Source: Lacibacter sp. H407
GTDB taxonomy: Bacteria; Bacteroidota; Bacteroidia; Chitinophagales; Chitinophagaceae
Direction: 5' to 3'
NCBI RefSeq assembly: GCF_037892605.1
Contig: NZ_JBBKTU010000001.1
Location: forward strand, 4,216,001 to 4,280,000
DNA: 64,000 nucleotides
The notes under the pieces: generated by a model
What the model saw: the letters and a program-made list of their open reading frames with translations, nothing else
The model's database searches: none
What the model was told of the DNA's origin: nothing
Shown here: positions 1 through 64,000 of the stretch, piece by piece
Numbering within the stretch: position 1 is the first letter of the stretch
Layout: each line of letters begins with the position of its first letter
Position numbers and translations under genes: made by a program

Positions 1-629
1 GAAACCTTGTATTGAACAGAAACTGTTGCTTTGTTTTTGCTGATGACGGGTGTTGTGATGAAGACGCCTGCTTCTGCAATTGCTACATTATTTGTTGTAA
101 CCAATTTCACATTCCTGTAAATGCCGCTACCGCTGTACCATCTTGAATCGGGTTGCAGACTGTTATCAACTTTCACCGCAATCACATTGGGTTTACTATA
201 AATTAAATGTGCTGTGAGATCATAAGAGAAATTAATATAACCGTAAGGACGCTTACCTAAATAATGTCCGTTGATCCATACTTCACTGTTCTTATAAACG
301 CCATCAAATTCAATACGTGTTGTTTTGCTTTTTGAAGCAAGAGGAAGAGTGAATGTTTTACGATACCAGCCAATCCCGCCCGGCAATGCACCACCCTGGT
401 TGGTTGCAGGAAATACAGATGAGAAATTGCTTTCAATACTCCAGTCGTGTGGCAGGTTTAAACTTCTCCATTTTTCATCGTTATAGTTTGTATTCCTTGC
501 AAGACTATCGTTACCCAACAAGAATTTCCAGCCGTTGTTGAAATCAACTAACGAACGAACCTGTGCGGTTGAAAATAAATTCAACAACAGGAAAGTAACA
601 ACGAGTAAAGTATTTCGATTCAACTTCAT
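1..629 (-). CDS. GH2 beta-galactosidase-like glycoside hydrolase (C-terminus beyond window)
   Basis: The ATG at 629 opens a reading frame that runs off the left edge, so only about 209 N-terminal residues are seen. Residues 1-22 form a signal peptide ending in STAQ. The rest reads as a GH2 sugar-binding jelly roll: a NLPHDWSIE motif, then GGIGWYRKTF, then VWINGHYLG and a RWYSGSGIYRNV motif, all typical of bacterial beta-galactosidases. The catalytic domain is outside the window, so the linkage cut is inferred. It is the most downstream gene seen of the minus-strand pectin block and would suit removal of galactose from rhamnogalacturonan side chains. The family call is secure; the substrate is not. 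Confidence 0.85.
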   Translation of the reverse strand, partial: MKLNRNTLLVVTFLLLNLFSTAQVRSLVDFNNGWKFLLGNDSLARNTNYNDEKWRSLNLPHDWSIESNFSSVFPATNQGGALPGGIGWYRKTFTLPLASKSKTTRIEFDGVYKNSEVWINGHYLGKRPYGYINFSYDLTAHLIYSKPNVIAVKVDNSLQPDSRWYSGSGIYRNVKLVTTNNVAIAEAGVFITTPVISKNKATVSVQYKV

Positions 630-637
630 TTTATTTT

Positions 638-704
638 TTGTCGGAAGACGGAAAATTTCTTTGTGCTTCTTCCTGCCTTTGCGTCTTCGTAGTTCAAATT
701 TCCA
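638..704 (+). repeat. Dispersed repeat family C, copy 1
   Basis: The stretch fills the gap between two operon genes and runs into the last codons of the zinc dehydrogenase. It shares the pattern TTCTTTGTGCTTCT, then TTTG, then GTTCAA with 7868-7970, in the opposite orientation. Similar 'ctttgtgtctttgtggttcaa' runs are known as dispersed intergenic sequence in Bacteroidota genomes; the assignment here rests on the two copies seen. Confidence 0.5.
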
Positions 705-1707
705 CCATTGCTTTGATGACGCCATTCTTTGGATCGAGCCAGCTTTTGAAATGATCTTTCACTTCATCAAATTGTACACGATGGGTAATGTAGGTTGCAG
801 GATCAACGAGTTTGTTGCGCATGCACATCATTACATGATCAAAATCTTCTTGTGTGGCATTGCGGCTGCTCATGAGTGTTGCTTCACGTTTGTGAAACTC
901 AGGATGACTTACGATCAACTCTCCTTTCTGTAAACCAACCAACACATATCTTGCGCCATGCGCCATATACAAGAATGCACTGTTGATGGCTTTTTGATTG
1001 CCGGTTGCATCAATTACCACTGTTGGCATATCGCCATTGGTAATTTCTTTTAAACGTTGCAGCACATCTTCGTTTAATGGATTGATGGTATGCTGCACTT
1101 TTAGTTTATCCTTACAGAAATTCAAACGTGTATCATTTACATCCATGGCAATTACCTGTCCGCCTGCAATGCGACCAAACTCCATAATGCCCAAACCAAT
1201 GGGGCCAGCACCAATTACCAATACAAATTCACCTGTACGAACGCCTGCCCTGCGGATGCCGTGTGCACCGATAGCTAAAGGCTCCACCAATGCGAGTTCA
1301 TCAAAACTCATATCGCCGCCATGCAGCAATGCAGAAGTGGGAACAGAAATAAATTCCATCATACCACCATCTACATGCACGCCAAATACATTGATGGCTG
1401 CACAACAGTTAGGTAAACCATTGCGACAGGCAATACATTCGCCGCAATGAAAATATGGGATGAGTGTTACACGCTCTCCTACTTCAAATTCTGCATCGGC
1501 ATCAACCTGTACAATTTCGCAACCCAACTCATGACCGAGTATGCGTGGATAAGCAAAGTAAGGTTGCGTTCCTTCAAATGCATGAAGATCGGTTCCGCAG
1601 ATACCGATGCGTTTTACTTTTAATATTGCACGACCGGGTTGAATTTCGGGTCTTTCTTTTTCTACATATTCAAATGAACCCGGTTGCTGACACACTAATG
1701 CTTTCAT
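694..1707 (-). CDS. Zinc-dependent medium-chain alcohol dehydrogenase (L-galactonate/L-gulonate 5-dehydrogenase-like)
   Basis: This 337-residue protein is a cytosolic NAD(P)-dependent MDR dehydrogenase. The catalytic zinc site is visible as C37 in GICGTD, H59-E60 in LGHELG and E142 in VEPLAIG. The structural zinc Cys cluster is C88, C91, C94 and C101/C102. The Rossmann motif GAGPIGLG lies at 166-173. Its closest recognisable relatives are the sugar-acid or polyol 5-dehydrogenases (RspB/LgnH type). It starts 11 bases after the GH78 gene stops, so the two are almost certainly cotranscribed. In this setting it probably oxidises a sugar acid or deoxy-sugar acid derived from rhamnose, fucose or galacturonate, but the exact substrate cannot be read from sequence. 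Confidence 0.85.
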   Translation of the reverse strand: MKALVCQQPGSFEYVEKERPEIQPGRAILKVKRIGICGTDLHAFEGTQPYFAYPRILGHELGCEIVQVDADAEFEVGERVTLIPYFHCGECIACRNGLPNCCAAINVFGVHVDGGMMEFISVPTSALLHGGDMSFDELALVEPLAIGAHGIRRAGVRTGEFVLVIGAGPIGLGIMEFGRIAGGQVIAMDVNDTRLNFCKDKLKVQHTINPLNEDVLQRLKEITNGDMPTVVIDATGNQKAINSAFLYMAHGARYVLVGLQKGELIVSHPEFHKREATLMSSRNATQEDFDHVMMCMRNKLVDPATYITHRVQFDEVKDHFKSWLDPKNGVIKAMVEI

Positions 1708-1718
1708 AAAATCTTTTA

Positions 1719-4460
1719 TTAGTTAGTTGCTACACTAAATTGATAATTACCTGAACCAATTTTCACGACGGCTCTTCCTTTTTCATAAACAGCCGTTACC
1801 TTTTTCCCATTCAGCAATACAGTTTGCCCCGGCTTTGCAGGAACGTACACAACTGCTGTACTGTTTGCAGGTATTTGCAGCTGCAAGTTAAATGATGAAG
1901 TTGTTTTTACCCATTCACTTTTAATTAAACCATAAGGCGATTCAAACGTTGCTTTTGCATTTGTTACGTCACCCACCACTTCAGGCTTGATCATAACTTC
2001 TTTATAGGCTACTGAATTTTCTGTTTGTTTGATACCGGCAAGACCTGCATAGAACCATTCCATCAAATGCCCCAGCATAAAATGATTATTCGATACCGAT
2101 TCATAGGCCTGCCAGCTTTCCGTGAGTGCAGTTGCACCATGCTTGAGCTGATAGCCATAACCCGGCACATCATCACGATAATTCATATCAAAGATCACAT
2201 CACTTCTTCCGGCTTGTTCCAAAGCTTTCAACACATAACGGTAACCGATATCGCCTGCTGTTAATGCATTGTTCCTGCTTTTTATTTCACGGATCAACGC
2301 ATCAACAACCGCCTGCCTGTTTTTCTCTTCCACCAAACCCATATACAAGGCCATTGCATTGGCAGTTTGACTTGAAGAATCGTATTGCAGTTTGATTGGA
2401 TCAAAAAATGTTTTATTGAAAGCTGTTTTTACATCTGCTGCCAGTTGCTGATAGAATTTAACATCTTCATTCTTCTTTAACATCGTGGCTATTTTGATCA
2501 TGATGTTGAGATCATAGTAAAACGTAGCGGTAGCTGTTACACCCATCTTCGTCATTTGTGCAAAGCCTGATTTCTTTGGGCCAATATCAAACCAATCGCC
2601 CAAGCCATGCGACAAAATATTATTATTCGCTTTGCTTTTCAGGTACAGCACATAAGCCTTCATCATATCATACGACTGCAACAATGTTTCTTTATCGCCA
2701 TACCATTGATAATTATACCAGGAATAAATGATCGCTGCACTTCCCCACTCCGGCGATTCATCAAACGGTGGTGTAAACACAGTAAACTCGGGAGCGATCT
2801 CCGGAATTTTTCCGTTGGCATACTGCGCATTCTTCATGTCGTTGATCACTTTCTTATTCAACGCTGCCACATCATAATTGTAATGAACAGAAGTGCCGAC
2901 TAAATGTGTTTCTTCGAGCCATCCAAGTTTTTCTCTGTGCGGACAATCGGTGAACACGCTTACCATATTACTTTTAATGGCCCAGTCGATCAATGTATGT
3001 GTGCGGTTAAACAGATCGTTTGAACAACTGAATGAGCCAACCGTATTCGCTGCATTACGGATATGCAATCCTTCAAGTTTTACCACTTGTGGAAGTGATT
3101 GATTATTTTCTTTCGGTTTGCAATGCACTTCCACATATCGGAAGCCGGTGTATGTAAACAACGGATGCCAGCTTTCTTCGGCATCACCTTTTAAAATATA
3201 GGTAAAGAAAGATGGACTACCTGTTGCTGTTTGATTAGCCGTTCCGTCTGCATTGATCAATTCACCACAAATTAATTTCACCGTATCGCCTTTGCTTCCT
3301 TTTACTGTAATGGCAGGAACACCAGAAAAATTTTGTCCAAGATCATATAACGTAACGCCTGGCTTTAATTCACGTTTGGTTTGTGTCGTTAACTGTTGCA
3401 TCACTTTCACCGGTTCATTCATTTGCGATTCAAGTAATGCAGGGCCTTTGGTAATGATCACCTGTTTCCATTTCGCATCATTAAAGCCTGGTTGATTCCA
3501 TCCTTGTTGAAAAAGATTGGCATCATAATCTTCGCCACCGAATATGCTTGAATAGATGATGGGTGATTGATCTGTCTTCCAGCTTTCATCACTAATAATC
3601 TGCTGTGTCGATCCATCAGTAAATTCGATCAACGTTTTTGTAATGAGTTTTGGATAACCATAAGCGCCGGTCATCTTACGGTAACGTTCAGAGGGAATAT
3701 AATAAAATCCATTGCCAAGCATTACGCCAATAGCATTCTTCCCCTCTTGTATATTCTTTGTTACATCAAAAGTTACATATTGTGCATGTTTGCTGTAATT
3801 CGTCCAGCCAGGTGCAAGAAAATGATCGCCGATCTTTTTGCCGTTGATACTTAATTCAAAATGACCAAGACCGCAGATAAACACTGTCGCCTGTTTGATT
3901 TTTTTTGCAACAGCAAATTCTTTACGTAGCACAGGTAGGATGTCTTTTCTCGGGCCCCATGCTTTTTTTCCACTCTGGTGCACATGCGGAGCAATAATAG
4001 CAGTATCATTGATCTCCTCATACCCGATCCATTTCGCATTGCTCCAGTCTTTTGTTTGTAGTAAACCCATTTGCCAATGTTCAATACTGCTCCATGCTGA
4101 CACATTTCCTTTGTTATCCCACACCTGCACTTTCCAGAAATATTTTTTAGTGGATAGCAATGATTTCCCGGAATAAGCAACTTGTATTGAAGCTGAAGAT
4201 TTGATCTGCTTAGAGTCCCACACATTACCGACATTCTTTTTCAATAACGCTTCATCATCGGCAACAAGAATGTGATATGCAGTTTGAAATATATTTTGTT
4301 GAGTGGATTGTAATTGCCAGCTGAGTTTGGGCTGCAGGGCATCAACACCTAAAGGATTGCTGCGGCTTTCGCAACGAAGATTGGCAACAGTTAATTGTTG
4401 AGCGTGCACAAAAATTGTACAAAGCAAAAAGCAAGCATTAATGAGAATCGTTTTCTTCAT
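1719..4460 (-). CDS. Exported alpha-L-rhamnosidase, GH78
   Basis: The 913-residue product starts with a signal peptide (residues 1-20, ending FVHAQ). Two beta-sandwich regions follow, including a carbohydrate-binding stretch around LGHFELSINGKKIG. The (alpha/alpha)6 barrel carries the GH78 signature DCPHREKLGW, with D505 in the position used by the family for catalysis. A C-terminal beta domain closes the protein. Enzymes of this family remove terminal L-rhamnose from rhamnogalacturonan or glycosylated plant compounds in the periplasm. The gene begins 7 bases after the end of the GH2 gene and ends 11 bases before the dehydrogenase. Together with a RhaT-type symporter in the same block it makes L-rhamnose a likely product. 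Confidence 0.93.
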   Translation of the reverse strand: MKKTILINACFLLCTIFVHAQQLTVANLRCESRSNPLGVDALQPKLSWQLQSTQQNIFQTAYHILVADDEALLKKNVGNVWDSKQIKSSASIQVAYSGKSLLSTKKYFWKVQVWDNKGNVSAWSSIEHWQMGLLQTKDWSNAKWIGYEEINDTAIIAPHVHQSGKKAWGPRKDILPVLRKEFAVAKKIKQATVFICGLGHFELSINGKKIGDHFLAPGWTNYSKHAQYVTFDVTKNIQEGKNAIGVMLGNGFYYIPSERYRKMTGAYGYPKLITKTLIEFTDGSTQQIISDESWKTDQSPIIYSSIFGGEDYDANLFQQGWNQPGFNDAKWKQVIITKGPALLESQMNEPVKVMQQLTTQTKRELKPGVTLYDLGQNFSGVPAITVKGSKGDTVKLICGELINADGTANQTATGSPSFFTYILKGDAEESWHPLFTYTGFRYVEVHCKPKENNQSLPQVVKLEGLHIRNAANTVGSFSCSNDLFNRTHTLIDWAIKSNMVSVFTDCPHREKLGWLEETHLVGTSVHYNYDVAALNKKVINDMKNAQYANGKIPEIAPEFTVFTPPFDESPEWGSAAIIYSWYNYQWYGDKETLLQSYDMMKAYVLYLKSKANNNILSHGLGDWFDIGPKKSGFAQMTKMGVTATATFYYDLNIMIKIATMLKKNEDVKFYQQLAADVKTAFNKTFFDPIKLQYDSSSQTANAMALYMGLVEEKNRQAVVDALIREIKSRNNALTAGDIGYRYVLKALEQAGRSDVIFDMNYRDDVPGYGYQLKHGATALTESWQAYESVSNNHFMLGHLMEWFYAGLAGIKQTENSVAYKEVMIKPEVVGDVTNAKATFESPYGLIKSEWVKTTSSFNLQLQIPANSTAVVYVPAKPGQTVLLNGKKVTAVYEKGRAVVKIGSGNYQFSVATN

Positions 4461-4467
4461 CGTTCAT

Positions 4468-7400
4468 CTATTGTATTTCGATACCTGAAATGGCCAGTTC
4501 AGTTCCGTTTTCTGTTACCAGTTTCACCACATAATTTCCTGCATTAATCTGCGAACCTGTATTGACGGTGAACTGGTTCCATTTACCTACCCGTGTAAAT
4601 GTAAACTGAACAGCTTCCTCCATCATCCTGTTGCCACCTGCATCAAACAATTGCAATTTCGCTTTTACTATTTGTTCTTTGGGGTAATAATATTTTACAG
4701 TGATGGAATAAATATCACCCACACCTGTTTGCACCGGCCATTGAATAGATGTTTCAGCATTTGATTTAATGAGGGTACACCATCTTCCATTCATCGAATC
4801 TTTTACCACACCTTCGCCAATAATAGCAACATTGCTACGATATGGAGTGATGGGTTTCAGATCGTATGCAGGTTGCATTTTATTTACAGGCAGAAAAGCA
4901 AGCACAACATTCTGATCGATTGTCAAGTTTACTTTTTCATCTTTTGCATAACGCTTGCGATAAACGTTGTAAACAGTACCACCATCTTCATTGGTGATCA
5001 GTTCTGTCTTGGTTAACTCTCCGGCGGGAGGCTGTGTTAACGACTTCTTTACTGAAAGAAAAACATCAAGGTCAATGGTTGGCACAAAGCTTACTGTTTG
5101 CTTCTGTGAACTATTACTCAGTTGAATCCAATCAGCGCCATATAAATTAGAAGGAAGCGAATTGAACTGAATTGTTCCGTTTGCAAATTGTTTATCGCCG
5201 ATATCAAGCCAGCTTTGCTCTTTACAGTTTTCACACGAAAGACCACTGATAAATGATGAAATTGATTTCGTTGAAATGCCTTTATTAATGGAAGCAATGG
5301 CAATTGCCGAAATGGTCGCTTGTCCAGATTTACTTTCAGGGAATGAAACAACCATCTTGCCACTGCTTATTTTCGCTTTCACTGTTTTCTTTAAGGCTGC
5401 ATTTACTCCAACCTCTTTCGAAATATCAAGATCTTTCAAAACTGTTTTATCATTGATGGCCACATCAAACAACCGCATACCGGTAGCGTTGATGCCTCCA
5501 CCGATTCCCAGCCACGGTTCAACGAAATAGAATTCAACTAAATATTCACCATCAGGTAATGCAAATTCATAACTCAGCTTATCTTTTCCATAACGGAAAT
5601 CCTGGAAGAGTTTCCAATCTTTTGTTCCTTTTATTGGACTGAATGTCCTACGTTGACTTGCAAAGTTGATTGGCACTTCCGGAAAATCCTTTGTCCATGA
5701 CGTGGCAAAACCTTTATCCGCCAACCATGTGTTTCCATTCTCATCTTTATATTCTCCTCCTCCACAATTGACACGATAAATATACTGATAACCTGCTGTT
5801 GGCTTAGTCAACGGTTTTGTGTTCGCATACAACTGTTTAAAGTTGGGTGATTTAGGCAAGTGATTCAACACAATGGTATCTCTTGCTACAGTTCCTCCAT
5901 TTACATAACCCACAGCATACAACACATTGTATTGAATATTGACATTATTCCACTGAAAGTGTGTACCAATACCGTTCTTCTTTTGTTTACCAAGCGATGA
6001 ACCGTTTATATCATTGAACAATTCCACTTCATCACAATTGCTGTACACGTAAATGCTGTCTCTGATGCCGGGCTTCATCCACCTGTTCGGCCATGTATGC
6101 GAAACAATGTAAACCATCGGTTGGCTTTCTTTCGGCGCATAATTACTCCGGAACATGTAATAGGCATCCGTTGGTTCTTCCCAAGGTGTAAGCAATCCTT
6201 TATAATTCACCGGACCAATACGATCGAGTTCACGCAAACCTTCACCACCTTGCACACGACCAGGGTTATCATGCGATGTTAACAACCAAAAGAATTGTCC
6301 TGCACTGCTGTCTTTCACCGATTCTGCTAATCGAACTTTCTGTTCCATTAGTTGCACCATGCGGTCTTCACTTAAAATTCCGTTTTGTACAAAACCACCT
6401 TCGGTATGCAGATCAATCGTACGCCATGCACCATATTCACCAATCAATACTTGTTTTTTTACATCATCATCATATGTTGCAGGATCACCGCCATAAGTGC
6501 CAGTCCAGTTTTGCGGCACATCCCAATCAGTTCCAGTTCCGCCATTACAGGTTGTAACCAAACGTTGCGTTGATGCAGTGGGATCTAAAGAACGGATCAA
6601 CTCTGTACATTCTTTTGCAAAATCTTCCGGCAGTTTACTTTCATTCTGCAAACCCCATAAAATAATGGAAGGACTGTTACGCCGTTCAATCACCCACTCT
6701 TTCAACAGTTGTTTGAAATTCTTTCTGAACTCAGGTGAATCGTACCATACATGTGCTGATAATTGTGTCCACCATAAAATTCCTTTTTGATCACATAATT
6801 GCCCGTACAATAAATTGTGTGGTTGATGCCCATCACGAAATGCATTGAAGCCTGCTGACTGCAGCCATTTGAATCGTGAAAGAATTTGCTCATGACTGAA
6901 TGCATGACTTTGTCCCAGCAAATGTTCATACTCTGCAATGCCGTTGATGAAAACAGGTTTGCCATTTAAGAAAAACTGGTTGGTTGGGTTCTTCCAGTTG
7001 ATAGTGCGGAAACCAAATTCTGTTTCTGTTTTATCAACAACAAGATTGTTCTCTTTAACGATTGAAACGATCTTATATAAATAAGGGTCTTCAACCGACC
7101 ACAAGTTGGGTTTCGTTATTCTGATATCCCTTTGCAAAACCGTCAGTGAATCTTTTCCCTTCATCTGTTGAACCAACGAAACTTCTTTTACGATCTTTCC
7201 TTTTGCATCCATCAACTGATGAACAACTGTAACTGATCTGTTGCGGTTTGAATAATTTTTAAACGTTGTATTGATGGATAGAGTTGCTTCTTCTTTTTTT
7301 AAATCTGCCCATGCATGAATACCGAATGGCTCAATACGAACATCATTTGTTGCAATCAAATGAACCGGACGAAAAATACCCATTGGTTGTGAACCTTCGG

Positions 7401-7998
7401 AGAAACCACGTTCATCACTGCATCCACCACAAACCCAGGGCAGGTTTTGAATATTGGATGGATGATAAGCTCTTACTGCTAATTGATTTATTGTTCCATC
7501 TGTTTTGATCACATCCGTTACATCCAATGTAAAAGTTGTTCGTCCACCAATATGCTCACCAACTTTTTTATTGTTGAGATAAACGATTGCATATGATCCC
7601 ACTCCTTCAAAAAACAAAAAGAAACGTTTACCAGCTGTTGTTTGTTTTGTTGTAAATGTTTTCCGATACCATGAGTCACCATGACGGTTTCCATGCAATA
7701 ATCTCCTGTAACCTTCATACTGATCCCAGTTATGAGGAATGTTTACTTTCTTCCAGTTGCTGTTGATTACAGTTTGATAAGTATTGACAGGTAATTGCTG
7801 ATCGTTACTTGTTGTAATGCTGAACCAGTTTTCGTTTAATGAAATATCCTGGCGTTGTGCGGAAGAGTTGAACCACAGAGATACAAAGACACAGAGAAGC
7901 ACAAAGAATTTCACGCAAAAGATCTTATGTATTACACATTGCTTCTTTGCATCTTTGCGTGAAGAAAAAAGACTTTTATAATTGTTTAAGGGCTCCAT
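4468..7998 (-). CDS. Large exported GH2 glycosidase with malectin-like domain
   Basis: The ATG at 7998 is preferred over an in-frame TTG one codon upstream; it overlaps the end of the GH95 gene by 23 bases. The 1176-residue protein has an unusual N-terminus of about 30 polar residues before a hydrophobic signal segment ending NSSAQ. GH2 features follow: VNIPHNWD, HGDSWYRKTF, acid/base E453 in LQNES and nucleophile E521 in GEYGAW. A malectin-like domain starts near NCGGGEYKDENG at about residue 720, and a further beta-rich region of some 280 residues closes the protein. The family covers beta-galactosidases, beta-glucuronidases and arabinosidases; the substrate is unknown. The signal peptide lies inside a dispersed repeat (7868-7970). 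Confidence 0.88.
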   Translation of the reverse strand: MEPLNNYKSLFSSRKDAKKQCVIHKIFCVKFFVLLCVFVSLWFNSSAQRQDISLNENWFSITTSNDQQLPVNTYQTVINSNWKKVNIPHNWDQYEGYRRLLHGNRHGDSWYRKTFTTKQTTAGKRFFLFFEGVGSYAIVYLNNKKVGEHIGGRTTFTLDVTDVIKTDGTINQLAVRAYHPSNIQNLPWVCGGCSDERGFSEGSQPMGIFRPVHLIATNDVRIEPFGIHAWADLKKEEATLSINTTFKNYSNRNRSVTVVHQLMDAKGKIVKEVSLVQQMKGKDSLTVLQRDIRITKPNLWSVEDPYLYKIVSIVKENNLVVDKTETEFGFRTINWKNPTNQFFLNGKPVFINGIAEYEHLLGQSHAFSHEQILSRFKWLQSAGFNAFRDGHQPHNLLYGQLCDQKGILWWTQLSAHVWYDSPEFRKNFKQLLKEWVIERRNSPSIILWGLQNESKLPEDFAKECTELIRSLDPTASTQRLVTTCNGGTGTDWDVPQNWTGTYGGDPATYDDDVKKQVLIGEYGAWRTIDLHTEGGFVQNGILSEDRMVQLMEQKVRLAESVKDSSAGQFFWLLTSHDNPGRVQGGEGLRELDRIGPVNYKGLLTPWEEPTDAYYMFRSNYAPKESQPMVYIVSHTWPNRWMKPGIRDSIYVYSNCDEVELFNDINGSSLGKQKKNGIGTHFQWNNVNIQYNVLYAVGYVNGGTVARDTIVLNHLPKSPNFKQLYANTKPLTKPTAGYQYIYRVNCGGGEYKDENGNTWLADKGFATSWTKDFPEVPINFASQRRTFSPIKGTKDWKLFQDFRYGKDKLSYEFALPDGEYLVEFYFVEPWLGIGGGINATGMRLFDVAINDKTVLKDLDISKEVGVNAALKKTVKAKISSGKMVVSFPESKSGQATISAIAIASINKGISTKSISSFISGLSCENCKEQSWLDIGDKQFANGTIQFNSLPSNLYGADWIQLSNSSQKQTVSFVPTIDLDVFLSVKKSLTQPPAGELTKTELITNEDGGTVYNVYRKRYAKDEKVNLTIDQNVVLAFLPVNKMQPAYDLKPITPYRSNVAIIGEGVVKDSMNGRWCTLIKSNAETSIQWPVQTGVGDIYSITVKYYYPKEQIVKAKLQLFDAGGNRMMEEAVQFTFTRVGKWNQFTVNTGSQINAGNYVVKLVTENGTELAISGIEIQ
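7868..7970 (-). repeat. Dispersed repeat family C, copy 2, coding for a signal peptide
   Basis: The segment contains an inverted pair (TTCACGCAAAAGAT and ATCTTTGCGTGAA) and the same TTCTTTGTGCTTCT...GTTCAA pattern as 638-704. It lies entirely inside the first codons of the GH2 gene, where it encodes the basic leader and the hydrophobic core of the signal peptide. Confidence 0.55.
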
Positions 7999-10768
7999 CA
8001 AAATTATAAACTGTATTTGCTTTTGTTTTTATGTTAATGATCTTTCCGTTATAGCGAAGAAGCAGATCATTTCCTGTTTTTGATTTAACTGCGAGTTTCA
8101 CCAACTTTCCTGCATTCCATTTCATATCCATTACAAAACCACCTCTCACACAAATACCTTTTACTTCACCATCAGCAAACGCAGTTGGCAAGGCAGGTAG
8201 AATGTCAACATACTTGGTATGACTTTGCACCAGCATTTCACCAATACCTGCAGCACCACCAAAATTTCCATCGATCTGGAACGGCGGATGTGCATCAAAC
8301 AAATTCGGATAACTACCTGCACCACCTTTCACCGGACTCAGCAACATCTTCACCATGGTGAATGCATGTTCACCATCTTTGAAACGAGCCCAGCAGTTGA
8401 TTTTCCAACCCAAGCTCCATCCCGTTGCTTCATCACCACGGAAGATGAGTGATTGCTTTGCAGCATTCATCATCGCCGGTGATTCATCATAGTTAATTTC
8501 ACTACCGGGATACATGCCCCACAAATGCGAGATATGACGATGCTTATTCTTAGGATCATCAACATCCTGCATCCATTCCTGCAACTGTCCATGCTTACCG
8601 ATCATGTTCGGTGCGATCTGTTTGTATTTTTCTTTTAATGTTGTACGCAATGCCGCATCTACATTCAGAATTTCACTTGCTTTAATTACATGTTGCAATA
8701 ATTCACGGATGATCTGATGATCCATTGTTGGGCCCGCCACCAATCCACCTTGCTCCGGCGAGTTTGATGGTGTACTGATGAGATAACCAGTCTTTGGATC
8801 TTTTATAAGAAAGCTGTTGAAGAATAAAGCGGCATCTTTCATAATGGGATATGCTTTGTTCTTCAAAAAGTTTTTATCCTGTGTAAACAAATAACGTTCC
8901 CACAAATGCTGGCACAACCATGCACCACCTGTAACCCAGATGCCATGATTGGCTGCATTGATAGGCGCAGTACCTCTCCACAGATCGGTGTTATGATGCA
9001 ATACCCAACCCGGTGCGTTGTAATGATCCTTTGCTGTTTGCTTTCCTGTTACAGCCAATTCACTGATCATATCAAACAACGGCTCATGCATGGGCGATAA
9101 GTTCAGCAACTCTGCCGGCCAGTAATTCATTTGTGCGTTGATGTTTGTCGTGTACTTACTTCCCCAAGGTGGATTCGTCAGATCATTCCAGATACCTTGT
9201 AGGTTTGGTGGTTTTGTACCGGGTCGTGAAGAAGAGATCAATAAATACCTTCCGTATTGTGTGTATAATGCAGCAAACGACGGATCATCACCATTTACGA
9301 AATTATTCAACCTGTCAATGGTAGAGAGCGCTGATTTATTGCTATCTCCTATTACAATTGAAAATGCATTGAACCATTTTTTATACTCCGCAATGTGTGC
9401 TGCTTTAATTTGCTGATAAGTTTTCCCGGCAACAGATGCCAGTGCATTTAAGCATGGCAGTTTCGGATCAGCAGTAATGTCTTTATAGTTTTTATAGTTT
9501 GTTCCTGCAGTAAGATAGATGGTTGCTTCATCGGCATTTGCAACGGTCAGTTGCCCATTCTCAATGTTAACCGTTCCTGCTTTTGCTACAACACGCAAAT
9601 AACTTTCGCCACGCAATGCACCTGTTCTTACTTTCACCGATAACACAAGATCATTCTTGACCTTTGTAACTGTATAGTTTTTATGCGGACTGCTTAACTC
9701 AGCTGTAAAACTAATGCTTGCTTTTTGAGATGAGGTGAGATGAATAACAATTGCCTGGTTTGGCTGACTTACAAAATACTCTCTCGTATAATTTATGCCG
9801 TTTGCTCTATACGACGTGGTAGCAATTGCATTGGCAATATCCAGTTCTCTTCTGTAATTGGTTGCACTACTTGTATTGCTGAATTTTAAATTGAGATCAC
9901 CAAAAGGTTGGTACGATGCCTGGTACACACCTACTGGTGGTGGATTATCATTCTGTACAAAATATTTCCATTGACCATTCAATGAAATTTTTGCTTCTTC
10001 ATTATTTATAGGATAAACACCAATATGCTTTACCGTATCCTTATAACCATAAATGCCACCTTTGTCAAAAAAGTTGAGAACTAAAATAGCGATGGTATTT
10101 TTTCCTCTATGCAGAATATTTTTTGCAACAGTATACTTTCTTCCCTCAGTGTTTTGCTGGCTACCCACTAACTGCCCATTCACATAAGTATAATCCCAAT
10201 CACGAATACGATTGAAATCAAAAACCATATCTTCTTCTTTCCAATCATCCGGCAACACAAAACTTTTTCGCAACCACACTGCACCATCCAGTCCTTCATG
10301 GCCCACTGTTTCCCAACCATCCCAACTCGGCACTGTCATTGTTTGCCATTTGCTGTCATCAAAATCTGCTGCAGCATATTTTTTATCAGTCGTTGCTTTC
10401 GAAATCCAACCGCTACGTTCACCATCATAACTTTTCAAACCCATAAACTCTTTCTCAGCTAACGCTTCTGCCTCTTTCTGTTTTCCAGCAAACAACAGTT
10501 GGCGAATGCTGTCTAAATATTGATATGCACTGGGTCTGCTATAAGCTCTTGGCTCACCTGTCCACAATGTTTCTTCATTAAACTGGATACGATCATTTTC
10601 AATACCGCCAAACAACATGGCGCCAATGCGGCCATTGCCAACTGGCAAAGCTTCCGTCCATTTAACTGCAGGTCTGGGATACCAGAGTTTCAGATCCTGT
10701 GCACAAACAAATGCATTACACGTAAAGAGCAATGCAAAAACGAAAAATATTTTTTTGTATGTCATCAT
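7976..10768 (-). CDS. Exported GH95 alpha-L-fucosidase/alpha-L-galactosidase with inserted jelly-roll domain
   Basis: The start is taken at the first of two adjacent ATGs (10768/10765); the longer frame to 10816 would spoil the signal peptide that ends NAFVCAQ. The 930-residue protein has the GH95 N-terminal motif LPVGNGRIGAM and the catalytic-site residues of the family: N542 and N544 in NINAQMNYWPAE, E672 in SNSPEQGG and D833 in IDGNFGG. GH95 enzymes release alpha-1,2-L-fucose or alpha-L-galactose, sugars found in xyloglucan and rhamnogalacturonan. Residues of about 118-272 interrupt the N-terminal GH95 domain with a GH2-like sugar-binding sandwich (VPSWDGWET, AVWLRKSF, YVNGQLVG). The stop codon overlaps the next gene by 23 bases. 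Confidence 0.92.
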   Translation of the reverse strand: MMTYKKIFFVFALLFTCNAFVCAQDLKLWYPRPAVKWTEALPVGNGRIGAMLFGGIENDRIQFNEETLWTGEPRAYSRPSAYQYLDSIRQLLFAGKQKEAEALAEKEFMGLKSYDGERSGWISKATTDKKYAAADFDDSKWQTMTVPSWDGWETVGHEGLDGAVWLRKSFVLPDDWKEEDMVFDFNRIRDWDYTYVNGQLVGSQQNTEGRKYTVAKNILHRGKNTIAILVLNFFDKGGIYGYKDTVKHIGVYPINNEEAKISLNGQWKYFVQNDNPPPVGVYQASYQPFGDLNLKFSNTSSATNYRRELDIANAIATTSYRANGINYTREYFVSQPNQAIVIHLTSSQKASISFTAELSSPHKNYTVTKVKNDLVLSVKVRTGALRGESYLRVVAKAGTVNIENGQLTVANADEATIYLTAGTNYKNYKDITADPKLPCLNALASVAGKTYQQIKAAHIAEYKKWFNAFSIVIGDSNKSALSTIDRLNNFVNGDDPSFAALYTQYGRYLLISSSRPGTKPPNLQGIWNDLTNPPWGSKYTTNINAQMNYWPAELLNLSPMHEPLFDMISELAVTGKQTAKDHYNAPGWVLHHNTDLWRGTAPINAANHGIWVTGGAWLCQHLWERYLFTQDKNFLKNKAYPIMKDAALFFNSFLIKDPKTGYLISTPSNSPEQGGLVAGPTMDHQIIRELLQHVIKASEILNVDAALRTTLKEKYKQIAPNMIGKHGQLQEWMQDVDDPKNKHRHISHLWGMYPGSEINYDESPAMMNAAKQSLIFRGDEATGWSLGWKINCWARFKDGEHAFTMVKMLLSPVKGGAGSYPNLFDAHPPFQIDGNFGGAAGIGEMLVQSHTKYVDILPALPTAFADGEVKGICVRGGFVMDMKWNAGKLVKLAVKSKTGNDLLLRYNGKIINIKTKANTVYNFDGALKQL

Positions 10769-10851
10769 TTGAATTCTATTAAGCTTCTGTTGTGTCACTC
10801 TCTTGTGCAACAACAATTCTATTCAGCATTTTTCAACCCATCTGACGGAAC

Positions 10852-10886
10852 GCACTCACTACTCACCATTCACTACTCACCTAATC
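10852..10886. repeat. Dispersed repeat family B, copy 1
   Basis: The run is built of degenerate ACTCACC/ATTCACT units and spans the stop codon of the GH28 gene, so the last residues of that protein are read from it. Related runs occur near 20858, 30117, 49970, 61527 and 62310. Confidence 0.5.
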
Positions 10887-12424
10887 ACTTCTTCCTTCTT
10901 CACATCATCTGCCACCACTACTGCTGCTTCACCAAGTGTATTATTTTTAAACAGAATGTTTTTTGTGTTTGCCCCTTTTATCTCTGCAAATGTTTTTGTT
11001 CCGTTGAAAGGCCAGTTATTCATCAGCAAAACGTTCTCAACATTGGTTAATCGAATAAGCGAAGCAGTTGTCAAAGGCTTTGCAGAAACAAATCCATTCA
11101 CCGTTAATCGCTCTGTTTTCTCAACTGATAAAGAAGCGCCTGTTTTTGTATTCACCCGAACATTATGTAGTTCAATATCTTTTCCATTGCGGATGGTGAT
11201 GCCTGTTTCCGCTTCAAACACACAATCATTCAAACTGATCTCACTCACAGGCATTTCATCCAGACCGTTAATATACATGGCTTGCTTAGTATAAGCAGTG
11301 ATATTGCTAAAACGGATATTACGGAATTGTGGAGTCCGTTCGCTCACCGGTTCAGGCGGCACTTTTGAATACTCCATATCCAGCACAATCGCCTGTGCTT
11401 TGATATTCTTCATGATAATATTATCAACACGAATATCTTCTACTACTCCACCTCTTCCTCTTGCTGTTTTAATACGGATACCACGATCAGTTCCATCAAA
11501 CACACAATTGCTGATGGTGATCTTCTTTACATCACCACTCATTTCACTGCCGATTACTACACCACCATGTCCACTTAACATAGTGCAGTTCGTGATGGTA
11601 TAATTTTCTGCAGGCGTTGCTTTTGTTCTTCCGGGAAGATCCTTTCCCGATTTAATAGTAATACAATCATCGCCCACGCTGATATGACAATCTGAAATAT
11701 GTACATACCTGCAACTCGATGGGTTGATGCCATCTGTATTCGGGGATGGAGGATTATTGATGGTTACAGCTTTGATGGTGACGTTTTCGCAGAACTCAGG
11801 CGTTACTGTCCAGAAAGGAGAGTTGGTAATGGTAATTCCTTCAATCAACACATTCTTGCAATACAATGGTTGAATAAATGGGGGACGAAGAAACCCACGT
11901 TTCATTTGTGTCGGATCATCGGGTAACGGGATATTTTTATTTAAACTGTCGAACAACAGCTGGTATTTATTCCGTTCAGTTTGATTTTTATAAAACGTCA
12001 ATGCATAATTCCACCACTTCTGTCCATGACCATTGATCGTTCCTCTTCCTGTAATAGCAATATTCTCTGCTTTGTACGCATAGAACAACGGCGAAAAACT
12101 CATCACATCCACACCTTCGTAACGGCTTTGCACCATTGGCAGGTAATCATCAAAATTATCAGAAAAGTGCAGCTCTGCACCTGCATCAATGAGGATGGTG
12201 ATATTGCTTTTCAAATGAATGGGGCCGGTTAAATATTTTCCAGCAGGAAAATAAATTGTACCACCTCCTGCTTTTGATGCAGCAGCAATGGCATCGGCAA
12301 TAGGTTTCGTTGCAAGTTTACTGCTGTCATTCTTTGCACCGTATTTGGTTACATCGTAAAAGCGCTGAGCCGTTGCAGTAAAGCAAACGGCTGTAACAAA
12401 AGCAAAGAGAATCAGTTTTTTCAT
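10877..12424 (-). CDS. Exported polygalacturonase, GH28
   Basis: The 515-residue product begins with a signal peptide ending TATAQ and continues into a right-handed parallel beta-helix. All four GH28 signatures are present: NTDGI, GDDC, SGHGGVVIG and RIKT, which supply the catalytic aspartates, the histidine and the substrate-binding Arg-Lys pair. The family hydrolyses galacturonan or the GalA-Rha backbone of rhamnogalacturonan; the SGHGG form and the exported setting fit an exo-type or rhamnogalacturonan-active member, which is inference. It lies 55 bases downstream of the unassigned glycosidase-like gene and 108 bases upstream of the GH95 start. Its C-terminal residues are encoded in a dispersed repeat. 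Confidence 0.93.
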   Translation of the reverse strand: MKKLILFAFVTAVCFTATAQRFYDVTKYGAKNDSSKLATKPIADAIAAASKAGGGTIYFPAGKYLTGPIHLKSNITILIDAGAELHFSDNFDDYLPMVQSRYEGVDVMSFSPLFYAYKAENIAITGRGTINGHGQKWWNYALTFYKNQTERNKYQLLFDSLNKNIPLPDDPTQMKRGFLRPPFIQPLYCKNVLIEGITITNSPFWTVTPEFCENVTIKAVTINNPPSPNTDGINPSSCRYVHISDCHISVGDDCITIKSGKDLPGRTKATPAENYTITNCTMLSGHGGVVIGSEMSGDVKKITISNCVFDGTDRGIRIKTARGRGGVVEDIRVDNIIMKNIKAQAIVLDMEYSKVPPEPVSERTPQFRNIRFSNITAYTKQAMYINGLDEMPVSEISLNDCVFEAETGITIRNGKDIELHNVRVNTKTGASLSVEKTERLTVNGFVSAKPLTTASLIRLTNVENVLLMNNWPFNGTKTFAEIKGANTKNILFKNNTLGEAAVVVADDVKKEEVIR

Positions 12425-12479
12425 CTTTTTATTTTATAACCGCCGCCAGGGTTTGCAACCGCTGACGGGGTACGTTCTG

Positions 12480-15131
12480 CTATTCGAATAGCCAATCAAT
12501 ATTTTTATTCTTCGCATCACTCATCAGCATTGCATCATACACAGGAATTATTTGTGCGCCATCAACAAAACCCACCACTAAACAAACTCCTTTCGGCAGT
12601 TTGAGCGTATGTGATCCTGCTTTAAATGTATAACTGTGAATGTTCACAGGTGGCATTCCTTCGATTGCAATAGCATTAGAAATTTTTATTTCTGCCTGGC
12701 CATAATCATCAGCACTGGCGTTGGTTTCCAATTCAGGTGCTTTTGCAAACACTGTATCTGTGGCGAAAGCTGCACGTTGTGTTTTGAAATAGCCCACCAA
12801 TATTTTCACCGGCTTATCCGTGTAGAAATTGATCTCGGTTGCTTGACGCAATTGTTGCTGAAAAGAAAGCTGCACCGCTTTTAATCCTTTTAACTCTGAT
12901 GCCAATTGTTTGATGCGGATGCTTGTATCGCTAAAGAGTATTGCACCTTCATTCAGTACAATAGGAACATGATTAAGTTTTACATCAAGTTGTTGAAGCG
13001 GTTTGCGCTCTTTTACTGTTGATGAAGATGTATTTTTCAGCGAATCGATTTTATACTTAAAGGTTTTTAATTCTGCTTCAAACACTGGTACCATCTCTAC
13101 CCAATGTTTATAAGTTGCATTTACACCACGCATAGGAATTTTGCGTTGCTGGGTTTGCATACTGTTGGCATAGAGATAAGTATCTGCTGTAAATGCTGCC
13201 AGCTCTTTGTAATCGCTTACACTTTTCTCCAACATGGGTACTGCCAGTTCAAGATCAGCTATATTGCCACTGTATTTGTATTTAAGCAATTGCGCTGCGG
13301 CCTGCACTTTACTGCTGAAATGATCAGCCATTGCTTTATAGCAATACATATCATTTACGATACGGTTGAATTCTTCTTTGTTCTTCGTCACTCTTCTTGA
13401 CACTTCCATTATGGCAACCACCGCTTTATTTCCATGTGCCACCACTTCTGATGCAACCTGCGGCGGTGTTTCGCCAATATGCTTGATTCCTTTTTGTTGC
13501 TTATCGGCATAATCAAGAATCATTTCTCCTTCCGGCGCTTCTGCGTCATACAACAGTGTAAACAAACCATAACGAAACGGATTGATGAGTTGTGTCATCA
13601 GCATTCCCAATGTTAATGTTTGACGGTTACCATCAGTAATACCAAAACGACGTAATAATTTCGGAGCGATCTCTCCGCTTTCTTCATATGCTGTTAATAT
13701 TCTTCTTCCATCTGCTTCACTGCAACCAAATTTTGCAGCCATTTGTTTGCTCCAGTAAACGATCTCTTCTTCACGGTTGCGTTTTGCTTTCCATGCATAG
13801 CGACTCCATGCACTGTACCAGATCCAGTCACGTTCAATTTGTAATAAACGTTTGCCTTTTACACTGTCTGCACTGTAAGGCCAGTCCCAATAAGAAGCCT
13901 GCGGATACAAATGCAAACCGTTACCACCCATTACTTCGTGCATACCAATTACACTCTGCTGTATAAAATCGGGAGAGCCATAACGAAACGGCTCAAGGTT
14001 CGCAAGAATATGAACGTTCTCAATCTGCACACTACCGAGTTTGCTTAATGTTTGATGTAACTCAGCCCAGCTTCCTCTTGGCCGTGCATAGGTCAACGCT
14101 TCACCATTGAACTTTGCTTCGGTATATAAATTTTTATAGAGTGGCAGTGAAGCACGCATTACTCCGGGAGCATCTGTATCATGTGCACGCAAAACGATTG
14201 GCGGTTCTTCCGTTTTGTTCAATGCTTTCAAACCATCTTTCACACCCGGAATAATCGTTTGCGTGAACCATTCAATATCATCCTTACCTACGCCTTCCAT
14301 TGCTTCACCCAGACAAACCATTAAACCAACATTGGGATATTTTTCAACAAATGCTGCAATGGACTTGCGTGTATAATCAGCGATCAACGGAATGATGGGT
14401 CGTTCACGTTCCTGCGTTTTGATCTTGTGATGTTCTGCAAATGGTTTAGAGACGATGATATTGTAAAACATTTGTATCACCCAGATGCCACGTTTATCAG
14501 CCTCAGTAGTTAAGAATCGATAGATATCTTCATTCTTTTTAAACGTTGCATCATCTACTTCCACAGCGTATGGATAATCTTTCAGCTTCACCAAAGATGC
14601 AAACGGATGACCGTTCCATAGATACAAGGAATTCATACGATTCGCTACCATCGAATCGAGATACTGTATCCATAACTTTTTGTCGTAGAACCAGGGAAAG
14701 GTTTCCGGCGTGTAAGGATACTCATACACATTTCTGCCAGGCAGGTAATACGGTTTCTGCACACCAATACATGCACCACGCAAAACCATTTCAGGTGCAT
14801 CAGTTAATGAAAAAGTAGCAGGGAATTTCTTTGTTTCTTTTAACTGATCGGCAAACGCTAAACAGCCGTACAAAATTCCGGACTCATCATTACCGGTGAT
14901 GGTTGTTCGATTGTTCTTTGTTTCAATGGTAAATCCTTCTTTCTTTCCACTTGCCTGTTTGCTGAGAACAATGCTGTGTTTTGCGGCATTCAATTTTAAC
15001 TGCGTAATGGTTGCGTTTAACCGCTGTTCTCCAAATTTTGTTCTTGAAGAAGGTTGGTTATTCTCGATCTTCACCTGCGCAGAAAGCACTGAACAAACCA
15101 CTAATGATATGACAAAGAAAATCTTCTTCAT
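12480..15131 (-). CDS. Exported glycosidase-like protein of unassigned family (GH20/GH67-type N-terminal domain)
   Basis: The 883-residue protein has a signal peptide ending SVLSAQ. Residues of about 25-110 resemble the alpha-glucuronidase/hexosaminidase N-terminal fold (SIVLSKQ, EGFTIETKNN, GNDESGILYGCLAFADQL). A probable TIM barrel follows, with RMNSLYLWNGHPF, ANLEPFRYG and LGEAMEG segments rich in acidic residues that could serve catalysis. The C-terminal half is helical, then beta. I cannot place it in a numbered GH family. It starts one base after the pectate lyase stop, so it is translated with pectin-degrading enzymes. An exo-acting uronidase is a reasonable guess from the N-terminal fold and the neighbours, no more. 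Confidence 0.75.
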   Translation of the reverse strand: MKKIFFVISLVVCSVLSAQVKIENNQPSSRTKFGEQRLNATITQLKLNAAKHSIVLSKQASGKKEGFTIETKNNRTTITGNDESGILYGCLAFADQLKETKKFPATFSLTDAPEMVLRGACIGVQKPYYLPGRNVYEYPYTPETFPWFYDKKLWIQYLDSMVANRMNSLYLWNGHPFASLVKLKDYPYAVEVDDATFKKNEDIYRFLTTEADKRGIWVIQMFYNIIVSKPFAEHHKIKTQERERPIIPLIADYTRKSIAAFVEKYPNVGLMVCLGEAMEGVGKDDIEWFTQTIIPGVKDGLKALNKTEEPPIVLRAHDTDAPGVMRASLPLYKNLYTEAKFNGEALTYARPRGSWAELHQTLSKLGSVQIENVHILANLEPFRYGSPDFIQQSVIGMHEVMGGNGLHLYPQASYWDWPYSADSVKGKRLLQIERDWIWYSAWSRYAWKAKRNREEEIVYWSKQMAAKFGCSEADGRRILTAYEESGEIAPKLLRRFGITDGNRQTLTLGMLMTQLINPFRYGLFTLLYDAEAPEGEMILDYADKQQKGIKHIGETPPQVASEVVAHGNKAVVAIMEVSRRVTKNKEEFNRIVNDMYCYKAMADHFSSKVQAAAQLLKYKYSGNIADLELAVPMLEKSVSDYKELAAFTADTYLYANSMQTQQRKIPMRGVNATYKHWVEMVPVFEAELKTFKYKIDSLKNTSSSTVKERKPLQQLDVKLNHVPIVLNEGAILFSDTSIRIKQLASELKGLKAVQLSFQQQLRQATEINFYTDKPVKILVGYFKTQRAAFATDTVFAKAPELETNASADDYGQAEIKISNAIAIEGMPPVNIHSYTFKAGSHTLKLPKGVCLVVGFVDGAQIIPVYDAMLMSDAKNKNIDWLFE

Positions 15132-15132
15132 G

Positions 15133-16524
15133 TTATTTCACTTCCACTAATTCGTTTAAATAAATTTCCAGCATAGTAAACCCGCTTGCATCTTTTTTAT
15201 TACCATCGCTTGCATCGTTCGGGTTCAATCCTTTTTTTGTTTCCCATGCATCAGGCATTCCATCATTGTCTGTATCAACAGGTGCAGGTACCGATTTATA
15301 TTCGGCCCAACCACCAACTGCCAACGGACTATCAATAATACCGGGCTTACCAAATGAACCTTTGCCGCTTGCTGTAGCTGTTCTTGTTTCGTTTACCACA
15401 CGTTCATCTGTTGCATCACGCTTTGGAAAAATAGCGCCAGCATATTTCAACACCTTCTCGTATGATTCTTTAGCAGTTTCAACAGGTAATGCAATGCTTA
15501 CAGGAAACGCTTTATCAGCAATTGCTCCTGAAGGATAACCCTGTGCTTGCAGATCAACACCGTTCTTATTCTTTTTGGTCAATGCTTTATCGCCTTCCAT
15601 GATGTTACCCTCAACAAACCACTGCCCTGTTCCTTTGCTGTTTTCTTTTTGATAAGATGCATTTACAAATTTTAATTCAGCTGCAGTTGCAGGACCGGGT
15701 TTGTAATAATTGTTAACGATGTTCACCTGTGAAACTCCATCTGCAATATTTACTTCGCCACCGTAAGCAGCATTGGCATTACCCCAGTTATAAATAATAT
15801 TATTGCGGTAGTCGACCAATGCAATGGTATCATGTGCACGTGCACCATTGAAGCGTACTGTACGACTGTTAAGATGCGCCAATAAATTATGATGATAGCT
15901 TGCGTATTGTCCACCCCAGACACCACCGTATGAACGATGTCCTTTCTGATGACCTGCTTCATATAAGCCTTCACTTACAATACACCATTGCACGGTAACA
16001 TTTTTTGTATCGTACATCGCTGCGCATTCTTCATTGGCCCAACTGAAACTGCAATGATCGATAATTACATCATGACAGTTCTCCATATCAAAACCATACA
16101 AGCCTGTTTTTAACGTACCACCGGGTCGTGAGCGGATATAACGAATAATGATATTACCATGATTGCCTTTGGAAGAAGCACCATTTAAAATGAGTGATTG
16201 ATTTTTTAAACAGATCCCATCGCCGGGAGCGGTTTGTCCGGCAATAGTGAGATTAGAACGTTTGATCTGAATTTTTGATTGCAGTTCAATAATTCCTGAT
16301 ACATGAAAGATGACTGTCAACGGTTCGCCGGGAAATTGTTCCAATGCCCAGCGGAAACTTCCTTCGCCACTATCGTTCAAATTGGTTACGGCAATTACTT
16401 TACCACCTCTTCCACCTGTTGCATATTTACCGAAACCTTCTGCACCGGGAAAAGCTATTTGTTGTGCTGCTAAAGATTGAGCAAAAAATAAACAGACAAG
16501 TATGATCACTGATTGTTTCTTCAT
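15133..16524 (-). CDS. Exported pectate lyase-like beta-helix protein
   Basis: The 463-residue protein starts with a signal peptide ending SLAAQQ and then AFPGAEGFGKYATGGRGG, a standard opening of PL1-type pectate lyases from Bacteroidota. Parallel beta-helix segments follow (NIIIRYIRSRPGG, DVIIDHCSFSWAN, NSRTVRFNGARAHD). The C-terminal DTDNDGMPDAWE is a calcium-binding thrombospondin type 3/EF-like repeat seen at the end of many such secreted lyases. It would cut homogalacturonan by beta-elimination. It lies 20 bases after the oxidoreductase gene and one base before the next gene. The lyase family is well supported; the exact subfamily is not. Confidence 0.9.
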   Translation of the reverse strand: MKKQSVIILVCLFFAQSLAAQQIAFPGAEGFGKYATGGRGGKVIAVTNLNDSGEGSFRWALEQFPGEPLTVIFHVSGIIELQSKIQIKRSNLTIAGQTAPGDGICLKNQSLILNGASSKGNHGNIIIRYIRSRPGGTLKTGLYGFDMENCHDVIIDHCSFSWANEECAAMYDTKNVTVQWCIVSEGLYEAGHQKGHRSYGGVWGGQYASYHHNLLAHLNSRTVRFNGARAHDTIALVDYRNNIIYNWGNANAAYGGEVNIADGVSQVNIVNNYYKPGPATAAELKFVNASYQKENSKGTGQWFVEGNIMEGDKALTKKNKNGVDLQAQGYPSGAIADKAFPVSIALPVETAKESYEKVLKYAGAIFPKRDATDERVVNETRTATASGKGSFGKPGIIDSPLAVGGWAEYKSVPAPVDTDNDGMPDAWETKKGLNPNDASDGNKKDASGFTMLEIYLNELVEVK

Positions 16525-16544
16525 TACGATTCGTTCTTAAAAAA

Positions 16545-17615
16545 TTAAAACAATTCATTTGGCTTGATGCCGCCTTTCTCACAACTGATATAAGCAGCTT
16601 CTGTGCAAGCCATGGTATGAATGCAATCTTCCACAGCATTGTCAGGTTTCTCAATTTTTCCTGCAGCGGCCAGCATCAGTTGTTCCATGCTGCCTATGAA
16701 AGCATGCGGAAACCAGCTGCCTTCAATTTTCTTTTCCTGCCATTGCGGCTCTATGCCTTCCTCCAAAAACACATATTCAAAATTGTCGGCTTCTCCACGA
16801 GGATAATTGATGAGTGCACCAAAGTTGATGAGCACTGCACCTTTTGTTCCTTCAAACTTTATATAGGATTGTTGTTTTGGTGTTCCGTAATTATGGCAAT
16901 GATTGGTGAGAATGTTTGCTCTTGTCATGTCACCATAATCCATAATGATATTGCTGCGTACCGATGCAAGCGCAGGCATACTCGGATGCTTGGTTGATTT
17001 TGCATACACCGATTTTGGATTACCCAGTATATGACGAACGAGATCGATGTAATGAATGCTGTGATAAAGAATCTCCACTCTTGGTGAAGTCATTAAGAAA
17101 TCCCACAAATGCCAGGGCGTGTACACGTTGACGTTTACTTCAATATCGTTGATCTCACCAAGCAATCCATCACTGATCATTTGCTTCACTTCAAGAATAT
17201 AGGGTGCATAACGCAATTGAAAATTAACAGCAGCATTCAACTTCTTCTCTTTGCAAATCGATAATATCTTTTTTGCTGCATCCAGATCTTCGCCCATCGG
17301 CTTTTGCAATAATACAGCAGAGCCATCAGGTATTTGTTCTAACAAAGGAATCAATGCAGGACCGGGTACGGCAATATCAATGATCGCATTTGCCGGCAAT
17401 TGCTTCAACAGCGCTTCCGGACTTTCAAATACTTTTTTAATACCAAAACGTTCAGCAGTTGTTTTTGCTTTATCCGGATCAATATCACAAATGCCCTGCA
17501 CATGAAAACCACCCAGCATATAAGCAGGCAGGTGTGCAGTATTTACAATCCCGCCGGCGCCAATAATATAAATTGGTAATTGTGCAGAAGCGATATCTCT
17601 TTGATGATTCGTCAT
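16545..17615 (-). CDS. Gfo/Idh/MocA family NAD(P)-dependent oxidoreductase
   Basis: The 356-residue protein has no signal peptide. The Rossmann start YIIGAGGIVNTAHLPAY, the motif LQKPMGED (the Lys-Pro of the family's EKP motif) and HSIHYIDLVRHI (catalytic histidine region) place it in the Gfo/Idh/MocA family. Members oxidise or reduce sugars, inositols or sugar acids in the cytosol. A Thr-Pro-Trp-His run near residue 175 sits in the C-terminal alpha/beta domain. It stands between the rhamnose symporter and the pectate lyase, in the same operon, so a role in sugar or sugar-lactone oxidation is likely. The substrate cannot be told. Confidence 0.88.
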   Translation of the reverse strand: MTNHQRDIASAQLPIYIIGAGGIVNTAHLPAYMLGGFHVQGICDIDPDKAKTTAERFGIKKVFESPEALLKQLPANAIIDIAVPGPALIPLLEQIPDGSAVLLQKPMGEDLDAAKKILSICKEKKLNAAVNFQLRYAPYILEVKQMISDGLLGEINDIEVNVNVYTPWHLWDFLMTSPRVEILYHSIHYIDLVRHILGNPKSVYAKSTKHPSMPALASVRSNIIMDYGDMTRANILTNHCHNYGTPKQQSYIKFEGTKGAVLINFGALINYPRGEADNFEYVFLEEGIEPQWQEKKIEGSWFPHAFIGSMEQLMLAAAGKIEKPDNAVEDCIHTMACTEAAYISCEKGGIKPNELF

Positions 17616-17618
17616 ACG

Positions 17619-17646
17619 GCCCCTCCTAACCTCCCCTTCGGTGAGG
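17619..17646. repeat. Dispersed repeat family A, copy 1
   Basis: A G+C-rich CCCCTCC/CCTCCCC element with a GGTGAGG end lies in the 89-base gap between the symporter and the oxidoreductase. It matches the element at 17744-17774 in unit sequence and spacing. Confidence 0.55.
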
Positions 17647-17704
17647 AAATCATAGCACAGCCCTCGCTACTTGAATATTTTGAGTAAATACAATTTCTCA
17701 TCGT

Positions 17705-18802
17705 TCATTTCAATTTGTCAGTCTGAACTTTCAGGTTCGTAAGCCCCTCCTTTGGAGGGGTTTGGGGAGGCTCCTCTCCCAGTTTGTTTCCTTGCGTTAG
17801 TAGTAAAACAGCAGTGATCAAAATAATAATAGCAACGGCCAATAAGCGAATAGTTTTGCCACTGCTGTTTTTCCATTCTTTCAACATTAAACCTGTTACT
17901 GCACTTAACAACACCAGCAAGATCATGTGAATGGCCCAACTACTGAACTCATATTTGCCCATACGCACATGACCAAGACCATAAAAGAAAAATTGTCCGT
18001 ACCATAACATACCTGTTAAGATCGACATGAGATAATTCATTCCCAATCCATTCTCGCCTGTTGTTTTATACTCGCCAAATGTTTTTTCTTTTCGGTGCAG
18101 ATACAAGCAGTATAACAAGGTACTGATGAATGCACCTGAATTAGAAAAAATATAAATCACATTTCCCTGGAAATTTCCTGCGCCATATTTAGCAGCCACG
18201 TCAGCAATTGGCTGTCCTTGATTCAGAGAGAAGCCATATAATGCTGATAACACACCTGCCAATAAACAAAGTGGCAATCCTTTCGCCAATGAGAAAGCAG
18301 ATTCTGTCTTCAACTGCTTTTCAATGTCTTTTTCTTTACTTCTGCCTGCCAAACCACAAACTGCAATACCAATTGCTCCCATGGTAACACCGCTGATGAG
18401 ATAACCTGCACCTGTTCCGGAAAGAATAGTTCCTAACGTTCCTGCAACCATTGGTGGCAACAACGTACCCAACACACAACTGATACCAACAGAGATTGCA
18501 TAGGTCAATGAAAAACCAACATAGCGAATGGCAATACCAAATGCAGTTCCACCAACACCATAAGCAATACCCAAAACGAATGAACGTTGCATGGCAGATG
18601 CAGGTGCTTCTTTTATTACGCTAACGATTTCAGGAATGGTGATATACGCAACGAGTAATGGCAACAATAACCAACACACTGCTGCCTGTGCCAGCCAATA
18701 AGTTTGCCAGCTCCATCCTTTTACTTTTCGTTGCGGTGTATAACAGAGCGAAGCGCTTGAAGCGCCGACAGCATGAAACAAAACTCCGTTAATTACTTCC
18801 AT
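17705..18802 (-). CDS. rhaT: RhaT-type L-rhamnose/proton symporter
   Basis: The 365-residue protein begins VLFHAVGASSASLCYTPQR followed by KVKGWSWQTYW, the hallmark start of the RhaT family (DMT superfamily). About ten hydrophobic segments follow. It should import L-rhamnose or a related 6-deoxy sugar across the inner membrane. It lies 17 bases behind the lactonase gene in the operon and fits the GH78 rhamnosidase. The family is usually about 345 residues; the extra C-terminal tail after the last membrane segment (GEEPPQTPPKEG and onward) is encoded by a dispersed repeat and is probably functionless. Substrate specificity is inferred from family and context. Confidence 0.87.
   Translation of the reverse strand: MEVINGVLFHAVGASSASLCYTPQRKVKGWSWQTYWLAQAAVCWLLLPLLVAYITIPEIVSVIKEAPASAMQRSFVLGIAYGVGGTAFGIAIRYVGFSLTYAISVGISCVLGTLLPPMVAGTLGTILSGTGAGYLISGVTMGAIGIAVCGLAGRSKEKDIEKQLKTESAFSLAKGLPLCLLAGVLSALYGFSLNQGQPIADVAAKYGAGNFQGNVIYIFSNSGAFISTLLYCLYLHRKEKTFGEYKTTGENGLGMNYLMSILTGMLWYGQFFFYGLGHVRMGKYEFSSWAIHMILLVLLSAVTGLMLKEWKNSSGKTIRLLAVAIIILITAVLLLTQGNKLGEEPPQTPPKEGLTNLKVQTDKLK
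17744..17774. repeat. Dispersed repeat family A, copy 2, inside the rhaT 3' end
   Basis: The palindrome CCCCTCCTTTGGAGGGG followed by GGGGAGG lies inside the coding sequence and translates as a Pro-rich tail containing TPPKEG. Other copies sit at 17619, 40225, 51532 and 61487. Confidence 0.65.
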
Positions 18803-18819
18803 ATTCTTATGCAGATGGG

Positions 18820-19668
18820 TTAAAAGGAATAAAAGTTTGCAGCATTGGAATAAAATATTTTATCTGCTGCATTATCATCAACCAAATCGTGAATTACTTG
18901 CTTGTAGTTTTTCCAGGTGTTGCTGTAAGAATCGGCCAATAATGAAACGGGCCAATCGCCACCCATGAAACATCGGTCGGTTCCAAACTGCTCTATTGCA
19001 AAGCCAACATAAGGTTTAATATCATCGTCTGTCCATTGATCGCCTTTTTGTGCAGTTAATCCAAGTCCTGAAATTTTTGCATAAAAATTTTTATGCTTTG
19101 CTGCTTCTTTCATCAACTCACCCCATCTTCCAAATTTTTCTTTTGTTGCAATAGGTGGCTGATTCAAATGATCGAACACCATTCTTAACTCCGGAACTTT
19201 TGCTGCCACCTGTAATGCAGTTTCAATATGCTCAGGGAAAATACCTACCACATCGTAAGGAATATTGTGATCGGCTAATATCTGCAGACTATTGATCACT
19301 TCAGGTTGCAACAACCACTTCGGATCACGTTCATCATGTATCAAATGACGAACTCCTTTGAAATAATTTTCTTTTCCGTATTTCTTTTGCAGTGCTTTTA
19401 ATGTAGCATCGGGATTGATCAACGGTAACCATCCAACAATACCGGCGATCCAATCTGTATTCACCGCCACATGCAACATCCAATCTGTATCTTCAAAATT
19501 ATTGGCAGCCTGTACAAGAATACCTTTTGTAATTCCGCTGGTATTTCGATCATGTTCCAGCTCTTCAATACTATACGTACGATTGAGTATAGATGTGTTG
19601 CCTTCTAACCATACATATTCTGCACGGTTAAAATCCCAAATATGTACATGTGTATCAGCAAGCCTCAT
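18820..19668 (-). CDS. Amidohydrolase-family sugar lactonase (L-fucono-/L-rhamnono-lactonase, COG3618 type)
   Basis: The ATG at 19668 is chosen; an in-frame TTG at 19677 is less likely. The 282-residue cytosolic protein begins LADTHVHIWDF, with the metal-binding HxH at H7/H9. It has FDHLNQP near the middle and MGGDWPVS near the end, where the aspartate is the expected catalytic base. This is the 2-pyrone-4,6-dicarboxylate lactonase-like branch that hydrolyses L-fuconolactone or L-rhamnonolactone in the non-phosphorylated pathways. It begins 13 bases after the CoA-transferase stop and is followed by the rhamnose symporter. An oxidising dehydrogenase would make its substrate; candidates are in the same operon. 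Confidence 0.88.
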   Translation of the reverse strand: MRLADTHVHIWDFNRAEYVWLEGNTSILNRTYSIEELEHDRNTSGITKGILVQAANNFEDTDWMLHVAVNTDWIAGIVGWLPLINPDATLKALQKKYGKENYFKGVRHLIHDERDPKWLLQPEVINSLQILADHNIPYDVVGIFPEHIETALQVAAKVPELRMVFDHLNQPPIATKEKFGRWGELMKEAAKHKNFYAKISGLGLTAQKGDQWTDDDIKPYVGFAIEQFGTDRCFMGGDWPVSLLADSYSNTWKNYKQVIHDLVDDNAADKIFYSNAANFYSF

Positions 19669-19681
19669 TCTTTTCAAATGA

Positions 19682-20851
19682 TCATTTAATAACGGTCTGC
19701 AATTGTTCTGTTATGCCGAATCGATAGTCAATTTCCTTATTGTGCTCACCCAACAATGGTGCACCTTTGCCCGCTGCCAGTATTTCACCATCCACTTTTA
19801 TCGGACAGCGTGTAGTGGTTACCGATAGTCCGTTACTTGTTTTCACCGTTACTTCCATTTCGAGTGAACGGTAACCTTCCTGCTTCACCAACCCATCGTA
19901 ATCCATTACCGCCGCACACCAAATATCTGCCTTCTCCAAAATACTGAGCCACTCTGCTGATGGTCTTGTTGTTAAATGACCTGCCAGTATCAATTTAATT
20001 TCATCACGTTTTGCAAACCAATCGTTGCTGTTGATGAAATCTTTCAACGGCTCACATTCCAGCAGCTTTGCCAGCGTTGGAATATTGGTCATTGCTAATG
20101 CAATGTAATCATCATTTGTTTTATAAATACCATACGGCGCTGCTATGTATGCATGGGCACTATTTACTGCTCCACGCACCGGTAATTGTCGTCCATCGTT
20201 GTAATAACAGGTTAACACTTCGAACTGAAAATCCAGGATACTTTCCAGCATACTCACCTGCACCAATGCACCTTCACCATTTACAGCTTTTTGGTATAAT
20301 GCTGCTAATATTCCTTGCGCAATATGCGTGCCTGCCATGATATCCACCACGGCAACACCCATTGGCGTGGGACTTTCATCAATATTATTGCTGAGCCAGG
20401 TTAAGCCTGAAACAGATTGCAGTAACAGATCCTGTCCCGGCAGATCTTTCCACGGACCTTCTACACCATAACCACTGATCTCTGCATACACCACATCAGG
20501 CTTGATCAGTTTTACAGATTCATAATCCAAACCAATACGTTCCATCACACCGGGGCGAAAATTATGCATCACCACATCGGCTTTTGCAATCAGTTGTTTT
20601 ACTTTTTCGAGATCGTTGGGGTTCTTTAAATCAGCCGCATAGCTTTGTTTGTTGCGGTTGATGGCATGAAAAATGGTTGACTCACCTTCGATCATCACAT
20701 CGCTTACGTACAACTCACGACAAATATCGCCGCTGCCCGGTCGTTCGATCTTGATCACCTGTGCACCCATATCTGCCAATCGCAAAGCCGCAGAAGGCCC
20801 CGACAAGAACTGGCTGAAATCGATCACTAATATGTCTTCTAAAAGTTTCAT
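19682..20851 (-). CDS. Class III (CaiB/BaiF) CoA-transferase, paralogue 2
   Basis: The 389-residue protein has the class III fold signatures: SGPSAALRLADMGAQVIKIE, FHAINRNKQS, DVVMHNFRPG and AEISGYG. The catalytic aspartate that forms the acyl anhydride is D141 in LPGQDLLLQS. These enzymes move CoA between carboxylic acids in the cytosol. It is a close paralogue of the gene just upstream (20922-22067), with near-identical motifs along the whole length. The gap between the two is 70 bases and filled by a dispersed repeat. It could form a homodimer or pair with its neighbour. No acyl substrate can be assigned; a sugar-derived hydroxy or keto acid is possible. Confidence 0.9.
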   Translation of the reverse strand: MKLLEDILVIDFSQFLSGPSAALRLADMGAQVIKIERPGSGDICRELYVSDVMIEGESTIFHAINRNKQSYAADLKNPNDLEKVKQLIAKADVVMHNFRPGVMERIGLDYESVKLIKPDVVYAEISGYGVEGPWKDLPGQDLLLQSVSGLTWLSNNIDESPTPMGVAVVDIMAGTHIAQGILAALYQKAVNGEGALVQVSMLESILDFQFEVLTCYYNDGRQLPVRGAVNSAHAYIAAPYGIYKTNDDYIALAMTNIPTLAKLLECEPLKDFINSNDWFAKRDEIKLILAGHLTTRPSAEWLSILEKADIWCAAVMDYDGLVKQEGYRSLEMEVTVKTSNGLSVTTTRCPIKVDGEILAAGKGAPLLGEHNKEIDYRFGITEQLQTVIK

Positions 20852-20857
20852 TGTTTA

Positions 20858-20942
20858 ATTGTGAATTGTGAATGGTCAATGGTGAATATCAGTTCATAAC
20901 ATCACCCGTAACACATAACACTTAACTTATAACTTCTAACTC
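20858..20942. repeat. Dispersed repeat family B, copy 2
   Basis: The stretch contains GTGAATTGTGAATGG units followed by AACACATAACACTTAAC-like units. It fills the gap between the two CoA-transferase genes and runs into the upstream gene, where it encodes the final residues ELEVIS. It is too degenerate for a CRISPR array. Confidence 0.55.
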
Positions 20943-22067
20943 TTTCCTTATCTTCTCGTTCTGCTCACCTAGTTGAGGCGCTGCTTTATCAGCAGTTAAC
21001 AATTGTCCGTTGAAGCGTATCGGGCACCTTGTTGTAACAATTGTTTTACCTCCTGCATGAATAGTTTGTTCCATTTGCAATGCATTGTATGCAGGATGGT
21101 CTGTCATCTCATCCCAATTCAATACTTCCATGGCCCACAGTCCGGCTTCCTGCAATGCAGCCAACCAGTAAGCAGTTGTTTCTGTTTGCAGATGCTCAAC
21201 CAACACTGTTTTTATTTCATCACGCAATGCGAACGCATCTTCTTTCGAAAAATATTTCAATGCACCGCAATGAATTGTATCGGCCAACACATGAATATCG
21301 ATCATCGCTAATGCGATATAGCTGTCTTTTGTTTGATAAATTCCATACGGCGCACTTAACAATGGCTGACCGTTTGCAACCTTGCTTCGTTGCGGTTGTT
21401 CTTTATTGGCAAAATAGGTAGTGAGTAATTCAAATTGAAAATCGAGTAATGTTTCCATCAAACTCACTTCGATCAACGCACCCTTTCCGGTTTTTGAACG
21501 ACGGATCAATCCACCTAATATTCCTTGTACCAATTGAGAGCCTGCAAGAATATCAGCAATCGAAATACCAAATGGTACAGGACCGTTTGTTCCGTTGCCT
21601 GTGGTATATGCTAAGCCTGTTATTGATTGTAATAGCAGATCTTGTCCGGGTTTGTTTTTCCACGGACCTTTCTTTCCGTAACCTGAAATTTCTGCATAGA
21701 TCAATCGTGGATTGATCTGTTGAACTGTGTTGTAATCAAGTCCGTTCTTTCCCATTACATCGGGACGGAAATTATGGATCAACACATCGCTCTTTGCAAT
21801 GAGTTTTTTGATAATAGAAATGTCTTCAGGATTTTTCAGATCAGCAGTAAAACTTTCTTTATTACGATTAATGGTATGAAACAACAGCGAGTTATCATCA
21901 ACCCACAAATCTTTGATGGCTAATTTTCTTCCAGCATCACCTGTTTTTGGTCGCTCAATTTTTATAACTCGTGCACCAAGATCGGCCAAACGCAATGCCG
22001 CCGACGGTCCGGATAAATATTGGCTGAACTCCAGCACCACAACTCCATTTAATGGCAATCCACTCAT
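20922..22067 (-). CDS. Class III (CaiB/BaiF) CoA-transferase, paralogue 1
   Basis: The 381-residue protein carries SGPSAALRLADLGARVIKIE, FHTINRNKES, VLIHNFRPDVM and the active-site aspartate D143 in KPGQDLLLQS. It is paralogous to 19682-20851; the two probably arose by tandem duplication. The start codon overlaps the stop of the solute-binding-protein gene (shared ATGA at 22067-22064), which points to translational coupling. Paired class III transferases that act as a heteromer are known from succinyl-CoA:malate CoA-transferase of the 3-hydroxypropionate cycle, so a two-subunit enzyme is a fair alternative to two separate enzymes. The last residues lie in a dispersed repeat. Confidence 0.9.
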   Translation of the reverse strand: MSGLPLNGVVVLEFSQYLSGPSAALRLADLGARVIKIERPKTGDAGRKLAIKDLWVDDNSLLFHTINRNKESFTADLKNPEDISIIKKLIAKSDVLIHNFRPDVMGKNGLDYNTVQQINPRLIYAEISGYGKKGPWKNKPGQDLLLQSITGLAYTTGNGTNGPVPFGISIADILAGSQLVQGILGGLIRRSKTGKGALIEVSLMETLLDFQFELLTTYFANKEQPQRSKVANGQPLLSAPYGIYQTKDSYIALAMIDIHVLADTIHCGALKYFSKEDAFALRDEIKTVLVEHLQTETTAYWLAALQEAGLWAMEVLNWDEMTDHPAYNALQMEQTIHAGGKTIVTTRCPIRFNGQLLTADKAAPQLGEQNEKIRKELEVIS

Positions 22068-23215
22068 GCTGTAACTACAGTTTGTTTTGAAATACTTTGC
22101 TGATATAGTTTATTCATTTCCTGTAATGCTTTTACCGGATCACCATCATACTCCAGGCAATCCTGCAGCGGATCGCCTGCATGATCCTGGAAATGCAGGT
22201 AACCATTGTAACGTGGACGCATATAACCATTGTCCATGACAGGTAATACCTGCGTAAAAAAGTAATTGGTTAGATGATTAGCTGTTGGGTCTGTCCATGC
22301 ATTGCGATGACCGGGTTGGCCACCATGTTGCACATACATTGTTTGCTGACATTCACCCGATGTAACCATCGCTGCAAAATCAACTGCCACTTCTTTATGT
22401 TTACTGAAAGCAGAAACAGAAATTCCTGTTCCTCCAATAGTTGTTCTTAATTTCTTTCCATTGAATGAAACAACATCGGCATAGTGTAACAAATGTTGTG
22501 CATAGCCTTTGCGAGCATAGTTGGAATAACCATATGCAAACGGACAATAGAGGTAATCGTTTGTTGTACTCATTAACTCTGCCACTGCAATAGGATTACG
22601 GCTGAACATTTTTTTATCCACCACGCTATACAACTGCTTCATTGTTTCAATTGCCTTGATGCCTGTTGCTTCGTCAATTACTTCTTCTTCATTTTGAAAA
22701 GGCTCTGTGCCATTTGCAATGCAGAATGTATAAAAGTTCATCAACAGATCAATAGGTATTGCAGGCACGGCAACTTTTCCTTCTTTTGCCAAATCCAATA
22801 CATCGTTCCATGTTTGCGGTACGTTGGTAAGTAAATCTTTACGATAGCTGGCTGAAGGTGTTGCTGCATCAATCGCTAAAGCCCATTGCTTATTATTATA
22901 GTTATAGCTGATATGCGATAGCCCAACAGAGTTAGTTTGCTGATCCCTTAAATAATCAGCAGATAAATATTCATTCAAAGGCAACACACAATTGGTTGCA
23001 TCTGCACAACCCACCCACGGATGATCGATAATGAGCAGATCATATTCTTTTGTCAATTCTTCAATAGGGAAATCAGCAAACTCCTGGAGTGTACGTTTCT
23101 TCCAACGTATTTCCACATTAGGATGTAATTCAGAATAACGTTGTGAAACTGCAAGCAAAGGAGTTATTCCACGGCTATGCCCCCACGTTATACCATTCAA
23201 TACAATCTTTTGCAT
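22064..23215 (-). CDS. Family 1 solute-binding-protein homologue lacking a signal peptide
   Basis: The 383-residue sequence resembles ABC-type carbohydrate-binding proteins: SQRYSELHPNVEIRW near the N-terminus, TWNDVLDLAKEGKVAVPAIP in the middle, and HKEVAVDFAAMVTSGECQQ, then GHRNAWTDP toward the end. These are normally exported. Here the first residues (MQKIVLNGITWGHS) are already the first beta strand of the mature fold, with no hydrophobic segment, no lipobox and no possible longer start, because the hydratase stop is only two bases upstream. No ABC permease or ATPase gene is near. The protein therefore looks cytosolic. A sensor, carrier or enzyme-associated binding role is possible; none is established. 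Confidence 0.8.
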   Translation of the reverse strand: MQKIVLNGITWGHSRGITPLLAVSQRYSELHPNVEIRWKKRTLQEFADFPIEELTKEYDLLIIDHPWVGCADATNCVLPLNEYLSADYLRDQQTNSVGLSHISYNYNNKQWALAIDAATPSASYRKDLLTNVPQTWNDVLDLAKEGKVAVPAIPIDLLMNFYTFCIANGTEPFQNEEEVIDEATGIKAIETMKQLYSVVDKKMFSRNPIAVAELMSTTNDYLYCPFAYGYSNYARKGYAQHLLHYADVVSFNGKKLRTTIGGTGISVSAFSKHKEVAVDFAAMVTSGECQQTMYVQHGGQPGHRNAWTDPTANHLTNYFFTQVLPVMDNGYMRPRYNGYLHFQDHAGDPLQDCLEYDGDPVKALQEMNKLYQQSISKQTVVTA

Positions 23216-23217
23216 GC

Positions 23218-23661
23218 TTAACTGTTTGCTTTTTTAACCATGAGAATATGTTCGCACAGCATCACTAATTCGTTTTGCTGATTGAAACATTCCACCAATT
23301 CTGTTACTAACCCGTATTCAGGTTTCTTATGATCTTTCAACTCTTTTATGGTTACTGTTACTTTGATCGTGTCGTTAATAAACACTGGTTTAATAAAACG
23401 CAGGCGTTCATAACCATAGGTCATGCTTACTTCGTTTACAAAATCAGCGGTGAGGCCAATGGCCACGGTGAAGATGAGTGTGCCATGTGCAATGCGTTTT
23501 TTAAACGGCTGGCCTTTACACCACTCTTCATCCATATGATGGGGGAAAAAATCACCTGACTGACCGGCATGGATCACAATATCCGTTTCGGTAATGGTTC
23601 TGCCTTTTGTTTGGCGAACATCATTGAGTTTAAATTCCTCGAAATACTTCTGTATAAACAT
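23218..23661 (-). CDS. MaoC-type hot-dog hydratase/dehydratase
   Basis: The ATG at 23661 is preferred over the in-frame TTG at 23673, giving 147 residues. The hydratase-2 motif reads SGDFFPHH, with the catalytic pair D37 and H42 kept while the usual Asn is Phe. [16 protein letters not shown] and [13 protein letters not shown] are typical of the single-domain MaoC fold. Such proteins add water to enoyl-CoA thioesters or remove it. It is the first gene of the operon, two bases ahead of the solute-binding-protein gene. The link to two CoA-transferases suggests a short CoA-thioester pathway in which the transferase loads an acid and this enzyme (de)hydrates it. Substrate unknown. Confidence 0.88.
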
Positions 23662-23684
23662 AGCTGGCTGCAATCAGTTTTTAT

Positions 23685-23698
23685 ACCAACAGGTTGGT
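23685..23698. promoter_or_regulatory. Candidate operator palindrome upstream of the pectin operon
   Basis: The sequence ACCAACAGGTTGGT is a perfect inverted repeat with two central bases, 23 bases upstream of the ATG of the first operon gene. Its form is like operators bound by TetR-type regulators of CoA-linked catabolism. No convincing -7 box is seen beside it and no regulator gene is in the window. Confidence 0.45.
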
Positions 23699-23854
23699 TT
23701 CAAAAATGGCAAAATCACCCGTTTAATCCGAAGTTCAAGGTATAACAGCCTGTCGGGGTGTTCAATGGAAGGTTTTACTGATTTGATGGATTATTTTCCC
23801 ACAGAGAGAATTTGAGAGAAATATAAAAGCTCCTTGTCAAAAGAGTTTAACAAG

Positions 23855-23928
23855 TCGGGATGACTGGATTCGAACCAGCGACCTCTTCGTCCCGAACGAA
23901 GCACGCTACCGGACTGCGCTACATCCCG
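23855..23928 (-). tRNA. tRNA-Pro (anticodon CGG)
   Basis: The 74-base sequence folds as a standard tRNA. The acceptor stem pairs CGGGATG with CATCCCG and leaves A as discriminator. The anticodon arm is CTTCG-TTCGGGA-CGAAG with anticodon CGG, and the T arm has the loop TTCGAAT. CCA is not encoded. It lies 14 bases downstream of the phosphodiester glycosidase stop and upstream of the operon, all on the minus strand. Confidence 0.95.
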
Positions 23929-23942
23929 ATCGGGATATAAAA

Positions 23943-24896
23943 TTATTTATTTTTCGCTTGAATCATAAATACGCCTGGCACCGGACGTTGTCCTTCTTTA
24001 TCACTTGGCTTGATCGTTTCTTTCCCATTCACCAACATGGTGCTGCTGCCGCCGCCATCAAGATTCAATGCTTCTACACAACCAAGATCAAGCAACAGTT
24101 TTGCCAATTGCGTTAACGATGCTCCCTCTGCAACACCCGGCATACGACCTTGCACAACCAGAATAATGAGTTTACCATCTGTAGTATAACCCATGGCTGT
24201 ACGTGGATGTTTATCGTCGATAGCTTTTCCAATAAACATGCGTTCTTGATTGTTACTCACTGCAACTTTTCCGTTTTGAATCAATGCCGGACCGCCTGCA
24301 ATAGCTGTTTGCATTTTCCATTTTACTGATTGATGCAGCAATTCTTTCCTAAATACCGTTGAGGATGAATCTTTATAAAAACCCGGCACCTGTTGAAATG
24401 CTTTTGCAAAACGTTTTGATGAATCAGTATACAACCAAGCCACATCTGCTTTTCTTTTTTTACTGATGCCAATGCCTGAACGAAACGTATGCATATACAT
24501 CAATGTATCTTTTCCTTTCAATGCAGTTGTATGTACATTGTACGATACAAGTTTTCCATTTTTTATAACCGCATTCAAATTCCTGTTCGTAGCAAAATCA
24601 AAAAAAGTTCCATTCACTACCAGCAATGGTTGTTGATTCCGTTCATAAAACTGTTGTGGTGTAAAGCGGCGGTTGTACGTTGTATCAGTTGTGAAGTTCA
24701 GTTTCCTGTCTTTCAAATCAGCAATTACATAGTACGCAATATTGGCTTTGCCATCAATTGCATCCGTTGTTCGAAACACATGCACAGTTGATGGTAACGA
24801 TCCGTACAGTGAATCAACATTCTGCCATTGCACTTGCGCTAAACAAAAAGGAGCAGATGTTACCAACAACACTGCTCCAAGGAATATTTTTTTCAT
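23943..24896 (-). CDS. Exported phosphodiester glycosidase-family protein (NAGPA/DUF2233)
   Basis: The 317-residue protein has a signal peptide ending APFCLAQ. The NAGPA-domain signatures are present: LLVVNGTFFDF, AIAGGPALIQNGK, HPRTAMGYTTDGKLIILVVQG and ALNLDGGGSSTMLVNG. Members split N-acetylglucosamine or other sugars from phosphodiester links, and bacterial copies are thought to act on cell-envelope polymers. It lies six bases after lipA stops and is probably cotranscribed with it, although no functional link is evident. Confidence 0.9.
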   Translation of the reverse strand: MKKIFLGAVLLVTSAPFCLAQVQWQNVDSLYGSLPSTVHVFRTTDAIDGKANIAYYVIADLKDRKLNFTTDTTYNRRFTPQQFYERNQQPLLVVNGTFFDFATNRNLNAVIKNGKLVSYNVHTTALKGKDTLMYMHTFRSGIGISKKRKADVAWLYTDSSKRFAKAFQQVPGFYKDSSSTVFRKELLHQSVKWKMQTAIAGGPALIQNGKVAVSNNQERMFIGKAIDDKHPRTAMGYTTDGKLIILVVQGRMPGVAEGASLTQLAKLLLDLGCVEALNLDGGGSSTMLVNGKETIKPSDKEGQRPVPGVFMIQAKNK

Positions 24897-24902
24897 AAAA
24901 AT

Positions 24903-25832
24903 CTATGCAATAAAATTTGCTTTCTCTTCTTCCCATTTGGCTCGGCCATAACCGGGAACCACATGCTTTTCACTATGATAACTTGAACGTACCAACGGAC
25001 CGCTCTCGACATAATCCAAACCAATGCTGTAACCAATTTCACGGTATTCTTTAAACTCGTCGGGATGAACAAAACGTTGTACAGCTAAATGTTTTTTGGT
25101 TGGTTGCAGATATTGACCGATCGTTACCACATCCACGCCGTTATTCTTCAAATCATTCAACGTCTGGATCACTTCTTCTTTTGTTTCACCCAAACCTAAC
25201 ATGATGCCACTCTTCACCCGCATTCCGTTTTCTTTCAAGTAACGTAGCACATCCATACTACGCCAGTATTTCGCCTGTATACGTACTTGTCGTGTCAAAC
25301 GTTCAACGGTTTCAATGTTATGTGATACAACTTCAGGATGTGCTTCTACTACCCGTTGTACATTTTCCATCTGTCCTTTAAAATCAGGAATCAGTGTTTC
25401 CAATGTTGTATCAGGATTCAATGCTTTTACTGCACGGATGGTATTGTACCAGATGATACTGCCACCGTCTTTGATCTCATCACGGTCAACAGAAGTGAGT
25501 ACTGCGTGCTTCACCTTCATTAAATGAATGGCTTCGGCTACACGTTGCGGTTCGTCCCAATCAACCGGATCGGGCTTACCGGTAGCAACTGCACAAAAGC
25601 CACAGCTTCTGGTGCAGGTATTACCTAATATCATAAAGGTGGCCGTTCCTTCACCCCAGCACTCGCCCATATTCGGGCAATTGCCGCTTTCGCAAATGGT
25701 ATGAAGTTTATGAGTATCTACGAGATTACGTACGTTCTTGTAAGATTCACCGATAGGCAAGCGTACCCGCAGCCAATCCGGTTTTTTTGGTTTCTGCTCT
25801 GCGGCAGCTTCATTCACTACAATTTCCTGCAT
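24903..25832 (-). CDS. lipA: Lipoyl synthase
   Basis: The 309-residue radical-SAM enzyme inserts sulfur into protein-bound octanoyl groups to make the lipoyl cofactor of 2-oxoacid dehydrogenases. The auxiliary cluster motif is [12 protein letters not shown] (CX4CX5C), the radical-SAM motif is CTRSCGFC (CX3CX2C), and the C-terminal RSSYHS supplies the serine ligand. GATATFMI-like and NIETVERL segments are also as expected. Length is normal for the family. The gene reads into the phosphodiester glycosidase gene. Confidence 0.98.
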
Positions 25833-25852
25833 AATTTCAACTAAATGAGGAG

Positions 25853-25882
25853 CAAAGTTAGGCTACTTTCGTTTACCAAAAA
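25853..25882 (-). promoter_or_regulatory. Candidate lipA promoter
   Basis: On the minus strand TAACTTTG (25860-25853) matches the Bacteroidota -7 consensus TAnnTTTG, with a TTTTTGG -33-like run about 16 bases upstream. It overlaps the last codons of the upstream gene and leaves a leader of roughly 15 bases before the lipA ATG. Confidence 0.5.
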
Positions 25883-26693
25883 GAAGGGAGATATACCCGT
25901 TGAAAAACACTTGCTGACTGGGGTTTAGCAGCATGATCTCCACTTTCCGTGAATATGCTTCAATGTTCAACCCTATTTCAATGGCCGCTACGGTTTCATT
26001 AAAACGTCCGTAATCGAACCGGAGAGCTGCTTTTGCATGTACACCGGGAATGACTTTCATTTCGCCCCAGCCCTTCCGTAAGCCCGTGCCGGATATGATA
26101 TTACCAGGCGCAAGAAAAGCAGCACTGTCTTCAGTAGAATATTTAATATCTCTTGTGCCATCGGGGCCCCCATTGTCCACTACCCTAACATAATAGGGTC
26201 TTTCCAACCCTATTGCTAATCCACCACCATAAATTGAATAAATGGCAACACCATTCTTATTGGTTTTTCCACCAATCATGCGTTGTTGACCGTATGACAA
26301 TTTTGCCTGATAAAAACTATTTCGTTTTCCGTAAACATAAGGTGTACCAAAAAAAGTAAACCCACCTCCGGCCGGTATCTGCAATGATTTTTTCTGTTCT
26401 TTCGTATGTCGTTTTTCGTTGATTTCGATTGAAAAAAAGTTAGCCAGCTTGGGAGTTTTCATGTATGCTTTTTCATACATCAAACCCAACCCATCTGTAT
26501 TTAAGCGGATCCCAAATACACTCTGTTTATTAAAAATCAGCGCCCCTTCTTCCTGCTGCCGGATGAGGTTATCAATTTTCTGACGGCGTTCTTCTTTCTT
26601 GGCATCACGCTCTGTTCTACGCTCACTTTTTTCCTGGGCAAACGATCCAACAGCCAGTACAACGAAACAAACGTTCAGGATAATTCTTTTCAC
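25863..26693 (-). CDS. Exported hypothetical protein, probable outer-membrane beta-barrel
   Basis: The 276-residue frame starts with GTG at 26693; no ATG fits the signal peptide (ending AVGSFAQ). After cleavage comes a highly charged stretch (EKSERRTERDAKKEERRQKI), then alternating beta-strand-like segments rich in aromatic and glycine residues (GGGFTFFGTPYVYGKRN, YSIYGGGLAIG) and a closing YISLLFGKRK. This is the look of a small outer-membrane barrel with a periplasmic basic leader. I do not recognise a named family. It stands alone upstream of lipA and is divergent from the OsmC gene. Confidence 0.75.
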   Translation of the reverse strand: MKRIILNVCFVVLAVGSFAQEKSERRTERDAKKEERRQKIDNLIRQQEEGALIFNKQSVFGIRLNTDGLGLMYEKAYMKTPKLANFFSIEINEKRHTKEQKKSLQIPAGGGFTFFGTPYVYGKRNSFYQAKLSYGQQRMIGGKTNKNGVAIYSIYGGGLAIGLERPYYVRVVDNGGPDGTRDIKYSTEDSAAFLAPGNIISGTGLRKGWGEMKVIPGVHAKAALRFDYGRFNETVAAIEIGLNIEAYSRKVEIMLLNPSQQVFFNGYISLLFGKRK

Positions 26694-26795
26694 AAGCCTT
26701 GTATTATTGTTTGAGAGTAAATTTACAGATTAAAACGATAGATGCGACATTGTGGTATCTTGCCAGCCGAAACTTCACAAATAAATTAACAGGAT

Positions 26796-27200
26796 ATGAC
26801 TTCTTCCATTGTTTATAAAGGTGAATTGCGAACAGAAGCTGTTCACCTCCACAGCCAATCAACCATTGAAACAGATGCTCCGCTCGATAACCAGGGAAAA
26901 GCTGAACGTTTTTCTCCTTCCGACCTTGTTGCCACGGCTTTGGGCAGTTGTATGCTCACCATTATGGGTATTAAAGCAAGAGATATGCAGCTTGACCTCA
27001 CCGGTGTAAAAATCGATATTCAGAAACACATGATATCAGACCCACGCCGTATTGGTGGAGTGGATGTAATTTTTTATTTCCCTGACCATATAAAGTTGGA
27101 TGAAAAACAAAAAACAATTTTAAAAAATGCCGCACTGGCCTGCCCTGTTGCAAAAAGTATTCACCCGGATATTGAACAGCGTGTAGAGTTTAACTGGTAA
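26796..27200 (+). CDS. OsmC family protein
   Basis: The 134-residue cytosolic protein keeps the two redox-active cysteines of the OsmC/Ohr fold, C52 in ALGSCMLTIMG and C116 in AALACPVAKS. The SPSDLVATALG loop is typical. Members reduce organic hydroperoxides or act as thiol-dependent peroxidases. Its last 11 bases overlap, in convergent orientation, the end of the DUF2851 gene. Confidence 0.93.
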   Translation: MTSSIVYKGELRTEAVHLHSQSTIETDAPLDNQGKAERFSPSDLVATALGSCMLTIMGIKARDMQLDLTGVKIDIQKHMISDPRRIGGVDVIFYFPDHIKLDEKQKTILKNAALACPVAKSIHPDIEQRVEFNW

Positions 27201-28467
27201 TTGTTTTTTTTAAAAGACTGTTCCCGATGGCACAATGCAAACATCGCTTTGCATCGCAATAATTTTTCTTGAGATACAGTAATGCCTGCGAATCAAAAGC
27301 TGATTGATGCGTTACCCCAATGGATTCCCATTGTTGTGTAATACTGTTTTGTTCTTTTTTCATTTGCTGCAGCCATTGTACCGCTTTTTCTTTTGTCGGC
27401 TCATCTTTGTGTTGAACCGCATAAACAAAAAGAACAGGAATAATACAGTTGATCAGTAAATTATCGACCATTGTTTTGCCTAATTGCTTTTTTCGAAAAG
27501 CCGACGGTTCATTGAGCAGATAATGATAATGCCAATAATCATTTGCGGTAACAGCCAACATCGTTCGGATGGCATCAATCGTTTTTGCTTCCAGCACTTT
27601 TGAAAACAAATGACTTGATTGATGAACTAACATCGCCAACTGTGCCAAACGAATGGTTGGAAAATTAGACGGGCGCATCCGCAAAAAATGCAGATGATGG
27701 CTCACCGGTTTCAGTTCATATTTTTTCTGCAGAAACCGATATTCTTTTTGCAACATCACCGGATAATCTTCTGTAAATTTTTCATTGAGCAAACCTGCCT
27801 GACCCATTAACATTGCTTCAACCTGGTGAATTTGTTTTTTATGTTTGGCCAACAATGTAACAGGAATGGTTTGTGCCACTGCTTCAAACGCATCGGCATT
27901 TAATGGTGTTCCAAAACTACGTGCAAGAAATTGCCAAAAAGTTTCTTCCCAATGTTGTTTTGTTTTGTTCAGAATGCCGGTAATATGTTCGCTTTTTTGT
28001 TGCAACCGTTCAGCGATCATCCGTTCTTTCCAACTGCTCCACACAATTTCATTTACATCCTTTGCCTGTTTTGCACAGGGAATGAATGTGTCCTGCAACA
28101 TAAATTGTTCATAGCGTTGCAGCAGTGATGTTGAAATACGATCTTTCAATTCAAGTACCGGTATACCATTCACTTTCTTTTGATCATGTTCGTACACCAC
28201 ATGCAGAATAATGTTTTGATAATGCGGATCGTTTGTGTGGCCATGTTTTGCCCAGTCACTTGTTTTCAAATGCAATTCCACATTTCCAACCCAGGTAACA
28301 TTGTTGACATTGATGGTTGCATGAAGAAAATCGGGGCCTTGATTGCTGTTGAGCAAACCTTGTGTTTTTATGGTAACAGGTTCGTGCGAAACAGTTTGCA
28401 GGTTTTCCCGGTTGAAGTACAGGTGTTGCCAAATGAATTGTAACAGGTGCTCGTTCATAACAGGCAT
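27190..28467 (-). CDS. DUF2851 family protein
   Basis: The 425-residue protein begins MNEHLLQFIWQHLYFNRENL followed by the DUF2851 hallmark LLNSNQGPDFLHATI and VGNVELHLKTSDW. It ends with a four-cysteine cluster, CDAKRCLHCAIG, a probable metal site. The family is common in Bacteroidota and has no known function; an endonuclease-like fold has been suggested by the GPDF...E.H pattern, which is an inference. No signal peptide. A second ATG nine bases downstream is an equally possible start. Confidence 0.9.
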   Translation of the reverse strand: MPVMNEHLLQFIWQHLYFNRENLQTVSHEPVTIKTQGLLNSNQGPDFLHATINVNNVTWVGNVELHLKTSDWAKHGHTNDPHYQNIILHVVYEHDQKKVNGIPVLELKDRISTSLLQRYEQFMLQDTFIPCAKQAKDVNEIVWSSWKERMIAERLQQKSEHITGILNKTKQHWEETFWQFLARSFGTPLNADAFEAVAQTIPVTLLAKHKKQIHQVEAMLMGQAGLLNEKFTEDYPVMLQKEYRFLQKKYELKPVSHHLHFLRMRPSNFPTIRLAQLAMLVHQSSHLFSKVLEAKTIDAIRTMLAVTANDYWHYHYLLNEPSAFRKKQLGKTMVDNLLINCIIPVLFVYAVQHKDEPTKEKAVQWLQQMKKEQNSITQQWESIGVTHQSAFDSQALLYLKKNYCDAKRCLHCAIGNSLLKKTITS

Positions 28468-28580
28468 GAAGAACAGTTGAAATGTTTGATCAGATGCACA
28501 AAATCAATATCCTCCAATAAAAGTAAAAACTATCTGTCACTTAAACCAATAATATATTAAATTATTTATATGTTTTCGAT

Positions 28581-29135
28581 TTACTGTAGCGCCCGCACCA
28601 CCCTGCTTACCGGTAATCCCATTACATTATAGAAATCGCCTTTAACCCGTTTAATTCCCACCACACCGATCCATTCCTGTATGGCATACGCTCCAGCTTT
28701 GTCGTAGGGTTGATATTTATCTACATAAAACTCGATCTGTGTTTTGCTGAGTTGATGAAACTCCACTTCGGTAATATCTGCAAATGCGGTTTCGGTATCG
28801 TCCCGCATCAACACAACGCCGGTAATAACCTGATGCGTTTGCCCCGACAGTTCAGTCAAAATTTCAATAGCGTTTTCCCTGTTCACAGGTTTGCCGATCA
28901 CTTTTCCATTTAACACAACAATGGTATCGGCTGCAAGGATCAATCGGTCGTGACTTAATTCATCTTTTACCGCCAGCGCTTTGTTACGTGCAATATATAC
29001 CGGCACTTTTTCAATACTCAAGGAAGCAGGATACATTTCATCTGTTTCCTTTACTATTACATCAAACGGAATTTCGGCCCACTCCAGTAATTGTTTGCGT
29101 CGGGGCGATTGAGAAGCAAGAATGATTCGTTCCAT
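28581..29135 (-). CDS. maf: Maf-like nucleotide pyrophosphatase
   Basis: The 184-residue protein shows the Maf signature LASQSPRRKQLL at the N-terminus, then KALAV, LAADTIVVLNGKVIGKP and YDKAGAYAIQEW. The family hydrolyses dTTP/UTP and modified nucleotides in the cytosol. The start codon shares one base with the stop of the UbiA gene (TGATG), so the two are translationally coupled. Confidence 0.95.
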   Translation of the reverse strand: MERIILASQSPRRKQLLEWAEIPFDVIVKETDEMYPASLSIEKVPVYIARNKALAVKDELSHDRLILAADTIVVLNGKVIGKPVNRENAIEILTELSGQTHQVITGVVLMRDDTETAFADITEVEFHQLSKTQIEFYVDKYQPYDKAGAYAIQEWIGVVGIKRVKGDFYNVMGLPVSRVVRALQ

Positions 29136-30079
29136 CAGGCAAAAAATTTAAACAGTATCATTGAAACGATCCCGGTGAAGATCACCGCTTTGATCCATTT
29201 ACTCAACAAAGAAAAATCTTTTGTTTGGTTCGCTTTGAATAACAGGTACAAAACATAAGCTGTTGGAAGAATGATCAACAGGAAATTGTAACCGGCAGCG
29301 ATCCACATCCGGAATTGAAGCACATAAAACAAAACCACTATCAGGAGCACTAGCAAGATCACCATCCAGATCGATACAAATACTTTTGAAAACGGAACGC
29401 CCCACACGATGGGCATAGTTTTGCAGCCGTACTTTGCATCGCCATCCATGTCTTCAATATCCTTTACCACTTCACGAATAAGCGTAATGATAAATGCAAA
29501 GCTGGAATACAGAATGGCCAGCCTTAATAATTTTTGATGCGAACCCGGTTGTATAGGATTCATCAAATCGCTCTGTTGATGGATCGTTAACAGGTACACC
29601 ACAAACACCACCCAAGCTGTTAATAGCGAAATAAGAATGTTACCTGTCAATAACCGCTTTTTAAACGTGGTGCTGTAAAACCACAATACAAACACACAAC
29701 CCATATTTGCAAAGCCTACGATCCAGTTTCCATTCTGCAACCCGATATAAAAACCCATCAATACACCTGCAAACGAAAAGAAGAGATGAAAGAAGATTGC
29801 CCAGCGCCTGCTGATGCTTCGATCAACCACCATACGACCGGGTTTATTTACCAGATCGATGTTCAAATCAAAATAATCGTTGATCACATAACCGGCTGCA
29901 GCAATAAATACAGATGAAAGACAAAGAATAAAAAACAGTTGATGATACTCTCTTGTCATGTACAAACTCCCAAACATAACCGGCTGCACTACACAATAAA
30001 AAAACAACACTTGTGTTAACGCAATAAAAACAAGATTGGGCCAACGAATCAGTTTAAAAAAATCGGAGAGCTTCTGCAT
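29135..30079 (-). CDS. UbiA-superfamily prenyltransferase
   Basis: The 314-residue integral membrane protein has about eight to nine hydrophobic segments and both aspartate-rich motifs of the UbiA family: NDYFDLNIDLVNKP and DIEDMDGDAKYG. In Bacteroidota this gene beside maf is usually called geranylgeranylglycerol-phosphate geranylgeranyltransferase; ubiquinone or menaquinone-type acceptors are also possible. It uses a prenyl diphosphate to alkylate its acceptor at the inner membrane. It overlaps maf by one base. Confidence 0.88.
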   Translation of the reverse strand: MQKLSDFFKLIRWPNLVFIALTQVLFFYCVVQPVMFGSLYMTREYHQLFFILCLSSVFIAAAGYVINDYFDLNIDLVNKPGRMVVDRSISRRWAIFFHLFFSFAGVLMGFYIGLQNGNWIVGFANMGCVFVLWFYSTTFKKRLLTGNILISLLTAWVVFVVYLLTIHQQSDLMNPIQPGSHQKLLRLAILYSSFAFIITLIREVVKDIEDMDGDAKYGCKTMPIVWGVPFSKVFVSIWMVILLVLLIVVLFYVLQFRMWIAAGYNFLLIILPTAYVLYLLFKANQTKDFSLLSKWIKAVIFTGIVSMILFKFFA

Positions 30080-30116
30080 CAGTTAATTTATGCTGTGAAG
30101 ATAAGTTGGAATTGGG

Positions 30117-30195
30117 GAATAAGTTATGAGTTATCGGTTATGAGTTACGGATGGTCGTCAATATTTAACTCAAAACTCATGACCCGTAATTAACT
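30117..30195. repeat. Dispersed repeat family B, copy 3
   Basis: TTATGAGTTATCGGTTATGAG on one side and AACTCAAAACTCATGACCCG on the other form a loosely inverted set of ten-base units in the 129-base gap between kdsC and the UbiA gene. The units are related to those at 20858-20942. Confidence 0.55.
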
Positions 30196-30208
30196 TAATT
30201 GCCAAGTG

Positions 30209-30733
30209 TTACAATGAGCTGATTCCTTGCGCATCAACCGCCCAGTCATCATTCAGCTTTAACACTTTCTCAATTACTTCACGCACACAACCTTTACCGC
30301 CGTTGATGGTTGAAATAAATGTTGATACTGCTTTTATTTCAGGCACTGCATCGGCCGGGCAGGCAGAAAGCCCCACCAACTTCATCACCTCCAGATCAGG
30401 AATATCATCGCCCATGAACAGGGTTTCGTCCCATTTCAAATGATTGGAAAGGAGAAACTGTGCCAGCACTTCTTCTTTATCCTTCACTTTCATAAACACA
30501 TTGCGTACGCCGAGATATTCCAGGCGTTCAGCACAGGGTTTACTTACGCTGCCTGAGATTACTGCAACAGTATACCCTTTCTTAACGGCTAACTGTAAGG
30601 CATAACCGTCTTTAATATTCATGGTGCGGATATGCTCATTGCCGGGCATAATGATGAGTGAGCCATCGGTGAGCACACCATCCATATCAAACACAAAAGT
30701 CTTAATACTGGAGAAACGTTCGAGCAGGTTCAT
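30209..30733 (-). CDS. kdsC: 3-deoxy-manno-octulosonate-8-phosphate phosphatase (KdsC-type HAD)
   Basis: The 174-residue cytosolic HAD-IIIA protein has the nucleophile motif FDMDGVLTDG, the basic motif around AVISGS and the acidic motif MGDDIPDLEVM. It removes phosphate from KDO-8-P in the lipopolysaccharide inner-core pathway. Length and motif order match KdsC. It starts 24 bases after the DUF2520 stop and is probably cotranscribed with it. Confidence 0.92.
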   Translation of the reverse strand: MNLLERFSSIKTFVFDMDGVLTDGSLIIMPGNEHIRTMNIKDGYALQLAVKKGYTVAVISGSVSKPCAERLEYLGVRNVFMKVKDKEEVLAQFLLSNHLKWDETLFMGDDIPDLEVMKLVGLSACPADAVPEIKAVSTFISTINGGKGCVREVIEKVLKLNDDWAVDAQGISSL

Positions 30734-30757
30734 ACGTAGTAGTTGCGGTCGAAGTTC

Positions 30758-31525
30758 TTACTTTTTTCGATACAGCCTTCTTATGCTTTCGGAAAGTTCG
30801 TGGTAAAGATCCTGCAAGTGCTCATCGATCTCGAGCAACAGCAAATGCTTTTTTATGGTTTCTTCATCACCCCTGCGAGCCGGACCTGTTTGCATATCAA
30901 TTGCATTGCCCTGTGTTAAACGGCAGGCCACTTCAATAATGAGGGGATGCAACAATTTAAAATCGAGCCTACGGTCTTTGCAGTAATCTTCTGTTAATGC
31001 ATACAAATGATTGGTGAAATTGCTCACCATTACTGCCGCCAGGTGCATTTTTAACCGTGTATCATCATCCGCCGGCTGTACATTATCAGAAAAGGAAGCA
31101 GCAAAATCGGCCAGCAGCACATTTACTTCATCGGAGTTGCCATCCACCAAAAAAGGAACGGGCGGAATAACGATCATCTCCTTGCGCAAGCTCTGCAACG
31201 GATACAACACACCATAGTTGGGCGAGCTGTTACGTAATACCTCTTTGCTTACACTGCCGGCTGTGTGCACCAGTACCTTCCGTTTTAACTTCAGCTGTTT
31301 GGCCAGTTCAGGGATAGCACTGTCGGTAACAGCCATAATACAGATATCCGCTTCGGTAGTAATATCGTTGAGCGAAGCAATGGCTTTCGCATTTACTTTC
31401 GCAGCAAGCGCTTCTGCATGTGCAGCATTGCGGCTCCACACCTGCACAATGCTGTGATCAGCTTTTTTGATCATTTTCGCCAGCACAGTGGCCGTATTAC
31501 CCGAACCAAGAAGAACAATATTCAT
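30758..31525 (-). CDS. Rossmann-fold DUF2520 oxidoreductase-like protein
   Basis: The ATG at 31525 gives 255 residues and a clean Rossmann start, MNIVLLGSGNTATVLAKMI; an upstream TTG is less likely. ADICIMAVTDSAIPELA and LVHTAGSV follow, and a C-terminal all-helical DUF2520 domain has NFTNHLYALTEDYC and TGPARRGDEETI. The family resembles F420-dependent/6-phosphogluconate-type dehydrogenases, substrate unknown. It is upstream of kdsC on the same strand and divergent from the hydrolase gene. Confidence 0.9.
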   Translation of the reverse strand: MNIVLLGSGNTATVLAKMIKKADHSIVQVWSRNAAHAEALAAKVNAKAIASLNDITTEADICIMAVTDSAIPELAKQLKLKRKVLVHTAGSVSKEVLRNSSPNYGVLYPLQSLRKEMIVIPPVPFLVDGNSDEVNVLLADFAASFSDNVQPADDDTRLKMHLAAVMVSNFTNHLYALTEDYCKDRRLDFKLLHPLIIEVACRLTQGNAIDMQTGPARRGDEETIKKHLLLLEIDEHLQDLYHELSESIRRLYRKK

Positions 31526-31590
31526 ACAACGCAACAGTTAATGAAACGGAAGAAGTAATTTGCAACAAAGTAAACCATCCTTTTCAAAAA

Positions 31591-32433
31591 ATGAAACTCG
31601 CCCAGCAATTAGTGATTGGTTATTACCGCACCAAACTCAACATCTTTGCGAAATTATCGAAACGCAAAGCAGCAGAAAAAGCATTTGAATTATTCTGCAC
31701 ACCATATACTTCCAATAAAAAGAAGGCACCGGCTGTATTTGAAAAAGCTGAGAAACTGCATTTAAAAGTGGAACAGTACAACCTGGTTGGTTACCGCTGG
31801 AATCATCCGCAAACTAAGAAGGCGCTGATCCTGCATGGTTTTTCATCTACCGTAAAAAAGTTCGATCATTTTGTAATGCCGCTGGTGAAGAAAGGGTATG
31901 AAGTGATTGCATTTGATGCGCCTGCACATGGCGACAGCAATGGCAAAACGATTAATGTGTATCAATACCGTGATACCATTAAAAAAGTGTACGAACGCTT
32001 TGGGCCCATTCATTCCTTTATTGCACATTCATTTGGCGGACTGGCTCTTTCTTTATTTATGGAAGAACAACCTTACCAGGAAAATAAGAAACTGGTATTG
32101 ATTGCACCAGCTACCGAAACAGAAAGCGCACTCACCAGTTTTGCCGAAGTGCTGAAGATTGATGAGGAAGTAAAAGAAGAAATGCGCAAGATCATTTTTG
32201 AAAAGAGCGGACATACCAGCGATAAAATTTCTGTTCGACACGCAGCGAATAAAATTAAAGCAGACGTATTGTGGATTCACGATGAAGACGATGATGTAAC
32301 CCCATGGGCTGATGCAGAAAAAGTAAAGCAGGATCATCATCCCAATTTTCAGTTCATGCTCACCAAAGGTTTAGGCCACCGACGGATTTACAGGGATAAT
32401 AAAGTGAAAAAGGCGATTATGGAGTTTTTGTAA
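31591..32433 (+). CDS. Alpha/beta hydrolase
   Basis: The 280-residue cytosolic protein has the serine-nucleophile elbow AHSFGGLAL, an oxyanion region ALILHGFSSTVKKF, the acid in HDEDDDVTPW and a C-terminal histidine in TKGLGHRRIY. These supply a full Ser-Asp-His triad. FDAPAHGDS is the usual strand-4 loop. The substrate is unknown; esterase or acyl hydrolase activity is likely. It stands alone, divergent from the DUF2520 gene. Confidence 0.92.
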   Translation: MKLAQQLVIGYYRTKLNIFAKLSKRKAAEKAFELFCTPYTSNKKKAPAVFEKAEKLHLKVEQYNLVGYRWNHPQTKKALILHGFSSTVKKFDHFVMPLVKKGYEVIAFDAPAHGDSNGKTINVYQYRDTIKKVYERFGPIHSFIAHSFGGLALSLFMEEQPYQENKKLVLIAPATETESALTSFAEVLKIDEEVKEEMRKIIFEKSGHTSDKISVRHAANKIKADVLWIHDEDDDVTPWADAEKVKQDHHPNFQFMLTKGLGHRRIYRDNKVKKAIMEFL

Positions 32434-32478
32434 TTGAAATTACTCATTTTTTTTAAATTGCATTTGATTAACATTTAT

Positions 32479-33045
32479 ATGAAAAGCATTTTAGTTATTT
32501 TCTTGCTCAGTTGTAATTATTTATATGCACAGAAATTTAAAATAGATCCTGGGGTATCCATACATTCTGGTTTTGGACAGCTCAATCGTTACAATGAAAC
32601 ATTGCCAGTGCATACAGTTTTTGGAGGTTTTCTTTTTTTTCCACGCTACATTTTTAAAGAAAACAACAACGCTTCTTTAAGTATTGGTATTCCTTTATCC
32701 ATTGGTTTAGGCGAAAGTGAATTTTCAAGTACAAACAAACCCCTTGCAGTTGACATCCCACTGACAATTGACTATAATTTTGGTAAAGGAGCAACACGAG
32801 ATAGCGATAAAAAAAGAGGTGTTTTTTTGGGGGCTGGTTTTAACTATACTCTTACCAAAATAAGTGCTGTTGCCTATACAACTCCGCCTTGGGATGAATC
32901 CGATTTTAATTATTTAAACAGCTATGGTGTTCTTGTTCATGGGGGAGTAAGATTTAGGATTCTTCAGATTCGACTTTCCTACGCCAAAAGTTTTAGCGAA
33001 GGCAAATTCAACTTTTTTAGTGCAGGGCTTCTTGGAAGTTTTTAA
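32479..33045 (+). CDS. Exported hypothetical protein, probable small beta-barrel
   Basis: The ATG at 32479 gives 188 residues with a good signal peptide (MKSILVIFLLSCNYLYAQ); a TTG 45 bases upstream is unlikely. The mature part alternates polar and hydrophobic residues and has repeated glycine-aromatic turns (HSGFGQLNRYN, GGFLFFPRYIF, GVFLGAGFNYTL), as in outer-membrane beta-barrel proteins of Bacteroidota. No named family recognised. The region to 34692 is visibly richer in A+T than its neighbours. Confidence 0.7.
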   Translation: MKSILVIFLLSCNYLYAQKFKIDPGVSIHSGFGQLNRYNETLPVHTVFGGFLFFPRYIFKENNNASLSIGIPLSIGLGESEFSSTNKPLAVDIPLTIDYNFGKGATRDSDKKRGVFLGAGFNYTLTKISAVAYTTPPWDESDFNYLNSYGVLVHGGVRFRILQIRLSYAKSFSEGKFNFFSAGLLGSF

Positions 33046-33099
33046 ACCCGAAACATCTTCTTACTTCAACAGTATTGATATACTGCAAAAAACAATCAA

Positions 33100-34692
33100 A
33101 TGAAAACAAACTTATTCAGCTTTCTAATTACGGCGTTCTTATTCCCCCAATTATGTGCTCAAACATTTTCGTATGGGGAAAGCAACGAGTTATCAATGGG
33201 ATTACAATCAGGAATTACAAACCAGATTGGCACTATCGGTGATTCTTATTATGTAATTGAACATAGTTCACCAATTACTTCCAACCCCATTGTGCATATC
33301 CGACAAATTGATATAAATACGCTGCTCGTAAAACAGACTGTGAACATTAATAAAATACTTACTGAAAAAATTAAAACCGAATTTGCTGGATTTGGTGACC
33401 TAATCGCTATCAAGGATAATATTTACCTTTTTTATTTCAAAGATGACAAGGCAAGCAAGAATATATTTTTTTGTTATGCTCAAGCTCTTGATCAAAATCT
33501 TAACCCCGTTGGTAGTCCTGTGAAAGTTTCTAGTATTACATCTGACTACAATACTAAAACAGGATTATTAGTCTCCAGAGACGGCTCAGAATTTGGCAGA
33601 GGTTTGAAAGTTGATAACCGGCATAAATTTGGTCTTGCGAAAAATTTCTTTTACACAATCTCACCTGACTCGACGAAAATCGTATTTCTGTCTAATACAC
33701 CGATTGCAAAGGGAAACAACTATGTCCATTTTTCCATGTTTGATCTCTTGAAGAATGAGATTACTGAACATGAATATGAGATAGAATTGAAAGCAAAAGT
33801 GGCTGACCTTACTGATTTTAAAGTTGATAACGACGGTAGCATCTTTTTTTCAACACTATCCTATTCTTCTAAATCATCTGTAACAGATGTAAATACCCCT
33901 AGTACTATTGAAGCCTTGCTGCATAAACGATATGCAAAAACAACTGAAAAAGATAAGTCGATTGTTTTATCATTAAACGGGAAACGTATCAATTCTTTGT
34001 CCATGGACTTTACATTAAACGGAAAAATGCTGCTTACAGGTGTATATAGTAACAACCCGACTGAATATATAAATCATGGTATTTTTTCATTCATGGTAAA
34101 TATAGCTGACCTTTCAAATCTCAAAAGCAACACCAGAGAATACCCTGTAGACCTCTTAAAAATATGGTTTGGAGAAAAAGATGAAAAGAAATTAAATGGC
34201 CTTGACTTTGTTATTGCACTTTCAAAACCATTGATTGCACCAGATGGCACAGCGTATTACTTTGCACACCGCCTGAAGTTGTTTGAATATACGACTCCTA
34301 AATACACTACAATATCAGAAGAATATCGTGGAGCCTTGTTCTACCAAATAAAGCCAAACGGCGAAATTGGCTGGATCGATCTTACTTATCAGGAAAGCAA
34401 GAATTACGAAGGCTATACGAGAGTAGGTGGATTTATAACTCTTCTTCATAACAATAATTTCGTGCTTGGATATAATAACCGAATAAAAGGAAAAAGGGGA
34501 CTTGAATATAGGGTGTACGATTACGATGGTAAGATGACTACCAAGTTCATCCCCTATGATAAAAAATTTGACAACCATAGTCTGATCTCATCAACTTATA
34601 TCCAAAAAGAGGATAAACACTACTTACTGCTTGCTGATTTAAATGTTATGAGGCTTGTTAAAGAGTTTATACCAATGAAAATAATATTCTGA
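33100..34692 (+). CDS. Exported hypothetical protein, 530 residues
   Basis: A signal peptide ending LFPQLCAQ is followed by a long, beta-rich, lysine- and asparagine-rich sequence with several repeats of the type KIVFLSNTPIAKGN, SIFFSTLSYSS and TAYYFAHRLKLFEY. This could be a beta-propeller such as those in exported receptor-like proteins, but no family is clear. It starts 54 bases after the previous exported protein and may be cotranscribed with it. Base composition is lower in G+C than flanking genes. Confidence 0.7.
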   Translation: MKTNLFSFLITAFLFPQLCAQTFSYGESNELSMGLQSGITNQIGTIGDSYYVIEHSSPITSNPIVHIRQIDINTLLVKQTVNINKILTEKIKTEFAGFGDLIAIKDNIYLFYFKDDKASKNIFFCYAQALDQNLNPVGSPVKVSSITSDYNTKTGLLVSRDGSEFGRGLKVDNRHKFGLAKNFFYTISPDSTKIVFLSNTPIAKGNNYVHFSMFDLLKNEITEHEYEIELKAKVADLTDFKVDNDGSIFFSTLSYSSKSSVTDVNTPSTIEALLHKRYAKTTEKDKSIVLSLNGKRINSLSMDFTLNGKMLLTGVYSNNPTEYINHGIFSFMVNIADLSNLKSNTREYPVDLLKIWFGEKDEKKLNGLDFVIALSKPLIAPDGTAYYFAHRLKLFEYTTPKYTTISEEYRGALFYQIKPNGEIGWIDLTYQESKNYEGYTRVGGFITLLHNNNFVLGYNNRIKGKRGLEYRVYDYDGKMTTKFIPYDKKFDNHSLISSTYIQKEDKHYLLLADLNVMRLVKEFIPMKIIF

Positions 34693-34771
34693 TAATTTAA
34701 AGAATAACTCAAATTTCTGTATTCATTTTTTTCAAACAATACAAAAGCTGCACATTTTCTATTCAAAAAAA

Positions 34772-34813
34772 TAGCGCCTCGGTTCGGTTTTTAAAAACCG
34801 AACCGAGGCGCTA
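34772..34813. repeat. 42-bp perfect palindrome upstream of topA
   Basis: Two 21-base arms meet without spacer at 34792/34793; the arm starts TAGCGCCTCGG and the centre is TTTTTAAAAA. A run of seven A precedes it, so the minus strand has a T-run after the hairpin, as in a terminator that would stop antisense transcription. The plus strand has no T-run after it. Confidence 0.9.
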
Positions 34814-34885
34814 AAGTTCCACTGATTTTCATCTACTCATCACTCAACTTTTTTCATTAATTGCCCCTCCTGCCGCACTCTTTTC

Positions 34886-34914
34886 TTGCATTTATCAATC
34901 ATTTTATAATATTG
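34886..34914 (+). promoter_or_regulatory. Candidate topA promoter
   Basis: TTG at 34886-34888 and TAATATTG at 34907-34914 are separated by 18 bases, close to the Bacteroidota -33/-7 arrangement with one mismatch to TAnnTTTG. The -7 box ends 43 bases upstream of the topA ATG. Confidence 0.4.
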
Positions 34915-34957
34915 TGCTGCCGATGTCCCTTAAAAAGCCGGCTTGTGGAACCAACTT

Positions 34958-37567
34958 ATGGCTAAGAATTTATTGATAGTAGAGAGCCCTGCCAAAGCAA
35001 AAACGATTGAAAAGATCCTCGGAAAAGACTTCGAGGTGAAGAGTTGCTATGGCCATATCCGTGACCTCGAAAAGGATGAAATGGGTATTGATGTCAACAA
35101 TAATTTCGAACCCCGTTATATTGTGCCCGATGAAAAGGAACGGGTGGTAAAAGACCTAAAAGCACTGGCAAAAAAAAGTGATGAAGTATGGCTGGCAACG
35201 GATGAGGACCGTGAAGGTGAAGCCATCAGCTGGCATTTGTGTGAGGTGCTGGGCCTCGATCCTTACAAAACAAAGCGCATTGTTTTTCATGAAATTACCA
35301 AGCCTGCCATCCAGAAAGCAGTGCAAAATCCACGGACCGTTAACATGGATCTTGTGCATGCGCAGCAGGCCCGCAGAATTTTGGATCGGATTGTTGGTTT
35401 CGAACTCAGTCCGGTGCTGTGGCGCAAAATGAGCATGCGGAACAACCTCAGCGCAGGCCGTGTACAAAGTGTGGCCGTTCGCTTAATTGCCGAACGTGAA
35501 CGTGAGATCAATGCATTTACTGCTACTTCTTCCTTCAAAATAGAAGCATTGTTTACTGCCAAAGATTTGAGCGACCGCAATGTGACGTTCAAGGCCGAAG
35601 CAAAGAAGCAAAACACGGCAGATGATGCGGAAAAGTTTTTGAACAGTTGCAAGGGTGCTACATATAAAGTAAAAGATATCCAAGTACGTCCCGGTAAAAA
35701 ATCACCGGCACCTCCTTTCACCACTTCAACCTTACAACAGGAAGCCAGCAGAAAACTTGGCTACTCAGTAAGCCGCACTATGCAGCTTGCACAAAAGTTG
35801 TATGAAAGTGGTAAGATCACTTACATGCGTACCGATAGTGTGAGCTTGAGTGATACGGCTCTTGGTGATCTCACACGTACCATAAAAGGTATGTATGGCG
35901 ACAAGTATCATCAGTTCCGCAAGTTCAAAAACAAAAATGAAAGTGCACAAGAGGCGCATGAAGCCATCCGCCCCACTTACATGGAAAATACAACGGTTGA
36001 GGATCAAGATCTACGTCGTTTGTATGAACTCATCTGGAAACGTACCATGGCATCGCAAATGGCTGATGCGGAATTGGAACGTACCACTGCTCTCATTTCT
36101 ATTTCAAGTAACAATGAAGAATTAAAAGCCGAAGGTGAAGTGTTGAAGTTTGATGGCTTTTTAAAAGTATATCGTGAAGACAAAGATGATGATGATATCA
36201 ACGAAGATGAAACACAGGAAGGCATGTTGCCACCGTTGGCAGTTGGTCAACAACTACCGCTAAATGAAATGAATGCAACGGAACGTTTCACCCGTCCTGC
36301 GCCAAGATATACGGAAGCATCGCTGGTAAAAAAACTGGAAGAGTTGGGTATTGGTCGCCCGTCTACATACGCTCCTACTATTTCAACTGTTTTGAAAAGA
36401 GGTTATGTGGAGAAACGTGACAAAGAAGGTGTACGCCGTGATTTCCGTGTGTTACAATTGAAGAACGATGCTGTGAGCAAAAGCATGGAACAGGAAAACA
36501 CCGGTGCAGAAAAATCGAAACTCTTCCCTACTGATCTTGGTTTGGTGGTAACGGATTTTCTGAAACAGCATTTCGAAAGCATCATGGATTATGGCTTCAC
36601 TGCACATATTGAAGGTGAGTTTGATGATGTGGCCGAAGGAAAGTTGAAATGGAACACAATGCTGGAGGAATTCTACAGTCCGTTTAAACGTGATGTAGAT
36701 AACACCATTGAAAATGCTGAACGTATTAAAGGGGAACGTGAATTAGGGATTGATGCTGAAAGCGGTAAAAAGATCGTTGCACGCATGGGACGCTTTGGAC
36801 CGATGGTGCAGATAGGTGATGTGAGTGATGAAGAAAAACCACGTTTTGCTGCGTTGCGTAAAAATCAAAGTATTGAGACCATCTCCTACGAAGAAGCAAT
36901 GGATCTGTTCAAACTTCCATTGACGCTGGGTGAATTTGAAGGTGAAGAAGTGAGTGTGAATGTGGGTCGCTTTGGACCGTATGTAAAATTTGGTGAGCAG
37001 TTTATTTCTATTCCACGTGGTGAGGAACCATTGGAAATAACAATGGACAGAGCAATAGAACTCATCAAAGAAAAACAAACAGCCGATGCACCTGTTGCCA
37101 TGTTTGAAAACAAACCGGTAACGAAAGGCAAAGGGCGTTTTGGTCCGTTCATTAAATGGGATGGTTTGTTTATCAATGTACCCAAGCGCTATGATTTCGA
37201 AAATCTTTCTGCGAACGACATCAATGAACTGATCGAAGCAAAAGTGGAGAAAGAAGCCAATCGTTTTATTGTGCGCTGGCCCGATGAAAATATTGCAGTT
37301 GAGAACGGTCGTTGGGGACCTTTCATCCGCTTTGGTAAAAAGATGCTGAAGATCGATAAAAAGAAAGACGGCGAAAAATATACCACAGAAGAAGTGGCAA
37401 AAATGCCGGTGGAAGAGATTAAGAAAATGATCGAAGCACAGATGCCGGGAGCTTTCTCAAAACAAATAAAAGCGGCTGCAAAAAAAGCAGCTACGAAAAA
37501 GAAAGCGGCTACGAAGAAGGCTGCCAATAAGAAAGCAGCGCCAAAGAAGGCTGCGAAGAAGAAATAA
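34958..37567 (+). CDS. topA: DNA topoisomerase I
   Basis: The ATG at 34958 gives 869 residues starting MAKNLLIVESPAKAKTIEKI; an upstream TTG is rejected. The Toprim domain has DEDREGEAI, and the active-site tyrosine is Y289 in ITYMRTDS. No zinc-ribbon cysteines are seen; instead the C-terminal third holds several repeats of the GRFGP(M/F/Y)V/I type, then a tail of about 35 residues rich in lysine and alanine (KKAATKK units), like histone H1-type DNA-binding tails. The enzyme relaxes negative supercoils. A strong terminator follows four bases after the stop. Confidence 0.97.
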   Translation: MAKNLLIVESPAKAKTIEKILGKDFEVKSCYGHIRDLEKDEMGIDVNNNFEPRYIVPDEKERVVKDLKALAKKSDEVWLATDEDREGEAISWHLCEVLGLDPYKTKRIVFHEITKPAIQKAVQNPRTVNMDLVHAQQARRILDRIVGFELSPVLWRKMSMRNNLSAGRVQSVAVRLIAEREREINAFTATSSFKIEALFTAKDLSDRNVTFKAEAKKQNTADDAEKFLNSCKGATYKVKDIQVRPGKKSPAPPFTTSTLQQEASRKLGYSVSRTMQLAQKLYESGKITYMRTDSVSLSDTALGDLTRTIKGMYGDKYHQFRKFKNKNESAQEAHEAIRPTYMENTTVEDQDLRRLYELIWKRTMASQMADAELERTTALISISSNNEELKAEGEVLKFDGFLKVYREDKDDDDINEDETQEGMLPPLAVGQQLPLNEMNATERFTRPAPRYTEASLVKKLEELGIGRPSTYAPTISTVLKRGYVEKRDKEGVRRDFRVLQLKNDAVSKSMEQENTGAEKSKLFPTDLGLVVTDFLKQHFESIMDYGFTAHIEGEFDDVAEGKLKWNTMLEEFYSPFKRDVDNTIENAERIKGERELGIDAESGKKIVARMGRFGPMVQIGDVSDEEKPRFAALRKNQSIETISYEEAMDLFKLPLTLGEFEGEEVSVNVGRFGPYVKFGEQFISIPRGEEPLEITMDRAIELIKEKQTADAPVAMFENKPVTKGKGRFGPFIKWDGLFINVPKRYDFENLSANDINELIEAKVEKEANRFIVRWPDENIAVENGRWGPFIRFGKKMLKIDKKKDGEKYTTEEVAKMPVEEIKKMIEAQMPGAFSKQIKAAAKKAATKKKAATKKAANKKAAPKKAAKKK

Positions 37568-37570
37568 TCG

Positions 37571-37599
37571 AAAGTCCCGTTAAACGGGACTTTTTTTTT
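37571..37599 (+). terminator. Intrinsic terminator of topA
   Basis: AAAGTCCCGT and ACGGGACTTT form a ten-pair stem with a three-base loop, followed by nine T. It ends only 12 bases ahead of the antitoxin start codon. Confidence 0.93.
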
Positions 37600-37611
37600 G
37601 TAAATTCAACT

Positions 37612-37866
37612 ATGGAAAAGAAAAACATTGAACAACTGAAACAAAAGATTTACGACCAGGTTGCTCAACTACAGGATGAAGTTGCTTTGCAGTTACTCGA
37701 AGAAGCAACAGAAGCCTACCTCTCTCCTAATCAGAAAGATATTATTGATGAATTATCTCCTGCGCAGATCGTAAGATTAAATGAAGCAAAACTTCAGGTT
37801 GAAAATGCAGAAGTTGTATCGCATGATGCTGTTAAAGCAAAGTCAAGAGAATGGCTTACGAAGTAA
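37612..37866 (+). CDS. Antitoxin-like protein of a ParE/RelE-type pair
   Basis: The 84-residue protein is mostly helical and acidic with two predicted amphipathic helices (NIEQLKQKIYDQVAQLQDEV and AQIVRLNEAKLQVENAE). It has the length and layout of small antitoxins that neutralise ParE/RelE toxins. The gene overlaps the next by 16 bases, a usual sign of antitoxin-toxin coupling. The DNA-binding region is not clear from sequence. Confidence 0.78.
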   Translation: MEKKNIEQLKQKIYDQVAQLQDEVALQLLEEATEAYLSPNQKDIIDELSPAQIVRLNEAKLQVENAEVVSHDAVKAKSREWLTK

Positions 37867-38150
37867 TATGGACTTTGCATGCAGAGGAAGATTACAGGCA
37901 GATTATTTTTTATCTGAAAAATGAATGGTCTGAGACCGTTGCACTACACTTCATCAACACAACAGAAGAAAGAATTGAACGGATTGCTGTTTTTCCTCTT
38001 TTAGGCATTGCATCTGAAAAAGATAATTCGATCAGAAGTATTGTTCTCACAAAACACAATAAACTGTACTACCAATTCCTTGAATCAAAAATTTATATTC
38101 TCTCATTATTCGACACAAGACAACATCCGGATAAAAATAAGTTTGAGTAA
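37851..38150 (+). CDS. ParE/RelE-superfamily toxin
   Basis: The 99-residue protein has the RelE/ParE fold pattern: VIWTLHAEEDYRQIIFYL at the start, FPLLGIASE in the middle and YYQFLESKIYILSLFDTRQHPDK at the end, where the last strand and the R-Q-H-P motif are characteristic. Members cut mRNA at the ribosome or poison gyrase; the H-P-D ending suits the ParE-like branch, with modest confidence. It overlaps the antitoxin by 16 bases. Confidence 0.87.
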   Translation: MAYEVIWTLHAEEDYRQIIFYLKNEWSETVALHFINTTEERIERIAVFPLLGIASEKDNSIRSIVLTKHNKLYYQFLESKIYILSLFDTRQHPDKNKFE

Positions 38151-38252
38151 TAACAACTATTCAACCGATTGCACGAACTGCCATTTACAATAACGCTCAT
38201 TCATGAGTATTTTTCATGTAGGAAAATCGGTCATTTACACTTCGACTCCCTA

Positions 38253-38260
38253 TATCTTTG
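38253..38260 (+). promoter_or_regulatory. Candidate -7 box of the TonB-dependent receptor gene
   Basis: TATCTTTG is an exact TAnnTTTG match 23 bases upstream of the chosen ATG at 38283. No good TTG is seen at -33. The site also argues against the longer frame starting at 38169. Confidence 0.5.
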
Positions 38261-38282
38261 CGGCGATTATAAACCTCAAACG

Positions 38283-40208
38283 ATGAAACTGAGAAAACTT
38301 CAACTCATGAGTATTGCTTTCATGGGTTTACTCAACAACAGCTTTGCCCAGGAAAAAGAAATTGAACTCGACCCTATTACTATTACTGCGTCTTTAACTC
38401 CGGTAAGCGCTTCAAAGACCGGTCGCAATATTTTAATTATTAAAGGGGATGCACTGCAAAAACTTCCGGTGCAGTCGATCGATGAATTACTGCGGTACGT
38501 TCCCGGTGTGGAAGTGCAAAGCCGTGGACCCATGGGTGCACAGGCCGACATTACCATTCGTGGCGGCACCTTTCAACAAGTGTTGGTGATACTCGATGGT
38601 ATCCGTTTAAATGATCCGCTCACAGGGCATTTCAGCGCCTACATTCCTATCTCTACAGCAGAGATCGATCGTATTGAGGTGTTGAAAGGTGCATCATCTG
38701 CTATCTACGGTACAGAAGCTGTGGGTGGTGTTGTGCATATTATCAGCAAAACATTTGCTAATAAAAAACAAACCAACGGCCATAAGATCAATGCTCAATT
38801 AACTGCCGGTGATTTTGGTTTATTCAATGCACAAGCCGGTGCATTTATTCATGAAAAGAATACAACAGCATCTGTTGGCGTAATTACCAACAACACAAAA
38901 GGACAGCAACTGCGTGGCACAAAAGGTTATTTCAATCTCACTACTATTTCTGCTTCTGTTAAACAAAAGCTTGGTGAAAATACAAGTGTTGCTTACCGCT
39001 TTGGTTATGATGACCGTGATTTTAATGCACAGAATTTCTATACAACTTTCTTAAGTGACACAGCAACGGAATCTGTCATCAGTCGCTGGCATCATCTCAA
39101 ATTCATGCATAAAAAAAATAAACATAGTTTTTCGTTTGATGCTGGGTATAAAGAAGCAAATGATGTGTATCGTTTTCGTAAAGCTGTTAGTGCAAACGTG
39201 AACAACTCTTCTTTGCTCCAGGCATTGGCATTGCACGATTATGCGATCAATGATAAATCAACAATAACATCCGGTGTACAATTCATCAGCCGTAAAATTG
39301 TTTCGAACGACAGAGGCAACCATGAAGTATCGAATGCAGGTGCATTCGTAGTATTGAATCAAAAGATCGGGAAAGCATTGCAATTGAATCCTGCACTTCG
39401 TGTTGACTGGAATGAACGTGCCGGTTGGGAATTAATACCACAACTGAATGCCTCGTATCGTTATGAATCATTACTCTTTCGTGGGAGTATAGGTCGTACT
39501 ACAAGAGATGGAGATTTCACTGAGCGGTTTAACAACTATCAGCGTAATCCTGTTCCATCAGGACAACGAATTGGTAATCCTGATCTGATATCAGAATCAT
39601 CGTTGAGTTATGAAGTGGGGGCAGATTATTTTATTACTCCATCATTAAAAATTTCAACCACCTGGTTCGAACGTTTCCAGCAAGACTTGATCGATTACAT
39701 CTTCACTCCTTATGCAAATATGCCACGCCAGGTGAATCTCGTTCCGGGGGGTAATTATTATCTGGCAAATAATATCGATAAAGTAAATACAACGGGGATT
39801 GAAACCGATGTACAATACACACATCAGTTTAGTGATCAGCATTCATTATCCGGCGGACTTGGTTTTGTATGGATGCGTAGCCGCAGCAGTGACACCATTC
39901 CTTCTCTCTACGTTTCAAACCATGCAAGAGAACTGATCAATTTTAATATAATGTACCGCTACAAAAAAATTGCAGTTAGTACAAATGGTTTGTTCAAAGC
40001 AAGAAGGTCACAACCAATTGCCGCACCGTTTGTGCCCATCAGTACTGATTATTTTATTTTGAATACACGTGTAGATTTCTTTCTCCTGAAAGATAAATTA
40101 GGTGTGTTTGTACAGGCCGATAATATTTTCAACCGTCGCTACAGCGATCTGCTCGGCAGCATTATGCCCACACGTTGGGTAATGGGTGGAGTAAAAGTGA
40201 ACTTATAA
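38283..40208 (+). CDS. BtuB-like TonB-dependent outer-membrane receptor
   Basis: The ATG at 38283 gives 641 residues with a signal peptide ending NNSFAQ. The TonB box region is DPITITAS. The plug domain has PVQSIDELLRYVPGVEVQSR, ADITIRGG, VLVILDGIRLNDP and IDRIEVLKGASSAIYGTEA, as in BtuB/CirA-type receptors. The beta-barrel ends in RYSDLLGSIMPTRWVMGG, with a terminal aromatic/hydrophobic strand. It lacks the carboxypeptidase-regulatory domain of SusC. The ligand may be cobalamin, a siderophore or another large nutrient; nothing in the neighbourhood decides. Confidence 0.93.
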   Translation: MKLRKLQLMSIAFMGLLNNSFAQEKEIELDPITITASLTPVSASKTGRNILIIKGDALQKLPVQSIDELLRYVPGVEVQSRGPMGAQADITIRGGTFQQVLVILDGIRLNDPLTGHFSAYIPISTAEIDRIEVLKGASSAIYGTEAVGGVVHIISKTFANKKQTNGHKINAQLTAGDFGLFNAQAGAFIHEKNTTASVGVITNNTKGQQLRGTKGYFNLTTISASVKQKLGENTSVAYRFGYDDRDFNAQNFYTTFLSDTATESVISRWHHLKFMHKKNKHSFSFDAGYKEANDVYRFRKAVSANVNNSSLLQALALHDYAINDKSTITSGVQFISRKIVSNDRGNHEVSNAGAFVVLNQKIGKALQLNPALRVDWNERAGWELIPQLNASYRYESLLFRGSIGRTTRDGDFTERFNNYQRNPVPSGQRIGNPDLISESSLSYEVGADYFITPSLKISTTWFERFQQDLIDYIFTPYANMPRQVNLVPGGNYYLANNIDKVNTTGIETDVQYTHQFSDQHSLSGGLGFVWMRSRSSDTIPSLYVSNHARELINFNIMYRYKKIAVSTNGLFKARRSQPIAAPFVPISTDYFILNTRVDFFLLKDKLGVFVQADNIFNRRYSDLLGSIMPTRWVMGGVKVNL

Positions 40209-40224
40209 CATTCATACTGCCTAT

Positions 40225-40242
40225 CTCCTCCCTGGAGGGGCG
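40225..40242. repeat. Dispersed repeat family A, copy 3
   Basis: CTCCTCCCTGGAGGGG-type palindrome in the 145-base gap after the receptor gene, just ahead of the intrinsic terminator. Confidence 0.45.
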
Positions 40243-40269
40243 GCGATTGTTACTGCAAGGAATAATTGA

Positions 40270-40304
40270 AAGGGGTGGGTTAATAAAACCCACCCCTTCT
40301 TTTT
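40270..40304 (+). terminator. Intrinsic terminator after the TonB-dependent receptor gene
   Basis: AAGGGGTGGGTT and AACCCACCCCTT form a 12-pair stem with a five-base loop, followed by CTTTTT. It separates the receptor gene from the aldehyde dehydrogenase. Confidence 0.85.
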
Positions 40305-40353
40305 ATACAAACTAATTTCTTGATATTTGCATTCCATAAAAACGATTGATCGT

Positions 40354-41880
40354 ATGCATGATTTTATTCAACAACTCGGCATCAAAGCACAGAACAGTGG
40401 CGTTTCAACAGGCGTAAACTGGTTAGCATCAACAGGTGAATTGATTACCTCCTCCTCTCCTGTTGATGGGAAAACAATTGCTTCAGTTACTTCAGCAGAT
40501 AAAGCAACTTATGAAACCGTCATTGCAAAAGCACAAGCAGCTTTTGCAGAATGGCGCACATGGCCGGCACCTAAACGTGGTGAAATTGTCCGCCAGATCG
40601 GCGAAGCATTACGTGCAAAGAAAGAACCGCTCGGTCGATTGGTTTCGTATGAAATGGGCAAGAGTTTACAGGAAGGTTACGGTGAAGTGCAGGAAATGAT
40701 CGACATCTGCGATTTCGCAGTTGGTCTGTCACGCCAATTACATGGATTGACCATGCACAGTGAACGTCCTTTGCATCGCATGTATGAGCAATGGCATCCA
40801 TTAGGTATTGTGGGCATCATCTCTGCATTCAACTTTCCCGTTGCAGTATGGAGCTGGAACACCATGCTGGCATGGATCTGTGGTGATGTGTGCATCTGGA
40901 AGCCATCAGAAAAAACACCATTGTGTGGAATTGCGTGTCAGAATATTGTTGCAGAAGTATTTGCAAAAAATAATGTGCCCGAAGGCGTGAGTTGTTTAAT
41001 TCAAGGCGGCAGGGAAATTGGTGAGTGGATGAGTAACGATCCAAGAGTGCCATTGGTTTCTGCAACGGGAAGTACAAGAATGGGTAAAGCAGTCGGCGCA
41101 GCCGTTGGTCAACGTTTGGGCAGAAGTTTATTAGAACTTGGTGGTAACAATGCCATCATCATCAGTGAACATGCTGATCTTAACATTGCTATCCGTGGTG
41201 CAGTGTTTGGTGCTGTTGGTACAGCCGGACAACGTTGCACAACAACACGTCGTTTGATTATTCATGAATCAATTTACGATACTGTAAAAGAAAAATTAGT
41301 TGCGGCGTATAAACAATTAAACATTGGTGACCCGTTAAATGAAAGCAATCATGTGGGTCCGTTGATTGATACAGATGCCGTGAAAAATTATTTACATGCT
41401 ATTGAACAATGCAAAGCTGAAGGTGGACATTTCATTGTTAAAGGCGGCGTATTATCAGGTGCAGGTTATGAAAGTGGATGCTATGTAAAGCCATGCATGG
41501 CTGAAGCAAAACCAACTTTCAAAATTGTGGGGCACGAAACGTTTGCTCCTATTCTCTATCTCTTGAAATACAAAACCATCGATGAAGCCATCGCCATTCA
41601 GAATGGTGTGCCGCAAGGTTTATCATCTTCCATTATGACGCTGAACCTGCGTGAAGCAGAGCAGTTTCTATCAGTTGCCGGCAGCGATTGCGGTATTGCC
41701 AATGTAAATATCGGAACAAGCGGTGCTGAGATAGGCGGCGCCTTCGGTGGCGAAAAAGAAACCGGTGGCGGCCGTGAAAGTGGCAGCGATGCCTGGAAAA
41801 ATTATATGCGCCGGCAAACCAACACGATCAACTATTCAGCAAATCTGCCTCTGGCTCAGGGAATTAAGTTCGATATTTAA
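40354..41880 (+). CDS. Aldehyde dehydrogenase, ALDH7 (aminoadipate-semialdehyde dehydrogenase-like)
   Basis: The ATG at 40354 gives 508 residues; a TTG at 40327 is rejected. The ALDH7/antiquitin signatures are clear: [24 protein letters not shown], the general base E in LELGGNNAI and the nucleophilic cysteine in [12 protein letters not shown]. The enzyme oxidises alpha-aminoadipate semialdehyde (lysine catabolism) or a related aldehyde with NAD+. No other lysine-degradation gene is near, so the role here rests on family membership. Confidence 0.93.
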
Positions 41881-42049
41881 GTAAGCGTTAACAGCTATAT
41901 CCTTTCGTTTTAACGACTAATCAACAGCCGATGTTCAAAAAAGAACGCCGGCTGTTTCACTTAAAAAATTCTGCAAAATGTGGGTAAACGGTATGTTTAT
42001 TTGCCCAACAAGCTGCAATTTTACAAATCGTTTTAAATCAGAAAAACAT

Positions 42050-43735
42050 ATGCAGTTCAACAAATTATTGCTTGTCAGCTCAATCTTTACCCTCTCTGCT
42101 ACCCTTTCCCTCGCTCAAACTTCCGTAAAAGAAGACCAGTTGAAAGGATGGCACCTGAAAAATCAATCAACTGATGGTTTTTATGGTATCAGCATGGAGC
42201 AGGCCTTTGAGTTTGTCAAAAACCGGAAAAGCACAACCATCATTGTAGCAGTTATTGACAGTGGTATTGATACGCTTCACGAAGATCTCAAACCCGTTCT
42301 CTGGCGCAACCCGAAAGAGATCCCAAACAATGGTATTGACGATGATAAAAATGGCTATGTAGATGATTATTATGGCTGGAATTTTTTGGGTGGAAAAGAT
42401 GGTCAGAATGTGAAAGAAGATTCTTACGAAGCAGCACGTTTGTATCATGCACTCAAACCAAAGTATAGTGGTACTGTGGATGAAAGCAAATTATCAGCCA
42501 TTGAAAAAGAAGAATACCGCATCTTCAAAAAAGCGCAGGGAGATATTGAACACGGTTCAACTGAAGCACAATCGCAAGTATTGTTTCTTCGTTCGCTCTA
42601 CAATAAGTCATCAATAGCTGACAGTGTGCTGAAAGAAAAATTCAAACCTGAGTATAACGGAAACGATCTGGTGACTTTCAAACCAGCCAACTCAAAAGAC
42701 GCAGATGCAAAATCTACAATGCTTGCACTGTTCAGGGGTTTTGAAATGATGGATGCAACCAACGATTTTATCATTAAAGAATTCAGCAGCTATTTTAAAG
42801 GACAGGAGAAAAAAGCAGAAGCATCACAAATTGCACCGAAAGATTATCGAGGTGAAATTGTAAAAGATAATTACTACGATTTCAACGATCGTTTTTATGG
42901 CAACCCTGATGTAATGGCAAGCACACCATTTCACGGTACGCATGTAAGCGGCATTATTGCTGCTGCACGCAACAATGGCATTGGTGTGGATGGTGTAGCA
43001 AGCGATGTGCGTATCATGAGCATCCGTGCAGTTCCTGATGGCGATGAGCACGATAAAGACATTGCACTCGCTATCCGCTATGCGGTTGATAACGGTGCCA
43101 AGATCATCAATATGAGTTTTGGTAAAAGTTTTTCACCACAAAAGAAATGGGTAGATGATGCCGTACGTTATGCACAAAGCAAAGGTGTATTATTAGTGCA
43201 TGCTGCAGGTAATGATGGAAAGAATGTTGACAGCACCGAAAACTTCCCCAATCCGAATATTGTAGAAACAAAAATGAAAGCAACCAACTTTATTACAGTG
43301 GGCGCAAGTGGCGATCCCAAGACAGGCGGGTTGGCTGCTGATTTCAGCAATTATGGGAAAAAAGAAGTGGATGTATTTGCACCTGGTGTAAAGATCTATT
43401 CAACTATTCCCGGTGGCAATACCTATGGTTTTGCACAAGGTACAAGTATGGCAAGCCCTGTGGTAGCAGGCTTAGCCGCTTTTATTCTTTCCTACTATCC
43501 TGAACTGAGTGCAGAGCAGGTGAAATATTGTATTGAGAAAGGCGCACAAAATCCAAACATGGAAGTTGTAAAACCTGGAGCTACTATAAAAGAAGATTTT
43601 GCAAACTTCAGTCGCACAGGCGGTTTGTTGAATGCATACGAATCTATTAAGATCGCTGCCACATTAAAAGGCGAACGCAAAGTATTAAGCAATCCGGCAC
43701 CAAAACCGAAAGTGAATAAATCGAAAAAAGGTTAA
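42050..43735 (+). CDS. Exported subtilase (S8 serine protease)
   Basis: The ATG at 42050 fits the signal peptide (ending TLSLAQ) and gives 561 residues. The triad is D70 in VAVIDSGIDTLHEDL, H295 in FHGTHVSGI and S466 in GTSMASPVVAG; the oxyanion asparagine is in VHAAGNDG. About 220 residues separate D70 and H295, against about 35 in subtilisin, so a large insertion lies between the first two triad members. No propeptide is obvious. The C-terminus is short and basic. It would act in the periplasm or outside. Confidence 0.95.
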   Translation: MQFNKLLLVSSIFTLSATLSLAQTSVKEDQLKGWHLKNQSTDGFYGISMEQAFEFVKNRKSTTIIVAVIDSGIDTLHEDLKPVLWRNPKEIPNNGIDDDKNGYVDDYYGWNFLGGKDGQNVKEDSYEAARLYHALKPKYSGTVDESKLSAIEKEEYRIFKKAQGDIEHGSTEAQSQVLFLRSLYNKSSIADSVLKEKFKPEYNGNDLVTFKPANSKDADAKSTMLALFRGFEMMDATNDFIIKEFSSYFKGQEKKAEASQIAPKDYRGEIVKDNYYDFNDRFYGNPDVMASTPFHGTHVSGIIAAARNNGIGVDGVASDVRIMSIRAVPDGDEHDKDIALAIRYAVDNGAKIINMSFGKSFSPQKKWVDDAVRYAQSKGVLLVHAAGNDGKNVDSTENFPNPNIVETKMKATNFITVGASGDPKTGGLAADFSNYGKKEVDVFAPGVKIYSTIPGGNTYGFAQGTSMASPVVAGLAAFILSYYPELSAEQVKYCIEKGAQNPNMEVVKPGATIKEDFANFSRTGGLLNAYESIKIAATLKGERKVLSNPAPKPKVNKSKKG

Positions 43736-43750
43736 TGATATTCTAAAAGG

Positions 43751-43776
43751 TCCCGCTGCGAAGCGGGATTTTTTTT
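43751..43776 (+). terminator. Intrinsic terminator of the subtilase gene
   Basis: TCCCGCT and AGCGGGA form a seven-pair stem with a GCGA loop, followed by eight T. Confidence 0.92.
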
Positions 43777-43833
43777 AAGTTTACAATAATTGCAGATGTT
43801 TGCTGTTACTGTGTTCTAAAAAAACCTTTTCAT

Positions 43834-44343
43834 ATGCCAAGACCAACCACGCATGATTATGCTTTGTTCTACCACAATTATGTAATGAATGTGCAGGAAG
43901 ATGATGTACGTAGTGCATTCGATCAACAATCTTCAGTTCTTGATTCGTTTCTTTCTTCAATCCCTGAGTCAAAAGCTGACCATGCTTATGCCGAGGGCAA
44001 ATGGACAGTGAAGCAGCTCTTGCAACACATCATCGATGCTGAACGGATTTTCACACACCGTGCATTGTGGTTTGCACGCCATAGCCCTGCCCCTCTTTCC
44101 GGCTTTGATGAGAATGAATATGCTGCTGTTGCAGATGTAAGTAAACGCAGCGTTGCTTCATTAGCCGATGAATTAAGAGCCGTACGTAAAAGTTCTGAAT
44201 TCCTATTCAACAGCTTTACTGATAAAGATCTCAATACAAGCGGCACCGCCAACACACATGCAATAACTGTAAACGCATTAGGTTTTGTTACGCTGGGACA
44301 TTTCCTTCATCACAAACGAATATTGGAAGAACGTTATCTGTAA
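43834..44343 (+). CDS. DinB family four-helix protein
   Basis: The 169-residue protein has the DinB/YfiT metal-site histidines in the helical motifs WTVKQLLQHIIDAERIF and LGHFLHHKRILEERYL. A WFARHSPAPLSGFDENEY loop follows the first helix pair, common in Bacteroidota members. The family are metal-dependent thiol transferases or hydrolases; the role here is unknown. It ends 15 bases ahead of a strong hairpin that it shares with the RNase P RNA gene. Confidence 0.93.
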   Translation: MPRPTTHDYALFYHNYVMNVQEDDVRSAFDQQSSVLDSFLSSIPESKADHAYAEGKWTVKQLLQHIIDAERIFTHRALWFARHSPAPLSGFDENEYAAVADVSKRSVASLADELRAVRKSSEFLFNSFTDKDLNTSGTANTHAITVNALGFVTLGHFLHHKRILEERYL

Positions 44344-44357
44344 ACGTTGATAAATGG

Positions 44358-44385
44358 TCGGGCCCCCGTTGTAACGGGGGCCCGA
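44358..44385. terminator. Hairpin between dinB-like gene and rnpB
   Basis: TCGGGCCCCCGTT and AACGGGGGCCCGA pair over 12-13 positions. No T-run follows on either strand, so it may act as a bidirectional stop or a 3' end stabiliser between the convergent units. Confidence 0.6.
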
Positions 44386-44396
44386 TGTTTAAAAAT

Positions 44397-44782
44397 ACTA
44401 CAAACCTGTAAGCCGGATTTTGTCATATTCACCAATGCTTGCGCAAGGTGAACGGAGCTATCATTTATCTGTCCCACAACTTACGCTGAGGGATCGATCT
44501 GCCTACCCTCCGTCATCGAACGAGCCGTTCTCAAGCGACGGTATATGTGGCATTTCAGCACGTAAGGTTTACCCCGCTACAACATTGCTATTGTAACCCG
44601 TAGGCTCTTACCCTACGTTTTCACCTTTTCCACACAAGTGTGGTAGTTATTTTCTGTGGCACTTTCTGTTGCTCCTTTCGGAACACCCGGCTCTTCACCG
44701 GTACGTTGCTCTGTGCTGTCCGGACTTTCCTCTTCCCGCTAAACGGGAAACGATAGCTTGGCTTGCAGCAACTGCGAAACTA
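44397..44782 (-). ncRNA. rnpB: RNase P RNA (class A)
   Basis: On the minus strand the conserved P4 and universal segments appear in order: GAGGAAAGTCCGGAC near the 5' end, ACAGAAA after the first third, GGGTAAACC in the middle, the AGGGTAGGCAGATC run and finally ATCCGGCTTACAGG at the 3' end. The total is about 385 bases, as for bacterial type A. It is the catalytic RNA that matures tRNA 5' ends. Exact ends are approximate. Confidence 0.95.
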
Positions 44783-44789
44783 CGAAATA

Positions 44790-44817
44790 AAAATCCCTCA
44801 ACAGACGGTTGAGGGAT
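44790..44817 (-). terminator. Intrinsic terminator of the bacilliredoxin gene
   Basis: On the minus strand ATCCCTCAAC and GTTGAGGGAT pair over ten positions with a five-base loop, followed by TTTTTATTT. It isolates rnpB from the upstream gene. Confidence 0.9.
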
Positions 44818-44847
44818 CAATTGTATAATACAGAACAGTTGCAACAA

Positions 44848-45264
44848 TTAATTGCAATGCTCTTCAAATGCACTGATGAGGTTCTGTGCGATCATTTGTG
44901 CTGGACGACCTTCGATGTTATGACGCTCAATGAAATGAACCAACTGACCATCTTTGAACAAAGCGATGGCTGGTGAACTTGGTGGGTAAGGCAACAAATG
45001 CTCACGGATCTTTTTCACTGCATCAATGTCAAAACCTGCAAAGCTTGTCAACAGGTGATCAGGACGCTTACTGCTGTTGTTTACAGCCATCAAAACACCC
45101 GGACGGGCACTACCTGCAGCACAACCACACACTGAATTAATGAACACAAGGCTGGTACCTTGCTGTGTTAATGCCGTATCTACTGCGTCTGCTGATAATA
45201 ATTCATCAAATCCTCCTTCTGTCATTTCACCCTTCATCGGGATTACTATTTCTGCTGGATACAT
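44848..45264 (-). CDS. BrxA/BrxB family bacilliredoxin
   Basis: The 138-residue protein has the redox motif VCGCAAG, the CGC signature of bacilliredoxins, preceded by GTSLVFINS and followed by ARPGVLMAV. These proteins remove bacillithiol or other low-molecular-weight thiols from oxidised cysteines in the cytosol. The C-terminal SPAIALFKDGQLVHFIERHNIEG is typical. It is monocistronic between its own promoter and terminator. Confidence 0.95.
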   Translation of the reverse strand: MYPAEIVIPMKGEMTEGGFDELLSADAVDTALTQQGTSLVFINSVCGCAAGSARPGVLMAVNNSSKRPDHLLTSFAGFDIDAVKKIREHLLPYPPSSPAIALFKDGQLVHFIERHNIEGRPAQMIAQNLISAFEEHCN

Positions 45265-45289
45265 AGTTGAAAGTATTTTAAAATTTATG

Positions 45290-45297
45290 CAAAGCTA
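45290..45297 (-). promoter_or_regulatory. Candidate -7 box of the bacilliredoxin gene
   Basis: TAGCTTTG on the minus strand is an exact TAnnTTTG match 25 bases upstream of the ATG. A TTG-like -33 (45315-45313) stands only 15 bases away. Confidence 0.45.
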
Positions 45298-45471
45298 CAG
45301 GAATTGAAAATTCAATCAGCGAAAAAAGAAATTTTGACACACTTGTTGCAGATAAGTAGACTTTTTGTCGCATTTCTTTTTACAAATCGGAAATCACGGC
45401 GTACAAAAACCTGTTGGAATATCCTTTGATGATTGCATACCATTATTAAAAACAATTAAAACTTTAATACT

Positions 45472-45903
45472 ATGACAATGGTAAAATTGCACAGCCCGGT
45501 TCAGAAAAACATCAATACTTTTTTTGATGAGTTTTTTAATGAGTTGCCAGCCTTTGGTAAAACAGTCAACAACATTTTTTCGCCTGCAGTAAACATTCTT
45601 GAAACTACTGATGCGTATCATCTGGAACTGAATGCTCCCGGGCGCAACAAAGAAGATTTCAACATCAGTGTTGACAAAGGTTTGCTCACCATCAGCTACG
45701 AGAAAAAAGAAGAAGCAAAGAATGAAGATGTAAAAGTAGTTCGTCGTGAGTTCAGCTATCAGAGCTTCAAACGCAGCTTTACTGTAGATGATAAAATTAA
45801 TGCAGAAGCCATTCAGGCCAAGTACGAAAATGGTTTGCTGAAACTTTATCTTCCAAAAAAAGCAGAAGAAAAACAACCCGTGAAAACAATCAGTATTCAG
45901 TAA
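45472..45903 (+). CDS. Small heat-shock protein (Hsp20/alpha-crystallin)
   Basis: The 143-residue protein has the alpha-crystallin domain from about residue 40: PAVNILETTDAYHLELNAPG, KEDFNISVDKGLLTISYEKK, FSYQSFKRSFTV and YENGLLKLYLPKK. It is an ATP-independent holdase for unfolded protein in the cytosol. No HrcA-type CIRCE element is seen upstream. Confidence 0.95.
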   Translation: MTMVKLHSPVQKNINTFFDEFFNELPAFGKTVNNIFSPAVNILETTDAYHLELNAPGRNKEDFNISVDKGLLTISYEKKEEAKNEDVKVVRREFSYQSFKRSFTVDDKINAEAIQAKYENGLLKLYLPKKAEEKQPVKTISIQ

Positions 45904-46027
45904 TGATTTCTATATAGCTTGTTTTATAGCAGTTGGTTTTGGTTATCCCCCGTTGTTTTTACAATGGGGTTTTTTATTTGTGTTAACAACTGTTTCCTCA
46001 TTGATGGCTATCTTCGCCGGTATCGAC

Positions 46028-47284
46028 ATGAAAACCTCTTTAACCTTTTTACTTGCATACTTTCTTGTATTTGCCTCAACAGCACAAGATGTAGCAACCG
46101 ATACAATTCCTGTAACTCCCGCAAATGTGGATACAGCATTGCGTATCCGTAACCTCAATCCCTACTTCACGCTGCATGTAGACAGCTCGTTAAGTTATAA
46201 ATTAGAGATCAATAAAGAGTTGAAAAACTATTATTGGTACCTGAAAAATTCACCGGTTGGTTTACGAATTAACAAAGACAATGGATTGTTGACGTTTAAA
46301 GCAGACAAAGCGTATTTTCTTTCCGGTCGGTTGAAGTATGATGTTGAATACAAAGTGCAGGTAGGTGTTCAGAATTTAAATAAGGCAGAGGAAAAGCTTG
46401 ATACGTTTTTTACCATTGTATTTTTTAATACCGAGATCATTGCATCGAAAATACGTCCGTCAGTTTCATCAACCGTTACAGTTTACGAAGGTGATACCAC
46501 ACGCTTTGTATTGAATTGCGAAAACGGAAATTTCCCGATCGAATACATCAATTTTGAAAGTGGTATTCCCATTAGTCCTACCTACCCGATCAATAGCTGC
46601 CGTGATGAATTTGTATGGTGGATTCCGTATGATTTTGTAAAAGACAATGATGCAGGCAAAGAACGAACCTTTAACCTGTTATTTATCGGTTCAGATAAAT
46701 TCCGAAATAAAGACACGGCCGTTGTACGTGTAATTGTAAAGGATGCCATCAATTATCCGATGAAGCGACAGGAATACGATAAACTTGTTTCTGATTACAA
46801 CCGGTATATTCAGCAATTGAAATTTACGTTCCGCACAATGGACCGTAAGATCAAAAAAACAAGAAACAGAAGAGTAGCATTTGATATGACGTCTTCTTCG
46901 TCTGCCTTGGCAGGAACGATTCTCAGCACATCTACCAACGATAGCCAGAAAAATGTGGGTCGTGTATTACCTGCGGTTGGTGTTACATTGGTACCGGTGA
47001 AAGAAGCAGTAGCTCCAAATAAAGTGAATGACCAAAACTCCGTTTCGCAGGTACGTACCAGCATCAGGAAGCTTGAATATATTCTTTCAGAAAATGGTTT
47101 GATCGGAGAAAAAGATCCGGACATTATTGCCAAAACAACAAAGCTGCGAACCGATCTGAAACAAATTCAATTGCAACTGATCGATGTACCGTTGGAAGAA
47201 ATTGAAGTAAGCGATGAAAAGGATGCGAATAAATATTTCGATGACCCGAAAGTGAATAAGAAATACCGCTCTAAGAAAAGATAA
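46028..47284 (+). CDS. Exported hypothetical protein with Ig-like region and coiled C-terminus
   Basis: The ATG at 46028 gives 418 residues and a signal peptide ending VFASTAQ; the frame extends 75 bases upstream but that part would precede the signal peptide. The middle is beta-rich (NPYFTLHVDSSLSYKLEIN, TVTVYEGDTTRFVLNCENG), like cadherin/Ig-type repeats. The C-terminal part is helical with heptad-like charges. I do not recognise a named family. It shares a bidirectional terminator with the convergent gene. Confidence 0.75.
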   Translation: MKTSLTFLLAYFLVFASTAQDVATDTIPVTPANVDTALRIRNLNPYFTLHVDSSLSYKLEINKELKNYYWYLKNSPVGLRINKDNGLLTFKADKAYFLSGRLKYDVEYKVQVGVQNLNKAEEKLDTFFTIVFFNTEIIASKIRPSVSSTVTVYEGDTTRFVLNCENGNFPIEYINFESGIPISPTYPINSCRDEFVWWIPYDFVKDNDAGKERTFNLLFIGSDKFRNKDTAVVRVIVKDAINYPMKRQEYDKLVSDYNRYIQQLKFTFRTMDRKIKKTRNRRVAFDMTSSSSALAGTILSTSTNDSQKNVGRVLPAVGVTLVPVKEAVAPNKVNDQNSVSQVRTSIRKLEYILSENGLIGEKDPDIIAKTTKLRTDLKQIQLQLIDVPLEEIEVSDEKDANKYFDDPKVNKKYRSKKR

Positions 47285-47318
47285 AAAAATCCCGTTTTTC
47301 AACGGGATTTTTTATTGA
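47283..47318. terminator. Bidirectional terminator
   Basis: AAAATCCCGTT and AACGGGATTTT pair over 11 positions with T-runs on both strands, between convergent genes. Confidence 0.9.
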
Positions 47319-47333
47319 TAAATCACATCGTAT

Positions 47334-47786
47334 TTAATTACAATTATCTTTTCTTCTGGTATCGATCAGGTATTGAATTTTCCATTGGCCATTGATGCGT
47401 ACCAACTGGAATGAGTTTACTCCGCAATGACTAAAATTTCCTTTGTAATAAAACTGATAAGGCGTCCATACACTTGCTAATGCACCATCAATATGCACAG
47501 CACCAAAACTGATCCGCTCATCCGCATCGCCTTTTGTTGATTTACCTACGAACGATGCAAACCCAGCGACTTCATCTGTACGGATCATGGTTCCACCTTC
47601 TTTGTTTCGGCCAATGGTTTGTAACACGGCCCAGTCAGAGAAAACACTTTTGACGCCAATTGAATCGGCGGTTTTCATTGCTGTAAAGAGATTGTTAATA
47701 ACGGCCTTCACAGAATCCTCCGTGCTTTGTGAATAGGCTGAACTAAGCAATACCATTGTTAAAGAAAGCGTAAGAACGTATTTCAT
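47334..47786 (-). CDS. Exported NTF2-like (SnoaL-type) protein
   Basis: The 150-residue protein has a signal peptide ending SSAYSQ and then the NTF2 cone fold: VKAVINNLFTAMKTAD, VHIDGALASVWTPYQFYYKG and SFQLVRINGQWKIQYLIDTR. The family bind small molecules or act as isomerases; without conserved catalytic residues the role is open. Found in many Bacteroidota as a single-domain exported protein. Confidence 0.88.
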   Translation of the reverse strand: MKYVLTLSLTMVLLSSAYSQSTEDSVKAVINNLFTAMKTADSIGVKSVFSDWAVLQTIGRNKEGGTMIRTDEVAGFASFVGKSTKGDADERISFGAVHIDGALASVWTPYQFYYKGNFSHCGVNSFQLVRINGQWKIQYLIDTRRKDNCN

Positions 47787-47846
47787 GTTATTTGTTTGAA
47801 ACCTTTGGCAGGTTGTTTGGATTACAAGAATAAAAAATTACAAACT

Positions 47847-48386
47847 ATGCGAAATCTAAAATTGTACAAATGGTCACTGGTGCTGATGGTGTTTGTTACA
47901 AGTACCGCATCAGCTCAGATATTCCCGAAAGCGGGAGATATTTTCGGCAGCAGAACCAACAAACCCGTTGTACGGCAGGACGGCAGCCGCCAATGGCCCG
48001 ATGGTACCATTCAGTACCCCAATGGTACAACAAGATATCCGGATGGAGCCGTTCGCTATCCAGATGGACGTATGACCTATCCTCGTAATCAACGAAATGA
48101 CAATTGGGGAAATAACAATAACAACAATTGTGTTCACAACATGCCTCCGGGACAGGCAAAGAAAAAATATGGCGGTCATGCACGTGATTATGCAAAAGGA
48201 AAAAAGAATTGCAATCACAACCATGGCAACAGAGACAGGGATTGGGATGATGATGACGACAGAAACGTAAGAAGGTATCCGCAACAGTATCCGCAGTATC
48301 CCAGCTATCCACAACAATACCCTGGCGGTAATACACAGCAAGGTGGTGGTAAGCGACCAAGCCGTACATCAAATCCAAATATGTAA
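47847..48386 (+). CDS. Exported hypothetical protein with YPDG heptad repeats
   Basis: The ATG at 47847 gives 179 residues and a signal peptide ending TSTASAQ. Residues 45-79 are five seven-residue repeats of the form (D/N)Gxxx(Y/W)P. They are followed by a Asn-rich linker, then CVHNMPPGQAKKKYGGHARD, an acidic run of five aspartates and a Tyr/Pro/Gln-rich tail. No catalytic domain is apparent; a surface or matrix-type protein is possible. The first exported residues have a PKAGDIFG segment common in such proteins. Confidence 0.78.
   Translation: MRNLKLYKWSLVLMVFVTSTASAQIFPKAGDIFGSRTNKPVVRQDGSRQWPDGTIQYPNGTTRYPDGAVRYPDGRMTYPRNQRNDNWGNNNNNNCVHNMPPGQAKKKYGGHARDYAKGKKNCNHNHGNRDRDWDDDDDRNVRRYPQQYPQYPSYPQQYPGGNTQQGGGKRPSRTSNPNM
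47979..48083 (+). repeat. Five in-frame 21-bp tandem repeats
   Basis: Each unit encodes (D/N)G-three variable residues-(Y/W)P. The DNA units are degenerate at third positions, so the repeat is conserved mainly at protein level. Confidence 0.85.
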
Positions 48387-48408
48387 GTAGCAGAAGTTGA
48401 GATAAAGA

Positions 48409-48438
48409 AAACGCCCCTTGAAAGTTCAAGGGGCGTTT
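48409..48438. terminator. Bidirectional terminator
   Basis: AAACGCCCCTTGA and TCAAGGGGCGTTT form a 13-pair stem with a four-base loop between convergent genes. Confidence 0.9.
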
Positions 48439-48459
48439 CTTATTTGTAAAAGCGGTTGA

Positions 48460-49893
48460 TCAATAACCTAATATCTTCAACATGCTTTGCGCTGTTTGTT
48501 CTTTGGCATACACCCAGTCAACCAGTTTACCATTCTTATCGTGCCCTACAATAATATGTTTGGGCGAAGGGATCATACAATGCTTGATACCACCATAGCC
48601 GCTGATCTGATCCTGGTAAGCACCTGTATGGAAAAACCCTACGTACAATGGTTCTGCTGCTGCTTCGCCGTTTAACTTGGGCAAAAACACTTCGTTGATA
48701 TGTTCTTCTGAATCATAATAATCATGACTGTCGCAGGTAATACCACCCAGCACCACACGCTGGTATTCGTTTTCCCATTTATTGATCGGCATCATCAGGA
48801 ATTTTTCACCAATGCCCCATGTATCAGGTAAGGTTGTAATAAATGATGAATCGATCATATACCAGTTCTCACGGTCGTTCTGTGTTTTCTGTGCAAGTAC
48901 AGAATAGATATGCGCCATACTTTCACCAACGGTAAAGCTGCCGAACTCGGTATAAATATTCGGCATGGGCACACCCGCCTTCTTACAGGTTTTTTTAATG
49001 GTCGATACAATCTCATTGATCATGAATTGATAGTCGTAATCAAAACCTAATGAATGTTTGATGGGAAATCCGCCACCAATATTAATTGAATCAAGTTCCG
49101 GACAAATTTTCTTCAACTGGCAATACAGATTCACTACTTTGTTCAATTCACTCCAGTAGTAAATATCATCTTTAATACCCTTGTTTAAAAAGATGTGCAA
49201 CATCTTCAACTGAAAACGATCTTCGTTTCCTTCGATCTTATCTACATAAAATTCAAGAATATCTCTGGCTCTAATTCCAAGGCGTGATGTGTAGAATGGG
49301 AAGTTCGGTTCTTCTTCAGCTGCCACACGTATACCCACTTTAAACGGAACCTTCACCGTTTTTTTATACTGCTGTAACTCTTCTTTGTTATCAAGAATGG
49401 GTGTTACATTTTTAAACCCGGTGTTCAGCAACTTGGCAATACGGGTGATGTAACTTTTTTGTTTGTATCCGTTGCAAATGATCTGGATTTCCTTGGTGAT
49501 CTTTTTCTTTTGGTACAGTTTGTTGATGATCTCAATATCGTAGGCAAACGATGTTTCAAGATGTACTTCATTTTTTAATGTTTCTTCCACCACAAAAGAA
49601 AAATGACTGCTCTTGGTACAATAGCAATAAAAGTACTTGCCTTCGTACCTGTGTTTTTTAAAAGCGGTATCAAACATCTTCTTCGCCTTTTTGATCTGCA
49701 TCCCGATCTTCGGCAAATACGTCAGCTTCATCGGCGTTCCATATTTATCGATCAGAGCTTTGAGGTCGAGATTGTTAAACTGGAGATAGCCATTTTGTAA
49801 ATGAAAATCTTCTTGCGGAAAGTTGAAGGTTTGATGGACCAGGTCGTTGTACGTTTGGTTGGTCAGTTGAAAATTACGTGGGTCGTTTGTCAC
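48460..49893 (-). CDS. speA: Biosynthetic arginine decarboxylase-like PLP enzyme
   Basis: There is no suitable ATG; the GTG at 49893 is preferred and gives 477 residues, and a TTG at 49911 is the alternative. The fold III decarboxylase signatures are present: the PLP-lysine region FYCYCTKSSHF, SINIGGGFP, TEFGSFTVGE and GGITCDSHDYY with the catalytic Cys-Asp. The length is much shorter than E. coli SpeA (658), as in other Bacteroidota. It would make agmatine for spermidine synthesis. Carboxynorspermidine or diaminopimelate decarboxylase-like activity is less likely but not excluded. Confidence 0.87.
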   Translation of the reverse strand: MTNDPRNFQLTNQTYNDLVHQTFNFPQEDFHLQNGYLQFNNLDLKALIDKYGTPMKLTYLPKIGMQIKKAKKMFDTAFKKHRYEGKYFYCYCTKSSHFSFVVEETLKNEVHLETSFAYDIEIINKLYQKKKITKEIQIICNGYKQKSYITRIAKLLNTGFKNVTPILDNKEELQQYKKTVKVPFKVGIRVAAEEEPNFPFYTSRLGIRARDILEFYVDKIEGNEDRFQLKMLHIFLNKGIKDDIYYWSELNKVVNLYCQLKKICPELDSINIGGGFPIKHSLGFDYDYQFMINEIVSTIKKTCKKAGVPMPNIYTEFGSFTVGESMAHIYSVLAQKTQNDRENWYMIDSSFITTLPDTWGIGEKFLMMPINKWENEYQRVVLGGITCDSHDYYDSEEHINEVFLPKLNGEAAAEPLYVGFFHTGAYQDQISGYGGIKHCMIPSPKHIIVGHDKNGKLVDWVYAKEQTAQSMLKILGY

Positions 49894-49969
49894 CTTTAAA
49901 ATTTTGCACAAACTTATTGTAAAAAAGCATGCACAGGCATGAAGTTTTTGGAAGAAGAAGCTGCGAGCC

Positions 49970-50030
49970 GTTAGCTATGAGCTACGAGCCGGTAAATACG
50001 AACCGATAGTCGTTAGTCAGTAGCAGATAG
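49970..50030. repeat. Dispersed repeat family B, copy 4
   Basis: Degenerate GAGCCGTTAGCTATGAG and GATAGTCGTTAGTCAG units lie in the 249-base gap between the decarboxylase gene and rplT. Relatedness to other copies is weaker than for copies 2 and 3. Confidence 0.35.
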
Positions 50031-50092
50031 TAAAAACCATTTGTTTGATTGGAGAACACTAAAAAGATCACTTTCCGCCTCTATTTCAAAAC

Positions 50093-50121
50093 AAAAAAAC
50101 CCGACTTATTCAGCCGGGGTT
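50093..50121 (-). terminator. Intrinsic terminator of rplT
   Basis: On the minus strand ACCCCGGCTGAATAAGTCGGGT pairs at its ends and is followed by seven T. It closes the rpmI-rplT unit. Confidence 0.88.
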
Positions 50122-50142
50122 TGTATCAATCAATTGATGATT

Positions 50143-50487
50143 TTATTTTACTGAATCAACCAGTTTCTTGAAGCTGGCAGGTTCGTTCATTGCCAGATCA
50201 GCAAGGATTTTACGATCCAGGTCAATGTTCTTGGCTTTGAGTTTGTTGATGAATACAGAGTACGTCAACCCTTCTTCACGAACGGCAGCGTTAATACGTG
50301 CGATCCACAGTGCACGGTATTCTCTCTTCTTTAATTTACGACCAACATAACTGTAGGTCATCCCTTTTTCTACAACGTTTTTGGCAACTGTATATACGTT
50401 TTTACGTTTACCATAAAAGCCTTTGGCTTGCTTAAGAATTCTTTTGCGACGTGCTTTAGACGCAACTGAGTTTACTGAACGGGGCAT
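50143..50487 (-). CDS. rplT: 50S ribosomal protein L20
   Basis: The 114-residue protein has the L20 start [19 protein letters not shown], then [16 protein letters not shown] and [20 protein letters not shown]. It binds 23S rRNA early in assembly and can repress its own operon. It follows rpmI by 44 bases. Confidence 0.98.
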
Positions 50488-50531
50488 ATCTGAATGTTTT
50501 TAAATTATAAATGTTTGTTTACAGATGCATC

Positions 50532-50729
50532 TTATTTAAGACGCAATAAACGTTTTACAAAGTGTACATGAGATTGTGCTACTTCTCCGTCCTTACGCAT
50601 GTTACGCTTACGTTTCTTAGATTTTTTTGTGAGGATGTGACGCTTGAAACTCTTCTGATGCATGATCTTACCTGTGCCGGTTACTTTAAACCTTTTTTTG
50701 GCACTCGAGTTCGTTTTTACCTTTGGCAT
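50532..50729 (-). CDS. rpmI: 50S ribosomal protein L35
   Basis: The ATG at 50729 gives the expected 65 residues starting [20 protein letters not shown], then [15 protein letters not shown]. The open frame extends upstream to 50879 but that part has no L35 homology. It forms a unit with rplT. Confidence 0.97.
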
Positions 50730-50805
50730 TTGTATGCGCTTTAAAATGATACCCTGATGGCGGCGCTGCACAGGCAACACACTTAGGGGGCCGTTTGGGC
50801 AATAT

Positions 50806-50835
50806 GAGCTTCGGAAAGCTCCCCGTTTTGGGAGC
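50806..50835 (-). other. Two mutually exclusive hairpins in the rpmI leader region
   Basis: Hairpin one uses GCTCCC with GGGAGC (50818-50835); hairpin two uses GAGCTT with AAGCTC and a four-base loop (50806-50821). They share four bases, so only one can form. If the promoter at 50837-50865 is used, the first arm lies at the very start of the transcript or just before it, which weakens a switch role. Confidence 0.45.
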
Positions 50836-50836
50836 G

Positions 50837-50865
50837 CAAATGTAGGCAAATTCTCCTGAAAACAA
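50837..50865 (-). promoter_or_regulatory. Candidate rpmI-rplT promoter
   Basis: TTG (50865-50863) and TACATTTG (50844-50837) on the minus strand are spaced by 18 bases, an exact fit to the Bacteroidota TTG/TAnnTTTG promoter. It lies downstream of the infC terminator, giving rpmI-rplT an independent start. Confidence 0.6.
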
Positions 50866-50910
50866 GGAAAAGCGGGCAAATTTCTTGTTCCAGCAACTGT
50901 TCAGAAACGA

Positions 50911-50936
50911 AAAAACCGCCCTGTTGGGGCGGCTTT
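50911..50936 (-). terminator. Intrinsic terminator of infC
   Basis: GCCGCCCC, AACA and GGGCGGT form a stable stem followed by TTTTTT on the minus strand, eight bases after the infC stop. Confidence 0.88.
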
Positions 50937-50943
50937 CTATTAC

Positions 50944-51522
50944 TTAATCTGCATTCTCTTTCTTCTTCTTGGCCGTTTTTGGCGCAATGATCATCAACAT
51001 CCGTTTCCCTTCGAGTTTTGGCAAGCCTTCCACCTGACCGGCATCTTTCAACCGCTCGGCAAATTTCAGCAACACCAGCTCCCCTCTTTCCTTGAACTGA
51101 ATGGCACGACCTTTAAACTGCACGTAGGCTTTCACTTTGTTGCCTTCTTTCAGGAAGTTCTCGGCATGCTTGGCTTTAAAATCAAAGTCATGATCATCCG
51201 TATTGGGTGTAAACCGGATTTCTTTCAATTCAGCCGATTTACTTTTCGACTTCATCTCTTTCTCTTTCTTCTTCTTCTCGTAGAGAAACTTGTTATAGTC
51301 AATTGCTTTACACACGGGCGGTACGGCCTGTGGAGAAATCTCTACAAGATCGAGCCCTAATTCCTGTGCGATCTGCAATGCTTTTTGTGTGGGATAAACT
51401 CCTACTTCAATGTTCTCACCTACCAAACGTACTTCCGGTACACGGATCATGTGGTTGATGCGATGCTCTGGTTCTTTACGGGGAACAAAACGTCCCCTTG
51501 GAGGTCTTGATGGAAATGCCAT
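50944..51522 (-). CDS. infC: Translation initiation factor IF-3
   Basis: The 192-residue protein has EHRINHMIRVPEVRLVGEN, then VEISPQAVPPVCKAIDYNKF at the N-domain end, and a C-domain with KEIRFTPNTDDHDFDFKAKH and VKAYVQFKGRA. It blocks premature subunit joining and proofreads the start codon. The start is a normal ATG, not the rare AUU used in enteric bacteria. A lysine-rich tail closes the protein. It follows thrS by 77 bases. Confidence 0.98.
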   Translation of the reverse strand: MAFPSRPPRGRFVPRKEPEHRINHMIRVPEVRLVGENIEVGVYPTQKALQIAQELGLDLVEISPQAVPPVCKAIDYNKFLYEKKKKEKEMKSKSKSAELKEIRFTPNTDDHDFDFKAKHAENFLKEGNKVKAYVQFKGRAIQFKERGELVLLKFAERLKDAGQVEGLPKLEGKRMLMIIAPKTAKKKKENAD

Positions 51523-51531
51523 ATTCGAGTG

Positions 51532-51553
51532 CCCTCATCCCCTTACGGAGGGC
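51532..51553. repeat. Dispersed repeat family A, copy 4
   Basis: CCCTCATCCCCTTACGGAGG lies in the thrS-infC gap, only ten bases upstream of the infC ATG, where it overlaps the ribosome-binding region. Confidence 0.45.
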
Positions 51554-51599
51554 GATTGATTTTTAATTTTTATTGTTTACTCTTTAGGGGAAAGAGTTG

Positions 51600-53531
51600 T
51601 TATTCTGCTATTCGTTCGCTGATCTCGTTTACCGCTGCAGCAATAAAGGCGTCGGTATCCATTGTACCTGCATCACCTTTGCCTTGCTTGCGTACTGCTA
51701 CTTTTCCTTCGTTCACTTCTTTCTCTCCTATCACCAGCATGTAAGGTACACGTGCAAGTTCTGTATCTCTGATCTTTTTACCGATCTTTTCGCTGCGGTC
51801 GTCAATCTCTGCACGAATATCTGCTTTTTTCAGCTTTTGCAACAGGGTTTTTGCATAATCCATAAACTTATCACTGATCGGCAGAATTTTTACCTGCAAC
51901 GGGGCAAGCCACAACGGAAACTTACCGGCATAATGCTCCAGCAAAAAGCCAATGAAGCGTTCATGCGTTCCCAATGGTGCACGGTGAATGATCAATGGTA
52001 CTTCGGGCTGATTTCCCTGGTTGGTGTACGACAGTTTAAATTTGTTACCACTGTTGAAATCAACCTGATTGGTGGCGAGGGTAAACTCACGGCCAATGGT
52101 GCTCCAGATCTGTACATCGATCTTAGGACCGTAAAACGCAGCTTCGTCCTGCACTTCTACAAATGGAATATTTGATTCAATGAGCACTTTACGTACCATC
52201 GATTCTGTTTCTTCCCACAGCTCCGGTTCGTTCACATATTTCTGTCCACGCTTGGCCGGATCATGCAAACTCAAACGCATCACGTATTTATCGATCCCGA
52301 AAATTTTAAAATACTTCAGATACATGTCATTCACTGCACGGAACTCCTGCGCAAAATCTTCACGGCTGCAATAGATATGTGCATCGTTCATATGCAAACA
52401 ACGCACACGCATCAAACCAAAAAGTTCACCACTTTGCTCATAACGGTAACAGGTACCATATTCGGCTATACGGAACGGTAAGTCTTTGTAGCTTTTTGGT
52501 TCAGCATCAAAAATTTTGTGGTGATGCGGACAGTTCATTGCTTTGAGATAATATTTCTCTCCATCCATTTCCATGGGAGGAAACATACTATCTGCATAAT
52601 ACGGCAAGTGACCGCTGGTGAGATACATGCTTTCTTTTGCAATATGCGGCGTAACTACACGCTTGTAACCGGCGGCAGCTTCGGTTTCTTTTGCCAGCCG
52701 CTCCAACTCTTCAATAATGATGGTACCATTGGGCAACCATAACGGTAAGCCCGGACCTGTATCATCATCCATTGTATAAATGCCTAACTCTTTACCCAGT
52801 TTACGGTGATCACGTTTTTTTGCTTCTTCCAGCAAAGTCAGATATTCATCCAGTTCTTTTTGTGATGGAAATGTAACACCATATACACGAGTCAACTGTT
52901 TGTTCTTTTCATCGCCTTTCCAATACGCACCCGCAATAGAAGTTAGTTTGATGGCTTTAATAAAACCAGTATGCGGAATATGCGGGCCACGACACAGATC
53001 AGTAAACTCACCTTGTGAATACAAGGTAATGCCGCCATCTTCAAGGTTCTGCAACAGATCAAGTTTATATTCATCGCCCTTTTCAGAAAAATAGGCAATA
53101 GCATCCTGCTTCGAAATTTCTTTTCGTTGATAAGGATTGTTCTTCTTGGCCAGCTCATTCATCTTCTTTTCCAATGTGAGCAGATCATCTTCCGTGATCT
53201 TTTTATCACCCAGATCCATATCATAATAGAAACCTCTGTCCAACGCTGGGCCCACCCAGAATTTTACACCGGGAAATAATGCTTCAACAGCCTCCGCCAT
53301 CAAATGTGCACTGGAATGCCAGAAGGTATTCTTTCCTTCCGCATCGTCCCATGTGAGTAATTTCAACGTCGCATCATTTGGGATTGGTCGGGTCATATCC
53401 CACACCTCTCCGTTTATACTTGCGGCCAATACTTTTCGTGCCAATCCTTCGCTGATCGATTTGGCAATGTCCATGGCGGAAACTCCCTGTTCGTACTCCC
53501 GTACTGCTCCATCCGGAAAACTGATCTTCAT
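51600..53531 (-). CDS. thrS: Threonyl-tRNA synthetase
   Basis: The ATG at 53531 gives 643 residues, as in E. coli. The TGS domain (ISFPDGAVREYEQGVSAMDI) comes first. The editing domain has HSSAHLMAEA and the second half HTGFIKA. The class II core has motif 2 around YRYEQSGELFG, the zinc cysteine in MNCPHH and motif 3 in IIHRAPLGTHERF. The C-terminal anticodon-binding domain has LAPLQVKILPIS. It charges tRNA-Thr. It is first in the thrS-infC unit. Confidence 0.99.
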   Translation of the reverse strand: MKISFPDGAVREYEQGVSAMDIAKSISEGLARKVLAASINGEVWDMTRPIPNDATLKLLTWDDAEGKNTFWHSSAHLMAEAVEALFPGVKFWVGPALDRGFYYDMDLGDKKITEDDLLTLEKKMNELAKKNNPYQRKEISKQDAIAYFSEKGDEYKLDLLQNLEDGGITLYSQGEFTDLCRGPHIPHTGFIKAIKLTSIAGAYWKGDEKNKQLTRVYGVTFPSQKELDEYLTLLEEAKKRDHRKLGKELGIYTMDDDTGPGLPLWLPNGTIIIEELERLAKETEAAAGYKRVVTPHIAKESMYLTSGHLPYYADSMFPPMEMDGEKYYLKAMNCPHHHKIFDAEPKSYKDLPFRIAEYGTCYRYEQSGELFGLMRVRCLHMNDAHIYCSREDFAQEFRAVNDMYLKYFKIFGIDKYVMRLSLHDPAKRGQKYVNEPELWEETESMVRKVLIESNIPFVEVQDEAAFYGPKIDVQIWSTIGREFTLATNQVDFNSGNKFKLSYTNQGNQPEVPLIIHRAPLGTHERFIGFLLEHYAGKFPLWLAPLQVKILPISDKFMDYAKTLLQKLKKADIRAEIDDRSEKIGKKIRDTELARVPYMLVIGEKEVNEGKVAVRKQGKGDAGTMDTDAFIAAAVNEISERIAE

Positions 53532-53667
53532 GAATGTCTTCTTATTTTTTAATGAAGGCGAAGGTAGCAAATGATTGCGGATGCTGATAAAAGTAAAATT
53601 AACAAAGCCTTTCGCCCTCCCCTTTTTTTCAATTGCGTAATTTGCAGCCGGGTACAGAATTTACATT

Positions 53668-54717
53668 ATGAAACAACTTTTACTTTTTGGTTTTCTTTTT
53701 TGTTCAGCACAACTGTTTGCTCAAAAATACAGCGGACAGTGGAGCGGTAGTTTTGATGCAACCGGCGAACCCGGTAACCGCACTGAATATTTTCTTGAAC
53801 TGGAAATAAGCGGCACCAACGTGGAAGGCACTTCTACTACCTATTTTATGATTGAAGGCAAACGCTATTACACAATTTGTAAAGTGGTTGGCACGCTCGA
53901 CCCTAACAGCAAAACCATTGTATCAAAAGAAGTAGCCCGCATAAAAGCCAATACGCCACAATGGTTTAAAGATTGTTTTCAGGAACATGTACTCACCTAT
54001 TATAAAAAAGGTGATACCGAAGAACTGGAAGGCCGTTGGAAAGGTGCAAGTGCGGAAGACAAATGCGGAACAGGCACCACGGTGCTGTCACGTAAACAGT
54101 TGGTGAAAAACATGATCACGAAAACGCCGCCACAAAACAATACGGTTCGTATGAACCCGGCACCCAACAAACCCGCCACGCAAAAACCAACTACAACAAA
54201 TACGCAGAAACCAAATTCAAATAATCAAAACAACAGCACTGCAAAAACACAACCGAAGAAAGAAGAACCGGTGAAGAACCAACCTACGATCACCAAAGTG
54301 GAGAATGAAAAAGAACCGGATACTAAAACGGAAATAAAGCCAACCATTCCTGCACCGAAACTTCCGGGACGATTGGAAAAACGTGAAAGCAAAGTATTTG
54401 AGACTATTGCGATCGATGAAGAAGAAATTACAGTGAACCTGTACGACAATGCAGAAATAGATGGCGATATTATAACAGTGCTGTTCAACGGAGAATTAGT
54501 GGCTTCGCAAAAAACACTCAGCGATAAACCGATCACGATCAAATTGAAAGCCATCCGTGGCCGAGACAATACACTCACCATGTATGCCGAAAATCAGGGA
54601 CGTGTACCTCCCAACACCGCCATCATGCGGGTGCAAAACGGAGAGCAGTATTACAAGGTTTTTTTAAGTGCCGATGATAAAAAGAATGGCAGCGTAGTGT
54701 TTCGATTTAAGAGTTAA
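53668..54717 (+). CDS. Exported hypothetical protein with Pro/Lys-rich linker
   Basis: The 349-residue protein has a signal peptide ending SAQLFAQ. Residues of about 20-150 form a compact beta-rich domain (YSGQWSGSFDATGEPGNRTE, FLELEISGTNVEG) ending in a CGTGT region. A low-complexity linker of about 80 residues, rich in Asn, Thr, Pro and Lys, follows. The C-terminal domain of about 110 residues starts near ESKVFETIAIDEEEITVNLY, with DNAEIDGDIITVLFNG like an exported beta-sandwich. No named family; the domain layout suggests a periplasmic or surface protein. Confidence 0.8.
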   Translation: MKQLLLFGFLFCSAQLFAQKYSGQWSGSFDATGEPGNRTEYFLELEISGTNVEGTSTTYFMIEGKRYYTICKVVGTLDPNSKTIVSKEVARIKANTPQWFKDCFQEHVLTYYKKGDTEELEGRWKGASAEDKCGTGTTVLSRKQLVKNMITKTPPQNNTVRMNPAPNKPATQKPTTTNTQKPNSNNQNNSTAKTQPKKEEPVKNQPTITKVENEKEPDTKTEIKPTIPAPKLPGRLEKRESKVFETIAIDEEEITVNLYDNAEIDGDIITVLFNGELVASQKTLSDKPITIKLKAIRGRDNTLTMYAENQGRVPPNTAIMRVQNGEQYYKVFLSADDKKNGSVVFRFKS

Positions 54718-54780
54718 TTGATGTCTGCTCACCTGAAGAGTGACTTTACATCGCAACTTGAAACAAATTATTTTTTTACA

Positions 54781-54814
54781 AACAAGCCACTGCAAAAGCA
54801 GTGGCTTGTTTTAT
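54781..54814. terminator. Bidirectional terminator
   Basis: AACAAGCCACTGC and GCAGTGGCTTGTT form a 13-pair stem with an AAAA loop, flanked by A-runs and T-runs, between convergent genes. Confidence 0.9.
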
Positions 54815-54856
54815 TACTATATTGTTGTAATAGTATTTGAATACCGATACACCAAT

Positions 54857-55282
54857 TTACTCTTCCCCTTTGATGGCCTCTGCAGTAACTGTTGCCGGCG
54901 CACTAAAATGTTCCCGCACCCTTACGATCATTTGCGGCTCGGTCATTTGTTCCGAGCTGTCAATCGAAAACTCCTTCTGCTTAAACTGCGCATCAGCTTT
55001 TAAATGATTCTGAAATTGCTCCTGTGCATTGCCCGGACCGAAAATGTACAGTTCTTCATATGTCAATAACAGTGTGGCAACTGCTTTGTAATACTTCAGC
55101 AGATCCATTTGCTTTGCCTGGTTCCTTGAATCTTTATCGCCGGAACGATCATTTTTCTCCACCTCAAGTTTATCCTGTACAATGTAATCGCCTTCTTCAT
55201 AATCAGGTGCAGGACGTATGACCACTGCCTGTTGACTGTCGAGATAAACACCTGCCACTCGTTTTTTTTGTTGCTGCTTCAT
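54857..55282 (-). CDS. Hypothetical protein, possibly eRF1-domain-like
   Basis: The 141-residue cytosolic protein begins KKRVAGVYLDSQQAVVIRPA. It has KYYKAVATLLLTYEELYIFG, then GPGNAQEQFQNHLK in the middle and EQMTEPQMIVRVREHF near the end. This order of strand, 'GPG' loop and terminal helix resembles the eRF1 domain 3/host attachment-like fold, but the match is weak. Charged throughout with no membrane segment. No functional context. Confidence 0.7.
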   Translation of the reverse strand: MKQQQKKRVAGVYLDSQQAVVIRPAPDYEEGDYIVQDKLEVEKNDRSGDKDSRNQAKQMDLLKYYKAVATLLLTYEELYIFGPGNAQEQFQNHLKADAQFKQKEFSIDSSEQMTEPQMIVRVREHFSAPATVTAEAIKGEE

Positions 55283-55302
55283 ATAATCGTTGTGCTTTTA
55301 AA

Positions 55303-55488
55303 ATGATTGTATCAAAACCATCCGCAAATATGATTGTTGAATTTCCGGATGGTCAATACGTACCGAAAGTGCCACTGTTTTTACTTCTTTCTGTTACACA
55401 GTTATTGGTATCCATTACAGTATTCACACATTGTGGTAATAATTATGAAGATGCACGGCGTATCGCAGGTAAGGATGAACTAAAATAA
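55303..55488 (+). CDS. Small hypothetical protein, doubtful
   Basis: A 61-residue frame with a central hydrophobic segment (VPLFLLLSVTQLLVSITVF) lies in the gap between two minus-strand genes and ends at a bidirectional hairpin. No ribosome-binding site is clear. A small membrane protein is possible; chance is not excluded. Confidence 0.2.
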   Translation: MIVSKPSANMIVEFPDGQYVPKVPLFLLLSVTQLLVSITVFTHCGNNYEDARRIAGKDELK

Positions 55489-55518
55489 AAAGAGGTAAAC
55501 GCATTGTTTACCTCTTTT
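55488..55518. terminator. Bidirectional terminator
   Basis: AAAAGAGGTAAAC and GTTTACCTCTTTT pair over 13 positions with a five-base loop. On the minus strand it closes the gene ending at 55545. Confidence 0.88.
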
Positions 55519-55544
55519 CACTTCAGTAAAATTTCATTCAATCG

Positions 55545-56009
55545 TTACCTGCCTGTAACTGTATTTTTTTTCGCATGCACAATACCAGCCAGCAAACGGC
55601 CTTGTGGTGCTTCCTTCGAACTGTAATAAAGATAGATGGTACTGTTACTCAATTTCTCTTGCGAATGAAGAATGTCCTTTACTGCTAATGCGATGGCAAA
55701 ATTCTTTCCCTCGCTGTTATCAAACTGCCACTGTTTCAAGGTTTTTTGATCTGCATTTTTAAGTTCCAGTGTGCGGCTTTTTCCGGCCATGCCACAATGA
55801 TAGTACTTCACCTTCAATTCACTGTTGCTGTGCGCTGCAGTCAGTTGGATATTCTTCTTTTCCTTCATTTCCTGATTAAACTGCTGAAGCACCAGTTTGT
55901 TATCAAGATAGATTTCGAACCCCTCTCCGCCCACCGGTGTAACGAATGAGTAAATAAATGAGCTGGCCGCAACCAGCAATACCATTGTTAAAAACTGTTT
56001 CGCTTTCAT
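55545..56009 (-). CDS. Exported hypothetical protein, 154 residues
   Basis: A signal peptide ending SSFIYS is followed by FVTPVGGEGFEIYLDNKLVL, a beta strand pair, a Lys-rich stretch (NQEMKEKKNIQLTAAHSNSE), KYYHCGMAGKSRTLELKN with a single cysteine, and QWQFDNSEGKNFAIALAV. A small exported beta-sandwich is likely. No named family recognised. Confidence 0.75.
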   Translation of the reverse strand: MKAKQFLTMVLLVAASSFIYSFVTPVGGEGFEIYLDNKLVLQQFNQEMKEKKNIQLTAAHSNSELKVKYYHCGMAGKSRTLELKNADQKTLKQWQFDNSEGKNFAIALAVKDILHSQEKLSNSTIYLYYSSKEAPQGRLLAGIVHAKKNTVTGR

Positions 56010-56180
56010 GACTTTACGTTTTATAAAATGATGTAGTTAAATGAACAGTGTAAAGTTGAGGAAGCTTTATGCCTCCTGCTAATCCGTTTGACCAACGGAA
56101 CCTGTTGCTTGATGTAATGCAGAACTGAGTTATTTGGATGAGTTATTTCGATCAAGTAGCTTTATCAAAATTGACAATTC

Positions 56181-57278
56181 ATGAATTGGTACGATGTAAA
56201 AAATATCGATATAATTGATTCACCCGCACTACTGCTGTACAAAGAACGCATCCAACAAAACATCAGCCGTGCAGTGGAAATGATCGGTGATGTAAGTCTG
56301 CTTCGTCCGCATGTAAAAACAAATAAAACTTCAGAAGTATGTGCAATGATGATGGAGGCTGGTATTGCTAAATTCAAATGCGCTACCATTGCTGAAGCAG
56401 AAATGTTGGCCATGCTCAAGGCAAATAACGTGTTGCTGGCATATCAACCAGTTGGGCCAAAAGCAAAACGGTTGTTATCGCTGGTACAGCAATATCCGAA
56501 AACAACATTCGGTTGTGTTACAGACAACATTGAAACATCGAAAGCCTTGTCCGAATTATTTTCTTCCAACAACAAAACCATCCATGTATTCATTGATCTC
56601 AATACCGGTATGAACAGAAGCGGCATCAAACCATCCAATGCGTTTGTTTTGGCAGAACAATTGATCACACTACCCGGTATTCAATTCAAAGGCTTACATG
56701 CATACGATGGACATTTGAGAGATACTGATCTTGAACTACGGCAGCAAAAAAGCAACGTAGCTTTCAATCAAGTACTTGAACTGGCTGCACAAATTGAAAC
56801 GATCATAAATCAACCGATCACAATTGTTGCAGGCGGCTCCCCTACTTTTCCTACACACATAAATCGGCATATTGAGTGCAGCCCCGGCACATTTGTTTAT
56901 TGGGATTGGGGTTACAAGCACCAGGTGCCGGATGAACCGTTTGATTATGCAGCACTCGTTCTAACAAGAGTCATTTCGATTGTTGATGGGCAAACTATCA
57001 CCACCGATCTGGGACACAAATCGGTGGCGGCAGAAAATCCGTTTCCACGTGTTCATTTTTTGAATGCACCTGATGCCACACCTTTTTCACAAAGTGAAGA
57101 GCATTTGGTATTGAAAGTAGCAGACAGCAGTGCCTTCAACGTTGGTGATGTATTGTACGGTGTGCCGGTTCACATTTGTCCAACTGTTGCGTTGTACGAA
57201 AAAGCAGTTGTTGTTGAAAACAACGAAGCGGTTACTACATGGAAGGTGATTGCAAGAGATCGAGCAATAAACGTATAA
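56181..57278 (+). CDS. D-threonine aldolase/D-serine dehydratase-like PLP enzyme
   Basis: The 365-residue protein has the alanine-racemase-type fold III start. The PLP lysine is K46 in RPHVKTNKTSEV. GMNRSGIKP and YDGHLRD follow, and near the C-terminus VHICPTVALYEK supplies the His-x-Cys metal ligands of the D-serine dehydratase-like branch. It would cleave or deaminate D-amino or 3-hydroxy amino acids in the cytosol. It is a single-gene unit. Confidence 0.9.
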   Translation: MNWYDVKNIDIIDSPALLLYKERIQQNISRAVEMIGDVSLLRPHVKTNKTSEVCAMMMEAGIAKFKCATIAEAEMLAMLKANNVLLAYQPVGPKAKRLLSLVQQYPKTTFGCVTDNIETSKALSELFSSNNKTIHVFIDLNTGMNRSGIKPSNAFVLAEQLITLPGIQFKGLHAYDGHLRDTDLELRQQKSNVAFNQVLELAAQIETIINQPITIVAGGSPTFPTHINRHIECSPGTFVYWDWGYKHQVPDEPFDYAALVLTRVISIVDGQTITTDLGHKSVAAENPFPRVHFLNAPDATPFSQSEEHLVLKVADSSAFNVGDVLYGVPVHICPTVALYEKAVVVENNEAVTTWKVIARDRAINV

Positions 57279-57285
57279 AGATCGT

Positions 57286-57314
57286 TTACATTCAAACAAC
57301 AAGTTTGAATGTAA
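57286..57314. terminator. Hairpin between convergent genes
   Basis: TTACATTCAAAC and GTTTGAATGTAA form a 12-pair stem with a five-base loop. It is A+T-rich and has no T-run, so its efficiency as a terminator is uncertain. Confidence 0.5.
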
Positions 57315-57320
57315 TTCGTA

Positions 57321-57716
57321 TTATGCGTAAGCAGGCTTGTTAATCACTTCCAACACTTTCAATTGTTTTAAACCGGCAGGCATTTGCCATACCGCCTCTT
57401 CACCTTCACGGAAACCAATAATTGCTGCAGCCATTGGTGTAAGTACAGATACTTTTTTCTCTTTCATGTCTGCATCCTCCGGCATCACGATCATAAATTC
57501 ATGCGACTTGGATGTTTCAATATCTTCCACTTTCACTTTTGATCCTAACCGAATAGTATTCGGCGGAAACGCATCATCTTTTACAATGATCGCCCGGCCC
57601 ACTTCATATGCGAGGCTCATTTCATCCGCCTGTTTTGTTCCGTGGATATTAACGATCTGCTTTAATTTATTATAGTCCTCTTCGCAAAGAACAACGGGGT
57701 TTCTATCATTATTCAT
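57321..57716 (-). CDS. GreA/Rnk-like transcription elongation factor
   Basis: The ATG at 57716 gives 131 residues; an upstream start adds 13 residues without homology. The C-terminal GreA/GreB FKBP-like domain is clear (IRLGSKVKVEDIETSKSHEF, VSVLTPMAAAIIGFREGEE, PAGLKQLKVLEV). The N-terminal part is too short for the GreA coiled-coil, so it resembles Rnk, which binds RNA polymerase. Its role may be to modulate transcription or nucleoside diphosphate kinase. Confidence 0.9.
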   Translation of the reverse strand: MNNDRNPVVLCEEDYNKLKQIVNIHGTKQADEMSLAYEVGRAIIVKDDAFPPNTIRLGSKVKVEDIETSKSHEFMIVMPEDADMKEKKVSVLTPMAAAIIGFREGEEAVWQMPAGLKQLKVLEVINKPAYA

Positions 57717-58105
57717 GATACAATTATTTAAAAATTTAAAAATGGAAAACTGCACGTAAGAAAATTACCTGAATTCTATTTTATGAAAACAGGCGCACAA
57801 CTGAGAAAGACAAGTTTATATAAACAAGAACGGTGCATTGCTGCAAAGATAGCAGATTGAACAGAAGAAATCCATTTCCGAAAGCATTAGTAATATAGAA
57901 TAACAAACACTTCGCTGTCTTTTAACAAATACTTTATGATAATCACCTCATTTCAAAACGGCTTTATCTAATTACTTGATATATGTCATTGGAAGCCCCT
58001 CTACTACAGCTCTACCTTTGCAATTGTATATAACGGGCAAGCTTTTTATTCACAGAATGTTTTGAGATAAAGCAGGCTTTTCCCATCACTTTAAAAAATA
58101 AAGCA
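57717..58105. other. 389-base intergenic region with two promoter candidates
   Basis: This is the longest gene-free stretch of the window. On the plus strand TTG (57989-57991) and TACCTTTG (58013-58020), 21 bases apart, form a good Bacteroidota promoter for the SDR gene. On the minus strand TATCTTTG (57851-57844) is a -7 candidate for the GreA/Rnk-like gene and would give a leader of about 120 bases. I see no other gene or repeat in it. Confidence 0.6.
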
Positions 58106-58897
58106 ATGAAAAAACTGGAAAACAAAGTAGTACTCATTACCGGTGCCGGTATGGGACTTGGACAGGCAGCAGCAATTGAAGCAGCAAAGAATGGTGCGTT
58201 ACTATCATTGATCGACTATAATGAAAAAGCACTGACAGATGTTAAGGAGCAGATCAAACAAACATTTCCTGAAACAAAAGTGCTTACAGTGGTAGCGGAT
58301 GTTTCAAAAGAAGCAGACGTTAAAAACTATGTTGATGAAACCCTAAAACAATACGGCCGTATTGAGGGCTTTTACAATAACGCAGGTATTGAAGGAAGGC
58401 AGGCTTCACTTACAGAGTATGACGTAGATATTTTCAAAAAAGTAATTGATATTAACCTGATGGGCGTATACTATGGTTTACGTTACATTATTCCTGTGAT
58501 GGTGAAACAGGAGTATGGCCGTATTGTAAACGTAGCATCGGTTGGTGGTATAAGAGGTGTAATGAATCAAACGCCATATGTAGCAACAAAACATGCAGTA
58601 ACCGGTATTACCAAAAACGCAGCATTAGAGTATGGACGCTATAATATTCTTACAAACGCAATTGCGCCGGGTGCTATTCTAACCCCGATGGTGGCAGAAG
58701 CATTTAAACAGATAAACCCCACCGATCCAAAAAAAGCAGAAACTGAGTATGCACAAGCGAACCCAACAAAACGTCTCGGTCTTCCGGAAGAGGTGGCTAA
58801 ACTGGTGAACTTTCTGTTAAGCGACGAAGCATCTTATATTAACGGACAAACGATTGCCATTGATGGAGGCCAGTCGAACAGCTATGGAAATGTGTAA
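58106..58897 (+). CDS. Short-chain dehydrogenase/reductase
   Basis: The 263-residue protein has the classical SDR motifs: TGAGMGLGQ at the N-terminus for cofactor binding, NNAGIEG, the catalytic serine in NVASVGGI, and YVATK with the Tyr-Lys pair. IDGGQS near the end is usual for 3-oxoacyl-ACP reductase and glucose dehydrogenase-like members. Substrate unknown. It has its own promoter and terminator. Confidence 0.95.
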   Translation: MKKLENKVVLITGAGMGLGQAAAIEAAKNGALLSLIDYNEKALTDVKEQIKQTFPETKVLTVVADVSKEADVKNYVDETLKQYGRIEGFYNNAGIEGRQASLTEYDVDIFKKVIDINLMGVYYGLRYIIPVMVKQEYGRIVNVASVGGIRGVMNQTPYVATKHAVTGITKNAALEYGRYNILTNAIAPGAILTPMVAEAFKQINPTDPKKAETEYAQANPTKRLGLPEEVAKLVNFLLSDEASYINGQTIAIDGGQSNSYGNV

Positions 58898-58920
58898 ATA
58901 ATTTGATTGTTTGATTTAAT

Positions 58921-58961
58921 AACAGAAAGCCGTGCATAAATAAATTGCACGGCTTTCTGTT
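58921..58961. terminator. Bidirectional terminator
   Basis: AACAGAAAGCCGTGCA and its complement form a 16-pair stem with a nine-base loop, between the convergent SDR and receptor genes. No long T-run follows. Confidence 0.8.
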
Positions 58962-59013
58962 GCGAAACGATCAACATAGCAACCGCTTTATACAATATGT
59001 TACAACCCTTGCT

Positions 59014-61377
59014 TTACAATTTAAAATTCAACGTTACACTTGGAATAACCGGAAACAAGGATACCTGTCTTGCTTCTACTTCCAATGTACCCTGCAAAGG
59101 ATTGCCTTGCTGATCGTAGTAAATGAAATAAGGATTCTGCCGGCTGTACGCATTGTACACACTAAACACCCATTCTGTTTTCAGCTTGCGGGGTTTCTTT
59201 GGCTGTGGTGTATAAATGGCGGAAAAATCAAGGCGATGATAATCAGGCAGACGATATTGATTAATGCGGCTATACTGCTGCGTTAGTACACCATCCACCA
59301 AAAAGAAACGTTCGGGCAATGTAAATGCATTGCCGCTGCCGAATACAAATACGGCCGAGTATTTCCATTTTTTTGTTTTTTGATAGTTGGCTACGATACT
59401 CAGATCGTGCCGGCGATCAAAACGACCGGGATACTTGTCACCATCATTCAACTCAGCAAAACGGCGCCATGTCCACGATAATGTGTAACCGATCCACCCT
59501 GTAAAATTTCCTCTTGCTTTATTAATATAAAACTCAGCGCCATAACTCCATCCTTTGCCGAATACAAAACTTTCTTCAGGATCACCTATGCCCGGTGTGT
59601 ATCCCTCCTTGTATTCGATCTGGTTGGCCATCGATTTATAATATACCTCGATGGACGTCTCCCACATATTGTCTTTAAAATTTTTAAACAAACCGGCTGC
59701 ATATTGCCAACCGATCTGTGGCTTTACACGAAATGTGCTCGGCACCCAGATATCTGTCGGCAACGTAGTGCCAGCATTACTTACCAGATGAATGAACTGC
59801 AGGTTACGTGTTACGGCAGCCTTAATCGAAGTTTCATCGTTCAATGCATAACGCATCGTTACACGTGGCTCTAATCCTCCATAATTTTTGATGCCCTGCC
59901 CTCTTCCATACACTGTACTGTCGAGTTTATTTCCATTCTCATCTTTTACATAACGGGTGTAAGGACCTACCTGTTGAAAGGTTGTGTAACGAAGCCCGTA
60001 ATTGATCTTGAGATGATCATTCACTTCCCAATCGTCCATTACATAGGCAGCCAGTTCATGTGCAAATTTATTATTGACACTTTGCGGTTCAAATACGATG
60101 TCGCCGCTTTTACCACTGGTTGTTTGCGGATTGAATTTATGGTAAGTATAATTGATCCCGTATTTGATCTGATGACCCGTAACAGGATAATAATCAAAAT
60201 CAATTTTTGCGCTCACATCCCGAATAGCTGATTGCAGATTGATCTCGAAATTATTTTGTGCACCGCCAAACGCAAACTGATAATCGTTCCAAACCAGCGA
60301 TGTGTTAGCGAAGAGTTTGCTGTTGAACACATGATTCCAGCGAACTGTACCGGTTGAATTTCCCCAAGGAATACGTGCTTTGAAACTACGTTCACTGTTG
60401 TTGAACGTAAACACATCACGACCAAAATAACCGCTTGCATACAAGCGATCTTTCTCTGAAAATTTATAATTGAATTTTGTATTGAGATCGTAGAAATAAT
60501 AACCGCTGCCAAAAAACGCACTTTCTTTTTTAATGAATGGCTTGGCAAGGATGTCAACATAAGTACGGCGTGCCGAAACTATAAAAGAAGACTTCTCTTT
60601 TACAACCGGACCTTGAATCGATACTCTTGATGAAATCGTACCAATCCCCCCTTCTACCTGAAACTTTTTGCTGTTGCCTTCTTTCATTGCAATGTCCACC
60701 ACACTGCTGATACGTCCACCATAATTCGAAGGCATGCCGCCTTTAATGAGCGTTACATTTTTTAAAGCATCGCTGTTGAACACCGAAAAGAAACCAAACA
60801 GGTGACCGGGGTTATACACTACTGCATCGTCCAATAAAATTAAATTCTGATCTGGGCCACCACCACGTACATACAAACCACTGTTACCTTCGCCTGCATT
60901 GCGTACGCCCGGTAATAATTGTAATACTTTGATAGGATCTACTTCACCGGCCAATGCAGGAACAGAACGTATCTGGTTCATGCTTAATTCAAATTTTCCC
61001 ATCTGCGCCTCTTTCACATTGATGTCACGCTTGCGTGCATAAATGATCACTTCCTGTGAAATGCTGATGCGTGGAGAAAGGTCAACATTCAGTTGCCGGT
61101 TTTCATTCAACTCAATGAACAGTTCTTTTGCTTCGTACCCTACATGCGATACGACCAATGTATAACTACCTTTTTCAATTGAAATGGAAAAGAATCCGTA
61201 CTGGTTGGAGCTGATGCCTTTTGTGCGGCCTTTGATAGCAACAGTTGCACCAATAATGGTTTCATTACTGGTACTGTCTTTCACGTACCCACTGATGGTG
61301 AATTTATCCTGTGCGGATGCAGATGTTATTGTGAGCACACAGATCAGCAGAGAAATGATAGGTTTCAAATAGTGCAT
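59014..61377 (-). CDS. TonB-dependent receptor with carboxypeptidase-regulatory N-terminal domain
   Basis: The 787-residue protein has a signal peptide ending TSASAQ. The CarboxypepD_reg-like domain (FTISGYVKDSTSNETIIGAT) comes next. The plug domain has VPALAGEVDPIKVLQLLPGV, GNSGLYVRGGGPDQNLILLD and FFSVFNSDALKNVTLIKGGM. The barrel is long and ends VIPSVTLNFKL with a terminal hydrophobic strand. It lacks a SusD partner, so it is not a SusC of a glycan-import pair; the ligand is unknown. Confidence 0.93.
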   Translation of the reverse strand: MHYLKPIISLLICVLTITSASAQDKFTISGYVKDSTSNETIIGATVAIKGRTKGISSNQYGFFSISIEKGSYTLVVSHVGYEAKELFIELNENRQLNVDLSPRISISQEVIIYARKRDINVKEAQMGKFELSMNQIRSVPALAGEVDPIKVLQLLPGVRNAGEGNSGLYVRGGGPDQNLILLDDAVVYNPGHLFGFFSVFNSDALKNVTLIKGGMPSNYGGRISSVVDIAMKEGNSKKFQVEGGIGTISSRVSIQGPVVKEKSSFIVSARRTYVDILAKPFIKKESAFFGSGYYFYDLNTKFNYKFSEKDRLYASGYFGRDVFTFNNSERSFKARIPWGNSTGTVRWNHVFNSKLFANTSLVWNDYQFAFGGAQNNFEINLQSAIRDVSAKIDFDYYPVTGHQIKYGINYTYHKFNPQTTSGKSGDIVFEPQSVNNKFAHELAAYVMDDWEVNDHLKINYGLRYTTFQQVGPYTRYVKDENGNKLDSTVYGRGQGIKNYGGLEPRVTMRYALNDETSIKAAVTRNLQFIHLVSNAGTTLPTDIWVPSTFRVKPQIGWQYAAGLFKNFKDNMWETSIEVYYKSMANQIEYKEGYTPGIGDPEESFVFGKGWSYGAEFYINKARGNFTGWIGYTLSWTWRRFAELNDGDKYPGRFDRRHDLSIVANYQKTKKWKYSAVFVFGSGNAFTLPERFFLVDGVLTQQYSRINQYRLPDYHRLDFSAIYTPQPKKPRKLKTEWVFSVYNAYSRQNPYFIYYDQQGNPLQGTLEVEARQVSLFPVIPSVTLNFKL

Positions 61378-61486
61378 GCGGAAATTTTCCCGGTTTTAGA
61401 AGTGTCTCTCTATTACAAGCTGGCAGCGTTTTTGTTTAGACCAAAAGCCCACCCCATTAATCCTTACGCTTTGTTGCAGGCCGTTT

Positions 61487-61502
61487 CCCCTCCAAGGAGG
61501 GG
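61487..61502. repeat. Dispersed repeat family A, copy 5
   Basis: The palindrome CCCCTCCAAGGAGGGG lies upstream of the TonB-dependent receptor gene, close to a family B run. Confidence 0.65.
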
Positions 61503-61526
61503 ATGAACAGTCTGATATTTTGAATT

Positions 61527-61604
61527 TGAATGAACTAAAAACTATTAACTACAAACTACTGGCTATCGGCTTCCCACTCACCATTCACAACTCCCCACTC
61601 GCCT
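61527..61604. repeat. Dispersed repeat family B, copy 5
   Basis: AACTATTAACTACAAACTACT-like units are followed by CCCACTCACCATTCACAAC and end three bases ahead of the stop codon of the lipoprotein gene. The latter part matches the run at 10852-10886. Confidence 0.5.
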
Positions 61605-61606
61605 TC

Positions 61607-62185
61607 TTAGAACTTCAACGTCTCCTTCACTTCACCGCAGGTCAACATTTTTTTGCCGAAATAAGGATTCATGATACTGTCGGCACTGCTGAGCCAATAC
61701 GCACCTTTATCATTAAACGCCATTGGACAATATTGATAGTAGATAGTTGCTCCTGTTGGTTTGATCACACGTACCATATCATAAAATGCATTCGACACCA
61801 TTTCAAACGATTCACGTTTTTTCTCCAGTTCTTTTTCACCCAACATGCCGCTGATCTCTGCTGCCACATCACCGGGACGTCCATTGATGCTTGAAAAACC
61901 AAGTGTATCAAACTGCTGTACCTCATCCAATTTCAAACTATCCAATAAGTTCTTCAAAACAACAGCTTCTGTATTTATTTTCACCGTATCACTTGCTACA
62001 AACGCATCTTTCAAATTGTAATACGCATTCAACACATTGTTCATCGACTGGTTGAATGGTTCAGTATAAGCATACCCGTTCGCAGCTTTCGGTTCAGTTA
62101 CTTCCGGTTCAGTTGTTTTGTCTTCTTTGTTTTTACAAGCTACTGCTGATAGAATGACGGAGAGGATAAGCAAAGTCTTTTTCAT
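61607..62185 (-). CDS. DUF3347 lipoprotein
   Basis: The 192-residue protein has a lipoprotein signal (LSAVACKNK, Cys at the lipobox). After a Glu/Thr/Pro linker it has a helical DUF3347 domain with YYQYCPMAFNDKGAYWLSS and NPYFGKKMLTCGEVKETL. This domain is often fused to heavy-metal efflux proteins of the CusB type, where the two cysteines and the Met are thought to bind copper; here it is a stand-alone copy. No cus-type genes are near, so a metal role is an inference from the domain. Confidence 0.88.
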   Translation of the reverse strand: MKKTLLILSVILSAVACKNKEDKTTEPEVTEPKAANGYAYTEPFNQSMNNVLNAYYNLKDAFVASDTVKINTEAVVLKNLLDSLKLDEVQQFDTLGFSSINGRPGDVAAEISGMLGEKELEKKRESFEMVSNAFYDMVRVIKPTGATIYYQYCPMAFNDKGAYWLSSADSIMNPYFGKKMLTCGEVKETLKF

Positions 62186-62198
62186 AAAAAAATTTTGG

Positions 62199-62206
62199 CA
62201 AAGATA
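62199..62206 (-). promoter_or_regulatory. Candidate -7 box of the DUF3347 lipoprotein gene
   Basis: TATCTTTG on the minus strand matches TAnnTTTG and lies 13 bases upstream of the ATG at 62185. No clear TTG is seen at -33. Confidence 0.45.
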
Positions 62207-62235
62207 AGACCTGTGAGGTTTGCAGCGAGCTGTTT

Positions 62236-62299
62236 AGGGTTGCCAACCTTTGTGAAGTAGCTGAAATATCGGTCAAACAGTTAAAAGGTTGGCAACCCT
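62236..62299. repeat. 16-bp perfect inverted repeat with 32-base spacer
   Basis: AGGGTTGCCAACCTTT at 62236-62251 and its exact complement at 62284-62299 flank a 32-base spacer. Similar arms are seen as mobile or REP-like elements in Bacteroidota. It lies between two divergent genes and upstream of both promoter candidates. Confidence 0.85.
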
Positions 62300-62309
62300 G
62301 CAAAAGGGC

Positions 62310-62342
62310 TCGTACTTCTTACTTCTAACCCCGTACTTAACC
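62310..62342. repeat. Short family B-like run
   Basis: CGTACTTCTTACTTCTAACC and CCGTACTTAACC units lie directly upstream of the ABC-F promoter candidate. The link to family B is by unit form only. Confidence 0.35.
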
Positions 62343-62343
62343 T

Positions 62344-62351
62344 TATCTTTG
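62344..62351 (+). promoter_or_regulatory. Candidate -7 box of the ABC-F gene
   Basis: TATCTTTG matches TAnnTTTG and lies 19 bases upstream of the ATG at 62370. A start here leaves a leader of only about 13 bases, so an attenuator like those of some resistance-type ABC-F genes is not supported. Confidence 0.5.
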
Positions 62352-62369
62352 CCGCTTATTTTTAAAATT

Positions 62370-64000
62370 ATGTTGGCTGGTTTTCAGAATTTAACGTTTG
62401 AGTTTGGCGCAAGAGCTATTGTGGAAGATGCTACCTGGCATATCCATCCGAATGAGCGGATTGGCCTGATTGGTTATAATGGTACGGGTAAATCCACGCT
62501 ATTGAAGCTATTGGTGGGCGAATACTTACCATCGAAGGGAGAAGTGATCCGCAGCCGCAATACCAGTATTGGTTATCTGCACCAGGATCTGTTGAGTTTT
62601 GATACGTCTGAATCCATTTTACAGGTGGCATTGGGCGCATTCGAAAAAATATTGTTGCTCGAAAAGGAAATTGAAGAATTAGGTCTTCAGTTAGAAAAAA
62701 ATCATGAAGACGAGGCGTTGCTGCATTTGTATAGCGACAAGCTGCACGAAATGGATACGCTGGATGGGTACAACATCCATCATAAAACAGAAGAAATTCT
62801 GCAGGGGCTTGGTTTTGCCAACGCCGATCTGCAACGTCCATATAAAGAATTTAGTGGTGGTTGGCGCATGCGTGTGTTGCTGGCAAAAATGATCCTGCAA
62901 CAACCCGATCTATTGTTGTTGGATGAACCGACGAACCACCTTGATCTCCCAAGTATTGAATGGCTGGAGAAATATTTGCTGCACTACCAGGGTTCGGTAG
63001 TGATCGTATCGCATGATCGTTGGTTCCTTGATCGTATGGTGACGAAGATCGTGGAAGTGTTTCAGCAAGACTTACATATTTATGGCGGCAATTATTCTTT
63101 CTATCTCAAAGAAAAAGAGATCCGGATGGAATTGCAGCAAAAAGCATTTGAGAATCAGCAAGACTTTATTCGTCAGCAGGAACGTTTTATCGAACGCTTC
63201 CGTGCAAAAGCAAGTAAGGCGGCCGCTGCACAAACAGCTATCAAGAAATTAGAAAAGCTGGATGTACTGGAAGCGCCTTCCAGCGATCGGCCAAACATCC
63301 GCATCAACTTTGCGGTTGATAAAATGCCGGGTAAAGTATTGTGCGAATTAAAACATGTAAGCAAACATTACGGTGAAAATAAAATTGTAACAAACGCAAG
63401 TGCAGAAATTGAACGGGGCGATAAAATTGCATTGATCGGTGCGAATGGTAAAGGTAAATCTACCCTGCTCCGCATTATTGCCGGTGTTGAACAATATGAA
63501 GGCGAACGTAAATGGGGCCATAATGTGGACGAGAGTTTTTATGCACAGCATCAATTGGAATCATTAGGTCTTAATCATACACTGCTTGATGAATTAAAAA
63601 CCTGCAGCACGCAGAAAACCGACCAGGAATTACGCACCCTGCTTGGTTGCTTTTTATTTGGTGGCGATGATATCGATAAAAAGATCAAAGTATTGAGTGG
63701 TGGTGAAAAAGCAAGAATTGCGTTGGCGAAAACGATCATCAGCAAGGCCAATTTCCTGATGCTTGATGAACCGACGAACCACCTTGATATGCATTCGGTT
63801 GAATTGCTGATCGAAGCATTGAACAAATACCAGGGCAGTATTATTTTAGTGAGTCACGATCGTTTCTTTGTATCGCAAACAGCGAATAAGATCTGGGAAA
63901 TTGTGGATGAAGAGATCAAAGAATTCAAAGGCACTTACACGGAATATTTAGAGTGGAAAGAACGGATGGCGAAAAAAGCAGCCGATAATAAAGAGCTTAC
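62370..64000 (+). CDS. ABC-F family ATPase (C-terminus beyond window)
   Basis: The ATG at 62370 opens a frame of at least 543 residues, still open at the window end. Two ATPase domains are seen. The first has Walker A GYNGTGKST, signature SGGWRMRV and Walker B LLLLDEPTNHLD. The second has GANGKGKST, SGGEKARIA and LMLDEPTNHLD. Between them lies the charged P-site tRNA-interaction linker (QQERFIERFRAKASKAAAAQ). There are no membrane segments, so it acts on the ribosome. An EttA/Uup/YbiT-type housekeeping role is likely. Confidence 0.95.
   Translation, partial: MLAGFQNLTFEFGARAIVEDATWHIHPNERIGLIGYNGTGKSTLLKLLVGEYLPSKGEVIRSRNTSIGYLHQDLLSFDTSESILQVALGAFEKILLLEKEIEELGLQLEKNHEDEALLHLYSDKLHEMDTLDGYNIHHKTEEILQGLGFANADLQRPYKEFSGGWRMRVLLAKMILQQPDLLLLDEPTNHLDLPSIEWLEKYLLHYQGSVVIVSHDRWFLDRMVTKIVEVFQQDLHIYGGNYSFYLKEKEIRMELQQKAFENQQDFIRQQERFIERFRAKASKAAAAQTAIKKLEKLDVLEAPSSDRPNIRINFAVDKMPGKVLCELKHVSKHYGENKIVTNASAEIERGDKIALIGANGKGKSTLLRIIAGVEQYEGERKWGHNVDESFYAQHQLESLGLNHTLLDELKTCSTQKTDQELRTLLGCFLFGGDDIDKKIKVLSGGEKARIALAKTIISKANFLMLDEPTNHLDMHSVELLIEALNKYQGSIILVSHDRFFVSQTANKIWEIVDEEIKEFKGTYTEYLEWKERMAKKAADNKEL

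Follow-up and report, generated by a model that had tools for sequence, protein, structure and literature searches.

Gene organization of the locus

The window, a stretch of 64,000 nucleotides from the genome of Lacibacter sp. H407, carries a run of genes on the minus strand that combines enzymes of CoA chemistry with genes of carbohydrate breakdown. Its features are given here from the upstream end.

23854..23928, minus strand: tRNA-Pro(cgg), upstream, at the 5' edge of the gene run and outside the module
23218..23661, minus strand: MaoC-type (R-specific) enoyl-CoA hydratase (PF01575, MaoC_dehydratas, 83.1 bits), opening the gene run; dyad D37/H42
22064..23215, minus strand: SBP1, a signal-less protein of the SBP_bac_1 fold (51.6 bits), predicted to be cytosolic; 4-base overlap with CoA-transferase A
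20922..22067, minus strand: class III CoA-transferase A (CoA_transf_3), catalytic Asp143
19682..20851, minus strand: class III CoA-transferase B (CoA_transf_3), catalytic Asp141
18820..19677, minus strand: COG3618-type amidohydrolase, probable sugar lactonase; TTG start, first ATG at 19668
17705..18802, minus strand: RhaT-family sugar/proton symporter (PF06379, 194 bits; under the NCBIfam RhaT cut-offs)
16545..17615, minus strand: Gfo/Idh/MocA oxidoreductase, probable sugar dehydrogenase, usually part of the module
15133..16524, minus strand: PelZ-like protein (116 bits, far under the cut-off of 840)
12480..15131, minus strand: alpha-D-galacturonidase (NF049878, 1450.5 bits against a cut-off of 1300)
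10877..12424, minus strand: GH28, profile match
7976..10816, minus strand: GH95, profile match
4468..8001, minus strand: GH2 with malectin domain, profile match
1719..4460, minus strand: GH78 alpha-L-rhamnosidase, profile match
694..1707, minus strand: Zn-dependent alcohol dehydrogenase family protein, closing the gene run

The hydratase, SBP1, and CoA-transferase genes lie in the positions and order described in an earlier note on this DNA, with a gap of 2 bases between MaoC and SBP1, an overlap of 4 bases between SBP1 and CoA-transferase A, and a gap of 70 bases between the two transferase genes. The MaoC start is the ATG at 23661, with a TTG at 23673 as an alternative. The active-site residues named in that note (D143 and D141 of the transferases and the MaoC D37/H42 pair) are correct, as are the carbohydrate surroundings that it reported, which comprise the COG3618, RhaT, Gfo/Idh/MocA, GH28, GH95, GH2-malectin, GH78, and alpha-D-galacturonidase genes. 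The transferase pair represents the only PF02515 genes of the genome and SBP1 its only PF01547 gene; as this grouping also recurs in distant bacteria, a chance neighborhood is ruled out.

SBP1 is predicted to be a cytosolic protein

Solute-binding proteins of ABC importers served as the reference for SBP1. Its open frame of 389 residues leaves no room for a signal peptide ahead of a protein of 383 residues, and the confident AF2 model (pLDDT 93.8), a two-lobed solute-binding protein fold, has its first strand from residue 4. The N-terminus is not hydrophobic, with a maximal 12-residue mean of 0.54 versus 1.99-2.44 in five true ABC binding proteins. When 96 SBP1 relatives were checked for signals, upstream open frames included, five (L060, L061, L063, L068, and L093) had a possible hydrophobic upstream extension with an earlier start. 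The three BPD_transp_1 (PF00528) permeases of the window genome are all more than 500 kb from SBP1, and no cognate permease was present among the scanned members of the gene run. The lack of a signal, the status of SBP1 as the sole SBP_bac_1 protein, and the distance of the permeases together argue that the window protein is not part of a transporter and is cytosolic, as the earlier note had proposed. The 'extracellular' label that such proteins carry in databases is probably wrong about their location.

Foldseek aligned the SBP1 model to 6dtq and 7qhv with TM-scores of 0.81-0.84, and the 50 PDB matches listed of 1844 comprise sugar-binding proteins and what look like fusion constructs with maltose-binding protein; the hhalign alignment with Escherichia coli MalE is weak (probability 29%). 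Thirteen SBP1 proteins, the window's and 12 others that are 30-69% identical to it, share 43 invariant columns. The invariant charged residues include H13, R15, D64, H65, D116, R333, and R335, the first five of which lie within modeled strands or immediately behind them. Over loci L056-L101, the median identity to the window protein is 50.5% for SBP1, 52.9 and 58.0% for the CoA-transferases, 59.4% for MaoC, and 48.6% for the Gfo/Idh/MocA dehydrogenase. By this measure, the pace of change in SBP1 is about as slow as that of the module's enzymes.

SBP1, CoA-transferases, and hydratases form a recurrent module

At least 584 SBP1 relatives are present in the species-genome collection. The 81 loci mapped here, the window and the 80 best matches of these relatives, are biased towards close relatives; several are situated at the ends of contigs, and 65 of the 81 have at least 4 kb on either side (wide-flank loci). 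SBP1 has a CoA-transferase gene within 6.5 kb in 75 of the 81 loci and directly beside it in 71, a MaoC or crotonase gene is near SBP1 in 74, and a Gfo/Idh/MocA dehydrogenase gene lies within 6.5 kb in 65. The wider module thus groups a signal-less SBP1 with class III CoA-transferases (one or two), a hydratase of the MaoC or crotonase type, and usually a Gfo/Idh/MocA dehydrogenase. Most loci add a further member, which is a COG3618 lactonase or else another solute-binding protein without a signal (SBP2). The four-gene set of the earlier note recurs and its members are not usually absent, but it was drawn too narrowly in omitting the dehydrogenase.

The pairing of CoA-transferases emphasized in the same note holds for the window genome and does not define the module. 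Two are present in 67 of the 81 loci and one in eight, of which L059 lies at a contig end, and the alphaproteobacterial plasmid loci have one per module (12 mapped), L014 possessing a second copy in a neighboring crotonase (ECH) cluster. These plasmid loci come from 16 regions taken from 202 records and chosen for diversity or annotation, L017 being without annotation; L021, an apparently ordinary ABC-transporter locus, was excluded from the maps. The 117 genomes of the window's family contain 23 SBP1 places, with both CoA-transferases beside SBP1 in 21, and the copies of this family sample that lack a CoA-transferase, L125 and L126, are distant (36-39% identity). At L040, L042, L043, and L046, SBP1 adjoins an enolase-superfamily gene, with no CoA-transferase in the stretch examined.

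An overlap of exactly 4 bases, found in 40 of the 71 same-strand SBP1-CoA-transferase neighbors, suggests translational coupling. The open-frame lengths listed gave no sign of a fusion of the two genes. The long frames of L014 and L016 were rejected as fusions, being other-frame readings of GC-rich DNA. In none of the 81 loci do COG3618 and SBP2 occur together on one strand, and SBP2 occupies the slot of the lactonase. This exclusivity is weak evidence that the two are isofunctional, because their exchange needs only two changes on the SBP1 tree, which was made by a quick method, has several long branches, and carries hand-set labels for L014, L015, L016, L072, L128, and L129.

It is somewhat unlikely that SBP1 is itself an enzyme, a cytosolic lyase, dehydratase, or hydrolase acting on a sugar acid or its CoA ester, with SBP2 a second such enzyme at the place of the lactonase in another clade. 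The invariant columns with their charged residues, five of them in or after model strands, and the enzyme-like rate of change would suit catalysis, and we take Thi5-type and MqnA/MqnD-type proteins to be precedents for catalysts with a binding fold. The smallest operons hold few other proteins (for example, SBP1-CoA-transferase-CoA-transferase-ECH-ALDH), and the replacement of the lactonase by SBP2 also favors an enzymatic role. However, none of the 50 PDB matches listed of 1844 is an enzyme of this fold, the lactonase/SBP2 exchange amounts to two changes, and the tie of SBP1 to one enzyme, the CoA-transferase, rather than to varied partners equally suits a subunit.

A binding-protein fold without transport partners might also belong to a cytosolic sensor of the pathway sugar or acid, switching the CoA-transferase or a regulator, a role that we regard as very unlikely. 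DNA-binding regulators are often there already: 9 of 65 loci have IclR within 6.5 kb, and 9 of the 11 alphaproteobacterial regions examined with annotation encode IclR or LacI. The 4-base overlap and the enzyme-like degree of conservation suggest instead that SBP1 is a working part needed in stoichiometric amounts.

Class III CoA-transferases and two hydratase folds

The window transferases score 320.8 and 320.0 bits against CoA_transf_3 (cut-off 23.3), which places them in the superfamily, and the catalytic Asp is conserved in all 160 aligned proteins, those of the window included. The single copy of Bacillota resembles CoA-transferase B slightly more than A, and B is also the best-matching one in most alphaproteobacterial loci. 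Neither reaches the NCBIfam cut-off of a named equivalog (SUGCT, mesaconate, Frc, YfdE, or CaiB), the best scores being 197.8 of 750 and 212.8 of 522, and the succinyl-CoA:mesaconate model gives 185.9 and 148.2 of 700 bits. As the CoA-transferases, MaoC, and the Gfo/Idh/MocA enzyme are all below every NCBIfam equivalog cut-off, the substrate is not readable from them. In Ammoniphilus, an AMP-binding acyl-CoA-ligase-like gene is inserted between the CoA-transferase and SBP1 genes, and the Alicyclobacillus locus has a gene of the same similarity cluster.

The window MaoC protein possesses the hot-dog domain and the Asp/His dyad. In the mapped loci the Asp is kept in 85 of 85 MaoC proteins and the His in 79, with Val in its place in the other six (L047, L052, L055, L072, L096, and L129). 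Between the two lies a Phe in 69 of 85, where Asn is presumably the residue of MaoC hydratases generally. Crotonases replace MaoC in several lineages, and both catalytic Glu residues are present in 12 of 12 (alignment read by eye). Nine of the 12 crotonase loci are without MaoC; L127 has both, so that the two are not always alternatives. On the SBP1 tree the crotonase label requires six changes, at least four of them forced by well-supported branches. The use of two unrelated hydratase folds, the crotonases bearing both Glu residues where they stand for MaoC, supports real acyl-CoA hydration, and the CoA chemistry of the module is probably genuine.

Sugar context and candidate substrates

Forty of the 65 wide-flank loci contain a listed glycosidase family, and 49 have a RhaT or FucP-like gene within 6.5 kb of SBP1, in agreement with the earlier note's expectation that the set would not lie mostly away from carbohydrate genes. 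The pectin context that it described applies to the window genome and not generally, since three of five marine ECH-type loci have a member of an agarase-type gene cluster and other loci adjoin sugar ABC importers or TRAP transporters. L127 and L131, with TRAP importers and no Gfo/Idh/MocA gene in the 25 kb examined, were counted for the sugar-acid level.

Galacturonate and rhamnose are poor candidates for an obligatory substrate in the window genome. UxaC and RhaEW (rhamnulose-1-phosphate aldolase/ADH, over cut-off) are encoded elsewhere in the window genome and in all 22 module-bearing genomes of the 117, so that neither sugar need depend on the module in the window genome; a replacement of canonical rhamnose or galacturonate catabolism was accordingly rejected. 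The rhaA model TIGR01748 matched in 1 of the 117 genomes and is therefore no useful marker in this family. FucI was not found in the window genome, a point in favor of a 6-deoxy-hexose; its presence in 4 of the 22 module-bearing genomes of the window's family is a point against the proposal made below.

GH78 and GH106-type rhamnosidases are commoner neighbors than GH95, which leans towards rhamnose rather than fucose. L-fucono-1,5-lactonase (NF052480) is the only NCBIfam model matched by the window COG3618 protein, at 143 of 400 bits (104.1 of 400 for the L129 protein), both under the cut-off. The FucP of the one representative scanned scored 379.5 against the TIGR00885 cut-off of 280.4 but fell under that of PRK10133. 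An L-fuconate dehydratase gene adjoins L016 and L129, and the FAH hydrolase of L128 is nearest to 2,4-didehydro-3-deoxy-L-rhamnonate hydrolase (429 of 500 bits). The closest structures to the L131 TRAP binding protein are 4ovt and 4o8m, presumably bound to L-fuconate and L-galactonate, a resemblance that we give little weight; no clear ligand emerged from structure searches for the TRAP protein of L127, the ABC protein of L129, or the ribose-type protein of L019. Our best guess for the sugar is a 6-deoxy-L-hexose or a closely related sugar, of the L-fucose or L-galactose type, and the substrate acid is probably a 6-deoxy-L-hexonate-like sugar acid. Alphaproteobacterial loci encode, alongside the module, what appears to be the whole oxidative route for fucose/rhamnose (lactonase, dehydratase, SDR, and FAH), and the CoA steps may consequently serve something else.

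The TRAP transporters of L127 and L131 could also point to an ordinary organic acid, a C4-C6 di- or hydroxyacid or a non-sugar polysaccharide substituent, the sugar genes being merely neighbors. The best NCBIfam matches of the CoA-transferases (succinate-glutarate, mesaconate, and oxalate enzymes) fit such an acid, as does the gene of the RraA cluster, of which the L040 member was scanned, next in L072. We nevertheless consider this unlikely, as Gfo/Idh/MocA, lactonase, RhaT/FucP, rhamnose mutarotase, or sugar importers accompany the module across phyla.

Proposed role of the module

We tentatively propose, with the chances a little short of even, that the module is a CoA-thioester branch of oxidative sugar catabolism in which SBP1 is a cytosolic subunit working with the CoA-transferase. 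Sugar would enter via RhaT (elsewhere FucP, ABC, or TRAP transporters) and be oxidized by the Gfo/Idh/MocA enzyme, and the COG3618 enzyme would open the resulting lactone ring. A class III CoA-transferase would then place CoA onto the sugar acid, and MaoC, or a crotonase in other lineages, would dehydrate or hydrate the acyl-CoA at C2-C3. Release of the product acid by handing its CoA to the next substrate would allow CoA to cycle. SBP1 may be a former ABC-importer binding protein whose cleft holds the sugar acid or its CoA ester. The sequences themselves provide the missing signal of window SBP1, its close coupling to the CoA-transferase, the conserved catalytic residues, and the two hydratase folds; we infer every substrate, the order of the steps, the CoA cycle, and physical contact between SBP1 and the CoA-transferase.

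The module recurs in distant bacterial groups and looks like a new CoA-based breakdown of a plant or algal sugar acid. A broader proposition, possible but held with more doubt, is an unrecognized pan-bacterial sugar catabolism in which aldonates are processed as CoA thioesters by the CoA-transferase and a catalytic or substrate-presenting cytosolic SBP1, SBP2 being a second such protein in one clade. If so, a single catabolic enzyme system would have taken in importer binding proteins on at least two occasions. A CoA-thioester branch would mean that CoA esters offer a path for the degradation of sugar acids and that binding proteins of importers have found a further use in the cytosol, as subunits or enzymes. 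In hundreds of species genomes the module is annotated piecemeal as 'extracellular solute-binding protein', 'CoA transferase', and 'MaoC'.

Comparison with known systems

No description of the function of the module was found among the matches listed in searches of open-access full texts. The non-phosphorylative L-fucose/L-rhamnose route shares with it a COG3618-type lactonase and the sugar dehydrogenase family, and later enzymes of the route occur in some module loci. As described in PMC5507952 and PMC6336799, this route comprises the COG3618 lactonase, a dehydratase, an SDR, and an FAH hydrolase; CoA-transferase and MaoC terms are absent from the main texts of the two papers. Profile scans found no dehydratase, SDR, or FAH of this route in the window gene run.

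The Gfo-type dehydrogenase is also shared with the D-apiose (Oia) pathway. Apiose is a plant cell-wall sugar, and the Gfo/Idh/MocA family is used in its breakdown. There is a very slight chance that the module is a branched-sugar (apiose-type) branch, in which Gfo/Idh/MocA and lactonase would yield an apionate-like acid that is rearranged in the CoA steps, with OiaK/OiaX-like enzymes completing the breakdown. OiaX-like and OiaK-like genes do occur in 7 of the 65 wide-flank loci and also in L062, in Bacteroidota and Bacillota, but in L053, the locus scanned, both are under cut-off (513.6 and 406 of 700, respectively), and most modules, the window's included, have no Oia-like genes nearby.

In the 3-hydroxypropionate cycle, the precedent named in the earlier note, paired class III transferases (SmtAB) are combined with MaoC hydration, as in the window; unlike in that cycle, no citramalyl/malyl-CoA-lyase-type match was present among the scanned genes of the window run.

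The individual proteins belong to familiar families. The module CoA-transferases share family, length, and catalytic Asp with known class III enzymes (CaiB/BaiF; Frc, succinate-glutarate, and mesaconate) but differ in lying far under equivalog cut-offs, in their near-constant cytosolic binding-protein neighbor, and in their sugar operon. The module MaoC shares the hot-dog family and Asp/His dyad with R-specific hydratases (the PaaZ C-terminal domain and RipB/Ich), yet it usually has Phe in the dyad, and crotonases substitute for it in some lineages. SBP1 has the fold of the carbohydrate-binding proteins of ABC importers (SBP_bac_1; MalE3 and SmoF), whereas it is without a signal peptide or nearby permease/ATPase and adjoins a CoA-transferase.

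Gene Organization of the Module

The earlier note had placed a MaoC hydratase, a signal-less solute-binding-protein homologue (SBP1) and two class III CoA-transferases in a four-gene series, and both the genes and their positions were borne out to the base. They are transcribed from the minus strand in the order MaoC, SBP1, CoA-transferase A, CoA-transferase B, and are followed by further genes on the same strand:

23218-23661, minus strand, MaoC hydratase
22064-23215, minus strand, SBP1
20922-22067, minus strand, CoA-transferase A
19682-20851, minus strand, CoA-transferase B
next, minus strand, COG3618 amidohydrolase, RhaT, Gfo/Idh/MocA oxidoreductase (Gfo), PelZ-like protein, alpha-D-galacturonidase
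then, minus strand, GH28, GH95, GH2 with malectin, GH78, zinc alcohol dehydrogenase

A tRNA-Pro gene lies directly upstream of this run. The neighbours past the tRNA are housekeeping-like or uncharacterised, and the sugar gene run therefore seems to stop there; they include a radical SAM protein with a lipoyl-synthase N-terminal domain (24903-25832) and a DUF2851 protein (27190-28467). Genome-wide searches of the 4.87-Mb genome found these two class III CoA-transferases only and SBP1 as the sole SBP_bac_1 protein, and none of its three binding-protein-dependent permease genes is near SBP1. Judged by SBP1, and among the matches listed, Lacibacter cauensis is the closest named relative (88% identity).

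Distribution and Conservation

A pattern scan of the GTDB species collection yielded at least 584 SBP1 relatives, of which the best 80, together with the window, were mapped as 81 loci and scored for neighbours lying no more than 6.5 kb from SBP1. A CoA-transferase is present in 75 of these loci (two copies in 67, a single copy in 8), MaoC in 69, Gfo in 65, a crotonase-type enoyl-CoA hydratase (ECH) in 6, one of which also has MaoC, COG3618 on the SBP1 strand in 28, and a second signal-less binding protein (SBP2) in 36. CoA-transferase, MaoC, Gfo and either COG3618 or SBP2 are all present in 56 of the 65 loci whose flanks each reach 4 kb or more (wide-flank loci). Within the family Chitinophagaceae, SBP1 occurs in 22 of 117 genomes, at 23 places, with both CoA-transferases beside it at 21 and MaoC inside the short flank at 18; across Bacteroidota it occurs in 16 of 296 genomes. 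Other hosts include Bacillota (Paenibacillus, Ammoniphilus, Alicyclobacillus) and Gammaproteobacteria (Microbulbifer, Marinimicrobium), and the locus is plasmid-borne in Alphaproteobacteria and Streptomyces.

None of the proteins scanned qualified as a named equivalog for the CoA-transferase, lactonase or dehydrogenase. Oxidative fucose and pentose routes are described in PMC5507952 and PMC6336799, whose main texts, as far as accessible, contain zero CoA-transferase or MaoC terms; the accessible part of a fitness-based survey (PMC9007349) gives no MaoC or rhamnose match and one unrelated mention of a CoA-transferase. A search of open-access full texts found no description of the module. The module is real, conserved and apparently undescribed.

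Six of the 81 loci have no CoA-transferase inside the 6.5-kb range around SBP1 (L037, L040, L042, L043, L046 and L051), four of them with one flank shorter than 4 kb; none was found across the entire fetched stretch of L040 or L046. At L040 (8836-12793) and L046 (6816-10773), as at L042 and L043, an SBP1 about 62% identical to that of the window stands between a gene of the enolase superfamily and one of a symporter cluster, and the fetched stretch shows no CoA-transferase; PhyH-like, UxuA-like and RraA-like genes come next in L040 and L046. Such loci give the cytosolic binding protein a second genomic setting.

Location and Possible Role of SBP1

SBP1 of the window is predicted to be cytosolic. 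Its open frame of 389 residues leaves only 6 spare codons after the upstream stop for a protein of 383, and in its confident AlphaFold2 model (pLDDT 93.8, 46-row alignment) the opening strand spans residues 4-11. The N-terminus is polar (hydrophobicity 0.54, versus 1.99-2.44 for five genuine ABC-importer binding proteins from operons nearby). The earliest possible start lies at most 15 residues before the match for 79 of the 96 SBP1 matches in the mapped loci, and signal-like hydrophobicity (1.8) is not reached upstream of the match in 91 of 96. An earlier start could add a hydrophobic stretch in the other five (L060, L061, L063, L068, L093). In the close Flavobacterium loci L060 and L061 (locus 9881-9998) a hydrophobic stretch, not seen in others, lies in frame before SBP1 and is probably upstream of its true start.

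The SBP1 model resembles the sugar-binding proteins MalE3 and SmoF of ABC importers (TM-score 0.81-0.84) at about 15% identity. SBP1 adjoins a CoA-transferase in 71 of 81 loci and changes about as slowly as the module enzymes. In the ORF set, 40 of 71 pairs of neighbours overlap by 4 bases. Thirteen SBP1 proteins, down to 30% identity to that of the window, share 43 invariant columns, prominent among them H13, R15, D64, H65, D116, R333 and R335, the first five of which fall on strands of the model or directly follow them. Ligand contacts of binding proteins typically lie in such places. An anionic ligand, for example a sugar acid, would be a natural reading of these residues. SBP1 may act as a subunit or, in decreasing order of preference, as an enzyme or a sensor.

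SBP2 holds the position that COG3618 holds in the other clade; the two never occur on one strand (0/81 loci, Fisher 3e-10), and 17 of 81 loci have neither. Since the difference amounts to just 2 changes on the tree, it is mainly a two-clade contrast. SBP2 is a clear SBP_bac_1 member (96 bits for the L063 protein), and none of 38 SBP2 matches has a signal-like stretch (maximum hydrophobicity 0.93). Distant similarity (25-27%) of SBP2 to true ABC binding proteins of alphaproteobacterial clusters may reflect no more than membership of a large family.

Probable CoA Chemistry

The CoA chemistry is probably real, judging from retained catalytic residues, the interchange of MaoC and crotonase, and a neighbouring ligase. 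In alignments of the mapped loci the catalytic Asp is kept in 160/160 CoA-transferases and 85/85 MaoC proteins, and the MaoC His in 79/85; both catalytic Glu are present in 12/12 crotonases (alignment judged by eye). In several lineages a crotonase occupies the place of the hot-dog-fold MaoC, with SBP1 and transferase retained, and MaoC is absent from 9 of 12 ECH loci. The ECH label requires 6 changes on the SBP1 tree, at least 4 of them forced by well-supported branches. The two folds are unrelated and have nearly nothing in common except enoyl-CoA hydratase activity. Three loci carry both, L014 and L072 as two adjoining clusters; in Rhizobium sp. Q54 (L127), however, both hydratases lie within one cluster, which counts against simple exchange. 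An AMP-binding ligase-like gene sits between CoA-transferase and SBP1 in Ammoniphilus, and a gene belonging to that similarity cluster is found in the Alicyclobacillus locus. Gene anatomy supports the use of CoA esters by the module in sugar catabolism.

A second MaoC-type protein, with Val for the catalytic His, occurs at L047 (7243-7749), L072 (12285-12803), L096 (12353-12886), L052, L055 and L129 (6/85 rows in all) and may be a non-catalytic partner.

Candidate Substrates

At the sugar level, among the 65 wide-flank loci RhaT is found within 6.5 kb in 22, a FucP-like transporter in 31 (a count that takes in a few divergent genes, 32-36% identical) and either one in 49; 40 have a listed glycosidase family anywhere in the locus (GH2 20, GH78 17, alpha-galacturonidase 12, GH106-type 12, GH28 9, GH95 6). 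Alphaproteobacterial loci have rhamnose mutarotase and ABC sugar importers. The acid level is suggested by L127 and L131, which carry TRAP importers but show no Gfo.

Of the 117 family genomes, 56 have RhaD-aldolase/ADH over the cut-off, and every one of the 22 with SBP1 is among them; ancestry and genome size confound this association (Fisher p 6e-9). UxaC is present in 82, again including 22/22. Because these canonical markers accompany every SBP1 of the family, rhamnose and galacturonate breakdown need not depend on the module in these genomes. FucI occurs in 9 of the 117 genomes, among them 4 that have SBP1, and was not found in the window genome. These markers, GH95 in the gene run and the window lactonase, whose sole model hit is L-fucono-1,5-lactonase at a score under the cut-off, suggest a sugar of L-fucose or L-galactose type as a better fit than rhamnose or galacturonate, although rhamnosidase families are commoner than GH95 near modules. 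In some alphaproteobacterial loci there are also L-fuconate dehydratase (L016, L129) or a UxaA-type gene (L130), an SDR and an FAH hydrolase, whose closest model in L128 is 2,4-didehydro-3-deoxy-L-rhamnonate hydrolase. These enzymes support leaning towards a 6-deoxy-hexose; the CoA steps stay unexplained there, as the oxidative route seems complete without them.

An OiaX-like RuBisCO-like protein and an OiaK-like kinase, accompanied by an Asp/Glu-racemase-family protein, adjoin the module in Bacteroidota and Bacillota alike (L053, 16682-20006; L058, L062, L063, L074, L077, L091, L098); the L053 proteins fall below curated apiose-pathway cut-offs. Next to the Flavobacterium module of L061 (1164-3671) is a GH141-type protein that carries a rhamnose-mutarotase (rhaM) domain at its C-terminus. 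A marine form combines SBP1 and two CoA-transferases with ECH and aldehyde dehydrogenase (L066, L069, L076, L085, L087); the closest model of the L066 aldehyde dehydrogenase is PRK10090 (478.9 of 500, just under cut-off), and L066, L076 and L087 each have a gene of one similarity cluster, whose L087 member has an Agarase_CBM domain.
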